Counted from the stretch's first letter, positions 1 through 50,031 are shown. The stretch: DNA of 50,031 nt from a virus (IMGVR_UViG_3300009703_000029:1-50031), one strand, 5' to 3'. The notes: generated from the sequence alone by a model not told the origin. Made by a program: numbers and translations.

Positions 1-312
1 TAAAGTTGCCGTGACAAGTTTAACTTCTGACTTCCATCTATCTACGCCATACTGGCCATTCGTCATACTTGTGGCAGTTGAATAATCTCCACGCTGAGAC
101 ACGCTCATACCACCATTAATAATTAGGTTCTTTCTACCTGACTTTAGGGTAACTACATCAGCATCTGCTATCTTAGCCATAGTTATTGCGTTATCTGCAA
201 CATCAGCTACGGCAATAGCACCGTCTACAATCTTAGAAGCATCAATACTGTTAGCAGGAATATCATCTGCTGTTACTGGTACCGATGAGGGTACTCTACC
301 TACATATGGCAT
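1..312 (-). CDS. Tail fibre / receptor-binding protein, N-terminal part (cut by the window edge)
   Basis: ATG at 312 follows AGGAG, and 104 codons stay open to base 1, so the gene continues outside the window. The product has an Ala/Asp-rich N-terminal stretch, then the motif NLIINGGM (residues 62-69) with QRG (73-75) and DRW (91-93). This pattern is common in phage tail-fibre and tail-spike domains that contact host surface glycans. It is the last minus-strand gene of the left block, after the small tail proteins. Joining base 1 directly to base 50031 would stop this frame after six more codons, which is short for such a fibre. The true neighbouring sequence is therefore probably missing. 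Confidence 0.7.
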   Translation of the reverse strand, partial: MPYVGRVPSSVPVTADDIPANSIDASKIVDGAIAVADVADNAITMAKIADADVVTLKSGRKNLIINGGMSVSQRGDYSTATSMTNGQYGVDRWKSEVKLVTATL

Positions 313-328
313 ATTAGTTCTCCTAAAG

Positions 329-676
329 TTAAGCTGTGATTTCCATAATACTAAGAACTGCATCTAGTGCAGAAGCTGTATCGCTTTGTATTTTAATAGC
401 ATCACCTGCTTCAAGATTAATCTTATTACCTGACATCATCTCTACAGATGAGCCTGACGGTAATGGGATATTCCTAATGAAGTACACATCATCAGCGTTC
501 TCTCCTGTGGTAGAAGCTGTCACAATCTGTGCACTAGCTGTTATTGAAGAGCCTAAGATATTAGCTACTGTCAGCCCGATAACTACCGTAGTGGTACTAG
601 CGGGTACTGTATAGACTGTAGTAGGTGTAGTACCCACTGCTGCCTTTGTCTTTAATTTAAATGTATTCGTTGCCAT
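329..676 (-). CDS. Small virion/tail protein, 115 aa
   Basis: ATG at 676 is preceded by a GGAGGAA ribosome site. The product is Thr/Val/Ala-rich and beta-strand-like, with a VYTVPASTTTVVIGL stretch near the N-terminus and a DAIKIQSD stretch near the C-terminus. Similar small proteins sit beside fibre genes in many marine podoviruses and cyanophages. It lies between the fibre start and another small tail protein, so a structural role is likely. I cannot assign a precise function. Confidence 0.75.
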   Translation of the reverse strand: MATNTFKLKTKAAVGTTPTTVYTVPASTTTVVIGLTVANILGSSITASAQIVTASTTGENADDVYFIRNIPLPSGSSVEMMSGNKINLEAGDAIKIQSDTASALDAVLSIMEITA

Positions 677-685
677 TTATTCCTC

Positions 686-1045
686 CTAGCCTAATGCGAT
701 TGACATAGCTACTGCTGTACCTAATGCATCGTCATTCTGACTAGCTGCAGCATTTAACATAGCTGCATTTAGTCTTAATTCACAAATATCGCCACTACTG
801 AATATTGCACCTGTAGTGTCGTCCTGGCCTCTGATAACAGTTAATACCTTAGTAATAGTGTTTATAGCTGTAACCTTAATAACCTCGATAGTTGTTGCAT
901 CGATGGTTGATAAAGTTAAGTAAGTATAGTCACTACCAGTTAAAGTTGGGAACCCACTAACATCATTAACCGTAATTGAAGTTGCTGATGCCGTAATAGA
1001 TCCATTAATTGTTGTTGAGGCGTTATTACTATACTTGACCGCCAT
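686..1045 (-). CDS. Small virion/tail protein, 119 aa
   Basis: ORF of 119 codons starting MAVKYSNNASTTI, 9 bp upstream of the next minus-strand gene. It is rich in Thr, Ser and Val with a repeated beta pattern (TINGSITASATSITVND). The segment VIRGQDDTTGAIFSSGD resembles a surface-exposed domain found in phage tail and baseplate-associated proteins. No enzyme motif is visible. Position within the tail gene run suggests a structural role. Confidence 0.75.
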   Translation of the reverse strand: MAVKYSNNASTTINGSITASATSITVNDVSGFPTLTGSDYTYLTLSTIDATTIEVIKVTAINTITKVLTVIRGQDDTTGAIFSSGDICELRLNAAMLNAAASQNDDALGTAVAMSIALG

Positions 1046-1050
1046 ATCTA

Positions 1051-1479
1051 CTAACTAACTGTGATAGTCCAAGTAATTGTCATTGAGTCTGCTGCACCTT
1101 TATTCACTACTGCGAATACAGTACGGGCAAGCATATCACCACCTGTGGCTGCATCAAAGATGCCCGCTTCAGTAATAGCACCAGTACCGTCACCAGCTGC
1201 CCAAGTACAAGCGTACTGGATAGTGTTAGCTGAAACAGTTCCACCAGATACAGTTAGAACATTACGATCTAATTCTGTTACAAGAGCTGTGTTACCTGCT
1301 GCTGCTGCAGTAGTACCCGTACCGATAGCCATATGAGTCATAACTGTATTAGCATTAGCCATACGATCTGCAACCCATTCTTTACCTGCTGTTACTACTA
1401 AGTTATTAGTCTCTTGAACTACTACATCATTAATAGCAATTGTTAATGCACCTGTTAGTGCTAATTTATCGTTGATCAT
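1051..1479 (-). CDS. Tail-associated protein, 142 aa
   Basis: ATG at 1479 with an AGGAG site. The protein contains MAIGTGTTAAAAGNTAL and an ITEAGIFDAATGGDMLARTVF segment. That arrangement (AIGTG...E..R...ITE.G.F......LARTVF) is typical of phage tail-collar and fibre-associated proteins. It sits among other small tail proteins. Structural role likely, exact place in the virion unknown. Confidence 0.75.
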   Translation of the reverse strand: MINDKLALTGALTIAINDVVVQETNNLVVTAGKEWVADRMANANTVMTHMAIGTGTTAAAAGNTALVTELDRNVLTVSGGTVSANTIQYACTWAAGDGTGAITEAGIFDAATGGDMLARTVFAVVNKGAADSMTITWTITVS

Positions 1480-1488
1480 CTTAAACTC

Positions 1489-2298
1489 CTAGTTTAATGT
1501 TATTTTATTTAAAGTAGCTCCGTTAAGAACTCTTCCTGAAATGTTGGCAATAGTTACCAAGTCGCTAATACTAATTGTATTAACTGAATCACCAACACTC
1601 TTGTTTGGATGAAGACCTAAGCCCTCACTGAAAGCTAAAGTATCAGTAACTCCTTTAGAAAAACCTGCCGCCAACGCTTCGGTGAATCCAAAAGAATTTC
1701 CTTTATATCCTACGTAATCCTTATTTATAAGAGCTGCATCATCTAAAGAGATAGAATCTTCTATAACTTTTACAAATGAGCTTGTATATTCATCGTCTAT
1801 AGTCGCACTGTCAGTAAAGTACCTTAAGTACGTTACTGTAACTTCTATAACCTCTGACAAAGTCAAAGTCTCTGAAGCCACCTTCTCGTGGGACAACCCT
1901 ATAATATCTGTGATGTACGTGATATTACCTTTGTTGCCAAAGAAGTCTTTGTCTATCTGAGACATATCATCTAGAGTAAAGACATCATTGAACTCTCTAT
2001 TGTAAGAGACAACTCTAGCAAAGCTTTCTACTAATGCTAAAGTCTCAGAACTATTCTTTTCAAAGGTTAATAATGGTATTTCGTCAGTTAGTGTAGTTAT
2101 ATCAGTAAGATTCTTCTCAACAGAATTAAATCTAACGTCACCTAATGGTATTGTTTCATAAAACCATTGATTATCTGAAGAAGTGTCTACATAGGCTACA
2201 ACCTCTACTTCAATATAATTAGAAGTAATTGTAGCTTCAGTAGCTGATCCTACATCTGCAACAGCACTAACAACAGTAATTGTTGCTCTTGCTGGCAT
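1489..2298 (-). CDS. Tail/virion protein with internal duplication, 269 aa
   Basis: The ATG at 2298 almost abuts the gene upstream (1 bp gap). The middle contains two related blocks of about 80-95 residues. Each has a LDD-x-x-x-I-x-K-D-[FY] motif (LDDMSQIDKDFF and LDDAALINKDYV), then G-x-K-G-N and an Ala/Gly/Leu-rich stretch ending in [TS]L[TA][LF]SE. The protein is acidic with no signal peptide or membrane segment. The repeats suggest an elongated or modular virion component. No known family recognised. Confidence 0.7.
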   Translation of the reverse strand: MPARATITVVSAVADVGSATEATITSNYIEVEVVAYVDTSSDNQWFYETIPLGDVRFNSVEKNLTDITTLTDEIPLLTFEKNSSETLALVESFARVVSYNREFNDVFTLDDMSQIDKDFFGNKGNITYITDIIGLSHEKVASETLTLSEVIEVTVTYLRYFTDSATIDDEYTSSFVKVIEDSISLDDAALINKDYVGYKGNSFGFTEALAAGFSKGVTDTLAFSEGLGLHPNKSVGDSVNTISISDLVTIANISGRVLNGATLNKITLN

Positions 2299-2299
2299 A

Positions 2300-2710
2300 T
2301 TAGAACCCCGCTCTGATATCGAACTTTAATAAATCCCTAACTGTAATAATCTTACCACTTGAATATGTAATAACGATTTCACCTTCATACTCACCTGCTA
2401 CACCTGTCAATGACGAAGTAGTCCATTGCATAATAACCTCACCATTAGTGAGAGGAGATAATAGAGTACAAGGTAGTGTCTCGTGAATAGTTGTAGAACC
2501 AATCTTTCTAAAGTTCATCTTAACTGTAGCCACATTAGTTAAGTCTATGACTTTCCAAGTAGTAGGGTCTGACTCATCCAGAGTCGCTCCTGGGGCAGCA
2601 GTATTACTATCTCTTAATGTAATATTTAACTCAGGTAAAGTGTTACCAGATACTAATCTTATAGTACTGTAGTACTGTTTATCGGCTTCATAAAATGTAT
2701 TTCTAGCCAT
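2300..2710 (-). CDS. BppU-like baseplate/tail protein, 136 aa
   Basis: ATG at 2710 after TAGGAG. A beta-rich fold is suggested by VATVKMNFRKIGSTTIHETL, then LTNGEVIMQW and AGEYEGEIVITYSSGKIITV. This resembles the N-terminal Ig-like domain of BppU-type baseplate or fibre-anchoring proteins. It lies between the adaptor gene and tail proteins, consistent with a role at the tail or head-tail junction. The family assignment is by pattern only. Confidence 0.65.
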   Translation of the reverse strand: MARNTFYEADKQYYSTIRLVSGNTLPELNITLRDSNTAAPGATLDESDPTTWKVIDLTNVATVKMNFRKIGSTTIHETLPCTLLSPLTNGEVIMQWTTSSLTGVAGEYEGEIVITYSSGKIITVRDLLKFDIRAGF

Positions 2711-2719
2711 TGTCTACTC

Positions 2720-3430
2720 CTAAATTAAGCTACTTGAGAAAGAAGCGGTATAAGCACCACCTTTCAATTCTGCACTAGCAGCTTTACTGTTTAACATTTG
2801 TATCTTATTCTCTACCAGTCCTAAGAACCTAGCCTCTGCTTCACCATCACCTAAGAAAGATGAACCGAAAGCTAATGCTGCATAAAGGATTAACTCATAT
2901 TCTTCAAGAATATAAGGAGCTACTTCTACACCACCGATAACTGTTCCAATCGGAGGCTCTGCATAATGATACTTCAAATTAAATTCACCTGAAGCCTTTT
3001 GCTTACCTTCTGAATCTGTCAGTAAGAACTTATTAAGCTCTCTAACAAAAGCATAATTAGGTTGATTGTTATGGAAAGACTTAGTACCTACCCTACGGTA
3101 GTTAATATCATCAGACTTATCTGAATCTGTCCATGTTCCACCAGCTGCTATACAATCTTCTCGATTAGTAGCTGTGACAGAACAAGTGCCAGAACCTAAG
3201 TATCTTAACTCGATAACATCTAAATATCCATTAGGAATATCGATACTAGAATCAGCTTCGGCTACAGTAAATGTGGCTAATCTTTCTAATGTTGGAACCC
3301 TAAGGTTCTCATAAATCATAGCCTCTCCCATCTCAATAAACTGATCAAGCTGGCTATTAGTTAAATCTGTTCTATTTAGCCAATCCGCAACTGCTGTGCG
3401 TAATGTAGCTTGATTAGTAATTGTTGCCAT
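2720..3430 (-). CDS. Head-tail adaptor (T7 gp11 tail tubular A / P22 gp4-like), 236 aa
   Basis: The helical N-terminus LRTAVADWLNRTDLTNSQLD, then FIEMGEAMIYENLRVPTLE, is the hallmark of podovirus adaptor proteins that bind the portal ring. The C-terminal half contains KYHYAEPPI and a helix LEEYELILYAALAFGSSFL, also usual for this family. Length is close to T7 gp11 (about 200 aa). It follows capsid and a 100-aa gene, matching podovirus order. An unusual Cys-containing insertion, CSVTATNREDCIAAGG, sits in the middle. Start ATG at 3430 has a GGAG-type site. Confidence 0.8.
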   Translation of the reverse strand: MATITNQATLRTAVADWLNRTDLTNSQLDQFIEMGEAMIYENLRVPTLERLATFTVAEADSSIDIPNGYLDVIELRYLGSGTCSVTATNREDCIAAGGTWTDSDKSDDINYRRVGTKSFHNNQPNYAFVRELNKFLLTDSEGKQKASGEFNLKYHYAEPPIGTVIGGVEVAPYILEEYELILYAALAFGSSFLGDGEAEARFLGLVENKIQMLNSKAASAELKGGAYTASFSSSLI

Positions 3431-3445
3431 AAAAGGGCTCCTAAA

Positions 3446-3748
3446 TTAGTAATACATTAAATAAGGATATTGTGTCTTCATGATATATTTAAACTTCTTC
3501 ATGTCTTCTGGTTGAATATTCTTATCGTGTATATTGATGTTGTATTTCGTCATAATGTCTAAAGCTACTGTGTCGGGAACATTACAAAAAGGCTTGAAAC
3601 CGGAATCAATCCTTTTTTGTTTCTTACTAAACTCTCTTTGCTCTTTAGCCCATTCTAAATGAGGCTCAATGTCTTGTACAATCCCGATGCCGCTAGCATC
3701 TTGGTGAACCTCGTAACCTGGGAATAATTGTTCTTTTGTTTCTCTCAT
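3446..3748 (-). CDS. Hypothetical protein between capsid and adaptor, 100 aa
   Basis: Charged, mostly helical protein starting MRETKEQLFPGYEV and ending in an aromatic tail, MKTQYPYLMYY. No signal, membrane segment or known motif. It lies immediately after the capsid terminator, 15 bp upstream of the adaptor. Because it follows the terminator it may be expressed at a lower level than the capsid. Possibly a head-completion factor by position only. Confidence 0.65.
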   Translation of the reverse strand: MRETKEQLFPGYEVHQDASGIGIVQDIEPHLEWAKEQREFSKKQKRIDSGFKPFCNVPDTVALDIMTKYNINIHDKNIQPEDMKKFKYIMKTQYPYLMYY

Positions 3749-3809
3749 CTTTTCATCTCATTATTATTCTTATCAACACAGACTCATAGAATCCATCTTG
3801 GTAAGAATA

Positions 3810-3831
3810 ATCCCCACCCGAAGGCAGGGAT
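3810..3831 (-). terminator. Intrinsic terminator after major capsid gene
   Basis: Read on the minus strand, a 9-bp stem (AUCCCUGCC / GGUGGGGAU, with two G-U wobbles) is closed by a UUCG tetraloop and followed by the U-rich tract UAUUCUU. It lies 24 bp past the capsid stop. The wobble pairs form only in minus-strand RNA, which fixes the direction. Partial termination here would raise capsid dosage over the downstream tail genes. Confidence 0.8.
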
Positions 3832-3854
3832 TAATTCAACTTTGCTTTAACCTA

Positions 3855-4871
3855 TTAAGTTAAAGAAACATCGATGATGATGCCGTTACCACTTGGGCTC
3901 TTAGCTTCCAAAGTACATTCGTGTACCATGTAAGAACGTAAAGAGTCACCATCTTCGTTGATGTCACGGAACTGAATCGGACGAAGAGTAGAAACTGACA
4001 ATAGAGAAGGATCGTAAACGAACACTTCAGTATCATCCATCAAGTAGTTATGCACTAACTCAACATCGCCAAAGTCAGACTCGTACAAGTCAACTGATTG
4101 ACGTAACTTACCTTTCTCATCAATATTTCTACGAGTATTCATTGAAGAAGTATTAACTAAGTTAGAGAAGTTTACTTTGTTAGCTGTTGACATCATTACT
4201 TTAGATGGAGCAGCAGAAGTTTCACCGTTGATTTCACGAAGAACTTCATTGATGCTTGCTAAAGTAAATGGCTCAGCAGCCTTACCAGTACCTGAAGAAG
4301 ACGCAACGTTAGAACCATCACCAGCAGCTTGTGTTACTGTTAATGAACCAGATGCTACAGTTGCAACAGATTCTGCTACACCAGCGTATGACTGGTAACC
4401 ACCCATCTTACGTGCGTAAGCTTGGATGTTGCCTGAAGCTGAAGCACCTTGCGTACCTTTAACTTGAGAAGAAACTAATGTCTTCTCAATGTCACGCATG
4501 ATTTCTTTACCACGCTTCTCAGTCTGGTATTTGAATTCAGACTTACGGCCTGCCTTATCTACAGCTTCAAGAGAACCGGAAACACGGATACCTTTAGTAA
4601 AGATCTGTGCCTTGTTATCAATCTTCTGTACAACTGGACCATCTGATTCAGCGAAGCTTGAGCCTTCAACTGCCGCTTGCAATGAAGCTGCAGCTAAAGT
4701 ATCAGTTGACCATTCGTGAGTAATCGCAGAAGCTTTGTTCTTACCGATTGAAGACATGAATGGGGTCATATCTCTAGAGATGTTAGAGATGTAGTTTGCT
4801 AGATCCTCTTTCTGAGAACCTTGAGCAGTAAAACTGCCCGATATGGTTGAAGTACCAAATTTAGTAGCCAT
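3855..4871 (-). CDS. Major capsid protein, SU10/DUF5309-like, 338 aa
   Basis: HK97-fold capsid subunit of the SU10/DUF5309 type. Features are an N-terminal LANYISNISRDMTPFMSSIG, then HEWSTDTLAAA, then a VSGSLEAVDKAGRKSE helix region, and a C-terminal EVFVYDPSLLSVSTLRPIQF, in the order seen in that family. It follows the scaffold gene and ends just before a strong terminator, as expected for the most abundant virion protein. Length is normal for the family. Confidence 0.88.
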   Translation of the reverse strand: MATKFGTSTISGSFTAQGSQKEDLANYISNISRDMTPFMSSIGKNKASAITHEWSTDTLAAASLQAAVEGSSFAESDGPVVQKIDNKAQIFTKGIRVSGSLEAVDKAGRKSEFKYQTEKRGKEIMRDIEKTLVSSQVKGTQGASASGNIQAYARKMGGYQSYAGVAESVATVASGSLTVTQAAGDGSNVASSSGTGKAAEPFTLASINEVLREINGETSAAPSKVMMSTANKVNFSNLVNTSSMNTRRNIDEKGKLRQSVDLYESDFGDVELVHNYLMDDTEVFVYDPSLLSVSTLRPIQFRDINEDGDSLRSYMVHECTLEAKSPSGNGIIIDVSLT

Positions 4872-4900
4872 TTTGCTATCCTTATATTATTACAGGCCTA

Positions 4901-5962
4901 TCAGCTAAACATATTGTCAATGACATTATCAAAGAGAACCTTACTATCATTCTCTGATCCTTTGCCTTTTCCAATTCTTTGTCTCGCTTGATCGACTCTG
5001 TTTGATTTTTTAGTCGTTTTAGAAACAGGCTTTTTAGTTGCGACTCTCTTAACTGGAGCTTTCTTTCGTTTAACAGCTCCCTTAGAAGTAGTCTCAGCTA
5101 GTCTTCGGTATTTATCCACAAACGCTACAACTGCTGGATCAACCATGTGGTCAACAAGCTGTTCAGGTAATCCACTCTTTAAAGCGAAATCTCTATTGGC
5201 TTGAGCCACATCGTCTGACCAATCTGGGATAAACTCAGGAATAGCTTGATGAAATTCTTCAACTTGTTTGTTAAAGAACTCAGCTTGCTGTTCCTGAACC
5301 TTTCTTCCCATATTGTCTAACATTGAATCTCTGTTAGATTTACGTTGATTGTATTCCTTTGTTGCTTTATTAAGTTGTCTTTCAAACTTAGAAGCATCAT
5401 AGTCATCATCAGCGTAAGCCTCATCAACCTTCTTTTCAAGGCCTGCTAAGATTCGTCTGTCTTTGTCATCTTGATCTTGTAGTAATTGTGCGTTAATTTG
5501 GGCAAATACCTGAGCGTCTGCTTTATAAGCATCTAACTCTTTTGCCTGTTTCGCAAGTTCATCCCCTTTCTTTGACTGATGTTGCTTAGTCTGATAGTTG
5601 GCGATAAGTTCTTCCATAGTTACTTCACTTTCTTCCCCATCAATCTTGACTGGGACTGCAAAGTCCATATCGATCTCACCTTCGTCTTCTTCCGATTCTT
5701 CAGTAGATTCTTCTTGGGTAGCGTCCTCAGACTCATCCTCATCTTCTACTTCTTCCTCTTCACCATCTTCCTCAACTTCATCAACTTCATCAGCGTCCTC
5801 GTCAACGATGGGATCATCGTCTATGAGTTCTTCTGTGGCCTCTTCACTTTCTTGGGTAGCAGGCTCGTCTGTACCGAGCACTTCATCCGCCAAAGCGTCA
5901 AAGTCAAAGTCCGAAACTTGCGACTCATCCGTTTGGGTAGCTTCGCTATTTATTTCTGACAT
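4901..5962 (-). CDS. Scaffolding protein, 353 aa
   Basis: The N-terminal 110 residues are extremely acidic (runs of Glu/Asp from about residue 30 to 100). A long helical, Gln/Lys-rich coiled-coil centre follows (KQHQSKKGDELAKQAKELDA). The C-terminus is strongly basic (KRKKAPVKRVATKKPVSKTT). This charge layout and the place directly upstream of the capsid gene are typical of podovirus scaffolds that guide procapsid assembly through a C-terminal capsid-binding helix. Two hairpins lie in the leader at 5984-6042. Confidence 0.82.
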   Translation of the reverse strand: MSEINSEATQTDESQVSDFDFDALADEVLGTDEPATQESEEATEELIDDDPIVDEDADEVDEVEEDGEEEEVEDEDESEDATQEESTEESEEDEGEIDMDFAVPVKIDGEESEVTMEELIANYQTKQHQSKKGDELAKQAKELDAYKADAQVFAQINAQLLQDQDDKDRRILAGLEKKVDEAYADDDYDASKFERQLNKATKEYNQRKSNRDSMLDNMGRKVQEQQAEFFNKQVEEFHQAIPEFIPDWSDDVAQANRDFALKSGLPEQLVDHMVDPAVVAFVDKYRRLAETTSKGAVKRKKAPVKRVATKKPVSKTTKKSNRVDQARQRIGKGKGSENDSKVLFDNVIDNMFS

Positions 5963-5983
5963 ATAGTCTCCTATTATTCGTAG

Positions 5984-6042
5984 GAGGGTCTATTTAAAAT
6001 CTAAACCCTCTCAATCAATCATCATTAGTTCTTAAATAGAAC
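5984..6042 (-). promoter_or_regulatory. Two stem-loops in the scaffold-gene leader
   Basis: GAGGGT (5984-5989) pairs with ACCCTC (6005-6010), and GTTCT (6028-6032) pairs with AGAAC (6038-6042). They occupy the 83-bp gap between the 97-aa gene and the scaffold gene on the minus strand. Neither is followed by a clear U-run in minus-strand RNA. They could be RNA-processing or stability elements rather than terminators. Confidence 0.4.
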
Positions 6043-6045
6043 CTC

Positions 6046-6339
6046 TTACTTCTTATCCTTACATTTATCACCATGCCATCTACCATAAGTTAACTTAGTT
6101 AACCCAGTAGCACCACAATGTTCACATGTAAGTGTACCTTCTTGCACAGCCTCTTTCTTAGCTGGCTTTGCTTTAACCTTAGGCTTCTGCATTGCAAGAA
6201 TATTTTCTTTCGCTTTCACCAAGTCATTAAGTTCAGCTGCCTGAGCACCTAGCCCACGCCCTAAAGCTATTGTACTTAATGTTGCTTTTATGCTAGATTC
6301 AATTCTAGCTAGAGCTTTACTCTCTACATCATTCATCAT
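6046..6339 (-). CDS. Zinc-finger-like small protein, 97 aa
   Basis: The N-terminal half is helical (ESSIKATLSTIALGRGLGAQ) and is followed by a Lys/Ala-rich linker. The C-terminus has CEHCG and then H-x4-C (HGDKC), a plausible CxxC/HxxxxC zinc knuckle. ATG at 6339 overlaps the stop of the upstream 105-aa gene by four bases. It sits between portal and scaffold genes. The role is unknown, perhaps nucleic-acid binding during assembly or late regulation. Confidence 0.65.
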   Translation of the reverse strand: MMNDVESKALARIESSIKATLSTIALGRGLGAQAAELNDLVKAKENILAMQKPKVKAKPAKKEAVQEGTLTCEHCGATGLTKLTYGRWHGDKCKDKK

Positions 6340-6653
6340 CCATCCTCTTTCTCACGAGCTTTGTTGTTTTTAGCAGTAATAGAGCGCTCGATGTTCTTCA
6401 TCACTGCTCCTTGACTAATAGCCAACTTATAAAGGAATTCTCTTGATTCTGTTTCGAAATGCTTAGTTTCTAACCATTGCACAAACAGTTGATTGAGAAT
6501 ATCCTCGGTTACCATAGTCATGGTATCTTTTATTTCATCACATTGATAGCCTTTAGTCAAGGTTCTTTGTGCATCATCATAAACCGATACCTTTTTTGGT
6601 TTACCATCAGAGTCTTTCTTGTAACCCTGATGTCTATTATATTTCTGTGTCAT
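6336..6653 (-). CDS. Hypothetical protein between portal and scaffold, 105 aa
   Basis: Basic N-terminus (MTQKYNRHQGYKKDSDGKPKK) followed by a helical segment, ILNQLFVQWLETKHFETESREF. The C-terminus is charged and overlaps the start of the next gene (ATGA). No known domain recognised. Tight coupling to the 97-aa zinc-knuckle protein suggests that the two act together. Confidence 0.65.
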   Translation of the reverse strand: MTQKYNRHQGYKKDSDGKPKKVSVYDDAQRTLTKGYQCDEIKDTMTMVTEDILNQLFVQWLETKHFETESREFLYKLAISQGAVMKNIERSITAKNNKAREKEDG

Positions 6654-6664
6654 CTATCTCTCAT

Positions 6665-8917
6665 CTATTGTTGTTGTCCCATCAGTTGTGATGGATCTAA
6701 TCCAGCTTGCTGTGCCATTTGCATAGCTTGCTCTGGGTTTTCCATTGCAGCCTGGGCTAACTGTTCACCTTGCTGTTGAATTTCAGCCTGCTCTTTTTCT
6801 TGCTCCTCTGTGTCTTGATATAATTCCTCAAAGTTTACAGGAACTTGACTAGGAACTTTAGCTCCTTCTGTTCCTTGAGCTTTAACAGCTATCTCAGCCC
6901 ATTTACGATTTGACTCGTCTTGAGCGGTTAACAACTGACGCTTGTTATCAATCTTCTTATTATCAACCTCAGCCTTCAAGTAACTAATATTAGCAATAGA
7001 TGTTTGAGAATCAAGTTGAGCCTTCTCAATTTCTGCTTGCTTAATCTGCTCTTGCTGCTGCTGAGCTTCTTGTTGCTTCTGCTCAACTTGCTGCTGAGCC
7101 TCTTCATCAGAAGGATCTAACAAGAATCTTGTAGGATCTAAACCCATATTAGCCAGTATATCTGTAGCCAAGTTAAACGCAGCCTTTGAATTGATATAAG
7201 GAGATGCAGTTGGATCTGCTGCCATCATAGGAAGTAATTGAGCGATTTGATTTAACTTATTACCCATATTCTGGTTTGAATTCTCACCAAGGTTGGCTTG
7301 AATCTCAAGATCCATATTTGAAGGCATCATCTGTAAATCTTCCACTGACAACGAAGCATAACCTCTATCCGTCTTATAGCGCATAGGATTCTTTAAGTTT
7401 GCCTTCATCTCTCTCAATACACCACGACATAAGTCTTTAATGCCACTTTCAACAAATCGTCTAGCAATGTGTTCAACACGAATCTGAGCAGAGCTTTGAG
7501 CATTACCCATCTTCTGTTCAGAGTTGCCTGAAACAAACAATGTATCATTTAATCCCATTGCCGTCTTAGTAAGACCAGTAGATTGCTCTTTCTGTAAACC
7601 TAAGAACTCTAGCATTCCAGCTGTACCTGGGCTTACTTGCTCAGGTGTGAGTTGTTGAATAGCGTTAGCTGGAGATCCGTTAGTCGCAATAATCTGCTTA
7701 GGTAACGGGTTTTGTAACGCAGCGAAGTCAACAACATTAGGGTCTGCCAATGTACGGCCATAATTACCGAAGTACACATTCTCAACGAATCCACGCATAA
7801 TAGCTGTTGTTGCTTGAGTTTGTGGACGAGCCATATCTAACAATGACAAACCATAGAACTCATGTGGAATCTCAATCGGGTTAAGTATTGCGATTGGGAT
7901 ATAAGAGCAGTCTTCTTCTTCAAGGATTGTATTACCTGCCTTAATAACATGCTTTAATTCAGCAATACCATCACCATCACGGTCAGAGCGAATCCAGCAT
8001 TCAACAACAGTAATAGAAATATTAGCTTCATCTTCCGCGTCATCTACATTACTCCAGTTATCAACACCTGCTGATTGCTTACGAGCATAAGACTCTAATG
8101 ACCATTCTGAGTCTCTAAACGAAGCTTCTTCGCCCATCTCAGACAGATCGCCAGTAAAGTCTGGCCAGTTAATTCTGATCTCAGAACGAGTCATGTCAGT
8201 AACCAAACCAACAAACCTAGCTTCAGAAACTGTTTCCGCCCCTTTATCAATCATAAATGATTCAGGAGGAATATTAGTTATCTTAACTCCAGACTTGTCA
8301 ATCTTACGTCTTAATCTAACATCTTCGTAGATGACCGTGTCACCGAGCTCCAAGTTGACGAATTCACTTTCTTGGATATTAAGATCTCCAACGATCTCAA
8401 CATTTGAATCAGAAAGGATTTGATCTAATACTTCTTGTTGAATTGTATCGTACTCTTCAACTTCATAATCAAATCTCTCTTCCCATCCCCAGGTTAGCGC
8501 ACTGTTACCGAATACAACTGCAGACTTAATCCATGTTTCTAGCTTAGTCCAGCCATTTGGATTAGAATTGAATAGGCAGTAGTTCACTACATCCGAAGCA
8601 ATCTGGGAGGCCTTAATTGAGGCCACTTCATTGCTATACGGAGTGAATAATGCTAACTTATTGTTATCAAGTAGTAACTTAGTTAACAGTGCGGTGTAAC
8701 CTTCAGCAATCTCTGCTGAATCTGATGAAACAATCTTAGATACACCTTGGGGTTCTAAATCTCCCTTGGGCTCTAAACTCATTTCGTAAATTGAATTCTC
8801 TCTTCTTTTTGCTGCATCTGACGATCCTGTGTAACCGCCTGTGGCGTTACGGATGTTTCTATCGATCGAATCGATCAACATGTCGTCATCTACTTTCTCT
8901 ATCTTATGTTTGCTCAT
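6665..8917 (-). CDS. Portal protein, 750 aa
   Basis: Large protein directly after the large terminase. The N-terminal part includes YEMSLEPKGDLEPQGVSKIV and LFTPYSNEVASIKASQIASD. A central NPIEIPHEFYGLSLLDMARP is followed by QTQATTAIMRGFVENV, the stem/clip pattern of podovirus portals. The C-terminal 150 residues are Gln-rich and helical (EEAQQQVEQKQQEAQQQQEQ), like the barrel extension of P22/T7-type portals. Twelve copies would form the DNA gate of the head and dock the terminase. Confidence 0.85.
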   Translation of the reverse strand: MSKHKIEKVDDDMLIDSIDRNIRNATGGYTGSSDAAKRRENSIYEMSLEPKGDLEPQGVSKIVSSDSAEIAEGYTALLTKLLLDNNKLALFTPYSNEVASIKASQIASDVVNYCLFNSNPNGWTKLETWIKSAVVFGNSALTWGWEERFDYEVEEYDTIQQEVLDQILSDSNVEIVGDLNIQESEFVNLELGDTVIYEDVRLRRKIDKSGVKITNIPPESFMIDKGAETVSEARFVGLVTDMTRSEIRINWPDFTGDLSEMGEEASFRDSEWSLESYARKQSAGVDNWSNVDDAEDEANISITVVECWIRSDRDGDGIAELKHVIKAGNTILEEEDCSYIPIAILNPIEIPHEFYGLSLLDMARPQTQATTAIMRGFVENVYFGNYGRTLADPNVVDFAALQNPLPKQIIATNGSPANAIQQLTPEQVSPGTAGMLEFLGLQKEQSTGLTKTAMGLNDTLFVSGNSEQKMGNAQSSAQIRVEHIARRFVESGIKDLCRGVLREMKANLKNPMRYKTDRGYASLSVEDLQMMPSNMDLEIQANLGENSNQNMGNKLNQIAQLLPMMAADPTASPYINSKAAFNLATDILANMGLDPTRFLLDPSDEEAQQQVEQKQQEAQQQQEQIKQAEIEKAQLDSQTSIANISYLKAEVDNKKIDNKRQLLTAQDESNRKWAEIAVKAQGTEGAKVPSQVPVNFEELYQDTEEQEKEQAEIQQQGEQLAQAAMENPEQAMQMAQQAGLDPSQLMGQQQ

Positions 8918-8929
8918 TCGCTCTCTCGC

Positions 8930-10564
8930 TTATAACCACTTAGTATTTGGGGCTTGATATTGAGAATTAATCTCTCCCCAACTAAAGGTTTGGTTTGTTA
9001 ATGCATGCCCATGTGTTCGATAAGCCTCGCAAGTAATTGCTAAACTCATCACCATATCATCATGATGCCCTACTGAAGCCTCTGCCTTTCCACTTGGAGT
9101 AATAATGAAGTTTCTTAATTCTTCTATTACTAACACACTTGGAATTGCTATATCTTCATCTTCAATCAATCTCCTTAAATTAGAGATGATTGGTGCTCTG
9201 GTTGCCGATGTTGTCTTAAACCCTAGATGATTAATACTATCTGGAGTTGTATTAGCTGTCTTTCTTTGTTGATATAAATTTGGATAATTCATGCCAAACA
9301 ATTGTTGCACTGTGGCAATACCAATTGAGTTTGCCTCAGGGCAAATCAACGAGTTGTTATACCATCTACCTAAATAAAACAATATCTTTCCGTATCTAAC
9401 AGGGTCTGTGTTATTGCTTCTATAAATTGCAACCACTTCCCTATCAGAGTTCATTACTGTTGCTACAGAGTAATCTCCCTTTACACCTAACGCGACATCT
9501 GCCCCGATTAAATATTTGTAATCCTTTTGTGGGGCCTGCCAAATAGAAAGATTCCCTTCCCCTGATTCGTCAAAAGCTGAATAATCATCGTTATACTCTC
9601 TGATGCTCTCAGGGTCACAAGGAACATACCTATCCAAGACTTCCTTACTGAATACTGAGCTACCACTTTGTAGGAAGCTCTCTTCAGCTGTAAACGGATA
9701 TTCCTGCTTAAACATCGCTGTGGATGTCTCTGCAATCTTAATCCGTCTCCAAAAGATCTGCTCATTATCTAAGCCCCATCTTTCCTTTAACCCTTCTTCG
9801 TCATTCGTTAACTCTAGGTTATCTGGACATTGTAACCTATACTCATCTTGTAGATACCAAGGTACAAACAAAGGTGTGAAGTTGCTTTCCCCTTTCTCTG
9901 CCTTGTTCCACAAATCGTAATACACACCTTGTGCACCATTAGACGTACTATTGATAATAATAATACTACCTTTAGTCAATGCCACGGACTGAAACAGTCC
10001 TGCCATCACCTTATCAGCATTCTGGAAGAAAGCTGTTTCATCACATAGCAATGCTGTGTTAGTAGTACCACGTCCTGGGTTATCTGCACCAGCTGTGAAT
10101 AGTCTAAATTTAGAATCATTCTCCTTAAAGACCATCTCTCGCTTATTCGATACCCCTAACTCTGGCTTAATATTATCTGGAAGGTTATCCCAGAATGTCT
10201 TAGACATACTAAAGATACTCTCAGTAGTGGGCTTGTCCAAACTAATAATTACCGCCCTAGTATTCTTATAAAACAATGTTCTATGGAATATTAAAGCAGA
10301 ACTAATGGTTGAGAATCCTGCCTGTCTGTACTTGGAGATAATCATTCGGACATAGCCGATTTCTTTCATCTGCCTGTTGTACTCATCAACTACTACTTCC
10401 TGAGCCTTATTAATTCTCAAAGATATTAAACCTTTGTCGGCATCCTTAGGATATATCATCAAAGCTTCTTCTATGAAAGCCTTTGGATCATTCTTCCAAC
10501 GCTTCCATATCTTACGCTTCTCTAACTCAGCAAGTAGCTCTGATGCTTCTCTATTCGCAACCAT
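8930..10564 (-). CDS. terL: Terminase large subunit, 544 aa
   Basis: DNA-packaging ATPase and nuclease. The N-terminal ATPase has an atypical Walker A SKYRQAGFST (K-x-R-Q-x-G-x-S), Walker B ALLCDETAFF and the coupling motif NSTSNGAQG. The C-terminal RNase H-like nuclease is shown by LIGADVALGVKGDYSVA, a second acidic site (ICPEANSIGIA) and a final GHHDDMVMSLAI. Length and order are usual. Its ATG shares one base with the stop codon of the 50-aa gene upstream (TAATG), which suggests translational coupling. Confidence 0.93.
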   Translation of the reverse strand: MVANREASELLAELEKRKIWKRWKNDPKAFIEEALMIYPKDADKGLISLRINKAQEVVVDEYNRQMKEIGYVRMIISKYRQAGFSTISSALIFHRTLFYKNTRAVIISLDKPTTESIFSMSKTFWDNLPDNIKPELGVSNKREMVFKENDSKFRLFTAGADNPGRGTTNTALLCDETAFFQNADKVMAGLFQSVALTKGSIIIINSTSNGAQGVYYDLWNKAEKGESNFTPLFVPWYLQDEYRLQCPDNLELTNDEEGLKERWGLDNEQIFWRRIKIAETSTAMFKQEYPFTAEESFLQSGSSVFSKEVLDRYVPCDPESIREYNDDYSAFDESGEGNLSIWQAPQKDYKYLIGADVALGVKGDYSVATVMNSDREVVAIYRSNNTDPVRYGKILFYLGRWYNNSLICPEANSIGIATVQQLFGMNYPNLYQQRKTANTTPDSINHLGFKTTSATRAPIISNLRRLIEDEDIAIPSVLVIEELRNFIITPSGKAEASVGHHDDMVMSLAITCEAYRTHGHALTNQTFSWGEINSQYQAPNTKWL

Positions 10565-10716
10565 TACTTCTTCTTATTCTTAGAGCCTTTAGGTCGCCCT
10601 CTACCTTTCTTAACTTCTTTGGTTTCAACAACAGAAGGAGTCCATTCCCCTGTTTCATTCCAAATCTTCTTAAACCATGCAATGATATCTCTCAACAAAT
10701 CAATCAGCTTTTGCAT
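10564..10716 (-). CDS. AT-hook-like basic protein between terS and terL, 50 aa
   Basis: Starts at ATG 10716 after a near-perfect AAGGAGGTGA site, six bases past the terS stop, and ends in a TAATG overlap with terL. The N-terminus is an amphipathic helix (LIDLLRDIIAWFKKIWNE). The C-terminus, KKGRGRPKGSKNKKK, contains the GRP core of AT-hook minor-groove binders. By position it may help the terminase engage DNA. The function is inferred from the motif and context. Confidence 0.7.
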   Translation of the reverse strand: MQKLIDLLRDIIAWFKKIWNETGEWTPSVVETKEVKKGRGRPKGSKNKKK

Positions 10717-10728
10717 TTTCTCACCTCC

Positions 10729-11145
10729 TTAGTCATTAACAATCTTAAACAATCTTTCTTCGATTTCCCTATTAGTCAAATCCTCAACATTGTTCTTATT
10801 CGCTTCCTTGGCATCCTTAGATGCTTCAGTATACTTATTAATCTCTCTAATGCAATCCAGAGCCATCTTATCACCTGCTGAAGTGTTCTGAGCCACGTTC
10901 CTTTGTAGCAGCATCATGAGATACGTAGAAGGAGCAATACTACCATCCTCCATCATCATAAGCTTCATAGCTTGTTCAATTGAAGGAACCTCTTTCATCT
11001 TGTTCTTGGATCCAGCTTTTCTTCCCCCAGGATTCCCTGATACTCCCTTCTTGAATCTATAGGGCTTCCCAGCTTCCTTAAGTCTCTCTCCACCGTCCCT
11101 TGCGGCTTTCAGTCTTGCTTCAATAGTGGCCTTCTTTCTTGGCAT
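10729..11145 (-). CDS. terS: Terminase small subunit, DUF5681-type, 138 aa
   Basis: The N-terminal motif FKKGVSGNPGGRKAGSKNK is the signature found at the start of many small terminases of the DUF5681 type. A helical centre and an acidic C-terminus (VEDLTNREIEERLF) follow. First gene of the late packaging block, reading leftward from the divergent control region. ATG at 11145 has an AAGGAGA site. It recognises viral DNA and delivers it to the large subunit. Confidence 0.8.
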   Translation of the reverse strand: MPRKKATIEARLKAARDGGERLKEAGKPYRFKKGVSGNPGGRKAGSKNKMKEVPSIEQAMKLMMMEDGSIAPSTYLMMLLQRNVAQNTSAGDKMALDCIREINKYTEASKDAKEANKNNVEDLTNREIEERLFKIVND

Positions 11146-11162
11146 ATGTTTCTCCTTAGTTA

Positions 11163-11227
11163 AATCTTAGAATTATATCTGTGCATCGTCTGTGTACTAA
11201 TCTTAGAATTATATCTGTGCATCGTCT
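11163..11227 (-). repeat. 29-nt tandem repeat with TATAAT boxes upstream of terS
   Basis: Two exact 29-nt copies (11163-11191 and 11199-11227), period 36 nt, lie 18 bp upstream of terS. Read on the minus strand, each contains GATATAATTC with a perfect TATAAT hexamer. No clear -35 hexamer accompanies them. They could be tandem host-type late promoters needing an activator, or an operator. No gene fits this 150-bp stretch. Confidence 0.55.
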
Positions 11228-11250
11228 ATGGGTTATATATATTATAGTCA

Positions 11251-11276
11251 CCCCCCGATATATTCTGACACCCCCC
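11251..11276. promoter_or_regulatory. Paired C6 tracts in the divergent control region
   Basis: CCCCCC occurs at 11251-11256 and again at 11271-11276, exactly 20 bp apart. Each is preceded by a CA dinucleotide (GTCA or GACA). In an AT-rich genome such paired tracts, two helical turns apart, look like a protein-binding site. They lie between the divergent terS and early transcription units. A TATAAT box on the minus strand is adjacent. Confidence 0.4.
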
Positions 11277-11296
11277 TTAATCCTTGAGAGTCCAAG

Positions 11297-11327
11297 ATGT
11301 ACACGGCGAGCAAGCTCTTGTGTCCAT
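11297..11327 (+). promoter_or_regulatory. Family H hairpin, copy 1 (candidate early promoter)
   Basis: ATGTACAC (11297-11304) pairs with GTGTCCAT (11320-11327) with one mismatch. An inner stem GAGC/GCTC sits in the loop. It lies 49 nt upstream of the first early gene. Three more copies precede other early genes at similar distances. The stem and the ACACG...TTGTGT closing sequence are conserved while loops vary, so the structure appears to matter. Confidence 0.55.
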
Positions 11328-11376
11328 TGTGTGAGTTCTACACTGACTCATCTTTTAATAACACAGGAGTATATCT

Positions 11377-11535
11377 ATGTCACATACTAAACACGATCAG
11401 CACGTCAAAGAGTTTCATGATCTTATCAAAGATGAAGAAGCCTATTGGAACGAATGGTGGGACAACTTTCACCGTCAAGACCCTGAACTTAAAGACTGGC
11501 CTCAAGTTCCAGATGACGAAGACATTCCATTTTAA
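11377..11535 (+). CDS. First early gene: 52-aa acidic protein with SSB-like C-terminal tip
   Basis: ATG at 11377 follows ACACAGGAGT. The protein is highly charged with an aromatic centre (EEAYWNEWWDNFH). It ends in VPDDEDIPF, which matches the consensus tip of bacterial SSB (D-D-D-I-P-F) that binds many replication and repair proteins. It has no OB fold, so it is not an SSB itself. As the first early gene it may occupy SSB-binding pockets on host proteins or act as an adaptor. The leader motif CTCATCTTTTAA is repeated before the next gene. Confidence 0.7.
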   Translation: MSHTKHDQHVKEFHDLIKDEEAYWNEWWDNFHRQDPELKDWPQVPDDEDIPF

Positions 11536-11541
11536 GTCGAA

Positions 11542-11555
11542 ACACCTTCGGGTGT
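11542..11555 (+). other. UUCG-capped hairpin after the 52-aa gene
   Basis: ACACC and GGTGT flank a TTCG tetraloop seven bases after the stop codon. No U-run follows, so it is not a standard terminator. An mRNA 3'-end stabiliser or processing site is more likely. Confidence 0.5.
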
Positions 11556-11619
11556 CTAGTGCCTTGAGCAAGTACTACTGACGAGACTGCTCATCTTTTA
11601 ACAACACAGGAGTAACATC

Positions 11620-11925
11620 ATGGACATCAACACAACAATCTTATGGGTAGAGGGACTTAAGTATCACATCGAACCTAACAGAGGCAACTTGGCTCAGCGA
11701 GCTATCGGTAAGTTCATCCGTAACCGCAAGCAAGGCAAGACCACAGAGGTCACGCTGCACACCAACGAACACCGAAGACTAATGAGATCATTAGCCGAGC
11801 ACGTTCAAGTGTCTAAGTGGTGGTCTAAGCTGAGCTCTGGTGTATACATGCTAGAGTCTGACAGGTTTGCATTCGTCATCTCTTGGAAGGACTCAGAGTT
11901 AATACTTCAGTTAGACTCTGACTAA
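11620..11925 (+). CDS. Early hypothetical protein, 101 aa
   Basis: ATG at 11620 after ACACAGGAGTAAC, a leader nearly identical to that of the preceding 52-aa gene. The N-terminus is mixed beta. The middle is basic (RKQGKTTEVTLHTNEHRRL), and the end is beta-rich (FAFVISWKDSELILQLDSD). No family recognised. As one of the first early genes, a host-takeover function is possible but not shown. Confidence 0.7.
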   Translation: MDINTTILWVEGLKYHIEPNRGNLAQRAIGKFIRNRKQGKTTEVTLHTNEHRRLMRSLAEHVQVSKWWSKLSSGVYMLESDRFAFVISWKDSELILQLDSD

Positions 11926-11953
11926 GTGCCGAATAAGGGCATCTTTGTGTCTT

Positions 11954-12410
11954 AGCCTACCATTGGTATGGCTTGAGCATAAAGTCGTCCAGAATCGACA
12001 ATCTGGGGGCTTCTAGGGGCATATTACTGTCCTCTATAAGGACACAATAGGAATTATTAAGCAAGCTAGCTGTTCCTGTAGTGTTCTAGAGAGCATCTTA
12101 GGGGTGTCAGAGTGGTATTAAGCTATTTGTCAACCAACTAATGACTAATGAGACACTGGATGTATCATCATTGACCATCATAGATACATCACTGGTCTCA
12201 TTGAATCCTACCAACTATATTCACTTAGGTAAGCTCATTGCTAACTAAGCAGACTATATTGAATCTTCACAGATTCTATACTTTCCCTCTATGATTCACT
12301 TAACTCATCTCTGAGTCTTATGTGGGTCGTAATCGAAATCTACTTAGTTAGCATTAAGCTCACCATAGCATCTCTACTGATTCTACTATGATCTCTAATG
12401 TGGGCATTAG
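11954..12410. other. Structured gene-free region upstream of the candidate origin
   Basis: No convincing gene lies between 11926 and 12560. Paired segments include: 11954-11973 (AGCCTACC / GGTA-GGCT); 12147-12154 with 12195-12202 (AATGAGAC / GTCTCATT), enclosing 12159-12166 with 12183-12190 (GATGTATC / GATACATC); 12228-12249 with 12343-12364 (a 22-nt arm, 19 matches); and 12395-12410 (CTAATG / CATTAG, 4-nt loop). This density of stems suggests a structured RNA or replication-origin architecture. Confidence 0.5.
12032..12055 (+). promoter_or_regulatory. Family P promoter candidate, copy 1
   Basis: Contains CTATAAGGACACAATAGG. The core CACAATAG differs by one base from the T7/SP6 promoter core CACTATAG, and GACACAATAG matches SP6 GACACTATAG at nine of ten positions. 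GTCCT (12029-12033) and AGGAC (12039-12043) can form a hairpin just upstream of the core. A plausible promoter for the phage's own single-subunit RNA polymerase, reading into the structured region. Confidence 0.6.
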
Positions 12411-12460
12411 GGACTCGAAGCTGTGCCCATCTCAGCTCGTCATAGTCCGTCCTTATTTCT

Positions 12461-12508
12461 CTCTATAAGGACACAATAGGAATTTCCCTTGGTACATAAG
12501 GGCTGTAG
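12461..12508 (+). promoter_or_regulatory. Family P promoter candidate, copy 2, with extended conserved tail
   Basis: Begins CTCTATAAGG, continues ACACAATAGGAATT and then a CCCTT...AAGGG stem-loop. GTCCTTAT (12449-12456) pairs with ATAAGGAC (12465-12472). The 48-nt element is repeated in inverted orientation at 25712-25759 with four differences. It lies just before the DnaA boxes, so transcription from it could also serve origin activation. Confidence 0.6.
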
Positions 12509-12511
12509 GAG

Positions 12512-12565
12512 TTATCCACAACTCTGTAAAACCTGTGGATAACTTGTTGATAACTATGTGGATAA
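12512..12565. other. Candidate replication origin: four DnaA boxes
   Basis: TTATCCACA at 12512-12520 is a perfect DnaA box on the plus strand. TGTGGATAA at 12534-12542 and 12557-12565 are perfect boxes on the minus strand, and TGTTGATAA at 12545-12553 is a one-mismatch box. The three minus boxes start 11 and 12 bp apart, roughly one helical turn. An AT-rich tract (ATTATTTAACTAAACTAA) follows. Together these look like a host-DnaA-dependent origin. Transcriptional control by DnaA is the alternative. Confidence 0.65.
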
Positions 12566-12568
12566 CTA

Positions 12569-12585
12569 TGGACACGTTGTGTCCA
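12569..12585 (+). promoter_or_regulatory. Family H hairpin, copy 2 (minimal form)
   Basis: TGGACAC, a GTT loop, then GTGTCCA: a perfect 7-bp stem with a 3-nt loop. It lies 37 nt upstream of the next start codon. This minimal geometry matches the 5-7 bp stem and 3-nt loop of phage N4 virion RNA polymerase promoters. The following 35 nt are repeated exactly after copy 3. Confidence 0.6.
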
Positions 12586-12622
12586 ATGTGTGAATTATTT
12601 AACTAAACTAAGGAGTATTATT

Positions 12623-12892
12623 ATGCGTAACATTTCAACCGATCTATTAGCTTCTCAGCTAACAACAGCATTCATCAAGTCTGGCTTGACAACTGCTCAA
12701 TTCGTTCAACACATCATCGATACAAGAGGCGACACAGGAACAGAAGTTCTTGCTGACGCTTCAGTAACAGACACGTATGCCAGTATAGAAGTAGGGATTC
12801 CTGCAGGAGAGTACTGTGATGGCGAGGAGTTCTTCGACATCTACACATTCTACAAGCATCACGATTCCAATCATTGGGGTTGCAAATTGTAG
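12623..12892 (+). CDS. Early hypothetical protein, 89 aa
   Basis: ATG at 12623 is chosen because AAGGAG lies seven bases upstream. An in-frame GTG at 12590 lacks a site. The N-terminus is helical (MRNISTDLLASQLTTAFIKS), the middle acidic, and the end aromatic and His-rich (FFDIYTFYKHHDSNHWG). No family recognised. First gene after the candidate origin. Confidence 0.65.
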   Translation: MRNISTDLLASQLTTAFIKSGLTTAQFVQHIIDTRGDTGTEVLADASVTDTYASIEVGIPAGEYCDGEEFFDIYTFYKHHDSNHWGCKL

Positions 12893-12908
12893 TTTCAGAG
12901 GTATCGTA

Positions 12909-12949
12909 TGGACACGGCACGAGCTAAAGGGCGAGCTCGATTGTGTCCA
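12909..12949 (+). promoter_or_regulatory. Family H hairpin, copy 3 (long nested form)
   Basis: TGGACAC (12909-12915) pairs with GTGTCCA (12943-12949). Nested inside, CGAGCT (12920-12925) pairs with AGCTCG (12934-12939). It is followed by the same 35-nt leader as copy 2 and lies 37 nt before the next start codon. Confidence 0.55.
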
Positions 12950-12986
12950 ATGTGTGAATTATTTAACTAAACTAAGGAGTATTATC

Positions 12987-13154
12987 GTGTACAAACTATT
13001 ATCTAAAATATCTTATAAACTTTGTTACTACAAACTAATCAAACTTGGAGATCATGAAGACTCTCCTTTGTTTCGTTTGCATGAGGAACTATTCCATACT
13101 AACGATAAACAAGCAACAATCATATGTCTAAATACATTAATAGGCAACGAGTAA
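12987..13154 (+). CDS. Early hypothetical protein with GTG start, 55 aa
   Basis: GTG at 12987 follows AAGGAG at the same distance as in the preceding gene, whose leader is duplicated here. The product is basic and Tyr/Leu-rich (KLLSKISYKLCYYKLIKL), with His near the middle. An upstream open frame reaches back to 12816 but lacks a ribosome site. Function unknown. Confidence 0.55.
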   Translation: MYKLLSKISYKLCYYKLIKLGDHEDSPLFRLHEELFHTNDKQATIICLNTLIGNE

Positions 13155-13173
13155 GTTAGTAGTGCCAATCATT

Positions 13174-13520
13174 TGCATAGTGTAATTCACACAGTTCCGC
13201 ATTATGCATCTTAAATAGTGACTGGTGGATGTGGCGAATCCTTTAGTGAATCAATAGCCGACACTCTGATATTCCTAGGTATGAATTAAAACTGCCTCCT
13301 CTACAGGGACTGCCTCTGTCACACAGATGACATAGAGACCGAAAGGCTCACGCAGACTGTCCCACTAGTCCTAAGCATGACTGTACATTAAGTACCCAAA
13401 CTGCTTTTCCTTCCTAATATGCATTGTCTAAACCAGTGTGTATTACGAAGCAATCACGCTTCATCTTTATAACCAGCAATATGTATCGAGAGAGGATAGC
13501 CTCGACAGTGTGCATATTGC
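13174..13520 (+). promoter_or_regulatory. Structured leader region upstream of the SSB gene
   Basis: The 385-bp gap 13155-13539 holds no gene I can support. Stem-loops seen: TGCATA/TATGCA (13174-13179, 13203-13208), enclosing GTGT/ACAC; TCTGT-CAC-ACAGA (13315-13327); GAAGC/GCTTC (13447-13462); and GCAATATG/CATATTGC (13476-13483, 13513-13520), enclosing CGAG/CTCG. The last hairpin ends 19 nt before the SSB start and could control SSB translation. Confidence 0.45.
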
Positions 13521-13539
13521 AATCAATTAGGAGACTAAC

Positions 13540-13959
13540 ATGTCAATTAATAAAGTAACTCTAGTAGGTAATTTAGGCGCAGATCCAGAAATCAAAGTAT
13601 TCCAGGATGGCGGTTCATTAACAAACGTAAGCATCTACACAGATGAATCTTACAAAGACACACAAGGAAACAAGGTTGAAGCTCATCAAGTACACCGAGT
13701 AGTATTCAGAGGTAATGTTGCTAATATTGCTAACACTTACCTTAAGAAAGGCTCTAAAGTGTATGTAGAAGGCAAACTCAACCATCGTAGCTTTGTAAAC
13801 AAGGACAACATCACACAATACGTGACTGAAGTTGTTGTTGCAGGTTATCAAGGCATCTTACAAATGTTAGATAAAGCTCCTGTACAGCAAGCTCAAGATA
13901 ACAATCAAGAGCAAGCTTCAGGACAATCTCAACAGCCTGTTGTGGATATGCCGTTCTAA
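13540..13959 (+). CDS. ssb: Single-stranded DNA-binding protein, bacterial SSB type, 139 aa
   Basis: OB-fold SSB. MSINKVTLVGNLGADPEIK is the classic beta-1 start, followed by HRVVFRGNVANIANTYLKKG and KVYVEGKLNHRSF. A Gln-rich linker leads to the tip VVDMPF, a slightly diverged SSB-Ct peptide. It coats single-stranded DNA during replication and recombination. In N4, the phage SSB also activates late transcription by host RNA polymerase, which is a possible extra role here. ATG follows TAGGAG. Confidence 0.95.
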   Translation: MSINKVTLVGNLGADPEIKVFQDGGSLTNVSIYTDESYKDTQGNKVEAHQVHRVVFRGNVANIANTYLKKGSKVYVEGKLNHRSFVNKDNITQYVTEVVVAGYQGILQMLDKAPVQQAQDNNQEQASGQSQQPVVDMPF

Positions 13960-13972
13960 ATATCCTTTCATA

Positions 13973-13996
13973 GCAGGCATTCGCAAGAATGTCTGT
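13973..13996 (+). other. GNRA-capped hairpin after the SSB gene
   Basis: A 10-bp stem (GCAGGCATTC with GAATGTCTGT, including two wobble pairs) closes on a GCAA tetraloop 14 nt past the SSB stop. Only a short U-run follows. It could be a weak terminator or an mRNA stabiliser that boosts SSB expression. Confidence 0.6.
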
Positions 13997-14018
13997 TTAG
14001 GACTTTAAGGAGAATATT

Positions 14019-14312
14019 ATGCTGTTTACAGTACAAATGGAAGACGGATCTACCGAACTAGTAGCAAACGCTAACTGGGATGGGGAAACATTCAACTTAC
14101 ATTATTGGGGAAATGTTCGCTTAGTTGCCACAATCAATGATGATGTAGAAATTGTGGGAGATGATTCCATAGTTCTACCTATGAGCGCACTAAGAGAACT
14201 TGATGCAGGAACAACATCTTGCCTTAAGACTGGAGGTGAATTACGTAGAGCCAGAACCTACAACAATAGGAAAGGCATCAACAAAGAAGCAAGACCATTT
14301 AACAAGGAGTAA
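14019..14312 (+). CDS. Hypothetical protein, 97 aa
   Basis: ATG at 14019 after AAGGAG. Beta-rich N-terminal 60 residues (LFTVQMEDGSTELVANANWD), then a basic, probably unfolded tail. No family recognised. Follows the SSB hairpin, at the head of a run of small genes that share AAGGAG(T/A)AATAAC leaders. Confidence 0.65.
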   Translation: MLFTVQMEDGSTELVANANWDGETFNLHYWGNVRLVATINDDVEIVGDDSIVLPMSALRELDAGTTSCLKTGGELRRARTYNNRKGINKEARPFNKE

Positions 14313-14316
14313 TAAC

Positions 14317-14589
14317 ATGGTTAAGAATAAACCAGGTACAATAGTACCTACAACACATATCAACGATACAATTAACTTGGGAGATATCATGGCAAAGCAT
14401 GAAGCAGAAACAAGAACAGCTATTCAAATCAAAGTAACTAAATGGCTACATAACAACCATGCAGACATGCAAATGCTTATGTGGGACTTCCAAGAAGAAC
14501 TTGAAACAAACCTAGAATTCCAATACAAACCTTCTCAATTCAGATGCTGGATATGGGACACGATTGTTAAGGATCTAGAAAACAATTAA
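14317..14589 (+). CDS. Hypothetical protein, 90 aa
   Basis: Start ATG 14317 is chosen over upstream in-frame codons because AAGGAGTAATAAC directly precedes it. The N-terminus is polar. The C-terminal part is helical with Trp residues (VTKWLHNNHADMQMLMWDFQ, then FRCWIWDTIVKDLENN). No recognised family. Confidence 0.65.
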   Translation: MVKNKPGTIVPTTHINDTINLGDIMAKHEAETRTAIQIKVTKWLHNNHADMQMLMWDFQEELETNLEFQYKPSQFRCWIWDTIVKDLENN

Positions 14590-14601
14590 AGGAGAAATAA
14601 C

Positions 14602-14964
14602 ATGAATATCGAAAGCAGCAACACGTACAACGACTTTGAAACAATGGTCGTTGCAGTTGAGTCTGGACATAGATGTGGATACGTAAAGATACCTAAAGAC
14701 CATAATCTATATGAACTTTACTATGAAGATCCTCAATTTGAATCAATAACAGTTCATGGAGGTGTTACATTCACAGATAGAATCGAAGATGACTGGTTTA
14801 TTGGATTTGATTGTATTCATGGTGGCGACGCTGTAGATCTCACTTTAGTAAAAGACTCATTGAAAGAGTTTTACACAAAGCATCAACTTGAAGGTCTTGT
14901 TTGGACACAACCAATGGTAGAAACTGAGTTAGAAAAACTAACTGAACAATTAAAGGAGAAATAA
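14602..14964 (+). CDS. Conserved phage protein with HGGVTF and GFDCIHGGD motifs, 120 aa
   Basis: Contains KDHNLYELYYED, then VHGGVTFTDR and WFIGFDCIHGGDAVD. These motifs, in this order, recur in a family of uncharacterised proteins common in tailed phages and some actinobacteria. The conserved His, Asp and Cys suggest a small metal-binding or enzymatic fold. The function is unknown. Confidence 0.75.
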   Translation: MNIESSNTYNDFETMVVAVESGHRCGYVKIPKDHNLYELYYEDPQFESITVHGGVTFTDRIEDDWFIGFDCIHGGDAVDLTLVKDSLKEFYTKHQLEGLVWTQPMVETELEKLTEQLKEK

Positions 14965-14965
14965 C

Positions 14966-15139
14966 ATGGGTTACTTTTCAAACCTAGATATAGAAATGCA
15001 GGAGGACAATATCGAACAAGACCGAAGTCCTTCTCAAGATGATATAGAACAAGCAGCACAGAAACCAGAGCCCTCAGAAGAGGCAATATGGAGATTCTTA
15101 GACTGGTTAGACAGTAAATCAACAACAAAGGAGAAATAG
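14966..15139 (+). CDS. Small acidic protein, 57 aa
   Basis: ATG at 14966 directly after the preceding stop codon, with AAGGAGAAATAAC upstream. Acidic and Gln-rich, ending in an aromatic amphipathic helix (EEAIWRFLDWLDSK). No known family. The consistent ribosome site and tight packing support it as a gene. Confidence 0.6.
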   Translation: MGYFSNLDIEMQEDNIEQDRSPSQDDIEQAAQKPEPSEEAIWRFLDWLDSKSTTKEK

Positions 15140-15142
15140 AAC

Positions 15143-15340
15143 ATGGATCTAGCAAATATATACGTGAGCTTTCATTGGACAATAGTAACCGCTCTTGTCG
15201 GTGTAATGCTATCAATAGGTATTTGGGGTGTGAGATGTTTCAGAATAGGACTAAACCCTGCTCATAGAAACGTCAAGCTACCTTATTTGGCAGTAACCGC
15301 TATTGTATGGGCTTTAATCATACTAATCATAACAATATAA
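15143..15340 (+). CDS. Small membrane protein with two transmembrane segments, 65 aa
   Basis: Two hydrophobic helices (WTIVTALVGVMLSIGIWGV and LAVTAIVWALIILIITI) are separated by a short basic loop (RCFRIGLNPAHRNVK). Probably an inner-membrane protein. An early membrane protein could alter host physiology or exclude other phages. No family recognised. Confidence 0.65.
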   Translation: MDLANIYVSFHWTIVTALVGVMLSIGIWGVRCFRIGLNPAHRNVKLPYLAVTAIVWALIILIITI

Positions 15341-15352
15341 AGGAGTAATAAC

Positions 15353-15751
15353 ATGGAAACAAATAAAGAAATTGAAACAATCCTAGGTAATGAAGTAATT
15401 CAAGCAGATCTATTAAGAGATCAAGTACGTAGACTTGAACAAACCATCGAACATAGAGATGAAACAATTGCTTCTCTTAGAAACAAACAATCTATATACG
15501 AGAATCAGACTATAGATTCTATGATTGCAGATATGGTTGATAAGGCAACACAAGATACACCTGACAAATCCTACATTGACGACACTATCTATGACCAGGT
15601 AGAGGACAAGATTGAAGAGTTAGAATACGACATGAAACAAGAAATAAAGGAGATGAAAGATGAAGTTAAAGAAAAGCTAAAAGAATTTAAGATTGATAAA
15701 GAAGATCTTATCGATGAAGTTATCCAAGCAATAGTCTCAAGACTCTTATAG
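15353..15751 (+). CDS. Coiled-coil protein, 132 aa
   Basis: Almost entirely charged helix. Heptad-like patterns run from residue 20 to the end (LLRDQVRRLEQTIEHRDETI, then KIEELEYDMKQEIKEMKDE). No catalytic motif. Likely oligomeric. Start ATG 15353 follows AAGGAGTAATAAC. Confidence 0.65.
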   Translation: METNKEIETILGNEVIQADLLRDQVRRLEQTIEHRDETIASLRNKQSIYENQTIDSMIADMVDKATQDTPDKSYIDDTIYDQVEDKIEELEYDMKQEIKEMKDEVKEKLKEFKIDKEDLIDEVIQAIVSRLL

Positions 15752-15753
15752 CT

Positions 15754-15867
15754 ATGGATAAACAATTAATAGCTCAATTATTAATAATAGGGTCAATGCT
15801 TTGGTTGGCCTTCCTTATTTATGCACATATAGACATGGAGAAACGTAATGGCAAGAAAACTAAGTAA
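15754..15867 (+). CDS. Single-pass membrane micro-protein, 37 aa
   Basis: MDKQLIAQLLIIGSMLWLAF forms a clear hydrophobic helix, followed by a basic tail (MEKRNGKKTK) predicted inside. No strong ribosome site precedes ATG 15754, so it may rely on coupling to the upstream gene. Its end overlaps the next gene by 20 bases. Gene status is moderately supported. Confidence 0.45.
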   Translation: MDKQLIAQLLIIGSMLWLAFLIYAHIDMEKRNGKKTK

Positions 15868-16039
15868 GCCTCAAAAGCAAATCCTGAATAGATACTTTCA
15901 AGACTATCTAGGATGGGATCAACTACCTCAAGATGTTCAAGATAAGTTAGAACAGCTTAGAGATTATGAAACCTTAATCCAAGATGTAGATAGATACATG
16001 ACGGATGCAAAACTGGAGTTAATGTATGGAAACAAATAA
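15848..16039 (+). CDS. Hypothetical protein, 63 aa
   Basis: ATG at 15848 after GGAGAAACGTA. Basic helical N-terminus (KLSKPQKQILNRYFQDYLGW), acidic middle. No family recognised. Overlaps both neighbours. Confidence 0.6.
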   Translation: MARKLSKPQKQILNRYFQDYLGWDQLPQDVQDKLEQLRDYETLIQDVDRYMTDAKLELMYGNK

Positions 16040-16370
16040 CGAGCTAATCAACAAACTACAATCTCAGCTAGACAATACCTATGGACGCTTTAAATCTGTA
16101 ATGCCTAGAGCTCTTAAAGGCTATGTAGATGAACACATGGGATTAGATCCTGAGCTTCTAGAAGAAGAAAAGGATATTGTTGATATCCATCATTTCATTA
16201 CTAATTCCCTAATTGACTTCCTATGGGATTCAATGGGAGACAATATAGGAGATATAGCTGAAGAAGCAAAGATGGAGTTCTATTTAGGCGACCATCGTCT
16301 TTCGCCTGAAGACAAGGAGTTTTCTGCAAAGGAAACTGAATATAGAGAAAGAGACTCAGAAGGTCTTTAA
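16026..16370 (+). CDS. Hypothetical protein, 114 aa
   Basis: Overlaps the previous gene by 14 bases, with GGAG upstream of ATG 16026. Acidic and helical throughout. It contains MPRALKGYVDEHMG and DSMGDNIGDIAEEAK and ends in a charged tail. No family recognised. Confidence 0.65.
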   Translation: METNNELINKLQSQLDNTYGRFKSVMPRALKGYVDEHMGLDPELLEEEKDIVDIHHFITNSLIDFLWDSMGDNIGDIAEEAKMEFYLGDHRLSPEDKEFSAKETEYRERDSEGL

Positions 16371-16386
16371 TTAAAGGAGTAATAAC

Positions 16387-16587
16387 ATGGGAACAATGAT
16401 TACAAACACAAATCTATTTAGACTTATAGCACTAAGAGCTGCACTAGGCTTAGAAGTAATGGGTATAAAGCATTCTAAACAAAGCGTATATGCCCAAGTA
16501 AAGAAAGAGTTTGGATTTAAAGGAAGTAAACAAGCAGTATTCGACCAACTAGATGAATACGTTAATAAGGAGAAACAACATGGGTAG
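16387..16587 (+). CDS. Conserved small phage protein, 66 aa
   Basis: ATG after AAGGAGTAATAAC. Core LIALRAALGLEVMGIKHSK, then VYAQVKKEFGFKGSKQAVFD. This pattern (R-L-x-A-L, then Y-x-x-x-K-x-E-F-G-x-K-G-S-K) recurs in uncharacterised proteins of many phages. Function unknown; helical, possibly DNA-binding. Confidence 0.7.
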   Translation: MGTMITNTNLFRLIALRAALGLEVMGIKHSKQSVYAQVKKEFGFKGSKQAVFDQLDEYVNKEKQHG

Positions 16588-16972
16588 ATATTACAATGGC
16601 GACATCGAAGGAAAGTTCTGGTTTGGTGTTCAATCATCTCAAGACGGAGAGTTCTTTGGAGCTCTAGAAAACAACAACTACATTAACTACATGGTAGACC
16701 GTGACGATAACAACGTAGAAGAAGGAATCAAAGAATGCCTTAAGGAACTAAACAACTGGAAAGAGAGGCTTGATCAATTCTTTGAAGAAAACAACGGTTA
16801 TAACGATGAAATGATAATCAAGCACTGGAAAGAAAGGTTTGATGAAGTAATCAACCAAGATGCTATTAGAAGACAACTTGAATGGTATGCAAGACTAGCA
16901 CTTGGAGAACAGATTCAGAAATTCTTAAAGGACAATCCTGAAACTGATTGCTACTTTGAGGCAGAACTATAA
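16580..16972 (+). CDS. Conserved phage protein, MGRYYNGDIEGKFWF family, 130 aa
   Basis: Start ATG 16580 has AAGGAG upstream. The N-terminus GRYYNGDIEGKFWFGVQSSQ matches a conserved phage family of unknown function. The rest is a long charged helix with Trp residues (LKELNNWKERLDQFFEE). Overlaps the preceding gene by eight bases. Confidence 0.7.
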   Translation: MGRYYNGDIEGKFWFGVQSSQDGEFFGALENNNYINYMVDRDDNNVEEGIKECLKELNNWKERLDQFFEENNGYNDEMIIKHWKERFDEVINQDAIRRQLEWYARLALGEQIQKFLKDNPETDCYFEAEL

Positions 16973-16987
16973 ACAAGGAGAAACAAC

Positions 16988-17317
16988 ATGGGAAACAGAG
17001 CAGTATTATGTTTAAGAGAACTGCCTACACAGAAGTTTAGTGAATGTGCAGTGGGTATTTACTTACATTGGAACGGATCACCAAGCAGCATAGAATATTA
17101 CTTAAAGAAAACACGAAAAGTAATGAAAGGCAGGGAAGGAGACTCAGAATACGCCAAAGCAAGGCTGATTGGCGTTATTAACAATGAGATTCCAGGAAAC
17201 TTATCACTTGGTGTAGGAATTGTAGGTCAAATGGACTACGACAACGGAAACAATGGCACGTATGTCATTGATTGTTCAACATTAACAGTAACAAGTAGGG
17301 AGTACAACTATGACTAA
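16988..17317 (+). CDS. Conserved phage protein, MGNRAV family, 109 aa
   Basis: Starts MGNRAVLCLRE and contains GIYLHWNGSPSSIEYYLK and NGTYVIDCSTL. This is a conserved but uncharacterised family found in many phages and some bacterial mobile elements. The pattern suggests a compact alpha/beta fold. ATG follows AAGGAGAAACAAC. Confidence 0.72.
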   Translation: MGNRAVLCLRELPTQKFSECAVGIYLHWNGSPSSIEYYLKKTRKVMKGREGDSEYAKARLIGVINNEIPGNLSLGVGIVGQMDYDNGNNGTYVIDCSTLTVTSREYNYD

Positions 17318-17576
17318 CGTAATAGAACTAAACAAAGAAATAAAGCTAAATAAAAGCGAACAATTCGTAGTTGATTGGCAATACAGAAGACTAGGGGGCT
17401 TTATGAGCAAACTAGCCGACTGTATTGCACATGCTGACACCAGCAATCAGAAACGACTAGTTAAAGCATTCCCAGACGAAGCTCAAGGAATTATTAACTT
17501 TCAATCAAAGGAAGGTTACTGGGATTCAATACAAGATAAATTAGACACAATAAAGGAGAAAAGAGAATGGATGTAG
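17310..17576 (+). CDS. Hypothetical protein, 88 aa
   Basis: Overlaps the previous gene by eight bases; GGGAG precedes ATG 17310. Contains EQFVVDWQYRRLGGFMSKLA, a helical, Trp/Arg-containing stretch, then ADTSNQKRLVKAFPDEAQGI. Similar short proteins occur in phage accessory regions. Function unknown. Confidence 0.65.
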   Translation: MTNVIELNKEIKLNKSEQFVVDWQYRRLGGFMSKLADCIAHADTSNQKRLVKAFPDEAQGIINFQSKEGYWDSIQDKLDTIKEKREWM

Positions 17577-17677
17577 TAGAAGTAATCATGGCAATTGCCG
17601 CAGCATGGATGGCATATCAACTAACAGAATCTATGGAATACAACGACAAGGAGATTAACAATGAAACAAGACATTAA
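17567..17677 (+). CDS. Micro-protein with a hydrophobic N-terminus, 36 aa
   Basis: ATG 17567 sits inside the end of the previous gene after AAGGAGAAAAGAGA. The N-terminus MDVVEVIMAIAAAWMAYQL is a likely membrane helix or amphipathic anchor. The tail is acidic. The strong ribosome site supports expression. Function unknown. Confidence 0.5.
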   Translation: MDVVEVIMAIAAAWMAYQLTESMEYNDKEINNETRH

Positions 17678-17789
17678 CAGAGATATAGCTATTAGAAAGC
17701 TAACATCATTACTTAGCTGGTCAGACAGGCTGGGTAGTGATGAAACACATGAAATATCGTTAATAATCAAACTGTTACAGGAGAAGTAG
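17661..17789 (+). CDS. Small helical protein, 42 aa
   Basis: ATG 17661 follows AAGGAGATTAACA and overlaps the preceding micro-gene by 17 bases. Contains DIAIRKLTSLLSWSDR and ends ISLIIKLLQEK. No family recognised. Confidence 0.5.
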   Translation: MKQDINRDIAIRKLTSLLSWSDRLGSDETHEISLIIKLLQEK

Positions 17790-17790
17790 A

Positions 17791-18081
17791 ATGAAGAACA
17801 AAGATATGAAACTAGCATGGAACTACATGACCTTACTTAAGCATTACCAAGATATAAATAATCTCAATCATTTGTCGGGTACAGCTTTTAAAGTCCTAGC
17901 ATACATTGGTTGGAAGCCAGACAACGCTTATATCAATGAAATCATAGAGCATCCATATTTCAAGAACTTGTCATTCTCTACTATTAAAAGAGCTGTTCTA
18001 GAATTGAAAGAGAAAGATCTAATAGAAACAACTAAAGGATCAAAAGACTCTAGAGTTGTATTCTTAAAACTAAAGAAATAA
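17791..18081 (+). CDS. Winged-helix DNA-binding protein, 96 aa
   Basis: Pattern LSGTAFKVLAYIGWKPDN, then LSFSTIKRAVLELKEKDLI (recognition helix and wing start), then GSKDSRVVFLKL (wing). This is a typical replication- or regulator-type winged helix. Likely an early transcription regulator or replication accessory protein. It is the last gene before the fourth family H hairpin. Confidence 0.7.
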   Translation: MKNKDMKLAWNYMTLLKHYQDINNLNHLSGTAFKVLAYIGWKPDNAYINEIIEHPYFKNLSFSTIKRAVLELKEKDLIETTKGSKDSRVVFLKLKK

Positions 18082-18094
18082 AAGGTGATTCACT

Positions 18095-18126
18095 ATGGAC
18101 ACGGCCTCGTTCCTCGTTGTGTCCAT
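18095..18126 (+). promoter_or_regulatory. Family H hairpin, copy 4
   Basis: ATGGACAC (18095-18102) pairs perfectly with GTGTCCAT (18119-18126), an 8-bp stem around a 16-nt loop. It lies 36 nt upstream of the next start codon, in an 81-bp gap. A 23-codon frame also begins at this ATG and stops in an ATGA overlap with the next gene, but its frame differs from that of the other copies. Confidence 0.55.
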
Positions 18127-18162
18127 TGTTGGATTCTTTGTTAATATTAAAGGAGTAATAAC

Positions 18163-18393
18163 ATGAAGAAGATGTATGAAATTAGATATGAAATACAACT
18201 GCATGATTGGGTGGGAGTAGAAGCAGAAACTCTCGAAGAGGCTAAAACGCTAGTTGAAGGCTGGGTATCAAAAGTTAATATCAAGGGGTTACCTAAGCAT
18301 GTCTTCCAAGATGCCAATGCGCGGATAGAGGACTGGACAGAATCGGATCATTCAATAAGACAAGAGTTTGATGCAATGACATTCGTTAACTAA
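18163..18393 (+). CDS. DpnD/PcfM-like small protein A, 76 aa
   Basis: The N-terminus KKMYEIRYEIQLHDWVGVEA, then TLEEAKTLVEGWV, gives a beta-beta-alpha pattern with the V-E-A-x-x-x-E-E-A signature seen in DpnD/PcfM-type small proteins. Two related genes follow at 18889 and 19071. First gene after the fourth hairpin. Function of the family is unknown. Confidence 0.6.
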   Translation: MKKMYEIRYEIQLHDWVGVEAETLEEAKTLVEGWVSKVNIKGLPKHVFQDANARIEDWTESDHSIRQEFDAMTFVN

Positions 18394-18406
18394 ACAAGGA
18401 AGAAGT

Positions 18407-18628
18407 ATGAAATTTAATAAGAAACAATTAGCTTATATGGACAAGTTAGTAGAAGAGTCTCCAACCAAAATGATACTAACCCAGAAATTATATGATGGGT
18501 TCTCATTCGTTGATGAAGAGGTAGCTAATCTTGGGAGAAGTTGGGAAAACCAATTAACTGATATTGATAGGTATGTCAGTGATAAGTTCATTGAAGTACA
18601 TGGTGCTAAGATGAATCAATACTATTAA
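18407..18628 (+). CDS. Hypothetical protein, 73 aa
   Basis: ATG 18407 follows AAGGAAGAAGT. Helical and charged (KKQLAYMDKLVEESPTKMIL), with a central FVDEEVANLGRSWENQ. No family recognised. Confidence 0.6.
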   Translation: MKFNKKQLAYMDKLVEESPTKMILTQKLYDGFSFVDEEVANLGRSWENQLTDIDRYVSDKFIEVHGAKMNQYY

Positions 18629-18665
18629 CAAAGGAAAACATTATATCTAAACAAGGAGAAATAAC

Positions 18666-18896
18666 ATGAAGGAAGATATGAAACTAAAGAAACATGGATT
18701 GTTTGCAACTAAAGACAACATCGAAGAAGCAATGCAATATGCAGATATGGTCATCCAAGGCTTGCCAGCTGAGGACAGAATATTTGCTACAACAGCAGTA
18801 TATGTAATGTACAACACCATCGTCCAGCATTACGAAGATAACCTTGTATGCCTACCAAAGCATTACAGTGATGAAAAGGAGGCTCTCCATGGATAA
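18666..18896 (+). CDS. Hypothetical protein, 76 aa
   Basis: ATG after AAGGAGAAATAAC. Helical protein with IEEAMQYADMVIQGLPAED and VYVMYNTIVQHYEDN. No family recognised. Its end overlaps the next gene by eight bases, and its 3' sequence carries that gene's ribosome site. Confidence 0.62.
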   Translation: MKEDMKLKKHGLFATKDNIEEAMQYADMVIQGLPAEDRIFATTAVYVMYNTIVQHYEDNLVCLPKHYSDEKEALHG

Positions 18897-19068
18897 ATAC
18901 AACGTCACAATCGACTTTAGTAGTGTGGAAACTCAAGTAGAAGCAAGAAATCAAGATGAAGCAATAGGAATGGTTCAACAAATGTTTGAAGATAATCCTG
19001 ATAAGTTTCACCAACAAGTTCAAGCTGCAGGTGTTGGATATGTAGAAAAAGTAGAATACAAGGAATAA
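18889..19068 (+). CDS. DpnD/PcfM-like small protein B, 59 aa
   Basis: ATG 18889 follows AAAGGAGGCTCTCC. MDKYNVTIDFSSVETQVEAR, then NQDEAIGMVQQMF, repeats the beta-beta-alpha pattern of the 18163 and 19071 genes. Probably a paralogue arisen by local duplication. Confidence 0.6.
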   Translation: MDKYNVTIDFSSVETQVEARNQDEAIGMVQQMFEDNPDKFHQQVQAAGVGYVEKVEYKE

Positions 19069-19070
19069 CT

Positions 19071-19268
19071 ATGAACAAATATAGATTAGAAGTTGATGTC
19101 ACGACTGTTCTAACCGTAGAAGTTGAGGCTAGTGATGAAGCACAAGCTACAGAGCTAGCCTACCAAGAAGCATATGAAGATACTTGGGGTTGTAATGCTA
19201 GATATGGTGGAGCTAAGATATACACAATTGAAGAGATTACAGGAGATGAAAATGGAAAAGAAAATTAA
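19071..19268 (+). CDS. DpnD/PcfM-like small protein C, 65 aa
   Basis: Immediately follows its paralogue. MNKYRLEVDVTTVLTVEVEA, then SDEAQATELAYQEAYED, keeps the V-E-V-E-A and D-E-A signatures. The C-terminal half, with a WGCNARYGGAKIYTIEEIT stretch, is unique. Ends inside the next gene. Confidence 0.6.
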   Translation: MNKYRLEVDVTTVLTVEVEASDEAQATELAYQEAYEDTWGCNARYGGAKIYTIEEITGDENGKEN

Positions 19269-19431
19269 ACCATTAAGACGATTGAATAAACTATATGAAG
19301 ATATGAAACCACTACGAGAAGCTTATTTAAATGATGACTTTTCAACGGACGAATATTTCAAACATATTAAGCCACTAATAGAAGAAATTAAACAATTAAC
19401 CAGGGAGCTAGACGAAGATGGAAAAGAATGA
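19252..19431 (+). CDS. Small charged helical protein, 59 aa
   Basis: ATG 19252 follows AGGAGATGAA. Lys/Glu-rich helix (KKIKPLRRLNKLYEDMKPLR), then IKPLIEEIKQLTRELDE. Likely a coiled coil. Overlaps both neighbours by 14-17 bases. Confidence 0.58.
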   Translation: MEKKIKPLRRLNKLYEDMKPLREAYLNDDFSTDEYFKHIKPLIEEIKQLTRELDEDGKE

Positions 19432-19600
19432 AATATTAAACGATGCATTCTCTGTAAGAGATCTACTATTAGAGATAGAAAACCCTAGGCAGAAATGGTT
19501 AACAGTAGATGAATTATTATCTACTGTGGGCTTAGATTCAAGAACCTTACTTGATATGCAGGACAATGTTATTGATTACTTGGAGAAATATTATGGATAA
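19418..19600 (+). CDS. Hypothetical protein, 60 aa
   Basis: ATG 19418 overlaps the previous gene; GGGAG lies 18 nt upstream, so coupling is likely. Contains FSVRDLLLEIENPRQKWLTV, then LLSTVGLDSRTLLDMQD. No family recognised. Confidence 0.55.
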   Translation: MEKNEILNDAFSVRDLLLEIENPRQKWLTVDELLSTVGLDSRTLLDMQDNVIDYLEKYYG

Positions 19601-20138
19601 GCAAAGACAAGATTTAACAGAGAACGTACTAGAGATGCAAGCTAGTTTAATAGATAGTGTCAATAGAGCTGGTGGTGTGGGTAGTGGTTGGACTGCACCT
19701 GAGATTATTAATATGACAGTCAGTGAACTTATGAGAACACTAGCTCCTAATGGTATACGCTTTTGTGTTAAGGGCGATAATGAGTGTTATGAGTCTAGAG
19801 AGTTAATTAGAGTATTGGAAAGTCATAATGATGATTTGAAACAAGAACGTGATAGTGCTTACCTTAATAGAGATATAGCAGAGGACAAAACTAAAGAGTT
19901 GAAAGAAGAGCGTGATATGTTAGCCTACGAGAACAAGAACCTCGCAAGGTTTATTAAGTACAACAACAGCACCTTAACCGATATTGATGTAGGGGATATT
20001 GCTACGAGTGGATTTACTGGTGATATTTGGGATAGATTTATTAATGAGAGTGAAGGATGTAACCATTTGATTAATAACAACATTAAGCTCAGACGTGTAT
20101 TAAACAAGATTGAGAATATCTGTAAGGATGAAATATGA
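19593..20138 (+). CDS. Coiled-coil hypothetical protein, 181 aa
   Basis: Start ATG 19593 is chosen for its GGAGAAATATT site and overlap with the previous gene. The N-terminus contains GWTAPEIINMTVSELMRTLA. A central coiled coil (LESHNDDLKQERDSAYLNRD, then DKTKELKEERDMLAYENKN) follows. The C-terminus is mixed. No catalytic motif recognised. Confidence 0.65.
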   Translation: MDKQRQDLTENVLEMQASLIDSVNRAGGVGSGWTAPEIINMTVSELMRTLAPNGIRFCVKGDNECYESRELIRVLESHNDDLKQERDSAYLNRDIAEDKTKELKEERDMLAYENKNLARFIKYNNSTLTDIDVGDIATSGFTGDIWDRFINESEGCNHLINNNIKLRRVLNKIENICKDEI

Positions 20139-20335
20139 ATATAACTATTGAACAACTCAAGAGAATAGCAAAGGATATTAAAGATGACTTCAAAGCAGAT
20201 GTTAATGATAGTCACTCGGGTGCTGAGGCGTTTGGTGCATCACTTGCTCTAAGAACTTTGATTGGACACCTAGAAGAGTTACAAAAGGAAGAGATCGTGC
20301 TGAATTATATAAGGAGTAAAGAAGATGCTAGTTAA
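20135..20335 (+). CDS. Hypothetical protein, 66 aa
   Basis: Coupled to the preceding gene by an ATGA overlap. Helical, with GAEAFGASLALRTLIGHLEE near the centre. No family recognised. Confidence 0.6.
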   Translation: MNITIEQLKRIAKDIKDDFKADVNDSHSGAEAFGASLALRTLIGHLEELQKEEIVLNYIRSKEDAS

Positions 20336-20534
20336 GATAGAAAGTGTAGATCATACCGAGGGCAGAGTAGCATCAGGAGGTTTAGGCTCTATGTGGATTA
20401 ATCCTGAACAAGTCCAATGGTTAAGAATAACAGGTAATGAGACTCAGATTAATCTTATAAACTCTCAGTTTATATATGTTAGAGAATCTTTAGATGAGAT
20501 GGCTGATAAGTTAATGTTTGAAGGAGGTAGGTAA
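20325..20534 (+). CDS. Hypothetical protein, 69 aa
   Basis: ATG 20325 follows AAGGAGTAAAGAAG inside the end of the previous gene. Beta-rich: LVKIESVDHTEGRVASGGLG, then SMWINPEQVQWLRI. Such short proteins with INPEQV motifs occur in phage accessory regions. Function unknown. Confidence 0.6.
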   Translation: MLVKIESVDHTEGRVASGGLGSMWINPEQVQWLRITGNETQINLINSQFIYVRESLDEMADKLMFEGGR

Positions 20535-20782
20535 TGGAACTATTCGCAAGGAAATGCCATAACTGTGATTGTGGTATGAATACTGGTCATTTATGGGAAT
20601 CAACATATACATTCTGTAATGCAGACTGCTTAATAGAATGGTTATTTCTTGAAGAAACTTGTTTCTACACAGAATGGGATGTAGAGAATGATTCAGATGG
20701 AGAAGTATATGATGAGAAAGGCAAGACTTGGATCTTAAAGCCAAAGGAAGATAAGAATGAAAGAGACAATAAAACAACATGA
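20534..20782 (+). CDS. Cys-rich zinc-finger-like protein, 82 aa
   Basis: TAATG overlap with the previous gene, and AAGGAGG upstream. Cys8-x2-Cys11 and Cys28-x3-Cys32 form a plausible zinc site (KCHNCDC and TFCNADCLIEW). The tail is acidic. This resembles small treble-clef or knuckle proteins of phages. Possibly nucleic-acid or protein binding. Confidence 0.6.
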   Translation: MELFARKCHNCDCGMNTGHLWESTYTFCNADCLIEWLFLEETCFYTEWDVENDSDGEVYDEKGKTWILKPKEDKNERDNKTT

Positions 20783-20981
20783 AATCCCTAAAGGGGATAA
20801 GGTAGTAATGAGAGATAATGATAGGGGGTTTAGTAATATTTACTTCCTAGGTATGTATGGCGCTTATAGTAAGTGGCTTATAAATGATGCTACTTTAGTA
20901 GGTAACTTCTATGGCTTATTTCATTACAACACTAGTCAGAAATACTGGTATTACGAACCAGAGGAGAATAAAGATGGATAA
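20757..20981 (+). CDS. Hypothetical protein, 74 aa
   Basis: ATG 20757 after AAGGAAGATAAGA, inside the end of the previous gene. Aromatic-rich (FSNIYFLGMYGAYSKWLIN, then QKYWYYEPEEN). No family recognised. Confidence 0.58.
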   Translation: MKETIKQHEIPKGDKVVMRDNDRGFSNIYFLGMYGAYSKWLINDATLVGNFYGLFHYNTSQKYWYYEPEENKDG

Positions 20982-21135
20982 GAAAGAGTTCACTGAAAGA
21001 TACCTATTACTATATTGTAATGAAGCTAAGCTGGGCTATCGTGTATCAGAAAGAGTTAGTGCTTGTTTAAGCAATGCTAATGACTATTGGAATGAATTAG
21101 ATAGGCAAATGAAGAAGGAGAATAATAATGAATAA
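20974..21135 (+). CDS. Hypothetical protein, 53 aa
   Basis: ATG 20974 follows GAGGAGAATAAAG. Helical and charged, with LLLYCNEAKLGYRVSERV. No family recognised. Overlaps neighbours at both ends. Confidence 0.55.
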   Translation: MDKKEFTERYLLLYCNEAKLGYRVSERVSACLSNANDYWNELDRQMKKENNNE

Positions 21136-21298
21136 ACAAGAAATAATGAGAGTGTTGCTGTGCCTATCACGTATTGAAGGTAAGGTAGTTATGGACTTAG
21201 ATGATTACCTAAGTGAGGAGTTAACTGAAGTTGTTGAGATGTTAGCCAATAAGATACTGGAGGGTGAGTATGAAATTAATCACACCGTCAGTTATTAA
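21128..21298 (+). CDS. Hypothetical protein, 56 aa
   Basis: ATG 21128 after AAGGAGAATAAT. Amphipathic helices (QEIMRVLLCLSRIEGK, then LTEVVEMLANKILEGEYEI). No family recognised. Its 3' end contains the start of a 29-codon frame. Confidence 0.5.
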   Translation: MNKQEIMRVLLCLSRIEGKVVMDLDDYLSEELTEVVEMLANKILEGEYEINHTVSY

Positions 21299-21359
21299 AT
21301 GGGATAACCTGTCTAAACCAGGTTTTAAAGTAATAAACAAAGGAATGAGTAATGACTGA
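21270..21359 (+). CDS. Possible micro-protein, 29 aa
   Basis: ATG 21270 has a good GGAGGGTGAGT leader. The frame (MKLITPSVIKWDNLSKPGF and onward) ends overlapping the next start codon. Supported only by ribosome site and packing. Confidence 0.4.
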   Translation: MKLITPSVIKWDNLSKPGFKVINKGMSND

Positions 21360-21543
21360 CACTAATAACATAACGGTAATTGACATGGATTGGCAATCTG
21401 ACCAATACCCAGAGTTTGAAGATTCCTTCATAATTGAAGCTGAATTCAAAGACACTGGAGTCAAGTTAACAGAAGAAGAAGTAGAAGAATTGAATGATGA
21501 TTCACAATTTGTCTACGAAGAACTACAAGGGTTCTTGCATTAA
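21352..21543 (+). CDS. Acidic hypothetical protein, 63 aa
   Basis: ATG 21352 after AAAGGAATGAGTA. Very acidic (DMDWQSDQYPEFEDSFIIEA, then EEEVEELNDDSQF). The charge suggests a DNA-mimic or protein-binding role, but there is no family match. Last gene before a structured gap. Confidence 0.6.
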   Translation: MTDTNNITVIDMDWQSDQYPEFEDSFIIEAEFKDTGVKLTEEEVEELNDDSQFVYEELQGFLH

Positions 21544-21549
21544 TTAGGT

Positions 21550-21611
21550 GATGGATCGAATCTATTCTTGAGGAGAGTAGTAGTTCTTGGGAGAACACGG
21601 GACGATCCATC
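21550..21611 (+). promoter_or_regulatory. Nested stem-loop in the leader of the GP88-like gene
   Basis: GATGGATCG (21550-21558) pairs with CGATCCATC (21603-21611), a perfect 9-bp outer stem. Inside, GTTCT and AGAAC (21583-21587, 21592-21596) enclose a TGGG loop. It ends 33 nt before the start codon. Could be a regulatory leader; no terminator U-run follows. Confidence 0.5.
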
Positions 21612-21644
21612 GATTTCCATTATACATAACTAACAGGAAATAAC

Positions 21645-22277
21645 ATGAACATAGAAATAACAACATTAAAGACAGCTGAAGAGATTACTGGAGGCGTAGC
21701 TAAGACATCTAAACTAGACACATGTAGTAGCAACCTATCAGCATTCGACTGTAAGGCAGGAGGTAAACTATCAACCATTAAAGGATCTGTTTGTTACGAT
21801 TGTTATGCACGTAAAGGTAACTACAGATTCTCTAATGTTAAGAAGGCTCTACAACGTAGAACTAAGCTTATATCTGATGATAGTTGGGTAAAGGCATGGG
21901 TATTCATATTAAAGAACAAGAAACGAATCGTAAACTCTGGACTCTTCAGACATCATGATAGTGGTGACATTCAAGATATGGATCATCTTAAGAAGATTGT
22001 TGAAGTAGCTAAACAAACACCTGAGATCAAGCATTGGCTTCCAACAAAGGAATCCTCGTTAATCAAGAACTTCAAAGGAAAGGTTCCTAAGAATTTAATT
22101 ATACGTTTGAGCGGCAGTATGATTGATGGGATACCACCAAAGTACAAACACACATCTACAGTCACAACAAATCCAGACAAAGCAACTTGCCGAGCATTTG
22201 AAACTAATGGTCAATGTATGGGTTGCACTAAATGCTGGGATGCGTCAATTAAAAACATAACGTACCTTAAGCACTAA
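21645..22277 (+). CDS. GP88-like Cys-rich phage protein, 210 aa
   Basis: Cys27, Cys36 and Cys50-x2-Cys53 (VCYDCYARKGNYRF) resemble the N-terminal cysteine pattern of the phage gene product 88 / DUF7227 group. A C-terminal cluster (TCRAFETNGQCMGCTKCWD) adds more cysteines. The middle contains LFRHHDSGDIQDMDH. The pattern suggests a metal or iron-sulfur site. Conserved across unrelated phages; function unknown. It lies just before the primase gene. Confidence 0.65.
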   Translation: MNIEITTLKTAEEITGGVAKTSKLDTCSSNLSAFDCKAGGKLSTIKGSVCYDCYARKGNYRFSNVKKALQRRTKLISDDSWVKAWVFILKNKKRIVNSGLFRHHDSGDIQDMDHLKKIVEVAKQTPEIKHWLPTKESSLIKNFKGKVPKNLIIRLSGSMIDGIPPKYKHTSTVTTNPDKATCRAFETNGQCMGCTKCWDASIKNITYLKH

Positions 22278-22308
22278 TGTTAAAATTTAAACTTACTTGG
22301 GAGAAAAC

Positions 22309-23265
22309 ATGAGAAAAGACGTAACTGAAGAAGTTAAAGGGAAATGGTTTCAAGTGCTTAAACAGCTTGGACTACCAGAGCAGTACTTAAACGGAAAGAA
22401 CGGGCCATGTCCACTATGCGGTGGCAAAGATAGATACAGATTCACAGACTATAACAACGATGGCTTATACATCTGTAGAGGTTGTGGTAATGGAGATGGT
22501 TGGACTCTCATTCAGAAATACTTCGACATTAGTTTCTCAACAGCAACTAAACAAGTTAAAAAGCTACTTGGAATAACTGGAGGAATTGCAGTAGACAATC
22601 CTAAATTTAATCCAGTACCTGCTCTAAAGGCAGTAGCTAAGAAAGCAACTAACCTAATGGGCTACACATCGGTTACTAAATACTTAGAGTCTAGAGGCTT
22701 TGATACTTACCCTGATGGACTCAAACAAGCAAACCTTAAATTCTACAAAGAGATGAAGAGTCAAGGTGAGTACGAGGTATTGGTTGCTCTTATCCAAGAT
22801 TGGAAGGGTCAAGGTGTGTCATACCATTTGACATATACTAAAGATGGTAAGAAGGCAGACGTAGACCCAGCACGAAAGATAATGAGCCCTAAAGGAACAA
22901 TATCTGGTGCAGCAATTAGGCTTCATACTGACTTCGAAGATAAGATATGTATAGCAGAAGGGATTGAATCTGCTTACGCTGCTCACAAAGACTCTGGCTT
23001 ACCTGCATTTGCTGCAATGAATGCTAGTTGCCTAGAGAACTTCGTGCCGCCAGAAGGTGTTAATCAAGTATGGATATATGCTGATAATGACCGTAACTTC
23101 ACAGGTCAGGCTGCAGCATACAAGCTAGGAAAGCGACTAATGGTTAAGGGAATTGAGGCTTGGGTATTTATTCCAGACAGAGTAGGACAAGATCAGAATG
23201 ATATTCTAATGGCAAGAATGGATACAGAGAAAGACGAGGGATTTGTAAGTATAGAAACTAACTAA
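22309..23265 (+). CDS. DNA primase with zinc ribbon and TOPRIM domain, 318 aa
   Basis: ATG 22309 is preferred over an upstream TTG because GGGAGAAAAC lies next to it. Zinc ribbon Cys34-x2-Cys37 ... Cys56-x2-Cys59 (CPLCGGKDRYRF, ICRGCGNGDGW) is of the T7 gp4/P4 type. TOPRIM motifs: IAEGIESAYAA with Glu217, and IYADND with Asp259 and Asp261. There is no RecA-like helicase domain, so it is a stand-alone primase that would need a partner helicase, perhaps the host's. Makes RNA primers for replication. Confidence 0.88.
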   Translation: MRKDVTEEVKGKWFQVLKQLGLPEQYLNGKNGPCPLCGGKDRYRFTDYNNDGLYICRGCGNGDGWTLIQKYFDISFSTATKQVKKLLGITGGIAVDNPKFNPVPALKAVAKKATNLMGYTSVTKYLESRGFDTYPDGLKQANLKFYKEMKSQGEYEVLVALIQDWKGQGVSYHLTYTKDGKKADVDPARKIMSPKGTISGAAIRLHTDFEDKICIAEGIESAYAAHKDSGLPAFAAMNASCLENFVPPEGVNQVWIYADNDRNFTGQAAAYKLGKRLMVKGIEAWVFIPDRVGQDQNDILMARMDTEKDEGFVSIETN

Positions 23266-23277
23266 AGGGGAGGATGT

Positions 23278-25707
23278 GTGGAATTCAAGATACAAGAAAT
23301 AGTATGGGCTATTGAAGAAACTGTAACTGATTATAAGAACAACAAAAGAATAGCAGTCCAAGTGTTTAGGGATGCCAAATGCTTAAGAGATGATTTCAGA
23401 TCATATTCAATAGTAGCCGATACCTTTAACTTCCTAACCTACTCTTTCTGCAGACATGAAGGCAAAGTCCCTTTAACAAACTCCCTTGTTAAGATTGGAG
23501 AGATAACGGCAAAGACTCTTGGTTTAAAGAAGATAGCAACCAACAAATCAATACAACTAGGCTCTTTGATTGTTGAATCCTTAATTGATAACAACTATGT
23601 TTCATTACACAGAGAAGAATACATGTCCTATGAACATCTTATCGAAAATGATAAAAAGGTTGGTATTAGGTTTCAGCCTTACCATCTTGAGATAGGATCA
23701 AGATTCAAAGGAATCAAGTTCTTAGTCAAGGAAAGGATAGGCATATCCTCTAGAAAGTATCCTAAATGGGATTCTAACAAGAGAGTAGTGCTTGGAGTTG
23801 AAGATAGGTTAATCAAAGGAGCTACAAAGATATCAGAAACAAAGCCATATCTGGAAGCTGTGAATAACATCGAGCAAGTTCAATGGGAAATCAATCCTAA
23901 GGTAGCGGAAGTGTCCAAATCGCTTACTTCTTCATTAATTGATAGTAGCATTAGGCTAAACACAAAAGATGGCTGTATCGTCAAATTTGAAGCTCGTGAC
24001 ATTAAAAGGGAAGATGACAATAAACAATATAAGGATGTAGAACTATATCTCAATGATGTTTTATTCGAACCTCACTTAGGTAGCTCTTCTCAAGTTAAGG
24101 TTATTGAGGCTCAGATGGTTAAGTATGAAAAACAGAAGAAGAAACTGCAACCAAACAGTCCCCAGATGAGAAAACTAATAAAACAAATCCAGAAATGCTC
24201 AAAAGTATACGAAGAGAAGAATAGGCAATGGCAAGCTAAGCAACTATGTTTAAAGACTCAATCTCAAACAAATAGAGATGAGTTTATATTGAATACTATT
24301 CATGGAACAGAACAAGCTCCTGGATGGTTAGGATATAAGTTCTATTTAGCTAGCTTCCTGGACTTTAGGGGAAGAGTATATGCTCGTGATCCATACTTCT
24401 CTTATCAATCATCAGACCTTGCAAGAGGTCATTTGATGTTTGCTGAGAAGAAGCTTATGACAGACACAGGATACAAACACTTACTTGTTCATATAGCCAA
24501 CAGCTTTAATGAGACTTTCAAAGTTGAACAACTTAAGAATATCAAATGGACAGAATCCGATTACATCACAGATTTAGAATCTGATGGTGTGCCAGACATG
24601 TCTGTAGATAAGATGACATTACAGGATAGGATTAACTGGGCTGAAGATAACTTAGATATATTCTTAGAAGTAGCAATGGATCCGATAGAAGCTAAAGAGA
24701 TTTGGATGAATGCTGAGAAGCCTTGGGTATTTCTATCCTTATGCTTTGAAGTTGTTCAATACTTAGCCGAAGAAGGAGATTACTACTCTCAAATACCAAT
24801 AGCTATAGATGGTTCTGTAAATGGAACTCAGCATCTAGCAGCTATGAGTAAAGATGAAATAGCAGGATCTATGGTAGGGCTAATGCCTCAAGAGAAGCCT
24901 ATTGATTTCTACATTGTAGTAGCTAAAGGAATAATCAACGCCAATGTTGGTAATGACCTAGGCTTACTACTTTCAAAGATTCCAATGAAGTTGATTCGCA
25001 AGGGTATTAGTAAGCGAGGAACAATGACCAAAGCATATGATGCAGGAGTTAGATGCATTGCTAATATCATCTATACGGATTGCTATGACGCTGGAATGAC
25101 AGCTAAATACAACATAACAAGAACAGTAGCTAATCAATTAGCTAAAGACCTTGTTGAAACCTATAACTCGTTATGCTCAGGGCCAGTGGCTGTTAAGAAC
25201 TACCTGCAAGCACTAACAAAGTATAGGATTAAAGAACTTGGCTATAAATCAGCACAATGGGAGACTCTAAGTGGGTTTGAAGTTGTGTCTGAGAAATGGG
25301 CAACAAAGAAGAAGAGGGCAGTAGTCAGCTTCTGTAAGAAACGCATCGATATCATCTATCGAGAAGTAACAGACAAACCTGCTATCCATGAAATAGTATC
25401 TGGGATTAGTCCCAACTACGTTCATTCAATGGATGCAGCACATATGTCCTTAGTAATCAACGAACTAAACGAAGAAGGAATTACCTCATTTGGGGCAATC
25501 CATGATAGCTTCTCTGTCCATGCGGACGATGTTGATAAACTATTGGAGATAACTAAGTCTGTATTTATCAGAATGTATAACAATGATGTATTCGCAAATA
25601 TGAAGGATCAGTTTGTGCATTCAGATGATGGTTTCAATGTGTCAGAACCTAGATCTGGAAGTTTGGATTTAGAGCAAATTAAGGAGTCACAATATTTCTT
25701 CTGCTAA
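23278..25707 (+). CDS. T7-type single-subunit RNA polymerase, 809 aa
   Basis: GTG start 13 bp past the primase stop, after GGGGAGGAT. All catalytic motifs are present: DFRGRVYA (residues 362-369); motif A IDGSVNGTQHL with Asp511 (T7 Asp537); motif B RKGISKRGTMTKAY with Lys579 and Tyr587 (T7 Lys631, Tyr639); motif C NYVHSMDAAHM and AIHDSF with His742 and Asp743 (T7 His811, Asp812). The N-terminal domain is slightly shorter than in T7 (883 aa). Expected to transcribe middle or late genes from family P promoters. Confidence 0.96.
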   Translation: MEFKIQEIVWAIEETVTDYKNNKRIAVQVFRDAKCLRDDFRSYSIVADTFNFLTYSFCRHEGKVPLTNSLVKIGEITAKTLGLKKIATNKSIQLGSLIVESLIDNNYVSLHREEYMSYEHLIENDKKVGIRFQPYHLEIGSRFKGIKFLVKERIGISSRKYPKWDSNKRVVLGVEDRLIKGATKISETKPYLEAVNNIEQVQWEINPKVAEVSKSLTSSLIDSSIRLNTKDGCIVKFEARDIKREDDNKQYKDVELYLNDVLFEPHLGSSSQVKVIEAQMVKYEKQKKKLQPNSPQMRKLIKQIQKCSKVYEEKNRQWQAKQLCLKTQSQTNRDEFILNTIHGTEQAPGWLGYKFYLASFLDFRGRVYARDPYFSYQSSDLARGHLMFAEKKLMTDTGYKHLLVHIANSFNETFKVEQLKNIKWTESDYITDLESDGVPDMSVDKMTLQDRINWAEDNLDIFLEVAMDPIEAKEIWMNAEKPWVFLSLCFEVVQYLAEEGDYYSQIPIAIDGSVNGTQHLAAMSKDEIAGSMVGLMPQEKPIDFYIVVAKGIINANVGNDLGLLLSKIPMKLIRKGISKRGTMTKAYDAGVRCIANIIYTDCYDAGMTAKYNITRTVANQLAKDLVETYNSLCSGPVAVKNYLQALTKYRIKELGYKSAQWETLSGFEVVSEKWATKKKRAVVSFCKKRIDIIYREVTDKPAIHEIVSGISPNYVHSMDAAHMSLVINELNEEGITSFGAIHDSFSVHADDVDKLLEITKSVFIRMYNNDVFANMKDQFVHSDDGFNVSEPRSGSLDLEQIKESQYFFC

Positions 25708-25711
25708 ACGG

Positions 25712-25759
25712 CTACAGGCCTTACGTAGCAAGGGAAATTCCTATTGTGCCCTTATAGAG
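25712..25759 (-). promoter_or_regulatory. Family P element, copy 3, in inverted orientation after the RNAP gene
   Basis: On the minus strand this reads CTCTATAAGG then GCACAATAGGAATT, with the same conserved tail as copy 2 (44 of 48 positions identical). The proposed stem changes from TCCT/AGGA in copy 1 to CCCT/AGGG here, which keeps pairing. If it is a promoter, it would transcribe leftward, antisense to the RNAP gene. Confidence 0.55.
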
Positions 25760-25786
25760 GGAAGCGAGAGCAACCCAAAATCATCT

Positions 25787-25860
25787 TTGAATATCTTGTG
25801 GTAGGGATATTCAATAGAAATAAATAGCTGTATCGGACTCTACCTACCACACACTAGAGT
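25787..25860 (+). promoter_or_regulatory. Kissing-loop RNA candidate between RNAP and ssDNA-binding genes
   Basis: Hairpin 1: TTGAATATC (25787-25795) with GATATTCAA (25806-25814). Hairpin 2: ACTCTA (25837-25842) with TAGAGT (25855-25860). The loop of hairpin 1 (TGTGGTAGG, 25797-25805) is perfectly complementary over 9 nt to the loop of hairpin 2 (CCTACCACA, 25843-25851). The 225-bp gap holds no gene. It lies in the leader of the next gene. Confidence 0.6.
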
Positions 25861-25932
25861 ATCGATGCAGCCCTTGTTGTTTATAAAGGGTAACAAATGA
25901 GCAATTAAGCTCGATAATAAAGGAGAATAAAT

Positions 25933-26487
25933 ATGTCTAAAACATATGAATTTAACAATGTAAAAGTAATGTGGGCAAAGCTGGATCCAAATAACCCAGA
26001 GCCCCCATTTATGCAAGATGACGATAAGCCAAAGCCAGATAGCTGGAATCTTATCGCTGTCTTAGATGACAAACAGGCTGATGCTTGGAAGGAGAAGGGA
26101 ATGTACCCTAAGTTCAAGCGTGACCGTGATCACGACTTGGTTCTAGAAGATGGTCTTAAGACTATTAAGCTAAGCAAGACATCAACCTTTGGCTACAAGG
26201 GGCAACCTAAGAAGCCTGTAATTGTTGTTGATACCTATGGAAACCCTTACACGGGTCTACTAGGCAATGGAACTATATGTAACATCCAGTGTTCAGTACA
26301 CGATTGGAAGACTGCTACATCAACTGGCTCAACCGCTAGTCTAGAAGCCGTTCAAATCCTTGAGTTAGTTGAATACACAGCTGATGGTGGAGATGAATTC
26401 GTTCCAACCTTTGACTTCAAGAAGCAAGACAAGGTATCTCTGTCAGAAGTAACAGCAGATCTAGATGACGAAGATGTACCGTTCTAG
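25933..26487 (+). CDS. Single-stranded DNA-binding protein, T7 gp2.5/DUF2815-like, 184 aa
   Basis: ATG after AAAGGAGAATAAAT. Beta-rich domain (KTYEFNNVKVMWAKLDPNNP, then SWNLIAVLDDKQADAWKEKG and SLEAVQILELVEY) ends in an acidic tail, DLDDEDVPF. The acidic tail with terminal Phe is shared with T7 gp2.5 and bacterial SSB and is used to contact replication partners. It is the second SSB-like protein of this phage. Pattern and position near helicase, exonuclease and RusA support a replication/recombination role. Confidence 0.75.
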   Translation: MSKTYEFNNVKVMWAKLDPNNPEPPFMQDDDKPKPDSWNLIAVLDDKQADAWKEKGMYPKFKRDRDHDLVLEDGLKTIKLSKTSTFGYKGQPKKPVIVVDTYGNPYTGLLGNGTICNIQCSVHDWKTATSTGSTASLEAVQILELVEYTADGGDEFVPTFDFKKQDKVSLSEVTADLDDEDVPF

Positions 26488-26488
26488 T

Positions 26489-26510
26489 CTATAGATACAC
26501 AATAGATAAC
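26489..26510 (+). promoter_or_regulatory. Family P promoter candidate, copy 4
   Basis: CTATAGATACACAATAG shares the CTATA and ACACAATAG blocks of the other copies. It begins one base after the stop of the ssDNA-binding gene and points toward the helicase, exonuclease and RusA operon. A pseudoknot candidate lies immediately downstream. Confidence 0.55.
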
Positions 26511-26540
26511 AGTTGAGTAAGTCGACTGTATAAACTGCTC

Positions 26541-26573
26541 CGAAGCTGTTGCACTTCGTACTTACAATGCAAC
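26541..26573 (+). promoter_or_regulatory. H-type pseudoknot candidate in the helicase leader
   Basis: Stem 1 CGAAG/CTTCG (26541-26545, 26554-26558) encloses the loop CTGTTGCA. GTTGCA in that loop (26548-26553) pairs with TGCAAC (26568-26573). The geometry (2-nt loop 1, 6-bp stem 2, no gap between the stems, 9-nt loop 3) is that of a classical H-type pseudoknot. A further stem, ACAGT/ACTGT (26509-26513, 26525-26529), precedes it. Confidence 0.55.
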
Positions 26574-26607
26574 CCTAATTAAACTAAACAAACAATAAGG
26601 AAACAAC

Positions 26608-26679
26608 ATGGAACTATTTCTAATACTATACTTCACAGCCTTTGTCAGTGTGTCTCTGTACAACACATTTAGGAGATGA
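26608..26679 (+). CDS. Membrane micro-protein coupled to the helicase, 23 aa
   Basis: ATG 26608 after AATAAGGAAACAAC. MELFLILYFTAFVSVSLYN is a hydrophobic helix with a basic end. The stop overlaps the helicase start (ATGA), and the helicase ribosome site AGGAG lies inside this frame. It may mainly serve to couple helicase translation. Confidence 0.45.
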   Translation: MELFLILYFTAFVSVSLYNTFRR

Positions 26680-28229
26680 GCTTTGTACTGAGACAATACC
26701 AGAAAGATGTCCTGAACAAACTGGTCAGGTCTCATAAACAGGGAAAGAAGAAAGTAATACTACAAGCAGCTACAGGAGCTGGAAAGACAGTAATGGCAGC
26801 TGCTTTAGTCAAGTACTTCGTTAAGAATGACTTAAATGTACTCTTCTTAGCTCATAGAAGAGAGTTAATAACACAAGCATCAGAGAAGCTAGAAGCCTCT
26901 GATATATCACATGGAATCATAATGGCTAATCATAGAGCCAATGATGTCTATAAAGTACAAATAGCCTCTGTAGATACACTAAGAGCAAGAGCTATCAATG
27001 CTAAGAAAATGAAGCTCCCACCAGCAGATGTCATCTTTATTGATGAATGCCATAGATCCCTTTCAAATACCTACCTAAAGATAATAGACTTATATAAAGA
27101 CAGTCTACTGATAGGGTTAACTGCTACCCCGGTAAGGGGTAACGGAGAAGGTTTGGGAAGTGTTTATGAGCATATGGTGTCAGCTCCAAGCATTAAAGAA
27201 CTAACTAAACTCGGTTCTTTGGTAGATGTCTCGTACTATTCACCAAGTGTTCCAGATCTAAAAGGAATCGGGGTGATAGGAGGAGACTTCAACTCTAAGT
27301 CATTGAGTGATAGAATGGATCAGCCTAAACTTGTAGGAGACATTGTAGCAACATGGAAGCATCTAGCTAAGGGTAAGCAGACATTAGTGTTTGCATCAGG
27401 TGTAAAGCATTCTCAGAATCTAATGGAAACATTCAAGAATAATGGGATCAAAGCAGGTCACCTAGATGGGGATACTGATAATGAAGAAAGAGAACAAATC
27501 CTAAAGGACTTCAACTCTGGAAAGATAACTGTCTTATGTAACTGCATGGTTCTCACAGAGGGCTTCGATGCTCCTTGTGCTGAAGTATGCGTACTAGCAA
27601 GACCAACAAAGTCACTAGGTTTGTATATACAAATGGTGGGAAGAGTACTTAGACCACATGAAAGCAAAGACAAGGCTATGGTAATCGACCATTCTGGCGC
27701 TGTATATATCAATGGGTTTGTTGATGATGAACATCAATGGGACTTAGGGTCTGGCATCTTAAGAAAAAGGGCAGAACGTAAAGAAAGAACAAGGGAAGAG
27801 GCTGTCATTGTTTGTGAAGGTTGCTTCCGTACTTACTCTGGTTCTAATATCTGCCCTACATGTGGTAAGATACATCAAACCAAATCTGAATACGTAGCAT
27901 TCTTAGATTCTCAACTTGGATTAGTTGACAAGAAGACTAGGATAATAGAAGCTAAAGAGAAGTATGCTAAGGATTTCAGAAAGGTCTTCTATGAAGAGCT
28001 AATGGGACTAGGGGAAGCAAGAGGTCATAAGAAAGGATGGTCTGCTTATAAATATAAAGAACGATTTGGGGAATGGCCTAAACATGATAATTGTAGAGCA
28101 AGAATGCCTACAGCCGAAACCAAATCATACGTTAAACATTTACAAATAAAGGAAGTTAAGAGGAAACAAGCCGCAGGGCTTCTTCCATCTAAGTTTCCAA
28201 AGAAGAGTAAACAAGGAACATTAATTTAG
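26676..28229 (+). CDS. DEAH-box superfamily 2 helicase, SSL2/UvsW-like, 517 aa
   Basis: Walker A AATGAGKT with Lys37; motif II DECH (residues 123-126); motif III GLTATPVRGNGEGLG; motif VI QMVGRVLRPHE. The C-terminus has a Cys4 zinc site (CEGCFRTYSGSNICPTCG). This is the COG1061/UvsW type of ATP-dependent DNA/RNA unwinding enzyme, used in phage recombination and fork remodelling. It begins an operon with exonuclease and RusA-like genes. It is not a replicative hexameric helicase. Confidence 0.9.
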   Translation: MSFVLRQYQKDVLNKLVRSHKQGKKKVILQAATGAGKTVMAAALVKYFVKNDLNVLFLAHRRELITQASEKLEASDISHGIIMANHRANDVYKVQIASVDTLRARAINAKKMKLPPADVIFIDECHRSLSNTYLKIIDLYKDSLLIGLTATPVRGNGEGLGSVYEHMVSAPSIKELTKLGSLVDVSYYSPSVPDLKGIGVIGGDFNSKSLSDRMDQPKLVGDIVATWKHLAKGKQTLVFASGVKHSQNLMETFKNNGIKAGHLDGDTDNEEREQILKDFNSGKITVLCNCMVLTEGFDAPCAEVCVLARPTKSLGLYIQMVGRVLRPHESKDKAMVIDHSGAVYINGFVDDEHQWDLGSGILRKRAERKERTREEAVIVCEGCFRTYSGSNICPTCGKIHQTKSEYVAFLDSQLGLVDKKTRIIEAKEKYAKDFRKVFYEELMGLGEARGHKKGWSAYKYKERFGEWPKHDNCRARMPTAETKSYVKHLQIKEVKRKQAAGLLPSKFPKKSKQGTLI

Positions 28230-28245
28230 GTGAGTGCATCATCTC

Positions 28246-28440
28246 TTACTGGAAATAACGACTCCTCAGTAAGGTTATAAAGACGGTACAACTACTGCCG
28301 TATGCACAAGTAGTTACCTTAGAGCTAATGTATGGCTCTTTCTTGTTAGTCTCCTTTGGGGTTTTCATGTTTCCCTTTTCATAGCTAACAAGTAATGTTT
28401 AGAAGGCTTGACCACATCCTTTATCATACATGGTGGTCAC
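28246..28440 (+). promoter_or_regulatory. Structured leader of the tandem-HTH gene, with a second pseudoknot candidate
   Basis: No gene fits 28230-28470. Stems: CTTACTG/CAGTAAG (28246-28252, 28268-28274); AGAGC/GCTCT (28322-28326, 28336-28340), followed by a short U-rich run; CTTGTTAG/CTAACAAG (28343-28350, 28386-28393); TGACCAC/GTGGTCA (28410-28416, 28434-28440). In addition ACGG/CCGT (28284-28287, 28299-28302) encloses AACTACT, which pairs with AGTAGTT (28310-28316). Confidence 0.45.
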
Positions 28441-28470
28441 CAAATTCAATTAAATAAGAGGAGAGACATA

Positions 28471-28884
28471 ATGAAGAAATATCGACTAACTGATGGATCT
28501 TATGTAACTGCAAAAGAAGTTGCAAATAAAATAGGATGTTCGGACGCATTAGCTAGATCTAGATTATCTAGATATATTGACCCTAAGAATGTTTTCATGC
28601 CTAAGAATACAAAATCAAACAAGGCTTCAGAGCCAAAGAAAAAGAAGCTTAAGTATTACTTGTTAAACAATGGAGAAAGTGTAACTGCTATTGATGTAGC
28701 AGATAAGGCAAACATAAGCATAACACAGGCAAGAAAAAGACTTAACAAACATAAAGATCCAGATATAGTATTTCTAAAACAAGAAGCCAAGACAGAAGAC
28801 AACTCATTAAAGATGAGGAATATAAAAACAAGAATGTTTTACGACCCACAAGGTCATTGGAAGTTACTAAACGCAAACACATAA
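28471..28884 (+). CDS. Tandem helix-turn-helix protein, 137 aa
   Basis: Start ATG 28471 is chosen for its GAGGAGAGACATA leader. Two related modules: YRLTDGSYVTAKEVANKIG with ARSRLSRYIDPKNVF, and YYLLNNGESVTAIDVADKAN with ARKRLNKHKDPDIVF. Each looks like a helix-turn-helix followed by the shared tail R-L-x-[RK]-[YH]-x-D-P-x-x-[VI]-F. A basic linker joins them. Likely a DNA-binding regulator or a replication/recombination accessory factor. Confidence 0.65.
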   Translation: MKKYRLTDGSYVTAKEVANKIGCSDALARSRLSRYIDPKNVFMPKNTKSNKASEPKKKKLKYYLLNNGESVTAIDVADKANISITQARKRLNKHKDPDIVFLKQEAKTEDNSLKMRNIKTRMFYDPQGHWKLLNANT

Positions 28885-28913
28885 CTAAACACTAAACAAC
28901 AAAGGAGCAAAAC

Positions 28914-29726
28914 ATGAAGATATACTCAGAAGAACAACTGCCACAAGGTAGTAAAGAATGGCTAAACATTAGAAAACTACACGGAACAGCATCAGAGGTT
29001 GCAGCTGTACTAGAGCTTTCACCTTGGACTCCTAAGACCCCATTACAACTATGGCAGGTTAAGAACGGAGAGCTTCACATTAAACTAAACGAAGCCATGA
29101 AGATCGGAACTGAAACAGAGGACGAAGCTAGAGAGGCATTTGAGAAACTATCAGATAAGAAGTACGAACCAGTCTGTATTACTGAAGAAATTGATGGATT
29201 GCCATTAATGGCTTCCTTGGACGGAATGGAGCGAGGCAAGGGTAACTCTATCTTAGAAATAAAAGTCCCTCTAAACGGATCCTGCTCGCCTCTATGGGCA
29301 AACATGGAGCTTAACGAAGACCTTCCTATTCATTACATTTTACAAATGCAGCAACAGATGTTATTATCTAAACAAAGCCAATGTAACTTCTGGGTGTATG
29401 ATCGAAAGAACAAGGTTGGCTTGAACAGAATTGTAAAACAAGATAAACAAGTTCAACAACAGATCGTAGATGGTTGGGCTGAATATTTCAAAGGGAAACC
29501 TGAAGCTGGGGATAAGGATGTTATTGTGAGGGATGATGATCAGTGGTGCAAATTAGCAATGCTTTGGAAGATGGCTAAGTCTGATGCAGATGAAGCTACC
29601 AGAAAGCAGAAAGAACTACGTCAGAAGCTAATAGATCTATGTGATGGCCGTTCGTACAAAGGAAATCAAGTTCAGGTAACTAAGAATAATCAGACAGGTG
29701 GATGGTCGATTAGGAAGGTTAAGTAA
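28914..29726 (+). CDS. YqaJ/lambda-exonuclease family 5'-3' exonuclease, 270 aa
   Basis: YqaJ-type viral recombinase. The N-terminus is SKEWLNIRKLHGTASEVAAV, then LSPWTPKTPLQLW. The catalytic acidic residues are Asp103 (ASLDGME), Glu115 and Lys117 (EIKVP), followed by HYILQMQQQMLL. It resects double-stranded DNA to allow single-strand annealing. No separate annealing protein (Red-beta or Erf) is apparent; the 184-aa ssDNA-binding protein may fill that role. ATG follows AAGGAGC. Confidence 0.9.
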   Translation: MKIYSEEQLPQGSKEWLNIRKLHGTASEVAAVLELSPWTPKTPLQLWQVKNGELHIKLNEAMKIGTETEDEAREAFEKLSDKKYEPVCITEEIDGLPLMASLDGMERGKGNSILEIKVPLNGSCSPLWANMELNEDLPIHYILQMQQQMLLSKQSQCNFWVYDRKNKVGLNRIVKQDKQVQQQIVDGWAEYFKGKPEAGDKDVIVRDDDQWCKLAMLWKMAKSDADEATRKQKELRQKLIDLCDGRSYKGNQVQVTKNNQTGGWSIRKVK

Positions 29727-30139
29727 TGAAATATAACGCCATATTAGAATACCCAACTTTTACTCGAAGAGGTAAGGTTGTAAAACTATCACAGAATATA
29801 TTCAAGAAGATGCATTGGGGATCTCAAGCCAAGTGTAAGAAAGACTATGCTGAACTAGTAGAGGGCTTCACTGAATCCCTTCCTAGGTTCAACTGGATTA
29901 GACCAGAGTACACTTTGTTCTTTAAAGGTAACAGGCCTAAGGATTTAGATAACTACTGGTTTCCAGTACACAAATTCCTAATGGATGCTATCGTGGAGGC
30001 TGACAAACTAGAAGATGACAACTTTAACTTCGTAAGAGGTTTCGTTGTTGACTTTGGTGAATGTGGTAAAGACGTAGAAGATCATGTTGTTGTTGAACTC
30101 ATTGGAGAAATCAACAATGACGAAGACAATAAAGACTGA
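29726..30139 (+). CDS. RusA-like Holliday-junction resolvase, 137 aa
   Basis: TAATG overlap with the exonuclease gene. The D-x-D-N motif (RPKDLDNYWFPVHKFLMDA, Asp73/Asp75) and the later acidic ADKLEDDNF are the RusA metal-binding signature. It cuts branched DNA such as Holliday junctions before packaging. Length matches the family (about 120-140 aa). Operon context with exonuclease and helicase supports the call. Confidence 0.85.
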   Translation: MKYNAILEYPTFTRRGKVVKLSQNIFKKMHWGSQAKCKKDYAELVEGFTESLPRFNWIRPEYTLFFKGNRPKDLDNYWFPVHKFLMDAIVEADKLEDDNFNFVRGFVVDFGECGKDVEDHVVVELIGEINNDEDNKD

Positions 30140-30290
30140 CGAAGCGATAGAGAAATGCTATCGTGTAGTAATGCATACATGTGACCCAGAAACAACGGAT
30201 CACTGTGCAGCATGGTTAGAAACCTTAAGGATACTAAAGACCTTGGGGTTTAACCGTGTTGCTTTCGAAGAAGGAATAACAAAGGAGTAA
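30117..30290 (+). CDS. Hypothetical protein, 57 aa
   Basis: ATG 30117 follows GGAGAAATCAACA inside the end of the resolvase gene. Contains CYRVVMHTCDPETTDHCAA with three Cys and two His residues, possibly a metal site, then a helix WLETLRILKTLGF. No family recognised. Confidence 0.58.
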   Translation: MTKTIKTDEAIEKCYRVVMHTCDPETTDHCAAWLETLRILKTLGFNRVAFEEGITKE

Positions 30291-30294
30291 TAAT

Positions 30295-30483
30295 ATGATT
30301 GAGATAATCTTAGGATTAGTAGTATTCGCCCTTGGTGGTGGATACATAACTTGGCAACACGGGCAGCGTAAGTACGAGGAAGGTGTGATAATGACTTTAA
30401 TAGACCATCACACAGGCAAGCTTACTTACAAAGCAGAAGGATCAGACGGTAAGTATATGTTAGAGATATTTAGGGAGGAGTAA
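30295..30483 (+). CDS. Small membrane protein, 62 aa
   Basis: ATG after AAGGAGTAATAAT. N-terminal membrane helix IILGLVVFALGGGYITW, then a cytosolic tail. Single-pass topology. No family recognised. Confidence 0.6.
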   Translation: MIEIILGLVVFALGGGYITWQHGQRKYEEGVIMTLIDHHTGKLTYKAEGSDGKYMLEIFREE

Positions 30484-30656
30484 TGCATACATATGAGCAA
30501 TGTAAGATTAAGATTGAGGGAATTAAGAACCTACTAAGCCGTATTAAAGAACATTCAAACAAGACAAATTCAGATGCTATTCATATGACTGAATCTGCAA
30601 TTGTAATGTGTGACGAACTACTAAGGGAAGACGTTGCAAACAAAAAGAGGAACTAA
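30483..30656 (+). CDS. Hypothetical protein, 57 aa
   Basis: TAATG overlap at 30483; GGGAGGAG lies upstream. Helical and basic (KIKIEGIKNLLSRIKEH, then MTESAIVMCDELLRE). No family recognised. Confidence 0.55.
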   Translation: MHTYEQCKIKIEGIKNLLSRIKEHSNKTNSDAIHMTESAIVMCDELLREDVANKKRN

Positions 30657-30657
30657 T

Positions 30658-30777
30658 ATGATGAAGAGGGCATTGATGCTGTGGGATTGGTTGTGTGTAT
30701 ATTGCCTGTTTATACGTATTAAGTTAAAGATTAACAAATGGGGAGGGAAAGTTGGTGACCAATTCTGGGACAGCTGA
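30658..30777 (+). CDS. Small basic protein, 39 aa
   Basis: ATG 30658 after AGAGGAACTAAT. Hydrophobic aromatic segment LMLWDWLCVYCLFIRIKLK, then a basic end. Possible membrane-associated peptide. Moderately supported. Confidence 0.42.
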   Translation: MMKRALMLWDWLCVYCLFIRIKLKINKWGGKVGDQFWDS

Positions 30778-30800
30778 CCTTATCTAACACAGGAGAACGA

Positions 30801-31142
30801 ATGAACAAAGAAAGTAAAGAAGAAGCTTGCTCAATATTAGCAACGGAATATGCAGAAATAGCTAAAGCATCTGGCTTCGATCACAAAGATGTGTTCAATA
30901 AATATATGAACAGATGTATGACAAGAGATGAGGAGATTGTTGCCCAACAAGCAATGAGAGAAGCTTATCAAGTAATCAAAAAGAATCCAGAAATATCTTG
31001 GGTACAAGAATGGTATAAAGAAAGAGAAGCCAGAAAGAAGGTAGAAGTTGAGTATAAGAAAGTAGTAGCTAAAGTTAAAAAGAAAGAAACCAACATAGAT
31101 TACTTAACTAGTTACGCAGTTGATGGAATGGGGTTCTTGTGA
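30801..31142 (+). CDS. Hypothetical protein, 113 aa
   Basis: ATG after CAGGAGAACGA. Charged helical protein (ESKEEACSILATEYAEIAKA, then Lys/Glu-rich WYKEREARKKVEVEYKKVV). No family recognised. Ends overlapping a possible GTG start of the next gene. Confidence 0.62.
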   Translation: MNKESKEEACSILATEYAEIAKASGFDHKDVFNKYMNRCMTRDEEIVAQQAMREAYQVIKKNPEISWVQEWYKEREARKKVEVEYKKVVAKVKKKETNIDYLTSYAVDGMGFL

Positions 31143-31201
31143 CCTTAGATGAATACTGCGACAAGCTGTATGATTATAATGAGCCTATAAAGGAGAAGAA
31201 G

Positions 31202-31393
31202 ATGAGAGTATGTAAAGCAACATTCACAATTGTGGATGATGGAACCGATAAGTTAAGTAGAACAGAGGTAATTGAGATGGTGTTTGATATTGAAGACGAT
31301 AGCAATATGATCGATTCGATGCTAGATTATTTATCTGATGACGAAGAAGAAGATAAGAAAGCTGATAAGCCTTCTATAATCACAAACCACTAA
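31202..31393 (+). CDS. Acidic hypothetical protein, 63 aa
   Basis: ATG 31202 is preferred for its AAAGGAGAAGAAG site. An in-frame GTG at 31139, overlapping the previous stop (GTGA), would add 21 residues. The C-terminal half is very acidic (DIEDDSNMIDSMLDYLSDDE). No family recognised. Confidence 0.55.
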   Translation: MRVCKATFTIVDDGTDKLSRTEVIEMVFDIEDDSNMIDSMLDYLSDDEEEDKKADKPSIITNH

Positions 31394-31728
31394 TGGAAGA
31401 CCTATCTGATTATGGTTGGATAGATAATAAAGCCGACAAAGCAAGGAGAGATATGAAAGATTACAACGCAATGAGCCAACATGGCATGAAAGATATAGAG
31501 TTTATCGAAGAGTTTGGTTTAGACCCAAGCCTAGAAGGAACTCCTGCTATTAACGATGCTATGTTAGATGTAGTAGGATCATTAAATGTTAAAGCTAGAA
31601 AGGAAGAGCTTATGATGGAAGGAATAAATTCAGAGCAAGCTCAGAAAGAAGCATTCAAGTATGCTAACAACAAGCGCAAAGAGGCAGAAGCCCATCTTAA
31701 GGCAGTAACAAAACAAAGGGGTTACTAA
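31393..31728 (+). CDS. Hypothetical protein, 111 aa
   Basis: TAATG overlap with the previous gene. Charged and helical, with EFGLDPSLEGTPAINDAML and a basic C-terminus. No family recognised. Confidence 0.6.
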   Translation: MEDLSDYGWIDNKADKARRDMKDYNAMSQHGMKDIEFIEEFGLDPSLEGTPAINDAMLDVVGSLNVKARKEELMMEGINSEQAQKEAFKYANNKRKEAEAHLKAVTKQRGY

Positions 31729-32048
31729 TGGTATGGATTAGTGATGATTACGCTATCTATAGAGATAGACTGCAATGGATATTAGTTGAAAAACCTAAAG
31801 AAGCTCCGCCTGAGAGATATAAGAAAGAGAAGGTCTTAGGAAGGAAATGGTTCTATCCAAATCTAGCCACTATAAGCAGAGCCATTATCGAATTAGAGGC
31901 TCGTGATGCTCTAGGCAGGCTTGCCCCTAGCGAAGAATTTAAAGACGCTGTAAGGATGCCTCAAGAGGCTTTAATAACACATATCGAAACAGAGTTAGAG
32001 AAGTTCTTAACTAGAATAATTAACGAGACTAAAGTAAACCCGATTTAA
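31728..32048 (+). CDS. Last early-strand gene, hypothetical protein, 106 aa
   Basis: TAATG overlap. Contains DDYAIYRDRLQWILVEKPKE, then GRKWFYPNLATISRAIIE, a pattern seen in small phage accessory proteins of unknown role. It ends just before the convergent terminator. Confidence 0.62.
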   Translation: MVWISDDYAIYRDRLQWILVEKPKEAPPERYKKEKVLGRKWFYPNLATISRAIIELEARDALGRLAPSEEFKDAVRMPQEALITHIETELEKFLTRIINETKVNPI

Positions 32049-32053
32049 AAACG

Positions 32054-32092
32054 AAACCCCACAAGTATCCGTAATGGATTCTCGTGGGGTTT
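32054..32092. terminator. Bidirectional terminator between converging early and late operons
   Basis: AAACCCCAC (32054-32062) pairs with GTGGGGTTT (32084-32092), a 9-bp GC-rich stem. ATCC/GGAT extends it inside. On the plus strand it is followed by TTTGTTTGTTT, and on the minus strand by CGTTTTTAA. It separates the last early gene from the last virion gene and works in both directions. Confidence 0.9.
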
Positions 32093-32105
32093 GTTTGTTT
32101 ACTAC

Positions 32106-35100
32106 TTAGGATCTGTTCTTCCATCTAGGAATTGGAAACTGATGAGCTTCCTCATTAGCCATCTTCTTCTGTAAGCTAGCATACTCCTTATTCAATCTTT
32201 CAATAAGTCGTAGAAGGTTTATCCTCAGATCTTCCTTTCCTGTCTTAGGATTGTAAAGCATAACTGTTTGAGAACTTAAATCAAACTCTACACCTTTCTT
32301 CTTAGCCTGCTCCTTCATATGGTTAATGTATCTATTAAGGTTAGAGATCTCAGCATTAACTTCTTTAAAGCTACGATTAAGATGCTTAGCAGCCACTGTA
32401 GCCTGCGTAGTTGTTGTCATAAATCCATCAAAGATTTGAGCGCCAACAAACAACTTGCCTTTGCTCTTTAATTCTTTGAAGATGTTTATTACGCCTCTAA
32501 CTATGTTGTCAGCATCATTACTATGGGTAACAGAAACACCAGCCATCTTAACTGCTTTGTATATCTCTTGCCCTTTCGTATTGAAAGAAGACGCTCTAGG
32601 GTTATGAACACGTTCAATAATATCAACAGCAAATCTCTTGATACCACCTTCTGTGCTCTTCTTGCTTGCCTTGAACATAGTCTTAGCTTTACCAACAAGC
32701 TTACCTAAATGAAGGATGTGCCCAGCAGCAGTCTTAATCTCAGGATTCAAGCCTTGGTCTAAAGCATACTGTGTAACAGCCGCCATAGACTTGCTGTAAG
32801 CCCTAAGGTCAGGGAAGTTGATTTCAATAGACTTGACCATCATCTTTTTAGATAGGTCTCTAAACTTCTCACCATCTTTGTGATTTAATCCTAATTCCTT
32901 AGCCAGTGCTTGGAAGCCTCTATCAGCAATAAGCTTATCAAGTTCAACACCAAAGTCTAGCTGGATAGCATATCCACCTGCACCGTAAACAAAGATCATC
33001 AAAGGCTTCTTAGCTAAGCTTCTATTAGTAACACCAAGGTATTCCCATAGTTTCTTAAACTTAACTCTAGTTGCCTCATCTCCGCCATAATTACTAGCTA
33101 AAGCCTTAAACATCTCATCAGCAAATGTTTGCACCGTGTAGAAGTAAACGTCTTCAGCATCGCCTTCAATCTTAGGTAGAAGACCAGTAAGTCTAGCGAC
33201 AAGTGAATTACCTGATTGAACAGCAGACCATGCAAGTGCATTAGATGTGCCGTCTAACTCTGTTAAGAACCTAGTTTCATAAGGCTTAACATTGGCAGCT
33301 CCATTCTTTTCATAGGCGTTAAACTTAAGAGCCTCTTCAACAACTGTCAAGTACTCCCAATCACCTTCTGCTTCCTTAAGAAGCTTGATAGGGATACCTT
33401 GCTTACCAGACTCAAGATGCTCTCTGAATATCTCAGTCCATCCAACAACAAGTGAATCGAACTTAGCAATAAGCTCTTCAACATACAAAGACCTCTTGTT
33501 CTCATCCTTCTCAAGACCAGCCCTTTGAAGGATTAAAGCTTTGTGCATTCCAACTTCTTCTTTGTTGTTTAGCCTAATCTGATAAGGTCTGCCAGACTCT
33601 AGCATGGCTCTTGCGAACTTGCCAGTCTGATAGTTACCCATATTCTGCATGATGTACATTCTATCGTTACCGATTGAAAAGTCATAATAGAATATTTTGT
33701 CTTCAGTATCTCTAATCCACTTTGTAGTGTTATCAACGTATCTATATCTAGCTGTATCTGAAAAGCTAAGTTCTACTTCATACTTAAAACCAAATCGTTC
33801 ATCGTTCATATCCTCAACTGTATTAAGAGTTGGATGACCATCTGCATTAAGGACAGATGTGAACCTCCAAGGAACTCCAGCGTTATCCCTATAAGAAATA
33901 GAACCGTCTCTCATTTCAATACCAACAAGGCCAATAAAATTAGAATCAATAAGATCTCTAGCTTCAGGATCTGCAAAGGATTCTTCAATCTTATTGAATA
34001 AAGGCGTGTTAGATCCAAAGCCAACATTCTCTAGAATAGTAATAGCATGCTGAGCTTGCTCATAGTTTCCATATGATAAGCCTTTGTCTCTCTTCTTCTT
34101 CTCTTTCTTACTTATCTTTACCTTCGTTCCTTCTTTGTTAAGCCTACGTTCAAACCTGACCTTAACAACAGCATCAGGAATCAACACAGAGGTTATGTCT
34201 TCAAAAGAAGTAGCGAGATCCATTCCAGCTTCAGTTAAAGAGATTGTGTTTAACTTCTTTCCATCTTTATCGATAGTCTTAAGCTCAAACAAAGCAGGCT
34301 GACCAGCTTCAATTAACTTGTCGTTAACATCTAGCATCATCTCTTTATACAATGCGCCAGTTACGCCTCTAGTTACAGCTGTTCCATTCTTAATATTAAA
34401 GGCAGACTCTGCTAAACCACCAACTTGATTGTTGATAGCAACAGTGCCCATCTCTTCCTTCTCTGAGATTTCAGATTCAGGCTTACCATCCTTAATATCA
34501 TTTTGTCTTTGTTGCTCTCTCCATTGCTGCTCTTTAAGAACATGCATGAAAGAATATAAACCAGCATCAGTAAACGCTTGATCTAAACCTTCTCTGGCAG
34601 CCTCTTCTTGCAAAGACAAGAATCGTCTACCATACTCTGCCATACTTCTTGGATCACCAAGAGGAGCATCGCCTTCATTGTTTAATCGGTCATAGAACTC
34701 TTGCTTACCTTGACTACTAAAGTTAAAGTTCACATTATCAGCCGCCTCTTTCATTAATGGAGACAAACTCTTATGGCTAGCAACAGCTTGGTCAAAGGCT
34801 ACACGATTGATTTCACTATTACCTTCACTTACCAAAGCGTAAGCAGCATCTTCATTACCTTCGTCAATTAATCTAGCGAACTCTTCGTACTTGGCTTTCT
34901 CTCTACGAGAAATCTTATCTTCTTCAGATGTGAATGCTTCATACTCTGATCCTTCACCAGTAACCTGAGACACAAACTCATCCTTAGATAAGTTCTCCGC
35001 TCTTTGCTTCTCAATTCTTTCTCGTTGAGCATCAATAATAGGATCGCCTTCTGGTGTAACAATAGGCTCTACTGAGTCAGTAGAGTTTAATGCTGCATCA

Positions 35101-35225
35101 AGATTATCATAAGCAATCTGATCTTCAGTTCTATCATCAACCTGATTGATATCCTCAATCGCTTCTTGACCATCAATAGGCCCTGGTTTGCGCCCCCTAA
35201 GGAGACCACTTGTTAATTTACTCAT
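32106..35225 (-). CDS. Second single-subunit RNA polymerase, candidate virion RNAP, 1039 aa
   Basis: Last gene of the virion operon, directly after the 1345-aa ejection protein. It has diverged T7/N4-type RNA polymerase motifs in order: IGNDRMY (517-524, R522), like the T7 WRGRVY block; motif A LDGTSNALAWSA with Asp658; motif B RSLAKKPLMIFVYG (R735-x3-K739-x7-Y747-G748), exactly the R-x3-K-x7-Y-G pattern of T7 R627/K631/Y639; motif C region VTHSNDADNI (His901) and QIFDGF with Asp933, where the T7 His811 position is Phe. Motif spacing is close to T7. Size is near the N4 mini-vRNAP (1106 aa). The N-terminal 400 residues are acidic and helical, perhaps for packaging or ejection. Virion location is inferred from gene position. 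Confidence 0.78.
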   Translation of the reverse strand: MSKLTSGLLRGRKPGPIDGQEAIEDINQVDDRTEDQIAYDNLDAALNSTDSVEPIVTPEGDPIIDAQRERIEKQRAENLSKDEFVSQVTGEGSEYEAFTSEEDKISRREKAKYEEFARLIDEGNEDAAYALVSEGNSEINRVAFDQAVASHKSLSPLMKEAADNVNFNFSSQGKQEFYDRLNNEGDAPLGDPRSMAEYGRRFLSLQEEAAREGLDQAFTDAGLYSFMHVLKEQQWREQQRQNDIKDGKPESEISEKEEMGTVAINNQVGGLAESAFNIKNGTAVTRGVTGALYKEMMLDVNDKLIEAGQPALFELKTIDKDGKKLNTISLTEAGMDLATSFEDITSVLIPDAVVKVRFERRLNKEGTKVKISKKEKKKRDKGLSYGNYEQAQHAITILENVGFGSNTPLFNKIEESFADPEARDLIDSNFIGLVGIEMRDGSISYRDNAGVPWRFTSVLNADGHPTLNTVEDMNDERFGFKYEVELSFSDTARYRYVDNTTKWIRDTEDKIFYYDFSIGNDRMYIMQNMGNYQTGKFARAMLESGRPYQIRLNNKEEVGMHKALILQRAGLEKDENKRSLYVEELIAKFDSLVVGWTEIFREHLESGKQGIPIKLLKEAEGDWEYLTVVEEALKFNAYEKNGAANVKPYETRFLTELDGTSNALAWSAVQSGNSLVARLTGLLPKIEGDAEDVYFYTVQTFADEMFKALASNYGGDEATRVKFKKLWEYLGVTNRSLAKKPLMIFVYGAGGYAIQLDFGVELDKLIADRGFQALAKELGLNHKDGEKFRDLSKKMMVKSIEINFPDLRAYSKSMAAVTQYALDQGLNPEIKTAAGHILHLGKLVGKAKTMFKASKKSTEGGIKRFAVDIIERVHNPRASSFNTKGQEIYKAVKMAGVSVTHSNDADNIVRGVINIFKELKSKGKLFVGAQIFDGFMTTTTQATVAAKHLNRSFKEVNAEISNLNRYINHMKEQAKKKGVEFDLSSQTVMLYNPKTGKEDLRINLLRLIERLNKEYASLQKKMANEEAHQFPIPRWKNRS

Positions 35226-35237
35226 TTATATTTACCT

Positions 35238-38200
35238 TTATTTGAATAAGTAAGAAGAGCCGAATATCGGTGTAGCCTTCTTAGCATAGTAACCAACTCC
35301 AGACATATCTCCTGCTAACGCATTGTCAAGCACTTTATGTGCCCAACTCAGTGTACCAGTAAACGGACCTAGATCTCCTGCAAGTTGCTCGTAGAACGGC
35401 TCATTTATATCATAGATAGGATGAATCATATCTATAAACCTCTCAGACGTACCGAACAATCCTGATGATAGTATACCTCTCTGAGCATAACCATAGTCTT
35501 CTAACCAAGGATTATGTCCGTCTTCATACTTCCATTCGTCTTTAAGCATTTGCCCAAGGAATGAGAACATGAGCATTGTCATTGCTGCTGCATACGCATG
35601 GTATCTAGCAGATGGGTTGCCATGTCTAAACCTTCTCCAAGCTCTTGGAAGAATGTGAGATGTGAATGTAGATAAGAAACCTTGATATTGACCCATCATT
35701 CTGAAATGAGAGTCTGAATACCAGATAGGTCTATCAGCTGAGTTAGGATTAGCCAAGATGTTATCAACATATGAATGTCTTGCGATCTGCATCGTGTCAT
35801 ACAACTTAGCGAAAGGAGCATCTTTATTGCCCTCGCCTAACTCTTGATTGATAATCCTCTGCAATGCAGCATAGTATCTCTCAGGATCGTGAGTAGGGTC
35901 AAAACCTTCTTTCTTAAGTTGAGTTTGTAGGCTATTAACAAACTGATGATATTCCTTAGCAGTAGCAATTGGATCTATATTAAGCTCTCTTAATCTTTCA
36001 TAAGCGTCAGCTCCGATATTCTTACCTGATTCATAGTGTTGGAAGACTAACATTAAGTCTCTAACAATTGAATCCTGTGCCATAGATAAGGCCGTGATAC
36101 GGGTAGCGTCAGTAAAAGGCTTTAATAGGTTGAACGTAAAGAAAGCCTGAAGAACTGACTCTTTAAATCTACTCATGTGATCAATTTGTTGACCAATATC
36201 CACGTGACCTAATACGCCTGTAGCATGTGAGCCATAGAACGAATAGAAATCCAATTCAACGGCAGACAACTCTTCAGGAGTTAACCCAGAGCCCTTAGTC
36301 ATATATCTCATAGAGTCCTTAGTAGATCTCTTGAAATGCTGGAACAACTGTTTAGCAGCCTGCATCAATATTTGCTTAGCTTCCTTGTCATGCATTGCAT
36401 TTAACACAAGCAATCCAATCTCAGGAAGAGAGGCTAACAGCGATGTATCAAGCTGAGTAACAGAACCAAAGAACAATAGGTTTGATTGAAGCTCAAGAAG
36501 TTTCTTGTTCTCCATCTCTTTATACCTACCTAAAGAAGCATCTCTATAGTCAGTAATAACCTTAGCAATCATAGGATCCCATTTGTCGCCCATTCCTTCT
36601 TTAATGAAATGAAGGATTCTATCTATTCCTTTACCATCCTTGCCAGCAACCTGAACCTCTACGCCATAGTCAATCATTGAAGCAATGTTATGACTAAGAA
36701 CCTTAAACATATTCTTCTCAAGAAACTTGTCTCTCATAACTTGAGATGCATTTAGATGCATTCTAGTCTTCCTTAATGTATCAGGAAGTCCCATACGTTT
36801 AAACTGTTCATCAGTCATACTACCTAGAGAGAATGTCTCTCCGCCTTCAACAACAGCCTTATAGAGCTTATGAGCATCTTCACGAGATAGCTTAACCTCT
36901 ATAGTCTTTCCTGTCTTGGGATCAATATATGACCAACCGTCAACTAAAGTCTGAACAAACAATTCCTTATTCTTCCTAACTTCACTTGGGGCTAGAACAG
37001 CTGCAGACTCAACGTAACCTTTACGTCTATCTATCTTCTTACCAGTTAATATTTCATTGAAGCTAGCATTCATTTCTGCAACAGCTTCTAAGCCTGCAGC
37101 AGCCTTCTCATATGCATCAATCTTACCTTCTTGCTTTAATTGATTTGTAACAGGATTAACTGTAGTAGCTCCATGAGGAACTACAGCTTCTTTAGCTCTA
37201 GTTCTCTCTGCCATAAACTCTTTAAGAGTCTTAATAGCAGCATCTGTATTACTTCCTGTAGCTCTAAGCTTAGCTTCAGATAAGAAGGTAGCGAACACAT
37301 TCTCAAGTTGCCTGTTAATATGTCCTGCTAGTCGTTGCTTCTTCTTTACCTTAGTCTCACCAGGCATAAATGATTTGTTGCTAGGCGCTTCTATGGTCAT
37401 TGCAATAGCAATAGCTTTTCTAACTGAAGGAGGTAGAGATTCATCTTCAACCCATTTCTGGAGATACTTCGATCCTCCCTTCATAAAGAACTTGCCAGGG
37501 AAGTCTTTAATTGTCTTCCACCAACCTTTGTTGACTGTCTTATCAGTAGACTCTGCTTTGTCGTATTCCCCTTTGATTACATTAGAAGAATCACCATCTT
37601 TGATTATGTCTTGAAACTCATCAGACTCCATAAGAGTCTTAAGTTGGTCATAAGCATCGCCACCATGCCAATAGTTCTTGTTGACATCATCAGCTGAAGC
37701 TGAATAGTCTCGTTGCATTTGCTTAAGTCTGCCATAGTCTGAGATAGTTGTACTAACTCCTGACATAGCTCCACCAAGCAATGCGCCACCAGCTGCAGAG
37801 TTGATTAGAACCCTACGGTATTCATCAGCATCAAACTCAGCATGCTCACCACCAAAGTGTGCAGTAAGATAGCCAATTGATTCTTGAGCCATCTCTGTGC
37901 CACCTTCAAACATTGCGCCTTTACCAAAGTTCTTACCGAATGACTTAGCAATCAAGCCTTTCTTGACTAAGATGTCTATCGTTTCTTCTACTTGGTTAAG
38001 GAGATCTATCTGTGCCTTACCTAGATTGTTCTTAATATCTAATGTAGCGGCATCAATGGTTTTACCTGTGTTCTTAGCATGCTGCTTAATAACCTGATCC
38101 ATTCCATCTTTAGTTAATACATAAGACGGCTTCATGATCCCTCTTAAACCTAAGCGGTCTAATAAAGACATAGCAAGACCAGCTGTCATTGCATAGCCAG

Positions 38201-39275
38201 CATTCTTAGAATCCTTGTCTCCGCCCATGCGATGATATGTATCACCAGCATAGACTAGCCAAGGAATAGATGTACCGACTGCGGCTCCTAATAAAGGGCC
38301 TGCTGGGCCTATAAAGGGAGTGGCGGCAGCTCCAATTAAAGAGCCTGCACCATAGGAAGCTACCAAACCAAGAATATACGGTAAGCCCATACCTGCCAAG
38401 CCAGCAATATAGTTGCCAGCAGAAGACAAGTCGTTGATATTAGTAACATCATCTACATATGAAGGTAACTCTCTTAGTTTGGTTTCATATATGTCAGCGT
38501 TAATCTTACCAGACAGATAAAGCTCTTCATTGTCAAGAGCATCACCAAGCATAGAACGTCCGCCTTGGATGCCTTGCTTAATCCCCATCCAACTACCTTC
38601 GAAGGCAGCAGAGAAAGGATTGTCTGCACGATTCATAAAGTCTCTGTCTGAATGTAAGAACATAGCCTCACGGTCAACAAAGATAGACTCAGGGCCTCTA
38701 TATCCAGCTTCTTGAGCATAAGCGGCTTCATTTAAAGCAACCGCCTTCTCACCAACTAAAGTATCTCTCCAATGTTGTTGAACTCTAGTTCTAGCTTGCG
38801 CCCAAGGATCGTTAGGATCAGCGTCTTGTTGAACGCCTCTAGCCATTCTGCCAGCTTCAGCTAATGCAACTTGTTTATCAGAAGAGAACTTATCTAAAGG
38901 AATAATACCTTCATAATAAGCCTTATCTCCAAGAGTCAATCCATCTTCGTTCTGAAGAGGAGCTAGCAACCTATCATAGATATCTTCTTCTGAGCTATCT
39001 GGGATATGGTTAAAGCCTTCAGAGTTTGCTAATGCAGCAATCTCATCTGCGATAATCTCTCCATCCCAGTCGCCATACTTTAGCGTTCCATCTTCTAGGA
39101 AGTGAAGGGTCTCTGGAGTAGCCATGTCGCTAAAACGAATCGGCTCTCCAGAAGCGTTACTAGTTGGCTCAATAGTGTCTCCATCTACAAACCAGTATTC
39201 TCCCTTGTTGGTTTGAATAGATCTCCTAACATGTGTTGGGATGTCATTCTCACCTTCTAGATAATCTGTAAGCAT
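35238..39275 (-). CDS. Large ejection/internal virion protein with N-terminal nuclease-like domain, 1345 aa
   Basis: ATG 39275 after TAGGAG. Residues 27-55 (YWFVDGDTIEP, then GEPIRFSDMATPE) match the staphylococcal-nuclease motif V-x-D-G-D-T...R...T-P-E: Asp33, Arg47 and Glu55 align with SNase Asp21, Arg35 and Glu43, but the Asp40 equivalent is Ala52. A hydrophobic stretch (YILGLVASYGAGSLIGAAAT, then PFIGPAGPLLGAAVG) could form membrane helices, and the C-terminal two thirds are helical. Size and position resemble T7 gp16, which enters the cell envelope during DNA ejection. Confidence 0.78.
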   Translation of the reverse strand: MLTDYLEGENDIPTHVRRSIQTNKGEYWFVDGDTIEPTSNASGEPIRFSDMATPETLHFLEDGTLKYGDWDGEIIADEIAALANSEGFNHIPDSSEEDIYDRLLAPLQNEDGLTLGDKAYYEGIIPLDKFSSDKQVALAEAGRMARGVQQDADPNDPWAQARTRVQQHWRDTLVGEKAVALNEAAYAQEAGYRGPESIFVDREAMFLHSDRDFMNRADNPFSAAFEGSWMGIKQGIQGGRSMLGDALDNEELYLSGKINADIYETKLRELPSYVDDVTNINDLSSAGNYIAGLAGMGLPYILGLVASYGAGSLIGAAATPFIGPAGPLLGAAVGTSIPWLVYAGDTYHRMGGDKDSKNAGYAMTAGLAMSLLDRLGLRGIMKPSYVLTKDGMDQVIKQHAKNTGKTIDAATLDIKNNLGKAQIDLLNQVEETIDILVKKGLIAKSFGKNFGKGAMFEGGTEMAQESIGYLTAHFGGEHAEFDADEYRRVLINSAAGGALLGGAMSGVSTTISDYGRLKQMQRDYSASADDVNKNYWHGGDAYDQLKTLMESDEFQDIIKDGDSSNVIKGEYDKAESTDKTVNKGWWKTIKDFPGKFFMKGGSKYLQKWVEDESLPPSVRKAIAIAMTIEAPSNKSFMPGETKVKKKQRLAGHINRQLENVFATFLSEAKLRATGSNTDAAIKTLKEFMAERTRAKEAVVPHGATTVNPVTNQLKQEGKIDAYEKAAAGLEAVAEMNASFNEILTGKKIDRRKGYVESAAVLAPSEVRKNKELFVQTLVDGWSYIDPKTGKTIEVKLSREDAHKLYKAVVEGGETFSLGSMTDEQFKRMGLPDTLRKTRMHLNASQVMRDKFLEKNMFKVLSHNIASMIDYGVEVQVAGKDGKGIDRILHFIKEGMGDKWDPMIAKVITDYRDASLGRYKEMENKKLLELQSNLLFFGSVTQLDTSLLASLPEIGLLVLNAMHDKEAKQILMQAAKQLFQHFKRSTKDSMRYMTKGSGLTPEELSAVELDFYSFYGSHATGVLGHVDIGQQIDHMSRFKESVLQAFFTFNLLKPFTDATRITALSMAQDSIVRDLMLVFQHYESGKNIGADAYERLRELNIDPIATAKEYHQFVNSLQTQLKKEGFDPTHDPERYYAALQRIINQELGEGNKDAPFAKLYDTMQIARHSYVDNILANPNSADRPIWYSDSHFRMMGQYQGFLSTFTSHILPRAWRRFRHGNPSARYHAYAAAMTMLMFSFLGQMLKDEWKYEDGHNPWLEDYGYAQRGILSSGLFGTSERFIDMIHPIYDINEPFYEQLAGDLGPFTGTLSWAHKVLDNALAGDMSGVGYYAKKATPIFGSSYLFK

Positions 39276-39290
39276 GGTTGCTCCTATATA

Positions 39291-41618
39291 TTATTTCAAT
39301 TGTCCTACTTGTGAATTAGCATAATCAAGGAATGTCATATCGTCCCTGTCATCCTTACTAAGCTTTCTGAACCCTTTAACTAGGGCTTTAAATACTTCAT
39401 CTGCATTCTGGTAGTTCTCTGAACCACTAACAACAGCATCAACTGATGCTCTTAGAGTTAGCAAACCTTCGGCATCTAGAGCTCCATTCTTTAACAGCAT
39501 CGGAGCTATGTTTCCATTCTTCTTGCCGTTTGCGCCAAGCTTAGAATGATAGCTTCTAGCTCTAATGAATCCATCAGGAGAAGAAGATAAACTAATATCA
39601 TCATCACCTTGAGCTTGCTGTCTCAACGCTTTCATCCAGTCCCTCATTCCAGCATCGAAGATTCTTTTGTAAGACTTAGCCGCCGTGTTGGAAGGAACCA
39701 TTAACTCATTCTCTGAGATACCAGCACGTTGAGCAAAGCTAGATAGAGAGGCTCTGTAAGAACCAGCGATGTCAGGAACCTTCTTGTTAAGCTTCTCTTT
39801 CATCTTCTTATCCATACTTCTGAAGAACTCTTCTTGAAACTTAGTTGAAGCAGAGTTGATTTGCTTAGTTGTAAACTTAAGCATATCCTTCTTAGCTGTA
39901 GTTAATTTACCTGTAGCCTCTATTCCTTTAAGTGCCACATCTTTCTGGAACTTACGGTCTTCTTTGGCAATCTCAGCATCAACTTTTTCTTGTCTTGCAA
40001 TGTCTTCACCAACAACACCAAACCCAGAGGTAACAGATGCGCCAAATGATTCTCCTGCTGCAAGCCCTACGAGAGTTCCAACAATAGCTTTGAACAGTTG
40101 AGGTCTCCATTCTTTGAGTTGTCCAGATGAATCAACAAATCTCTTAAGCTCGGCTTGAGGGTCTGCACCTGCATTAATTCTATCTTGGAATGTAGTTACT
40201 ACCTCTTTCGCTACTTCGCTTTTGTTGACTTCTTCATGGTCTCTAGAAACGATTATCTCTTCTTTAACTATCGGATCTTTCTCTATACCGATATCTCCTC
40301 TGTCTTCAATAATCACTGGGTCTGGTTGCTCCATATCCCAATTTTGTTCCATCATCTCTTGAGTATCACTTGCTGCGTCTAGTTCATCTCCAAATATCTT
40401 AGATTCATTCCAACGCTTTTGTCTCGCGTCCATCATTTGGTTGAAGTCACCACCTCGATTCATATACCAATCTTGTTCCATCATCTCTTGAGTATCACTT
40501 GCTGCGTCTAACTGCTGGTCAGCTTCTACTGCAGCGTCTCTTTCTGCATCGGTCATTGGGCCTTTGCTTTGGCCAAGCCAATCAGGTATATTGTTAAGGC
40601 TGTTCTGTTCTGCGTCCCATTGATTTTCAAATGCACTTTGTGAAGCATCTGCTTTATTGAAAGCTTCTTCGGCAGCAGCGGCATCCTGCGCTTCTTCAGT
40701 TGTAGAGAAATAACCTTGTTTCTTAAATAGATTAGCTTCTTCATCTCCTGCAACAGTTCGTGTAAAACCACTTGGATGGTACATGGTGTAAGGGGTAGTG
40801 TCTCTACCTCCCCATCCTACATCATCAAAGAAGCTATTATCTGCATTACCCGAAACTTCATCGCCATAGTAGTTACCAGCTAATGAATCGTTACCTGGGA
40901 TAGGTCCTTCATAGTAATCATCGCTTGGTCCCATACCATCTAAGTTATTAAGCTTATTGGCATATCTATCTGCAGCGGTATTAATATTTCTGCCGTCCCA
41001 TGACTGGTCTTGAATAGGATTGCCCATTGCATCTGTATCAGAATTACGTTCAAAGAAACTAGTGTATGGCATATCTGGACGAGCATCATACTCATTCCAA
41101 TGATCATCAAAGTTGGTAGTTCCTGAAGCTATATCTTCTACAGTATAACCATCATTAGAGTCCCAAGCAGCAGAGCCTGTAATAGGATCGTTCATAGTAG
41201 TATTAGGAACGACATAGCCATTCTTTTCATACATAGCCACTTCCTCTGGAGAGTAAGCCTTAACAGTTACTCCACTAGGATGTGTCATTGTTACTGTATT
41301 ACTACCAAAGTTAGGTTCGATACCAAACTCGTTTTGATCAAAGATGGCAGAGTCTCCCACTAAAGCAACTTCATCACCGTAATAGTTACCAGCTAACGAA
41401 TCATTGCCTGGGATAGGAGCTATGTCTTCTTTAATAGAGCCCCACATAGCTTTATCTCTTTTCTCCCATTCAGAAAGCTCGTTGTTCTCACCTCTCCACT
41501 TAGGGTTGTTTGTCTTATTCTCAACAGTGGTGGTCTTCTTCGTACCATCAGAATTCTCTTCAATGGTAGTCTGTTTAGTTACATCACTATTTGGATCTTC
41601 AACTTTATTAAAAGCCAT
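39291..41618 (-). CDS. Repeat-containing internal virion protein, 775 aa
   Basis: The N-terminal half holds repeated modules. IPGNDSLAGNYYGDEV occurs twice, HPSG followed by an E-E-x-x-x-[FY]-x-K-x-G-Y segment occurs twice, and DAASDTQEMMEQ occurs twice as a perfect 37-bp DNA repeat. The C-terminal half is helical with a Lys-rich region and a Gly/Ala stretch (LFKAIVGTLVGLAAGESFGA). Position between the 327-aa and 1345-aa proteins suggests an ejection-complex component comparable to T7 gp15. Acidic and largely disordered at the start. Confidence 0.7.
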   Translation of the reverse strand: MAFNKVEDPNSDVTKQTTIEENSDGTKKTTTVENKTNNPKWRGENNELSEWEKRDKAMWGSIKEDIAPIPGNDSLAGNYYGDEVALVGDSAIFDQNEFGIEPNFGSNTVTMTHPSGVTVKAYSPEEVAMYEKNGYVVPNTTMNDPITGSAAWDSNDGYTVEDIASGTTNFDDHWNEYDARPDMPYTSFFERNSDTDAMGNPIQDQSWDGRNINTAADRYANKLNNLDGMGPSDDYYEGPIPGNDSLAGNYYGDEVSGNADNSFFDDVGWGGRDTTPYTMYHPSGFTRTVAGDEEANLFKKQGYFSTTEEAQDAAAAEEAFNKADASQSAFENQWDAEQNSLNNIPDWLGQSKGPMTDAERDAAVEADQQLDAASDTQEMMEQDWYMNRGGDFNQMMDARQKRWNESKIFGDELDAASDTQEMMEQNWDMEQPDPVIIEDRGDIGIEKDPIVKEEIIVSRDHEEVNKSEVAKEVVTTFQDRINAGADPQAELKRFVDSSGQLKEWRPQLFKAIVGTLVGLAAGESFGASVTSGFGVVGEDIARQEKVDAEIAKEDRKFQKDVALKGIEATGKLTTAKKDMLKFTTKQINSASTKFQEEFFRSMDKKMKEKLNKKVPDIAGSYRASLSSFAQRAGISENELMVPSNTAAKSYKRIFDAGMRDWMKALRQQAQGDDDISLSSSPDGFIRARSYHSKLGANGKKNGNIAPMLLKNGALDAEGLLTLRASVDAVVSGSENYQNADEVFKALVKGFRKLSKDDRDDMTFLDYANSQVGQLK

Positions 41619-41627
41619 AATGTCTCC

Positions 41628-42596
41628 TTAATTTTTGAACCAACTATGTCCGCTATAATCTTTCTTACTATTCTTTCCAGGGCCTTCTGTGTAGTACCAT
41701 TTAACAGGATTAGCTTTAAACTTAGCAAATTCTTTAGGATTCTTTTCAAAGTGTTCTTGAGCTGGAGACATGCTAAATATTCCGCCTGTCATCCATGATT
41801 GAACTTCATCTTTCTTGTTCTCTGCAAGTAACTCAGCATCATTCATAAGAAACTCAGGTTTTGCAGTAAAGAGAGAGTTCTGAATATCATCTAATCTACC
41901 TGAAAGCTGCATAGTATTAACTGCACTTGCAGCGCCTTGCATAAGAGAAGAATCTTCAGGATTAACTTGTGCAAACCCTGGAGTATTGGCATGTCCAATA
42001 ACTCCTTTCTTTATAAGAGCAGCATTTGCTGTACTGACAGCATTAGGATCAACTACTGGATCAGGCTTAACTACTGGCTTAACTACTGTCTTACCAGCTA
42101 ATGGACCAGCTTCAGGCGTAAAGTTAGGATCCGCCTTCCAGTTTCTTCTAATAGTTCCAGCTTGTCTAGGATTAATAGCACCTTCAGGAGTATTAAATCT
42201 ACTGCCTCCTGGCATTAAGAAATCAGGAACCTTGTCTGTCCATTCTGGACGTTGGTAGATCTCTTTACCTGCATTTGGATGAGAAGAGATAAAGTCTCTC
42301 TTTGCTCTTTCAGCGCCTTCAATAGCTTCAGGGGTCTTCTGTGCTGCAATAGCAGTATCAAATCTCGATAACTCGTCTCCCCACATTGTTTGACCCTCGT
42401 TCACTGGGGATGTGTACTCATTCCAAGCTGCTCCACCAATATCTGTAATAGCTTTAACAGCTAACTTCTTATAAATATCATCTTTAGGAGGAGCTAATGC
42501 GGTTGGATTACCCATTCTTCCGCCATCAGCAAAGCCTCTCCATCCTAATTCAGATGAGGCAATCCCATAAGGATTAGTTTGTTTGTTATACGGCAT
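41628..42596 (-). CDS. Internal virion protein, 322 aa
   Basis: Start ATG 42596 is chosen because GGAGGAAACAGAT lies just upstream; a longer frame begins at 42611. Gly/Pro/Asn-rich, with a TVVKPVVKPDPVVDPNAV linker and AEGPGKNSKKDY-like charged end. No catalytic motif. Overlaps the previous gene by 11 bases. Likely part of the ejection apparatus by context. Confidence 0.65.
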   Translation of the reverse strand: MPYNKQTNPYGIASSELGWRGFADGGRMGNPTALAPPKDDIYKKLAVKAITDIGGAAWNEYTSPVNEGQTMWGDELSRFDTAIAAQKTPEAIEGAERAKRDFISSHPNAGKEIYQRPEWTDKVPDFLMPGGSRFNTPEGAINPRQAGTIRRNWKADPNFTPEAGPLAGKTVVKPVVKPDPVVDPNAVSTANAALIKKGVIGHANTPGFAQVNPEDSSLMQGAASAVNTMQLSGRLDDIQNSLFTAKPEFLMNDAELLAENKKDEVQSWMTGGIFSMSPAQEHFEKNPKEFAKFKANPVKWYYTEGPGKNSKKDYSGHSWFKN

Positions 42597-43416
42597 ATCT
42601 GTTTCCTCCAAATCTTCTCATATATTCGTCTTGATCGAACTGGTTGTTGTTAGGTTGTCCTAAAGGACCTGTAGCTACTTGTGTAGTTGGCGTATTGCCT
42701 AAAGTAATAGGCTTGTTCTCTGCTCCAATAGCAGAAGCATCCATATTAAACTTAGACTCACCAGGGGCTTCAGAAGCCATTACACCAGATTCATTAAGCT
42801 TGTTAGACACATCATACGCTGCCTTAGCCCACATTACTGCGTTACCAGTCCCATCAGAGGCAGCATCAGCAGTAGCATCTTTAGCTACTTCTTGCCCTGC
42901 TTGATTAGCCATCTCTCCACCAGCGGGTGCAAAGGCTTTATCAGCAGCATCAGCAGCATCCATACTAATTTCACTTTCAGCCATAGCTGTCTGTGGATCA
43001 GCTAATGGTCCTGCGGCTTTTTGTCCAGCTTGATACTGGTCATATCCTTGAGCAGCTAATGTAGCCACATTGCCTAAATTAGAGCTGCCACCTTGCTGCA
43101 TAGACGTACCACTGGCATTATTACCGCCAGTCTGTTGGGCTCCAAAGCCACTAGTACCAGACTTAACTGATTTCTTATCTGGAACCATTGCATCTACTGC
43201 CATACCAGCCGCCATACCACCTGCAGGTCCACCATAGATAGTACCTACAATCTGTGCGGCAGTCTTACCAACTGCTTTAAGAGTGTTCTTTTCTTTAAAG
43301 CCCCCGCCTACTGCTTGGATAGAGTTTCCTCCCATACCAGCACCAAAGGGTTTACCTGCATTCGGATCTTCCATTTGAAGCTTTGGACCCCAAACTGTTT
43401 GTTGACCATAAGCCAT
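42586..43416 (-). CDS. Gly/Ala-rich internal virion protein, 276 aa
   Basis: Low-complexity Gly, Ala, Gln and Asn. It includes an Ala/Gly-rich segment (AAQIVGTIYGGPAGGMAAGM) that could insert in membranes, as in podovirus ejection proteins. ATG 43416 follows AGGAGG. Lies between other internal proteins. Confidence 0.65.
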   Translation of the reverse strand: MAYGQQTVWGPKLQMEDPNAGKPFGAGMGGNSIQAVGGGFKEKNTLKAVGKTAAQIVGTIYGGPAGGMAAGMAVDAMVPDKKSVKSGTSGFGAQQTGGNNASGTSMQQGGSSNLGNVATLAAQGYDQYQAGQKAAGPLADPQTAMAESEISMDAADAADKAFAPAGGEMANQAGQEVAKDATADAASDGTGNAVMWAKAAYDVSNKLNESGVMASEAPGESKFNMDASAIGAENKPITLGNTPTTQVATGPLGQPNNNQFDQDEYMRRFGGNRYAV

Positions 43417-43424
43417 AAAGCCTC

Positions 43425-43859
43425 CTATTTATAAGGATTAGAAAGAGGTCCTGCTTGAGTAGCACCAGAGAAAGGAATCCCCATACTGTTAATATAATCT
43501 TGGGTGTCAAGCTTATCCCTATGAATTCTATTTAATTCTAATTGATCTTCCTCGGAATAATAAGGTCTAACCTTTCTACCACCAAGCCAATCATAATCAC
43601 CATACTTTTCATAACCCATAGGCTGAACAACATTATCTCTACCTTCTGCTTCAGCTTCTAACCTAGCTCTTAAAGCAGGATTGTTAGCAAGCATTGCTGC
43701 TTTCTTAGCTTCTTGTTCGATTGCCATATTGTGCCTAATATTAGCATCTTGATCCCAAGGGAACATAGGTGGGCGGCCCGATAAAGGACCTTTCATTAAA
43801 CGTTCTTCTTCTTCTGTTCTATTAAACCAACCACCTGGCTCTCCGTTCCACCAACTCAT
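43425..43859 (-). CDS. Hypothetical virion protein, 144 aa
   Basis: Starts MSWWNGEPGGWFNRTEEEER. Trp/Pro-rich N-terminus, Ala-rich helix (EQEAKKAAMLANNPALRARL), then YEKYGDYDWLGGRKVRPYY. TAATG overlap with the upstream gene. No family recognised. Confidence 0.62.
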   Translation of the reverse strand: MSWWNGEPGGWFNRTEEEERLMKGPLSGRPPMFPWDQDANIRHNMAIEQEAKKAAMLANNPALRARLEAEAEGRDNVVQPMGYEKYGDYDWLGGRKVRPYYSEEDQLELNRIHRDKLDTQDYINSMGIPFSGATQAGPLSNPYK

Positions 43860-44563
43860 TACTTACCTCCTGATTGTTGTGTTGTAGTAGACTTATCCGC
43901 CACACCATGAAATAGTGAAGCATACTGTGATAAGCCTTTGTAAGGTGCATCTGCAACATTCTGAGCTTGTTGTTGTTGTCCTGCACCAATACCTGCCAAT
44001 GTCTGAGCACCTGTACCTTGTGCTTGTAATGCAGCTTGGGTATTAGCAAACTTAGTAGCTTGTTCTTGTTGGTCAATACCAGCGAACTTACCTGCTAAGT
44101 CATTAGCGATAGATTGATTATTCATAGCTTGTCTTGAACCACCTAAACCGCCTGCACGACCAGCACCAGCTGCAGACATACCTAATGCACTTAACGCATC
44201 TGTCTTAGCAGCAGTACGCATACCACTTAAATTTACAGGCTTGCCTGCTTGAGTGGCTAAAGAGCCTTCTAAACCAGTTTGTACACCAGCTGAAGTAATA
44301 CCTTGTTTCTGAGCCTCTAACTGAGCAGGTGTAAAGCCCGCTACAGAGCCTAATTGACCTGAGTCATATAAAGCCTTACCTGTCCCAAGCATCTCTGTAA
44401 TCTGAGGCTTATACTCTTGAGCAAAACCAGTAGTAGAAGTAGATGTACCACCTCCTTTAGTATAGGCAACATCTTTAGAGTCTACCCATGAGGCTTTACC
44501 TTGACTTATTACTTTGCTTGTAGCCATATCAATAACTACACCATCATAAACTTTAGTTAACAT
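43859..44563 (-). CDS. Ala/Gln-rich internal virion protein, 234 aa
   Basis: Helical, Ala/Gly/Gln-rich (DALSALGMSAAGAGRAGGLG, then AALQAQGTGAQTLAGIGAGQ). This composition is shared with P22 gp7 and T7 gp14-type ejection proteins. Overlaps the neighbouring genes by one base at each end (TAATG). No catalytic motif. Confidence 0.65.
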   Translation of the reverse strand: MLTKVYDGVVIDMATSKVISQGKASWVDSKDVAYTKGGGTSTSTTGFAQEYKPQITEMLGTGKALYDSGQLGSVAGFTPAQLEAQKQGITSAGVQTGLEGSLATQAGKPVNLSGMRTAAKTDALSALGMSAAGAGRAGGLGGSRQAMNNQSIANDLAGKFAGIDQQEQATKFANTQAALQAQGTGAQTLAGIGAGQQQQAQNVADAPYKGLSQYASLFHGVADKSTTTQQSGGK

Positions 44564-44997
44564 TAGTTAATCTCCTTTAAGTTCTTTCTCATAGTCACAT
44601 ACATCTCTTTCCAACCAACCTTATTAAGTTGCTTGATGAAGCCTCTGCGACCAGTATATTCTAAATAATCTATGTGCTCATACTCTTTAACCATATTCTC
44701 GAACTCGGTTATCAAGTTAGGCATCTCTGCGTATATCTCACTACCACCTAAGGTAATGATATGTAATGATGTGAAGTTATTGTAAGTAATAACTCTTGTC
44801 GTTCCAATGGCGACTGGAGAGCCGTCCATAAGTACTTCCCATATATGATACATGGTTGGTTCCTTAATAGCGGCTTCCACTATTTGAGCGGCTGTCCACT
44901 CACCATCAGAATGTTCTAAAGCTCTATTGATCTCATGCTTTAGATTGTTATATCTTATTAGTATATCTTCACCTACTACTTGTTTAATTTCATACAT
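44563..44997 (-). CDS. GNAT-like virion-associated protein, 144 aa
   Basis: The pattern YHIWEVLMDGSPVAIGTTRV, then SLHIITLGGSEIYAE and YTGRRGFIKQLNKVGWKEMY, resembles acetyltransferase-fold proteins encoded next to ejection genes in many podoviruses (T7 gp13-like position). The acetyl-CoA loop (R/Q-x-x-G-x-G/A) is not evident, so the enzyme activity may be lost. Confidence 0.55.
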   Translation of the reverse strand: MYEIKQVVGEDILIRYNNLKHEINRALEHSDGEWTAAQIVEAAIKEPTMYHIWEVLMDGSPVAIGTTRVITYNNFTSLHIITLGGSEIYAEMPNLITEFENMVKEYEHIDYLEYTGRRGFIKQLNKVGWKEMYVTMRKNLKEIN

Positions 44998-45613
44998 TAT
45001 TCAGTTGCCTTTTCTTTTGCATTAAGTGTACCACGTCCCAATCAGTAAACATAGTAGGACTATCATAAATGTATTGCTTAACCCTTGCTACCACTCCATT
45101 ATGGATTGTTAGTCCATAGAAAGTCTCGTAGTTACCTCTTCTTTCTGGTAAGTCGAAGTGAGCCTCTACAGTAGCAGAGTCTCCTTTGAAGTAACAATCA
45201 TAGAAATCATCCAAGCCTTCTGGCGAAGGTCTTCCGAACTCTACCATATTCTCACCCTTGAATAAAACAGTACAACCTTCTGGTAAGAAGTCTGGGTAAG
45301 GAGCATCCCAAATAGGGTAAACCTTAATGAAAGAAGTAGCACTATTCATACAGAACTTCCTAGTAGTAAGTGTGTATTGTTCTCCAACTAGGTTCTTAGT
45401 AACTGCAGAACTTAGTGTGAACGATACTACTGGTTCTCCTAGTATCTCATGATCTAAAGAAGACGATACCGCAAAGGCATCATCCAGTTTAGCCCAAGGA
45501 AATACTTCTACTACTTGGTTGAATACTAAAGAAGCTTCTTCTGACCTTGTGTCATACATTACTCTACTATTCTCACCAGAGAAGTATATCTCGCTATGTG
45601 ATATATCACTCAT
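44990..45613 (-). CDS. Hypothetical late protein, 207 aa
   Basis: ATG 45613 with AGGAGATTGGTT upstream is preferred over an in-frame TTG at 45619; it forms an ATGA overlap with the previous gene. Contains EGCTVLFKGENMVEFGRPSP and ERRGNYETFYGLTIHNGVV. Mixed alpha/beta. No family recognised. Confidence 0.62.
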   Translation of the reverse strand: MSDISHSEIYFSGENSRVMYDTRSEEASLVFNQVVEVFPWAKLDDAFAVSSSLDHEILGEPVVSFTLSSAVTKNLVGEQYTLTTRKFCMNSATSFIKVYPIWDAPYPDFLPEGCTVLFKGENMVEFGRPSPEGLDDFYDCYFKGDSATVEAHFDLPERRGNYETFYGLTIHNGVVARVKQYIYDSPTMFTDWDVVHLMQKKRQLNNV

Positions 45614-45819
45614 AACCAATCTCCTGTTTCTAAATAGTTAAATAAACTCATCTCTACATCTTCTCCTTTAGGAACAGATAAGTAGCTAACCATTTTAACT
45701 GTACGTGTCTTTGTTTCTGTAAGATAGTTTGTTTTAGTTACCTCGAAGGCAACACCTTGTCCGCCATCAGGCTCTTCTACTATACTGAGTACCTTGAAAG
45801 GCCTTACCATATTAGGCAT
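45610..45819 (-). CDS. Hypothetical late protein, 69 aa
   Basis: ATG 45819 is preferred for its GGAGACAGAC site over the in-frame ATG at 45831. Beta-rich (VRPFKVLSIVEEPDGGQGVA, then TKTRTVKMVSYLSV), acidic end. No family recognised. Coupled on both sides by overlaps. Confidence 0.58.
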   Translation of the reverse strand: MPNMVRPFKVLSIVEEPDGGQGVAFEVTKTNYLTETKTRTVKMVSYLSVPKGEDVEMSLFNYLETGDWL

Positions 45820-46732
45820 GTCTGTCTCCATCGGCTACAATTACTGCTGTCGAAGCCAAGTTAATTGTTTCATTAGAATAAGGGAACGTTCCTCCCGCGC
45901 TAGAGCCACCACCAACATCAATACCAATAAGGTCGCTATCACTCCAACTACTCCAGTAGCATCCACCTAAAACGGCAATCCAGCCTGCTCTAATAGATGT
46001 TCCATCTCTACGGATACCACCTCTGTAGAATCCCCAATAAGTAGAAACCCAAGAATCAACAGTACCATAACCAATACAACCACCATAAACGTTTAGTCCT
46101 AAACAATCTTCATCATATCCTGAGAAAGAAGCCTCTCTCTCAGCTTGAGCTAAAGAGGAGTAATGGTATATAGGGTTTGTTGGAAGAGTTCCTGCACTAT
46201 AAGCAACACTCTCATTATCGGGAGTAAGCTCACTATGAGTAATACCACTTCCGCACTGTGAGTCTGCTAAGCCACTAATAGACGTTGTCAAAGGATTGCT
46301 AGGGTGAGCTACAGCTGTACCACCTGTGACTACCAAAGGATTCCTTCGACTATCAAAAGCGGGAGTACCCTCATCCATATAAACTATTAGTCCATAATCG
46401 TCTGTAGCAACAACACCCCTAGCATCTACGAATACGTATAGACTAGGATAAACACTACCAACTCCTGAGCGTATTAGTTTAATTTCCCAAGTGTTACCTG
46501 TAGTATTCTTAATACCAATTATTCCATAATAATCGGCAGTGGGCATATCAAAGAAAGGCACTGGGGTAACAGTTGATGTTATCGTGTATGTTAATTCTCT
46601 GAAGCCACCAAAGGATGAAGAACTGTTAGTAACAGATGGGCTAGAATACTTACCCAAGAAGTGTAGGTTTCTAGTATCACTAGAGATTAAGACTTCGTCA
46701 TTATTGTTTGTTGCTAGGAATCCATAACTCAT
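45812..46732 (-). CDS. Tail-tip/fibre-associated protein, 306 aa
   Basis: The N-terminus MSYGFLATNNNDEVLISSDT, then LHFLGKYSS, and DDYGLIVYMDEGTPAFDSRR are repeated forms of a small beta domain (Y-G-[LF]-x-[VI]-...-[DS]-S-[RD]) seen in tail-tip proteins of many phages (DUF6453-like). The C-terminal part is Gly/Trp/Cys-rich (AGWIAVLGGCYWSSWSDSD). ATGA overlap with the upstream gene. Confidence 0.65.
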   Translation of the reverse strand: MSYGFLATNNNDEVLISSDTRNLHFLGKYSSPSVTNSSSSFGGFRELTYTITSTVTPVPFFDMPTADYYGIIGIKNTTGNTWEIKLIRSGVGSVYPSLYVFVDARGVVATDDYGLIVYMDEGTPAFDSRRNPLVVTGGTAVAHPSNPLTTSISGLADSQCGSGITHSELTPDNESVAYSAGTLPTNPIYHYSSLAQAEREASFSGYDEDCLGLNVYGGCIGYGTVDSWVSTYWGFYRGGIRRDGTSIRAGWIAVLGGCYWSSWSDSDLIGIDVGGGSSAGGTFPYSNETINLASTAVIVADGDRHA

Positions 46733-47016
46733 TTCATTAATACCAAGACGTAAACATCTTGATTTCCTCCTGATACGTTGACTGTAGTTAAGTTAGCTGC
46801 TAATGATAAGGTATGTGCAATGGACTTTGCTGTAGTAGAGGGTGGGTTAATCATCATCTGTACCAACAATACTTCCTTCCCATAAAGAACGGGGTAATCG
46901 TTAGACGCACTGCCTCCTCCTGAAACTTGAAAGAAAGCAACCTCATTCCAAGTAACATCATCAGACGAGAATCCTAGAACACCATCTGGCTTATAAAGGT
47001 TGAGACCGTAACTCAC
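46729..47016 (-). CDS. Small tail protein with MSYG N-terminus, 95 aa
   Basis: GTG start overlaps the upstream stop (GTGA). MSYGLNLYKPDGVLGFSSDD shares its start with the neighbouring 306-aa protein, suggesting a duplicated domain. Beta-rich remainder. Structural, tail-associated. Confidence 0.62.
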   Translation of the reverse strand: MSYGLNLYKPDGVLGFSSDDVTWNEVAFFQVSGGGSASNDYPVLYGKEVLLVQMMINPPSTTAKSIAHTLSLAANLTTVNVSGGNQDVYVLVLMK

Positions 47017-48107
47017 GTTAGATTACCTAATTTAACTCTTAGGGTAGTTCCATTAAAGACTTTAATAACGTCACCCTCTAGAACCAACCTGCCAGCGCCA
47101 TTAGTGTGATCGATAATTACTGTACCATCTTGCTTAACTCTAAAAGGAGCTGAAGCAGGAGTAGCATGACCAGCATAAATTCTATAGGTTGCATCAGCCC
47201 CATCTAGTACTCCTACATTATTACCTGTACCTGCTGTTATTGTAGTAGCTGAATTAATCTTATCACCTGTGATAGTGTTGGCTAGTATCTTGTCGGCATT
47301 AATAGTACCATTGACAAGTAACGCACCATCTACAAAGGTATTAGGAGTTACCCATTCACCTACGCCAGATGAGTTCTTAACATAAAGACCATACTGTTTA
47401 CCATCATCATACTCAATAACAACTGCAGTACCATAACCAAACTCTTTGACAGAAGAATAAGTTTCTCCTGTATGTGAGCCCATAGCTACTAAGGTATCTG
47501 CATCCCATTGAGCATCAGTTAACGCAGGTTTGTTTCTACCTGTAATAATGTATGAAGCTAATGGAGTGCCTACTTCTTTGCTCTTAACTGGAAACAGAAC
47601 CCAAGAAGAAGTAACACCATTAAAGGTATACTTCTCAGCAACCCAAAAGGCTGACGCAGGTACTGCAGAACCAGTAGCAAGAGAAGTCCAAGTAACACCT
47701 GTGCCAGGATTAGTAGGATCTCCCATATAAGTCTGTAGCTTAGCATCCGTGGAGTATTCTCTCACATAAGATACAGTACTAGAGACTGCTGTGACATCCT
47801 CCCAGATGTAATCTGTAGGGTCGCCTGACGCATACATGCTCTTAGAAAAAAGATAGCCTCTCCATTGCCTGAGAGTGCCTGAGGCATTAAATGGAGACAT
47901 ACTAAACCCTACTGCATCACTCTGATTAGGGATTGTATTATTAGTTGTGTCTAAGTTAGTTAAAGAATCAGCATAAGCTAAGTACAACACTGGTTGTGTG
48001 TATTCCCAAGTAGAACCTACTTTAGTTGCAGTAGGACCACTATTAGCACCACCCCCACTAGCCTTACGAAGTCTTCGTTGTAACTCTGTTTCTGAAATCT
48101 TCGCCAT
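47013..48107 (-). CDS. Tail fibre/tip protein, 364 aa
   Basis: The segment FVDGALLVNGTINADKILAN, then TITGDKINSATTI, is typical of tip and central-fibre proteins (lambda gpJ C-terminal, DUF1983-like). It is followed by IYAGHATPASAPFRVKQDG, also a tail-tip pattern. The N-terminus is a short basic helix (ETELQRRLRKASGGG) that could anchor it. Receptor contact or fibre anchoring is likely. Confidence 0.7.
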   Translation of the reverse strand: MAKISETELQRRLRKASGGGANSGPTATKVGSTWEYTQPVLYLAYADSLTNLDTTNNTIPNQSDAVGFSMSPFNASGTLRQWRGYLFSKSMYASGDPTDYIWEDVTAVSSTVSYVREYSTDAKLQTYMGDPTNPGTGVTWTSLATGSAVPASAFWVAEKYTFNGVTSSWVLFPVKSKEVGTPLASYIITGRNKPALTDAQWDADTLVAMGSHTGETYSSVKEFGYGTAVVIEYDDGKQYGLYVKNSSGVGEWVTPNTFVDGALLVNGTINADKILANTITGDKINSATTITAGTGNNVGVLDGADATYRIYAGHATPASAPFRVKQDGTVIIDHTNGAGRLVLEGDVIKVFNGTTLRVKLGNLT

Positions 48108-48116
48108 AATAGCTCC

Positions 48117-49667
48117 TTATCGTTTTCCTGCTAACTTAATGTCAAACTGCATCTTACCTAATTTAGGATTAGTACTTCCATCCATCTGAACCTTAAGATT
48201 CATATACCTACCTGTAGTTCTTACATCTAGTTTGTAGCCAGTAGTAGGATTAAATGTTTGTAAAGTATAAGACTTAGCATCAGTAAGATGTTGAGTAGCA
48301 GCTAAGCCTACTTTCACATTAGCTACTGAGTCTAACCAAATACCATTAATCCATTTGATGGCTGTGTTGTCTGTCAAGTTGTCATCTTCATGAACAAAGA
48401 AACCATCAGCTTCATAGGTAGTATTAGATAGTACTTGTAGCTTAGTGTCTGTAGGTTTAGCAGCATAAATAGCTAAGTTACCATCTTGTTCAGTTTCAAA
48501 GATATCTGTTAATCCTGGTAGAGTTCTCTTATGTAACTTCTTCTCATTGTAGTCATACACAAATGCTAAGTCACAGCCTAATGCTGTGTTAGTTGTTGAT
48601 GAGAAGCAGAACCATACTTCTTTATCTCTTGTTTGTTGGAAGCAGAAAGCTCTATCCTTTTCAGCTGGTTTAACTAAGTCAAAGATCGTGTCTTGGAAGA
48701 TTCCTTTCGCAATATCAGTCTTTTGAGATTGTCCATCGTGAATAAAGACACCATAATTACCGACAACCAAATGCTGAGCATCACCAATATTAGCAAAGCA
48801 GCGACTAGAATAGATCCCATCATCTTCAAAAATGCTTTCAAATGATAATACAAATGTATCTCCTGTTTCTGTTACTCGAATAACACTATCTGATTTGTAG
48901 GCAATAAAGAACTCACCTAACTGGCCACCATCTAATATCTTTCCTGGGGTCTCTACTGCGAATGCATCACCAGCTGTATTAGTAGTACTAGCTGTCCATT
49001 CAACATTAGTTAATGAACCAATACCTGTGATATGTGAAGACCATAGAATGTCTACTGGTAAGTTCACATCATCAGCTGTAGAAGAAGTATGTTCTTCAAA
49101 GATGTTCATAGCCATTAACCTATTACCAAAAGGCTTTAGACTTCTGGTTACTAATGCAGAACTATCACTATCTGTAGGCCAACTAGGTATTAAGTTTAAA
49201 CTACCTGAACTGATACCTGCATCTGTAAACATTGGTGGAGCATCTACTGCTGGATTAACGATCAGTAACTCATTGAACACAAATATCTGTGGTGGATAGA
49301 GATCATTGAAAGTAAACTTCAAAGAAGCTGTACTGTTAGTGATATCATTCCAAGTACTAGTATTAGTATTGTAGGTTACTACGTGTCCAAAGTTGTCAGT
49401 ACCTTTAACGATAAACGCTAAGATAAGGTAGTTATAACCTGCTGGAGTAAACTGAGTTACCGCCATAGCCTCACCACCAGATATTACTGCATCTGTATTG
49501 TGTAGTACAATGTCGTCAACAAAAGTATTGACACCTTGTACTGATCCGTCTTTACATCTTAAGTTGAGACAATCATTCCAAGCACCATCTGGTAAAGAAT
49601 GAGTAGGTACATCAGTAATAAGTCCTACTGCTGAGTAGTCTATCTCAGGGGTTGTCTTGAAAGGCAT
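48117..49667 (-). CDS. Tail nozzle/hub protein, beta-propeller (P22 gp10/T7 gp12-like), 516 aa
   Basis: ATG 49667 after TAGGAGACAAT. Repeated beta motifs with conserved aromatic turns (YNYLILAFIVKGTDNFGHVV, then IFVFNELLIVNPAVDAPPMF, then GEFFIAYKSDSVIRVTETGD). This resembles podovirus nozzle proteins that extend the tail below the adaptor. The start, MPFKTTPEIDYSAVG, is also typical. If the genome is circular it lies downstream of fibre genes. Confidence 0.7.
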   Translation of the reverse strand: MPFKTTPEIDYSAVGLITDVPTHSLPDGAWNDCLNLRCKDGSVQGVNTFVDDIVLHNTDAVISGGEAMAVTQFTPAGYNYLILAFIVKGTDNFGHVVTYNTNTSTWNDITNSTASLKFTFNDLYPPQIFVFNELLIVNPAVDAPPMFTDAGISSGSLNLIPSWPTDSDSSALVTRSLKPFGNRLMAMNIFEEHTSSTADDVNLPVDILWSSHITGIGSLTNVEWTASTTNTAGDAFAVETPGKILDGGQLGEFFIAYKSDSVIRVTETGDTFVLSFESIFEDDGIYSSRCFANIGDAQHLVVGNYGVFIHDGQSQKTDIAKGIFQDTIFDLVKPAEKDRAFCFQQTRDKEVWFCFSSTTNTALGCDLAFVYDYNEKKLHKRTLPGLTDIFETEQDGNLAIYAAKPTDTKLQVLSNTTYEADGFFVHEDDNLTDNTAIKWINGIWLDSVANVKVGLAATQHLTDAKSYTLQTFNPTTGYKLDVRTTGRYMNLKVQMDGSTNPKLGKMQFDIKLAGKR

Positions 49668-49675
49668 ATTGTCTC

Positions 49676-49834
49676 CTATTTAGTTTCACATACACAAACA
49701 CAAGGTTGCTTTGGTATGTCTTGGGCAGGAAACATCATCTGACTTCCTGCGGTCATCATTTGTTGTGGCATATTAAAGAAAGCATAAGTGCCTAACGACA
49801 CAACCATAGCACTCATTAATAATAATCTATTCAT
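49676..49834 (-). CDS. Small protein with an N-terminal membrane anchor, 52 aa
   Basis: MNRLLLMSAMVVSLGTYAFF is a signal-anchor-like helix. The rest is Met/Gln-rich with a Cys cluster near the end (PCVCVCETK). It is coupled by ATGA overlap to the gene upstream. By size and topology a lysis-type (spanin or holin-like) protein is possible but not shown. Confidence 0.5.
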   Translation of the reverse strand: MNRLLLMSAMVVSLGTYAFFNMPQQMMTAGSQMMFPAQDIPKQPCVCVCETK

Positions 49835-49905
49835 TTCTTCATCCTATGTTGAACATAACGCCATACAGGTTTCTGTTCAGTTCCGAAGTTAATCTTAATC
49901 ATCAT
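49831..49905 (-). CDS. Micro-protein, 24 aa
   Basis: ATG 49905, with stop overlapping the next start (ATGA). Basic (TEQKPVWRYVQHRMKK). AAGGG lies upstream inside the preceding gene. Supported mainly by the tight overlaps on both sides. Confidence 0.38.
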   Translation of the reverse strand: MMIKINFGTEQKPVWRYVQHRMKK

Positions 49906-50031
49906 TTACCCTTAGCCAACTGTGCACCAAAGTAGAATTCTATGATTAATGTCGCCCACTCAAACACCTCTGTTAGTTTAAGCATACCCTTAACGGTTAC
50001 ATACTCAATCTCATCTGAGGTTATCTGAATA
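49902..50031 (-). CDS. C-terminal end of a small protein cut by the window edge
   Basis: An open frame enters from the right edge (codon frame beginning at 50030) and ends 49902-49904, overlapping the next gene. The visible 42 residues contain a hydrophobic/aromatic segment (FEWATLIIEFYFGAQLA) and a Lys-rich end. It could be a membrane-associated lysis protein. The start is outside the window. Confidence 0.45.
   Translation of the reverse strand, partial: IQITSDEIEYVTVKGMLKLTEVFEWATLIIEFYFGAQLAKGK

Follow-up and report, generated by a model that had tools for sequence, protein, structure and literature searches.

The window analyzed here, a viral contig of 50,031 bases, carries two RNA polymerase genes on opposite strands (Table 1). 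For the compact one, the minus-strand frame is open from end to end, and the plus strand over the same coordinates is riddled with stop codons. The gene is the last of a late block that begins with the terminase gene, runs through portal, scaffold and capsid genes (PHROG matches) as far as base 1 and, provided that the two ends of the contig are joined, continues from 49667 to 32106; there the polymerase gene meets the plus-strand middle genes head to head. Next to it lie two genes for large proteins, of which the 1345-aa product matches PHROG virion structural families and the 775-aa product is conserved in relatives as a neighbor of the polymerase. Upstream of these ejection-type genes, five more late genes (41628-44997) encode products without cysteine and without PHROG matches.

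A Pfam RNA_pol (PF00940) scan of the whole contig returned the canonical T7-type RNA polymerase alone, establishing its presence in the same genome as an earlier note on this DNA had stated, and left the compact polymerase unmatched. Motif B of the canonical enzyme is unusual (RKGISKRGTMTKAYDAG), with an aspartate at the position of T7 Gly640; the corresponding letters in the CRP-7 RNA polymerase are AYSAG.

Table 1. Coordinates, strand and supporting observations for the features discussed in the text (window positions unless a locus is named).
Feature	Position	Strand	Basis or remark
Compact stand-alone virion-type (putative) single-subunit RNA polymerase, 1039 aa, no Cys	32106..35225	-	Motifs, profiles, predicted fold
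Motif A codons, TELDGTSNALA, residues 655-665, catalytic D658	33231..33263	-	Computed from ORF
Motif B codons, NRSLAKKPLMIFVYG, residues 734-748; R735, K739, Y747, G748	32982..33026	-	Computed from ORF
Codons around motif C, AQIFDGF, residues 929-935, catalytic D933	32421..32441	-	Computed from ORF
Canonical T7-type RNA polymerase, 809 aa, 11 Cys, second/intracellular RNAP	23278..25707	+	PF00940 E 6.3e-69
Internal/ejection-type virion protein, 1345 aa, 0 Cys	35238..39275	-	Directly upstream of polymerase gene, same operon; phrog_6958 E 2.6e-17
Putative internal protein, 775 aa, 0 Cys	39291..41618	-	Next upstream gene
Middle genes: Gp2.5-like SSB, helicase, RecE-like exonuclease, RusA-like resolvase	25933..32048	+	Converge on polymerase gene
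Terminase large subunit, start of late block	8930..10564	-	Closest isolate CRP-7, 43% identity
Candidate hairpin TGGACAC-GTT-GTGTCCA, 7-bp stem, 3-nt loop	12569..12585	+	Upstream of early gene
Candidate leader element, TGTGTCCAATGTGTGAATT-type, three copies (11319, 12578, 12942)	11319..12960	+	0.03 expected by chance
CRP-7 gp33, QBQ72826, "hypothetical protein", 1235 aa	L005:17859-21566

Motifs, profile matches and predicted fold

The 1039-aa product is a single-subunit RNA polymerase, predicted to carry out DNA-templated RNA synthesis. Motifs A, B and C occur in T7 order with the two catalytic aspartates and the R-x3-K-x7-YG signature: D658 lies within TELDGTSNALAWSA, R735, K739, Y747 and G748 within NRSLAKKPLMIFVYG, and D933 in VTHSNDAD...QIFDGF. 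Every motif residue listed in the earlier note, with its numbering, was found in the translated product, and its proposal of a second, core-sized single-subunit RNA polymerase in addition to the canonical T7-type one is borne out by profile matches, by motif invariance in 38 homologues, by the predicted structure and by phylogeny.

The PHROG_414 profile ("RNA polymerase") aligns with residues 522-975 of the product (E 6.4e-11), and PHROG_2206 ("virion RNA polymerase") with residues 506-755 (E 9.7e-9). Profile-profile comparison using hhalign gave matches to the N4 RNA polymerase domains (E 2e-20) and, as strongly, to the T7-type RNA polymerases (E 5e-21). A sequence search of PDB chains with the product gave no polymerase matches, and its homology is therefore visible solely through profiles and structure. 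A tblastn search of 50,697 phage records yielded no close isolate homologue and matched RNA polymerases weakly (best E 3e-3 among the matches listed), and a single-sequence scan of IMG/VR with the 1039-aa protein found nothing.

The palm and fingers fold, whose absence the earlier note had set down as evidence against a polymerase, was examined in an AlphaFold model, which matches single-subunit RNA polymerases. The model, built on 29 homologues, has a pLDDT of 69 (42 with five rows); most of the core (residues 530-680 and 780-1030) reached 80-95, with lower values in parts of the fingers. Foldseek matches of the model to the PDB, among those listed, were exclusively single-subunit RNA polymerases (E 2.6e-18 to 4e-14), including the yeast mitochondrial enzyme (E 2.6e-18), T7 RNA polymerase (E 3.1e-17) and human POLRMT. 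The TM-scores of these matches were about 0.37-0.55 and mostly 0.4-0.55, so that the fold class is clear and the placement of domains is not. Against BFVD, a collection of predicted viral structures, the model matched T7-type RNA polymerases and named virion RNA polymerases, those of Vibrio phage phi50-12 and Roseobacter phage RD-1410W1-01.

A family of compact polymerases in marine phages

Scanning IMG/VR with the neighboring 1345-aa protein led to three loci with full-length polymerase homologues (66% and 30% identity, motifs intact), and additional scans gave a third homologue subgroup. The phage's own T7-type RNA polymerase used as a query returned 79 loci, and a profile built from the four homologues found first detected opposite-strand open frames near the T7-type gene, mostly of 1170-1390 aa. 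Iterated profile searching brought the family to 38 distinct members, mostly 1000-1400 aa long and 15-66% identical to the window's protein, and a final scan together with searches of whole contigs contributed another, more diverged set of members. The equivalents of D658, K739, Y747, G748, D904 and D933 are invariant in 38 of 38 homologues, and that of R735 is arginine in 36 and lysine in two. As identity drops to 15% in the same set, the six invariant positions are constant where most other positions vary.

Other members are recognized more readily by existing profiles. Homologue L004 matches PHROG_414 with an E-value of 4e-26, and L127 scores 41.9 bits with Pfam RNA_pol, for which the cut-off is 22 bits, a value that several other homologues also exceed. 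The open frame in which L127 (contig G007:30569-33985) lies is 1672 aa long, exceeding the other members and intermediate in size towards the N4 virion RNA polymerase (vRNAP). Scans of bacterial and archaeal genomes for the compact family gave zero matches. The compact polymerases form a large protein family of marine phages that was previously unrecognized because its sequences are so diverged. In the literature searched, which took in few subscription journals, no description was found of a free-standing enzyme of this size, spread outside the Schitoviridae and with a single-chain partner.

Three members carry a NADAR (DUF1768)-like insert between motifs B and C (L148 residues 913-1013, L161 residues 968-1069 and L160 residues 968-1075), with Pfam scores under the cut-off and a PHROG_1017 match at E 1e-8. 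NADAR domains reportedly strip ADP-ribose from guanine, and the insert may be an injected counter-defence.

The compact and the T7-type enzymes go together across these genomes. The loci counted were the 67 with a T7-type RNA polymerase gene that also include a family member or else extend 600 bases or more past that gene. A compact family member is present in 59 of them, always on the strand opposite to the T7-type gene and mostly 309-328 bases downstream of it. Three of the eight loci negative in the fetched flank have a family member elsewhere on the contig. Both enzymes were found on 18 of the 21 contigs searched whole, and the three contigs without both (8.9, 19 and 37.6 kb) may be incomplete.

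Profound divergence from known RNA polymerases, together with CRP-7-type relatives that have DA for DG in motif A and interchanged R and K in motif B, would suit a polymerase-derived ejection protein that has lost catalysis and serves genome delivery only. The catalytic positions are nevertheless kept across the 38 members, with the conservative Arg-to-Lys exception given above, and the gene in the window is under purifying selection relative to its nearest relative (dN 0.25, dS 1.37, 1031 codons), which makes a catalytically dead protein very unlikely.

A proposed virion role in early transcription

No cysteine occurs among the 1039 residues of the compact polymerase, where about nine would be expected (P about 9e-5). 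Cysteine is also absent from all eight N4-like vRNAPs compared (3240-3644 aa), from N4 gp51 and gp52 and from T7 gp15 and gp16, and in the compact family 36 of the 38 members have none and the other two have one each; T7-type RNA polymerases have 10-14 each. Loss of cysteine seems to accompany the unfolding of a protein and its passage through the tail, and we know of no reason for an intracellular polymerase to lose every one. Cysteine is lacking in some of the window's other late products as well, and its depletion goes along with ejection without proving it. The gene position tells a similar story, as N4 gp50 and seven other schitovirus vRNAP genes are likewise the last late gene, convergent with the middle genes. 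The earlier note had called this a virion gene, and its place at the end of the late operon, its internal-protein-like neighbors and the missing cysteines all agree with that description; it is from these three observations that we infer packaging itself.

These data are best read as early transcription in the manner of N4, carried out outside the Schitoviridae by an ejected polymerase of core size, and we consider it very probable that the protein is a catalytically competent compact virion RNA polymerase that is packaged, ejected and used to transcribe the early genes before the T7-type enzyme takes over. The polymerase would be produced late, enter the particle along with the large internal proteins of the neighboring genes, and be threaded into the host together with them and with the first DNA. 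Once inside, it would read the early plus-strand genes ahead of any phage protein synthesis, and the early products would include the canonical T7-type RNA polymerase (23278-25707), which would then be in charge of middle and late transcription. We infer packaging, ejection, early promoters and hand-over to the second polymerase by analogy with the N4 scheme, which serves as the model for these steps (PMC4496689, PMC12633501).

It is unlikely, in comparison, that the enzyme is an active RNA polymerase that stays out of the virion, expressed late and retained in the cell for late genes or replication priming while host RNA polymerase reads the early genes. Such a role would draw on the indirect nature of the case for packaging and on the canonical RNA polymerase encoded in the same genome. 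It sits poorly with a gene that ends the late structural operon and adjoins internal-protein-like genes, with a cysteine content like that of ejected proteins and not like that of intracellular T7-type polymerases, and with motifs that most resemble those of the N4 vRNAP.

Several elements of the early region are candidates for the signals that an ejected virion polymerase would read. The hairpin at 12569-12585 is of the same kind as the N4 vRNAP promoters, which are short-stem hairpins with 3-nt loops; it is conserved as a hairpin in none of the relatives compared and is for that reason a weak promoter candidate. A search of the early region for an N4-type promoter set conserved among relatives gave none that was clear. 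The TGTGTCCAATGTGTGAATT-type leader element in Table 1 is a further candidate. The strip at 11240-11300 ahead of the first early gene (GACACCCCCCTTAAT...) appears similar, judged by eye, in divergent relatives, and is a candidate early promoter or packaging site. A separate repeat, TATAAGGACACAATAGGAATT, occurs at 12035-12055 and 12464-12484 on the plus strand and at 25736-25756 on the minus strand (two of the three copies are exact and the third has a mismatch; chance alone would give none). It resembles SP6 and T7 promoters, is found again in the relatives L213 and L217, and is perhaps a promoter of the canonical RNA polymerase or a replication element.

Relationship to N4-like, T7-like and other phage systems

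In phylogenetic trees, the T7-type RNA polymerases, including that of this phage, form one clade (100/100), with the compact family outside it on long branches. A drifted duplicate of the phage's own T7-type enzyme, which membership of the same superfamily and residence in the same genome might suggest, is extremely improbable in light of this clade and of the N4-like motif letters of the compact polymerase. The N4 vRNAPs also form a clade (100/99 and 100/100) that excludes the compact family, which consequently stands apart from the Schitoviridae vRNAP clade and did not arise by recent duplication of the phage's RNA polymerase. The compact family falls into two clades between N4 and T7, with the order relative to T7 not settled (83/79), and because the trees are unrooted they are silent on which form, compact or giant, is older.

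A cultured relative may be at hand in Roseobacter phage CRP-7, for which the published description reports one RNA polymerase, ORF30 (PMC6918029). In this genome the T7-type RNA polymerase gp30 is followed by convergent gp33, gp34 and gp35, all three without cysteine, and gp34 is homologous to the 1345-aa protein of the window. Comparison of gp33, represented by seven CRP-7-type sequences, with the compact family by hhalign gave an alignment of 410 columns (E 3.1e-6), and none of the 13 control comparisons against the family came below 0.05. CRP-7 gp33 is 17% identical to the window's protein and differs from it in motif A (EADARQSNAG), in motif C (IHDA) and in motif B, where K-x3-R-x7-YGK has the arginine and lysine exchanged, an exchange that is conserved in IMG/VR relatives. 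From these profile data gp33 is a probable, not proven, remote member of the compact family.

A putative vRNAP of podophage StenR_269 and the internal proteins of the Zobellviridae are also large, cysteine-free, internal-type proteins with a similar genome position, and were proposed as such on their size, helix content and missing cysteines alone (PMC10747016). For the Zobellviridae example compared, ICP2 gp06, membership in the compact family is unsupported, as no similarity to the family, to N4 vRNAP or to T7 RNA polymerase could be detected.

A single-subunit polymerase that enters the host along with the DNA has been regarded as distinctive of the N4-like phages (Schitoviridae). Its occurrence in compact form across many marine podoviruses would mean that host-independent early transcription by a single-subunit RNA polymerase is wider than thought, and that early transcription by an ejected polymerase needs neither of the large extra domains of the N4 enzyme. 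A family of "hypothetical proteins" would also gain a function that can be tested in cultured phage CRP-7, and the compact enzymes would offer natural minimal models for the refolding and the recognition targets of ejected polymerases, with short, cysteine-free RNA polymerases as possible tools. Tentatively, and at somewhat less than even chances, we suggest that compact ejected polymerases are the common virion RNA polymerase of marine podoviruses, CRP-7 included, forming one or two lineages that are neither T7-type nor of the Schitoviridae, that the N4 enzyme is an elaborated relative and not the prototype, and that in some members a NADAR domain reaches the cell as part of the polymerase, perhaps to counter ADP-ribosylation defences. 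If true, the 3500-aa enzyme of N4 acquired its envelope-crossing N-terminus and its autoinhibitory C-terminus. A family of "hypothetical proteins" would also gain a function that can be tested in cultured phage CRP-7, and the compact enzymes would offer natural minimal models for the refolding and the recognition targets of ejected polymerases, with short, cysteine-free RNA polymerases as possible tools.

With T7 gp1 the compact polymerase shares its fold, and motifs A, B and C follow one another in the same order and at similar distances (Foldseek E 3e-17, hhalign E 5e-21). It differs from gp1-type enzymes in being missed by Pfam RNA_pol, in its N4-like motif letters, in having no cysteine where these have 10-14, in being the product of a late gene, and in falling outside the T7 clade. 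In its motif letters the enzyme leans to N4. Motif A has the N4-like E-x-D-G, with a glutamate two residues before the aspartate, and compared with the N4 hallmark ExDGxxxG (PMC10654107) ELDGTSNA in the window differs at the last position, whereas EIDGTANG in homologues L004 and L010 matches in full. Motif B reads AKxPLM..YGAG in the window, AKNPL..YGSG in N4 and TKRSVM..YGSK in T7, and motif C is IFDG in the window as in N4, compared with IHDS in T7.

The N4 gp50-type enzymes are giants of 2842-3820 aa in which N- and C-terminal domains flank the RNA polymerase (PMC10654107, PMC12633501). The window's protein, about one third the length of gp50, is without the 1000-aa N-terminal and 1400-aa C-terminal domains and lacks the long inserts that follow motifs A and B in N4, and its 1039 aa compare with the 1106 aa of N4 mini-vRNAP (the RNA polymerase domain, residues 998-2103). 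Profiles of the two N4 flanking domains, compared with the polymerase and its two neighbors, gave one weak signal (55 columns, P 0.003), partly Gly/Ala-rich, and the idea that the two upstream proteins are split-off gp50 domains is unsupported. Neither the membrane domain at the N-terminus of the N4 enzyme nor its C-terminal domain has a detectable equivalent here, so ejection may proceed in another way.

What this phage and N4 have in common is a single-subunit polymerase with ExDG, AKxPL...YG and IFDG in motifs A, B and C, encoded without cysteine by the last late gene converging on the middle genes, and a second, T7-like RNA polymerase in the same genome. N4 pairs its virion enzyme with the T7-like gp15/gp16 (PMC4496689), and the two-polymerase logic is therefore known, so that the arrangement the earlier note did not recognize from described phages has a precedent in that respect. 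What is new relative to N4 is the compact form of the virion-type enzyme, a partner that is one chain where N4 has gp15/gp16, and the spread of the compact enzyme outside the Schitoviridae.
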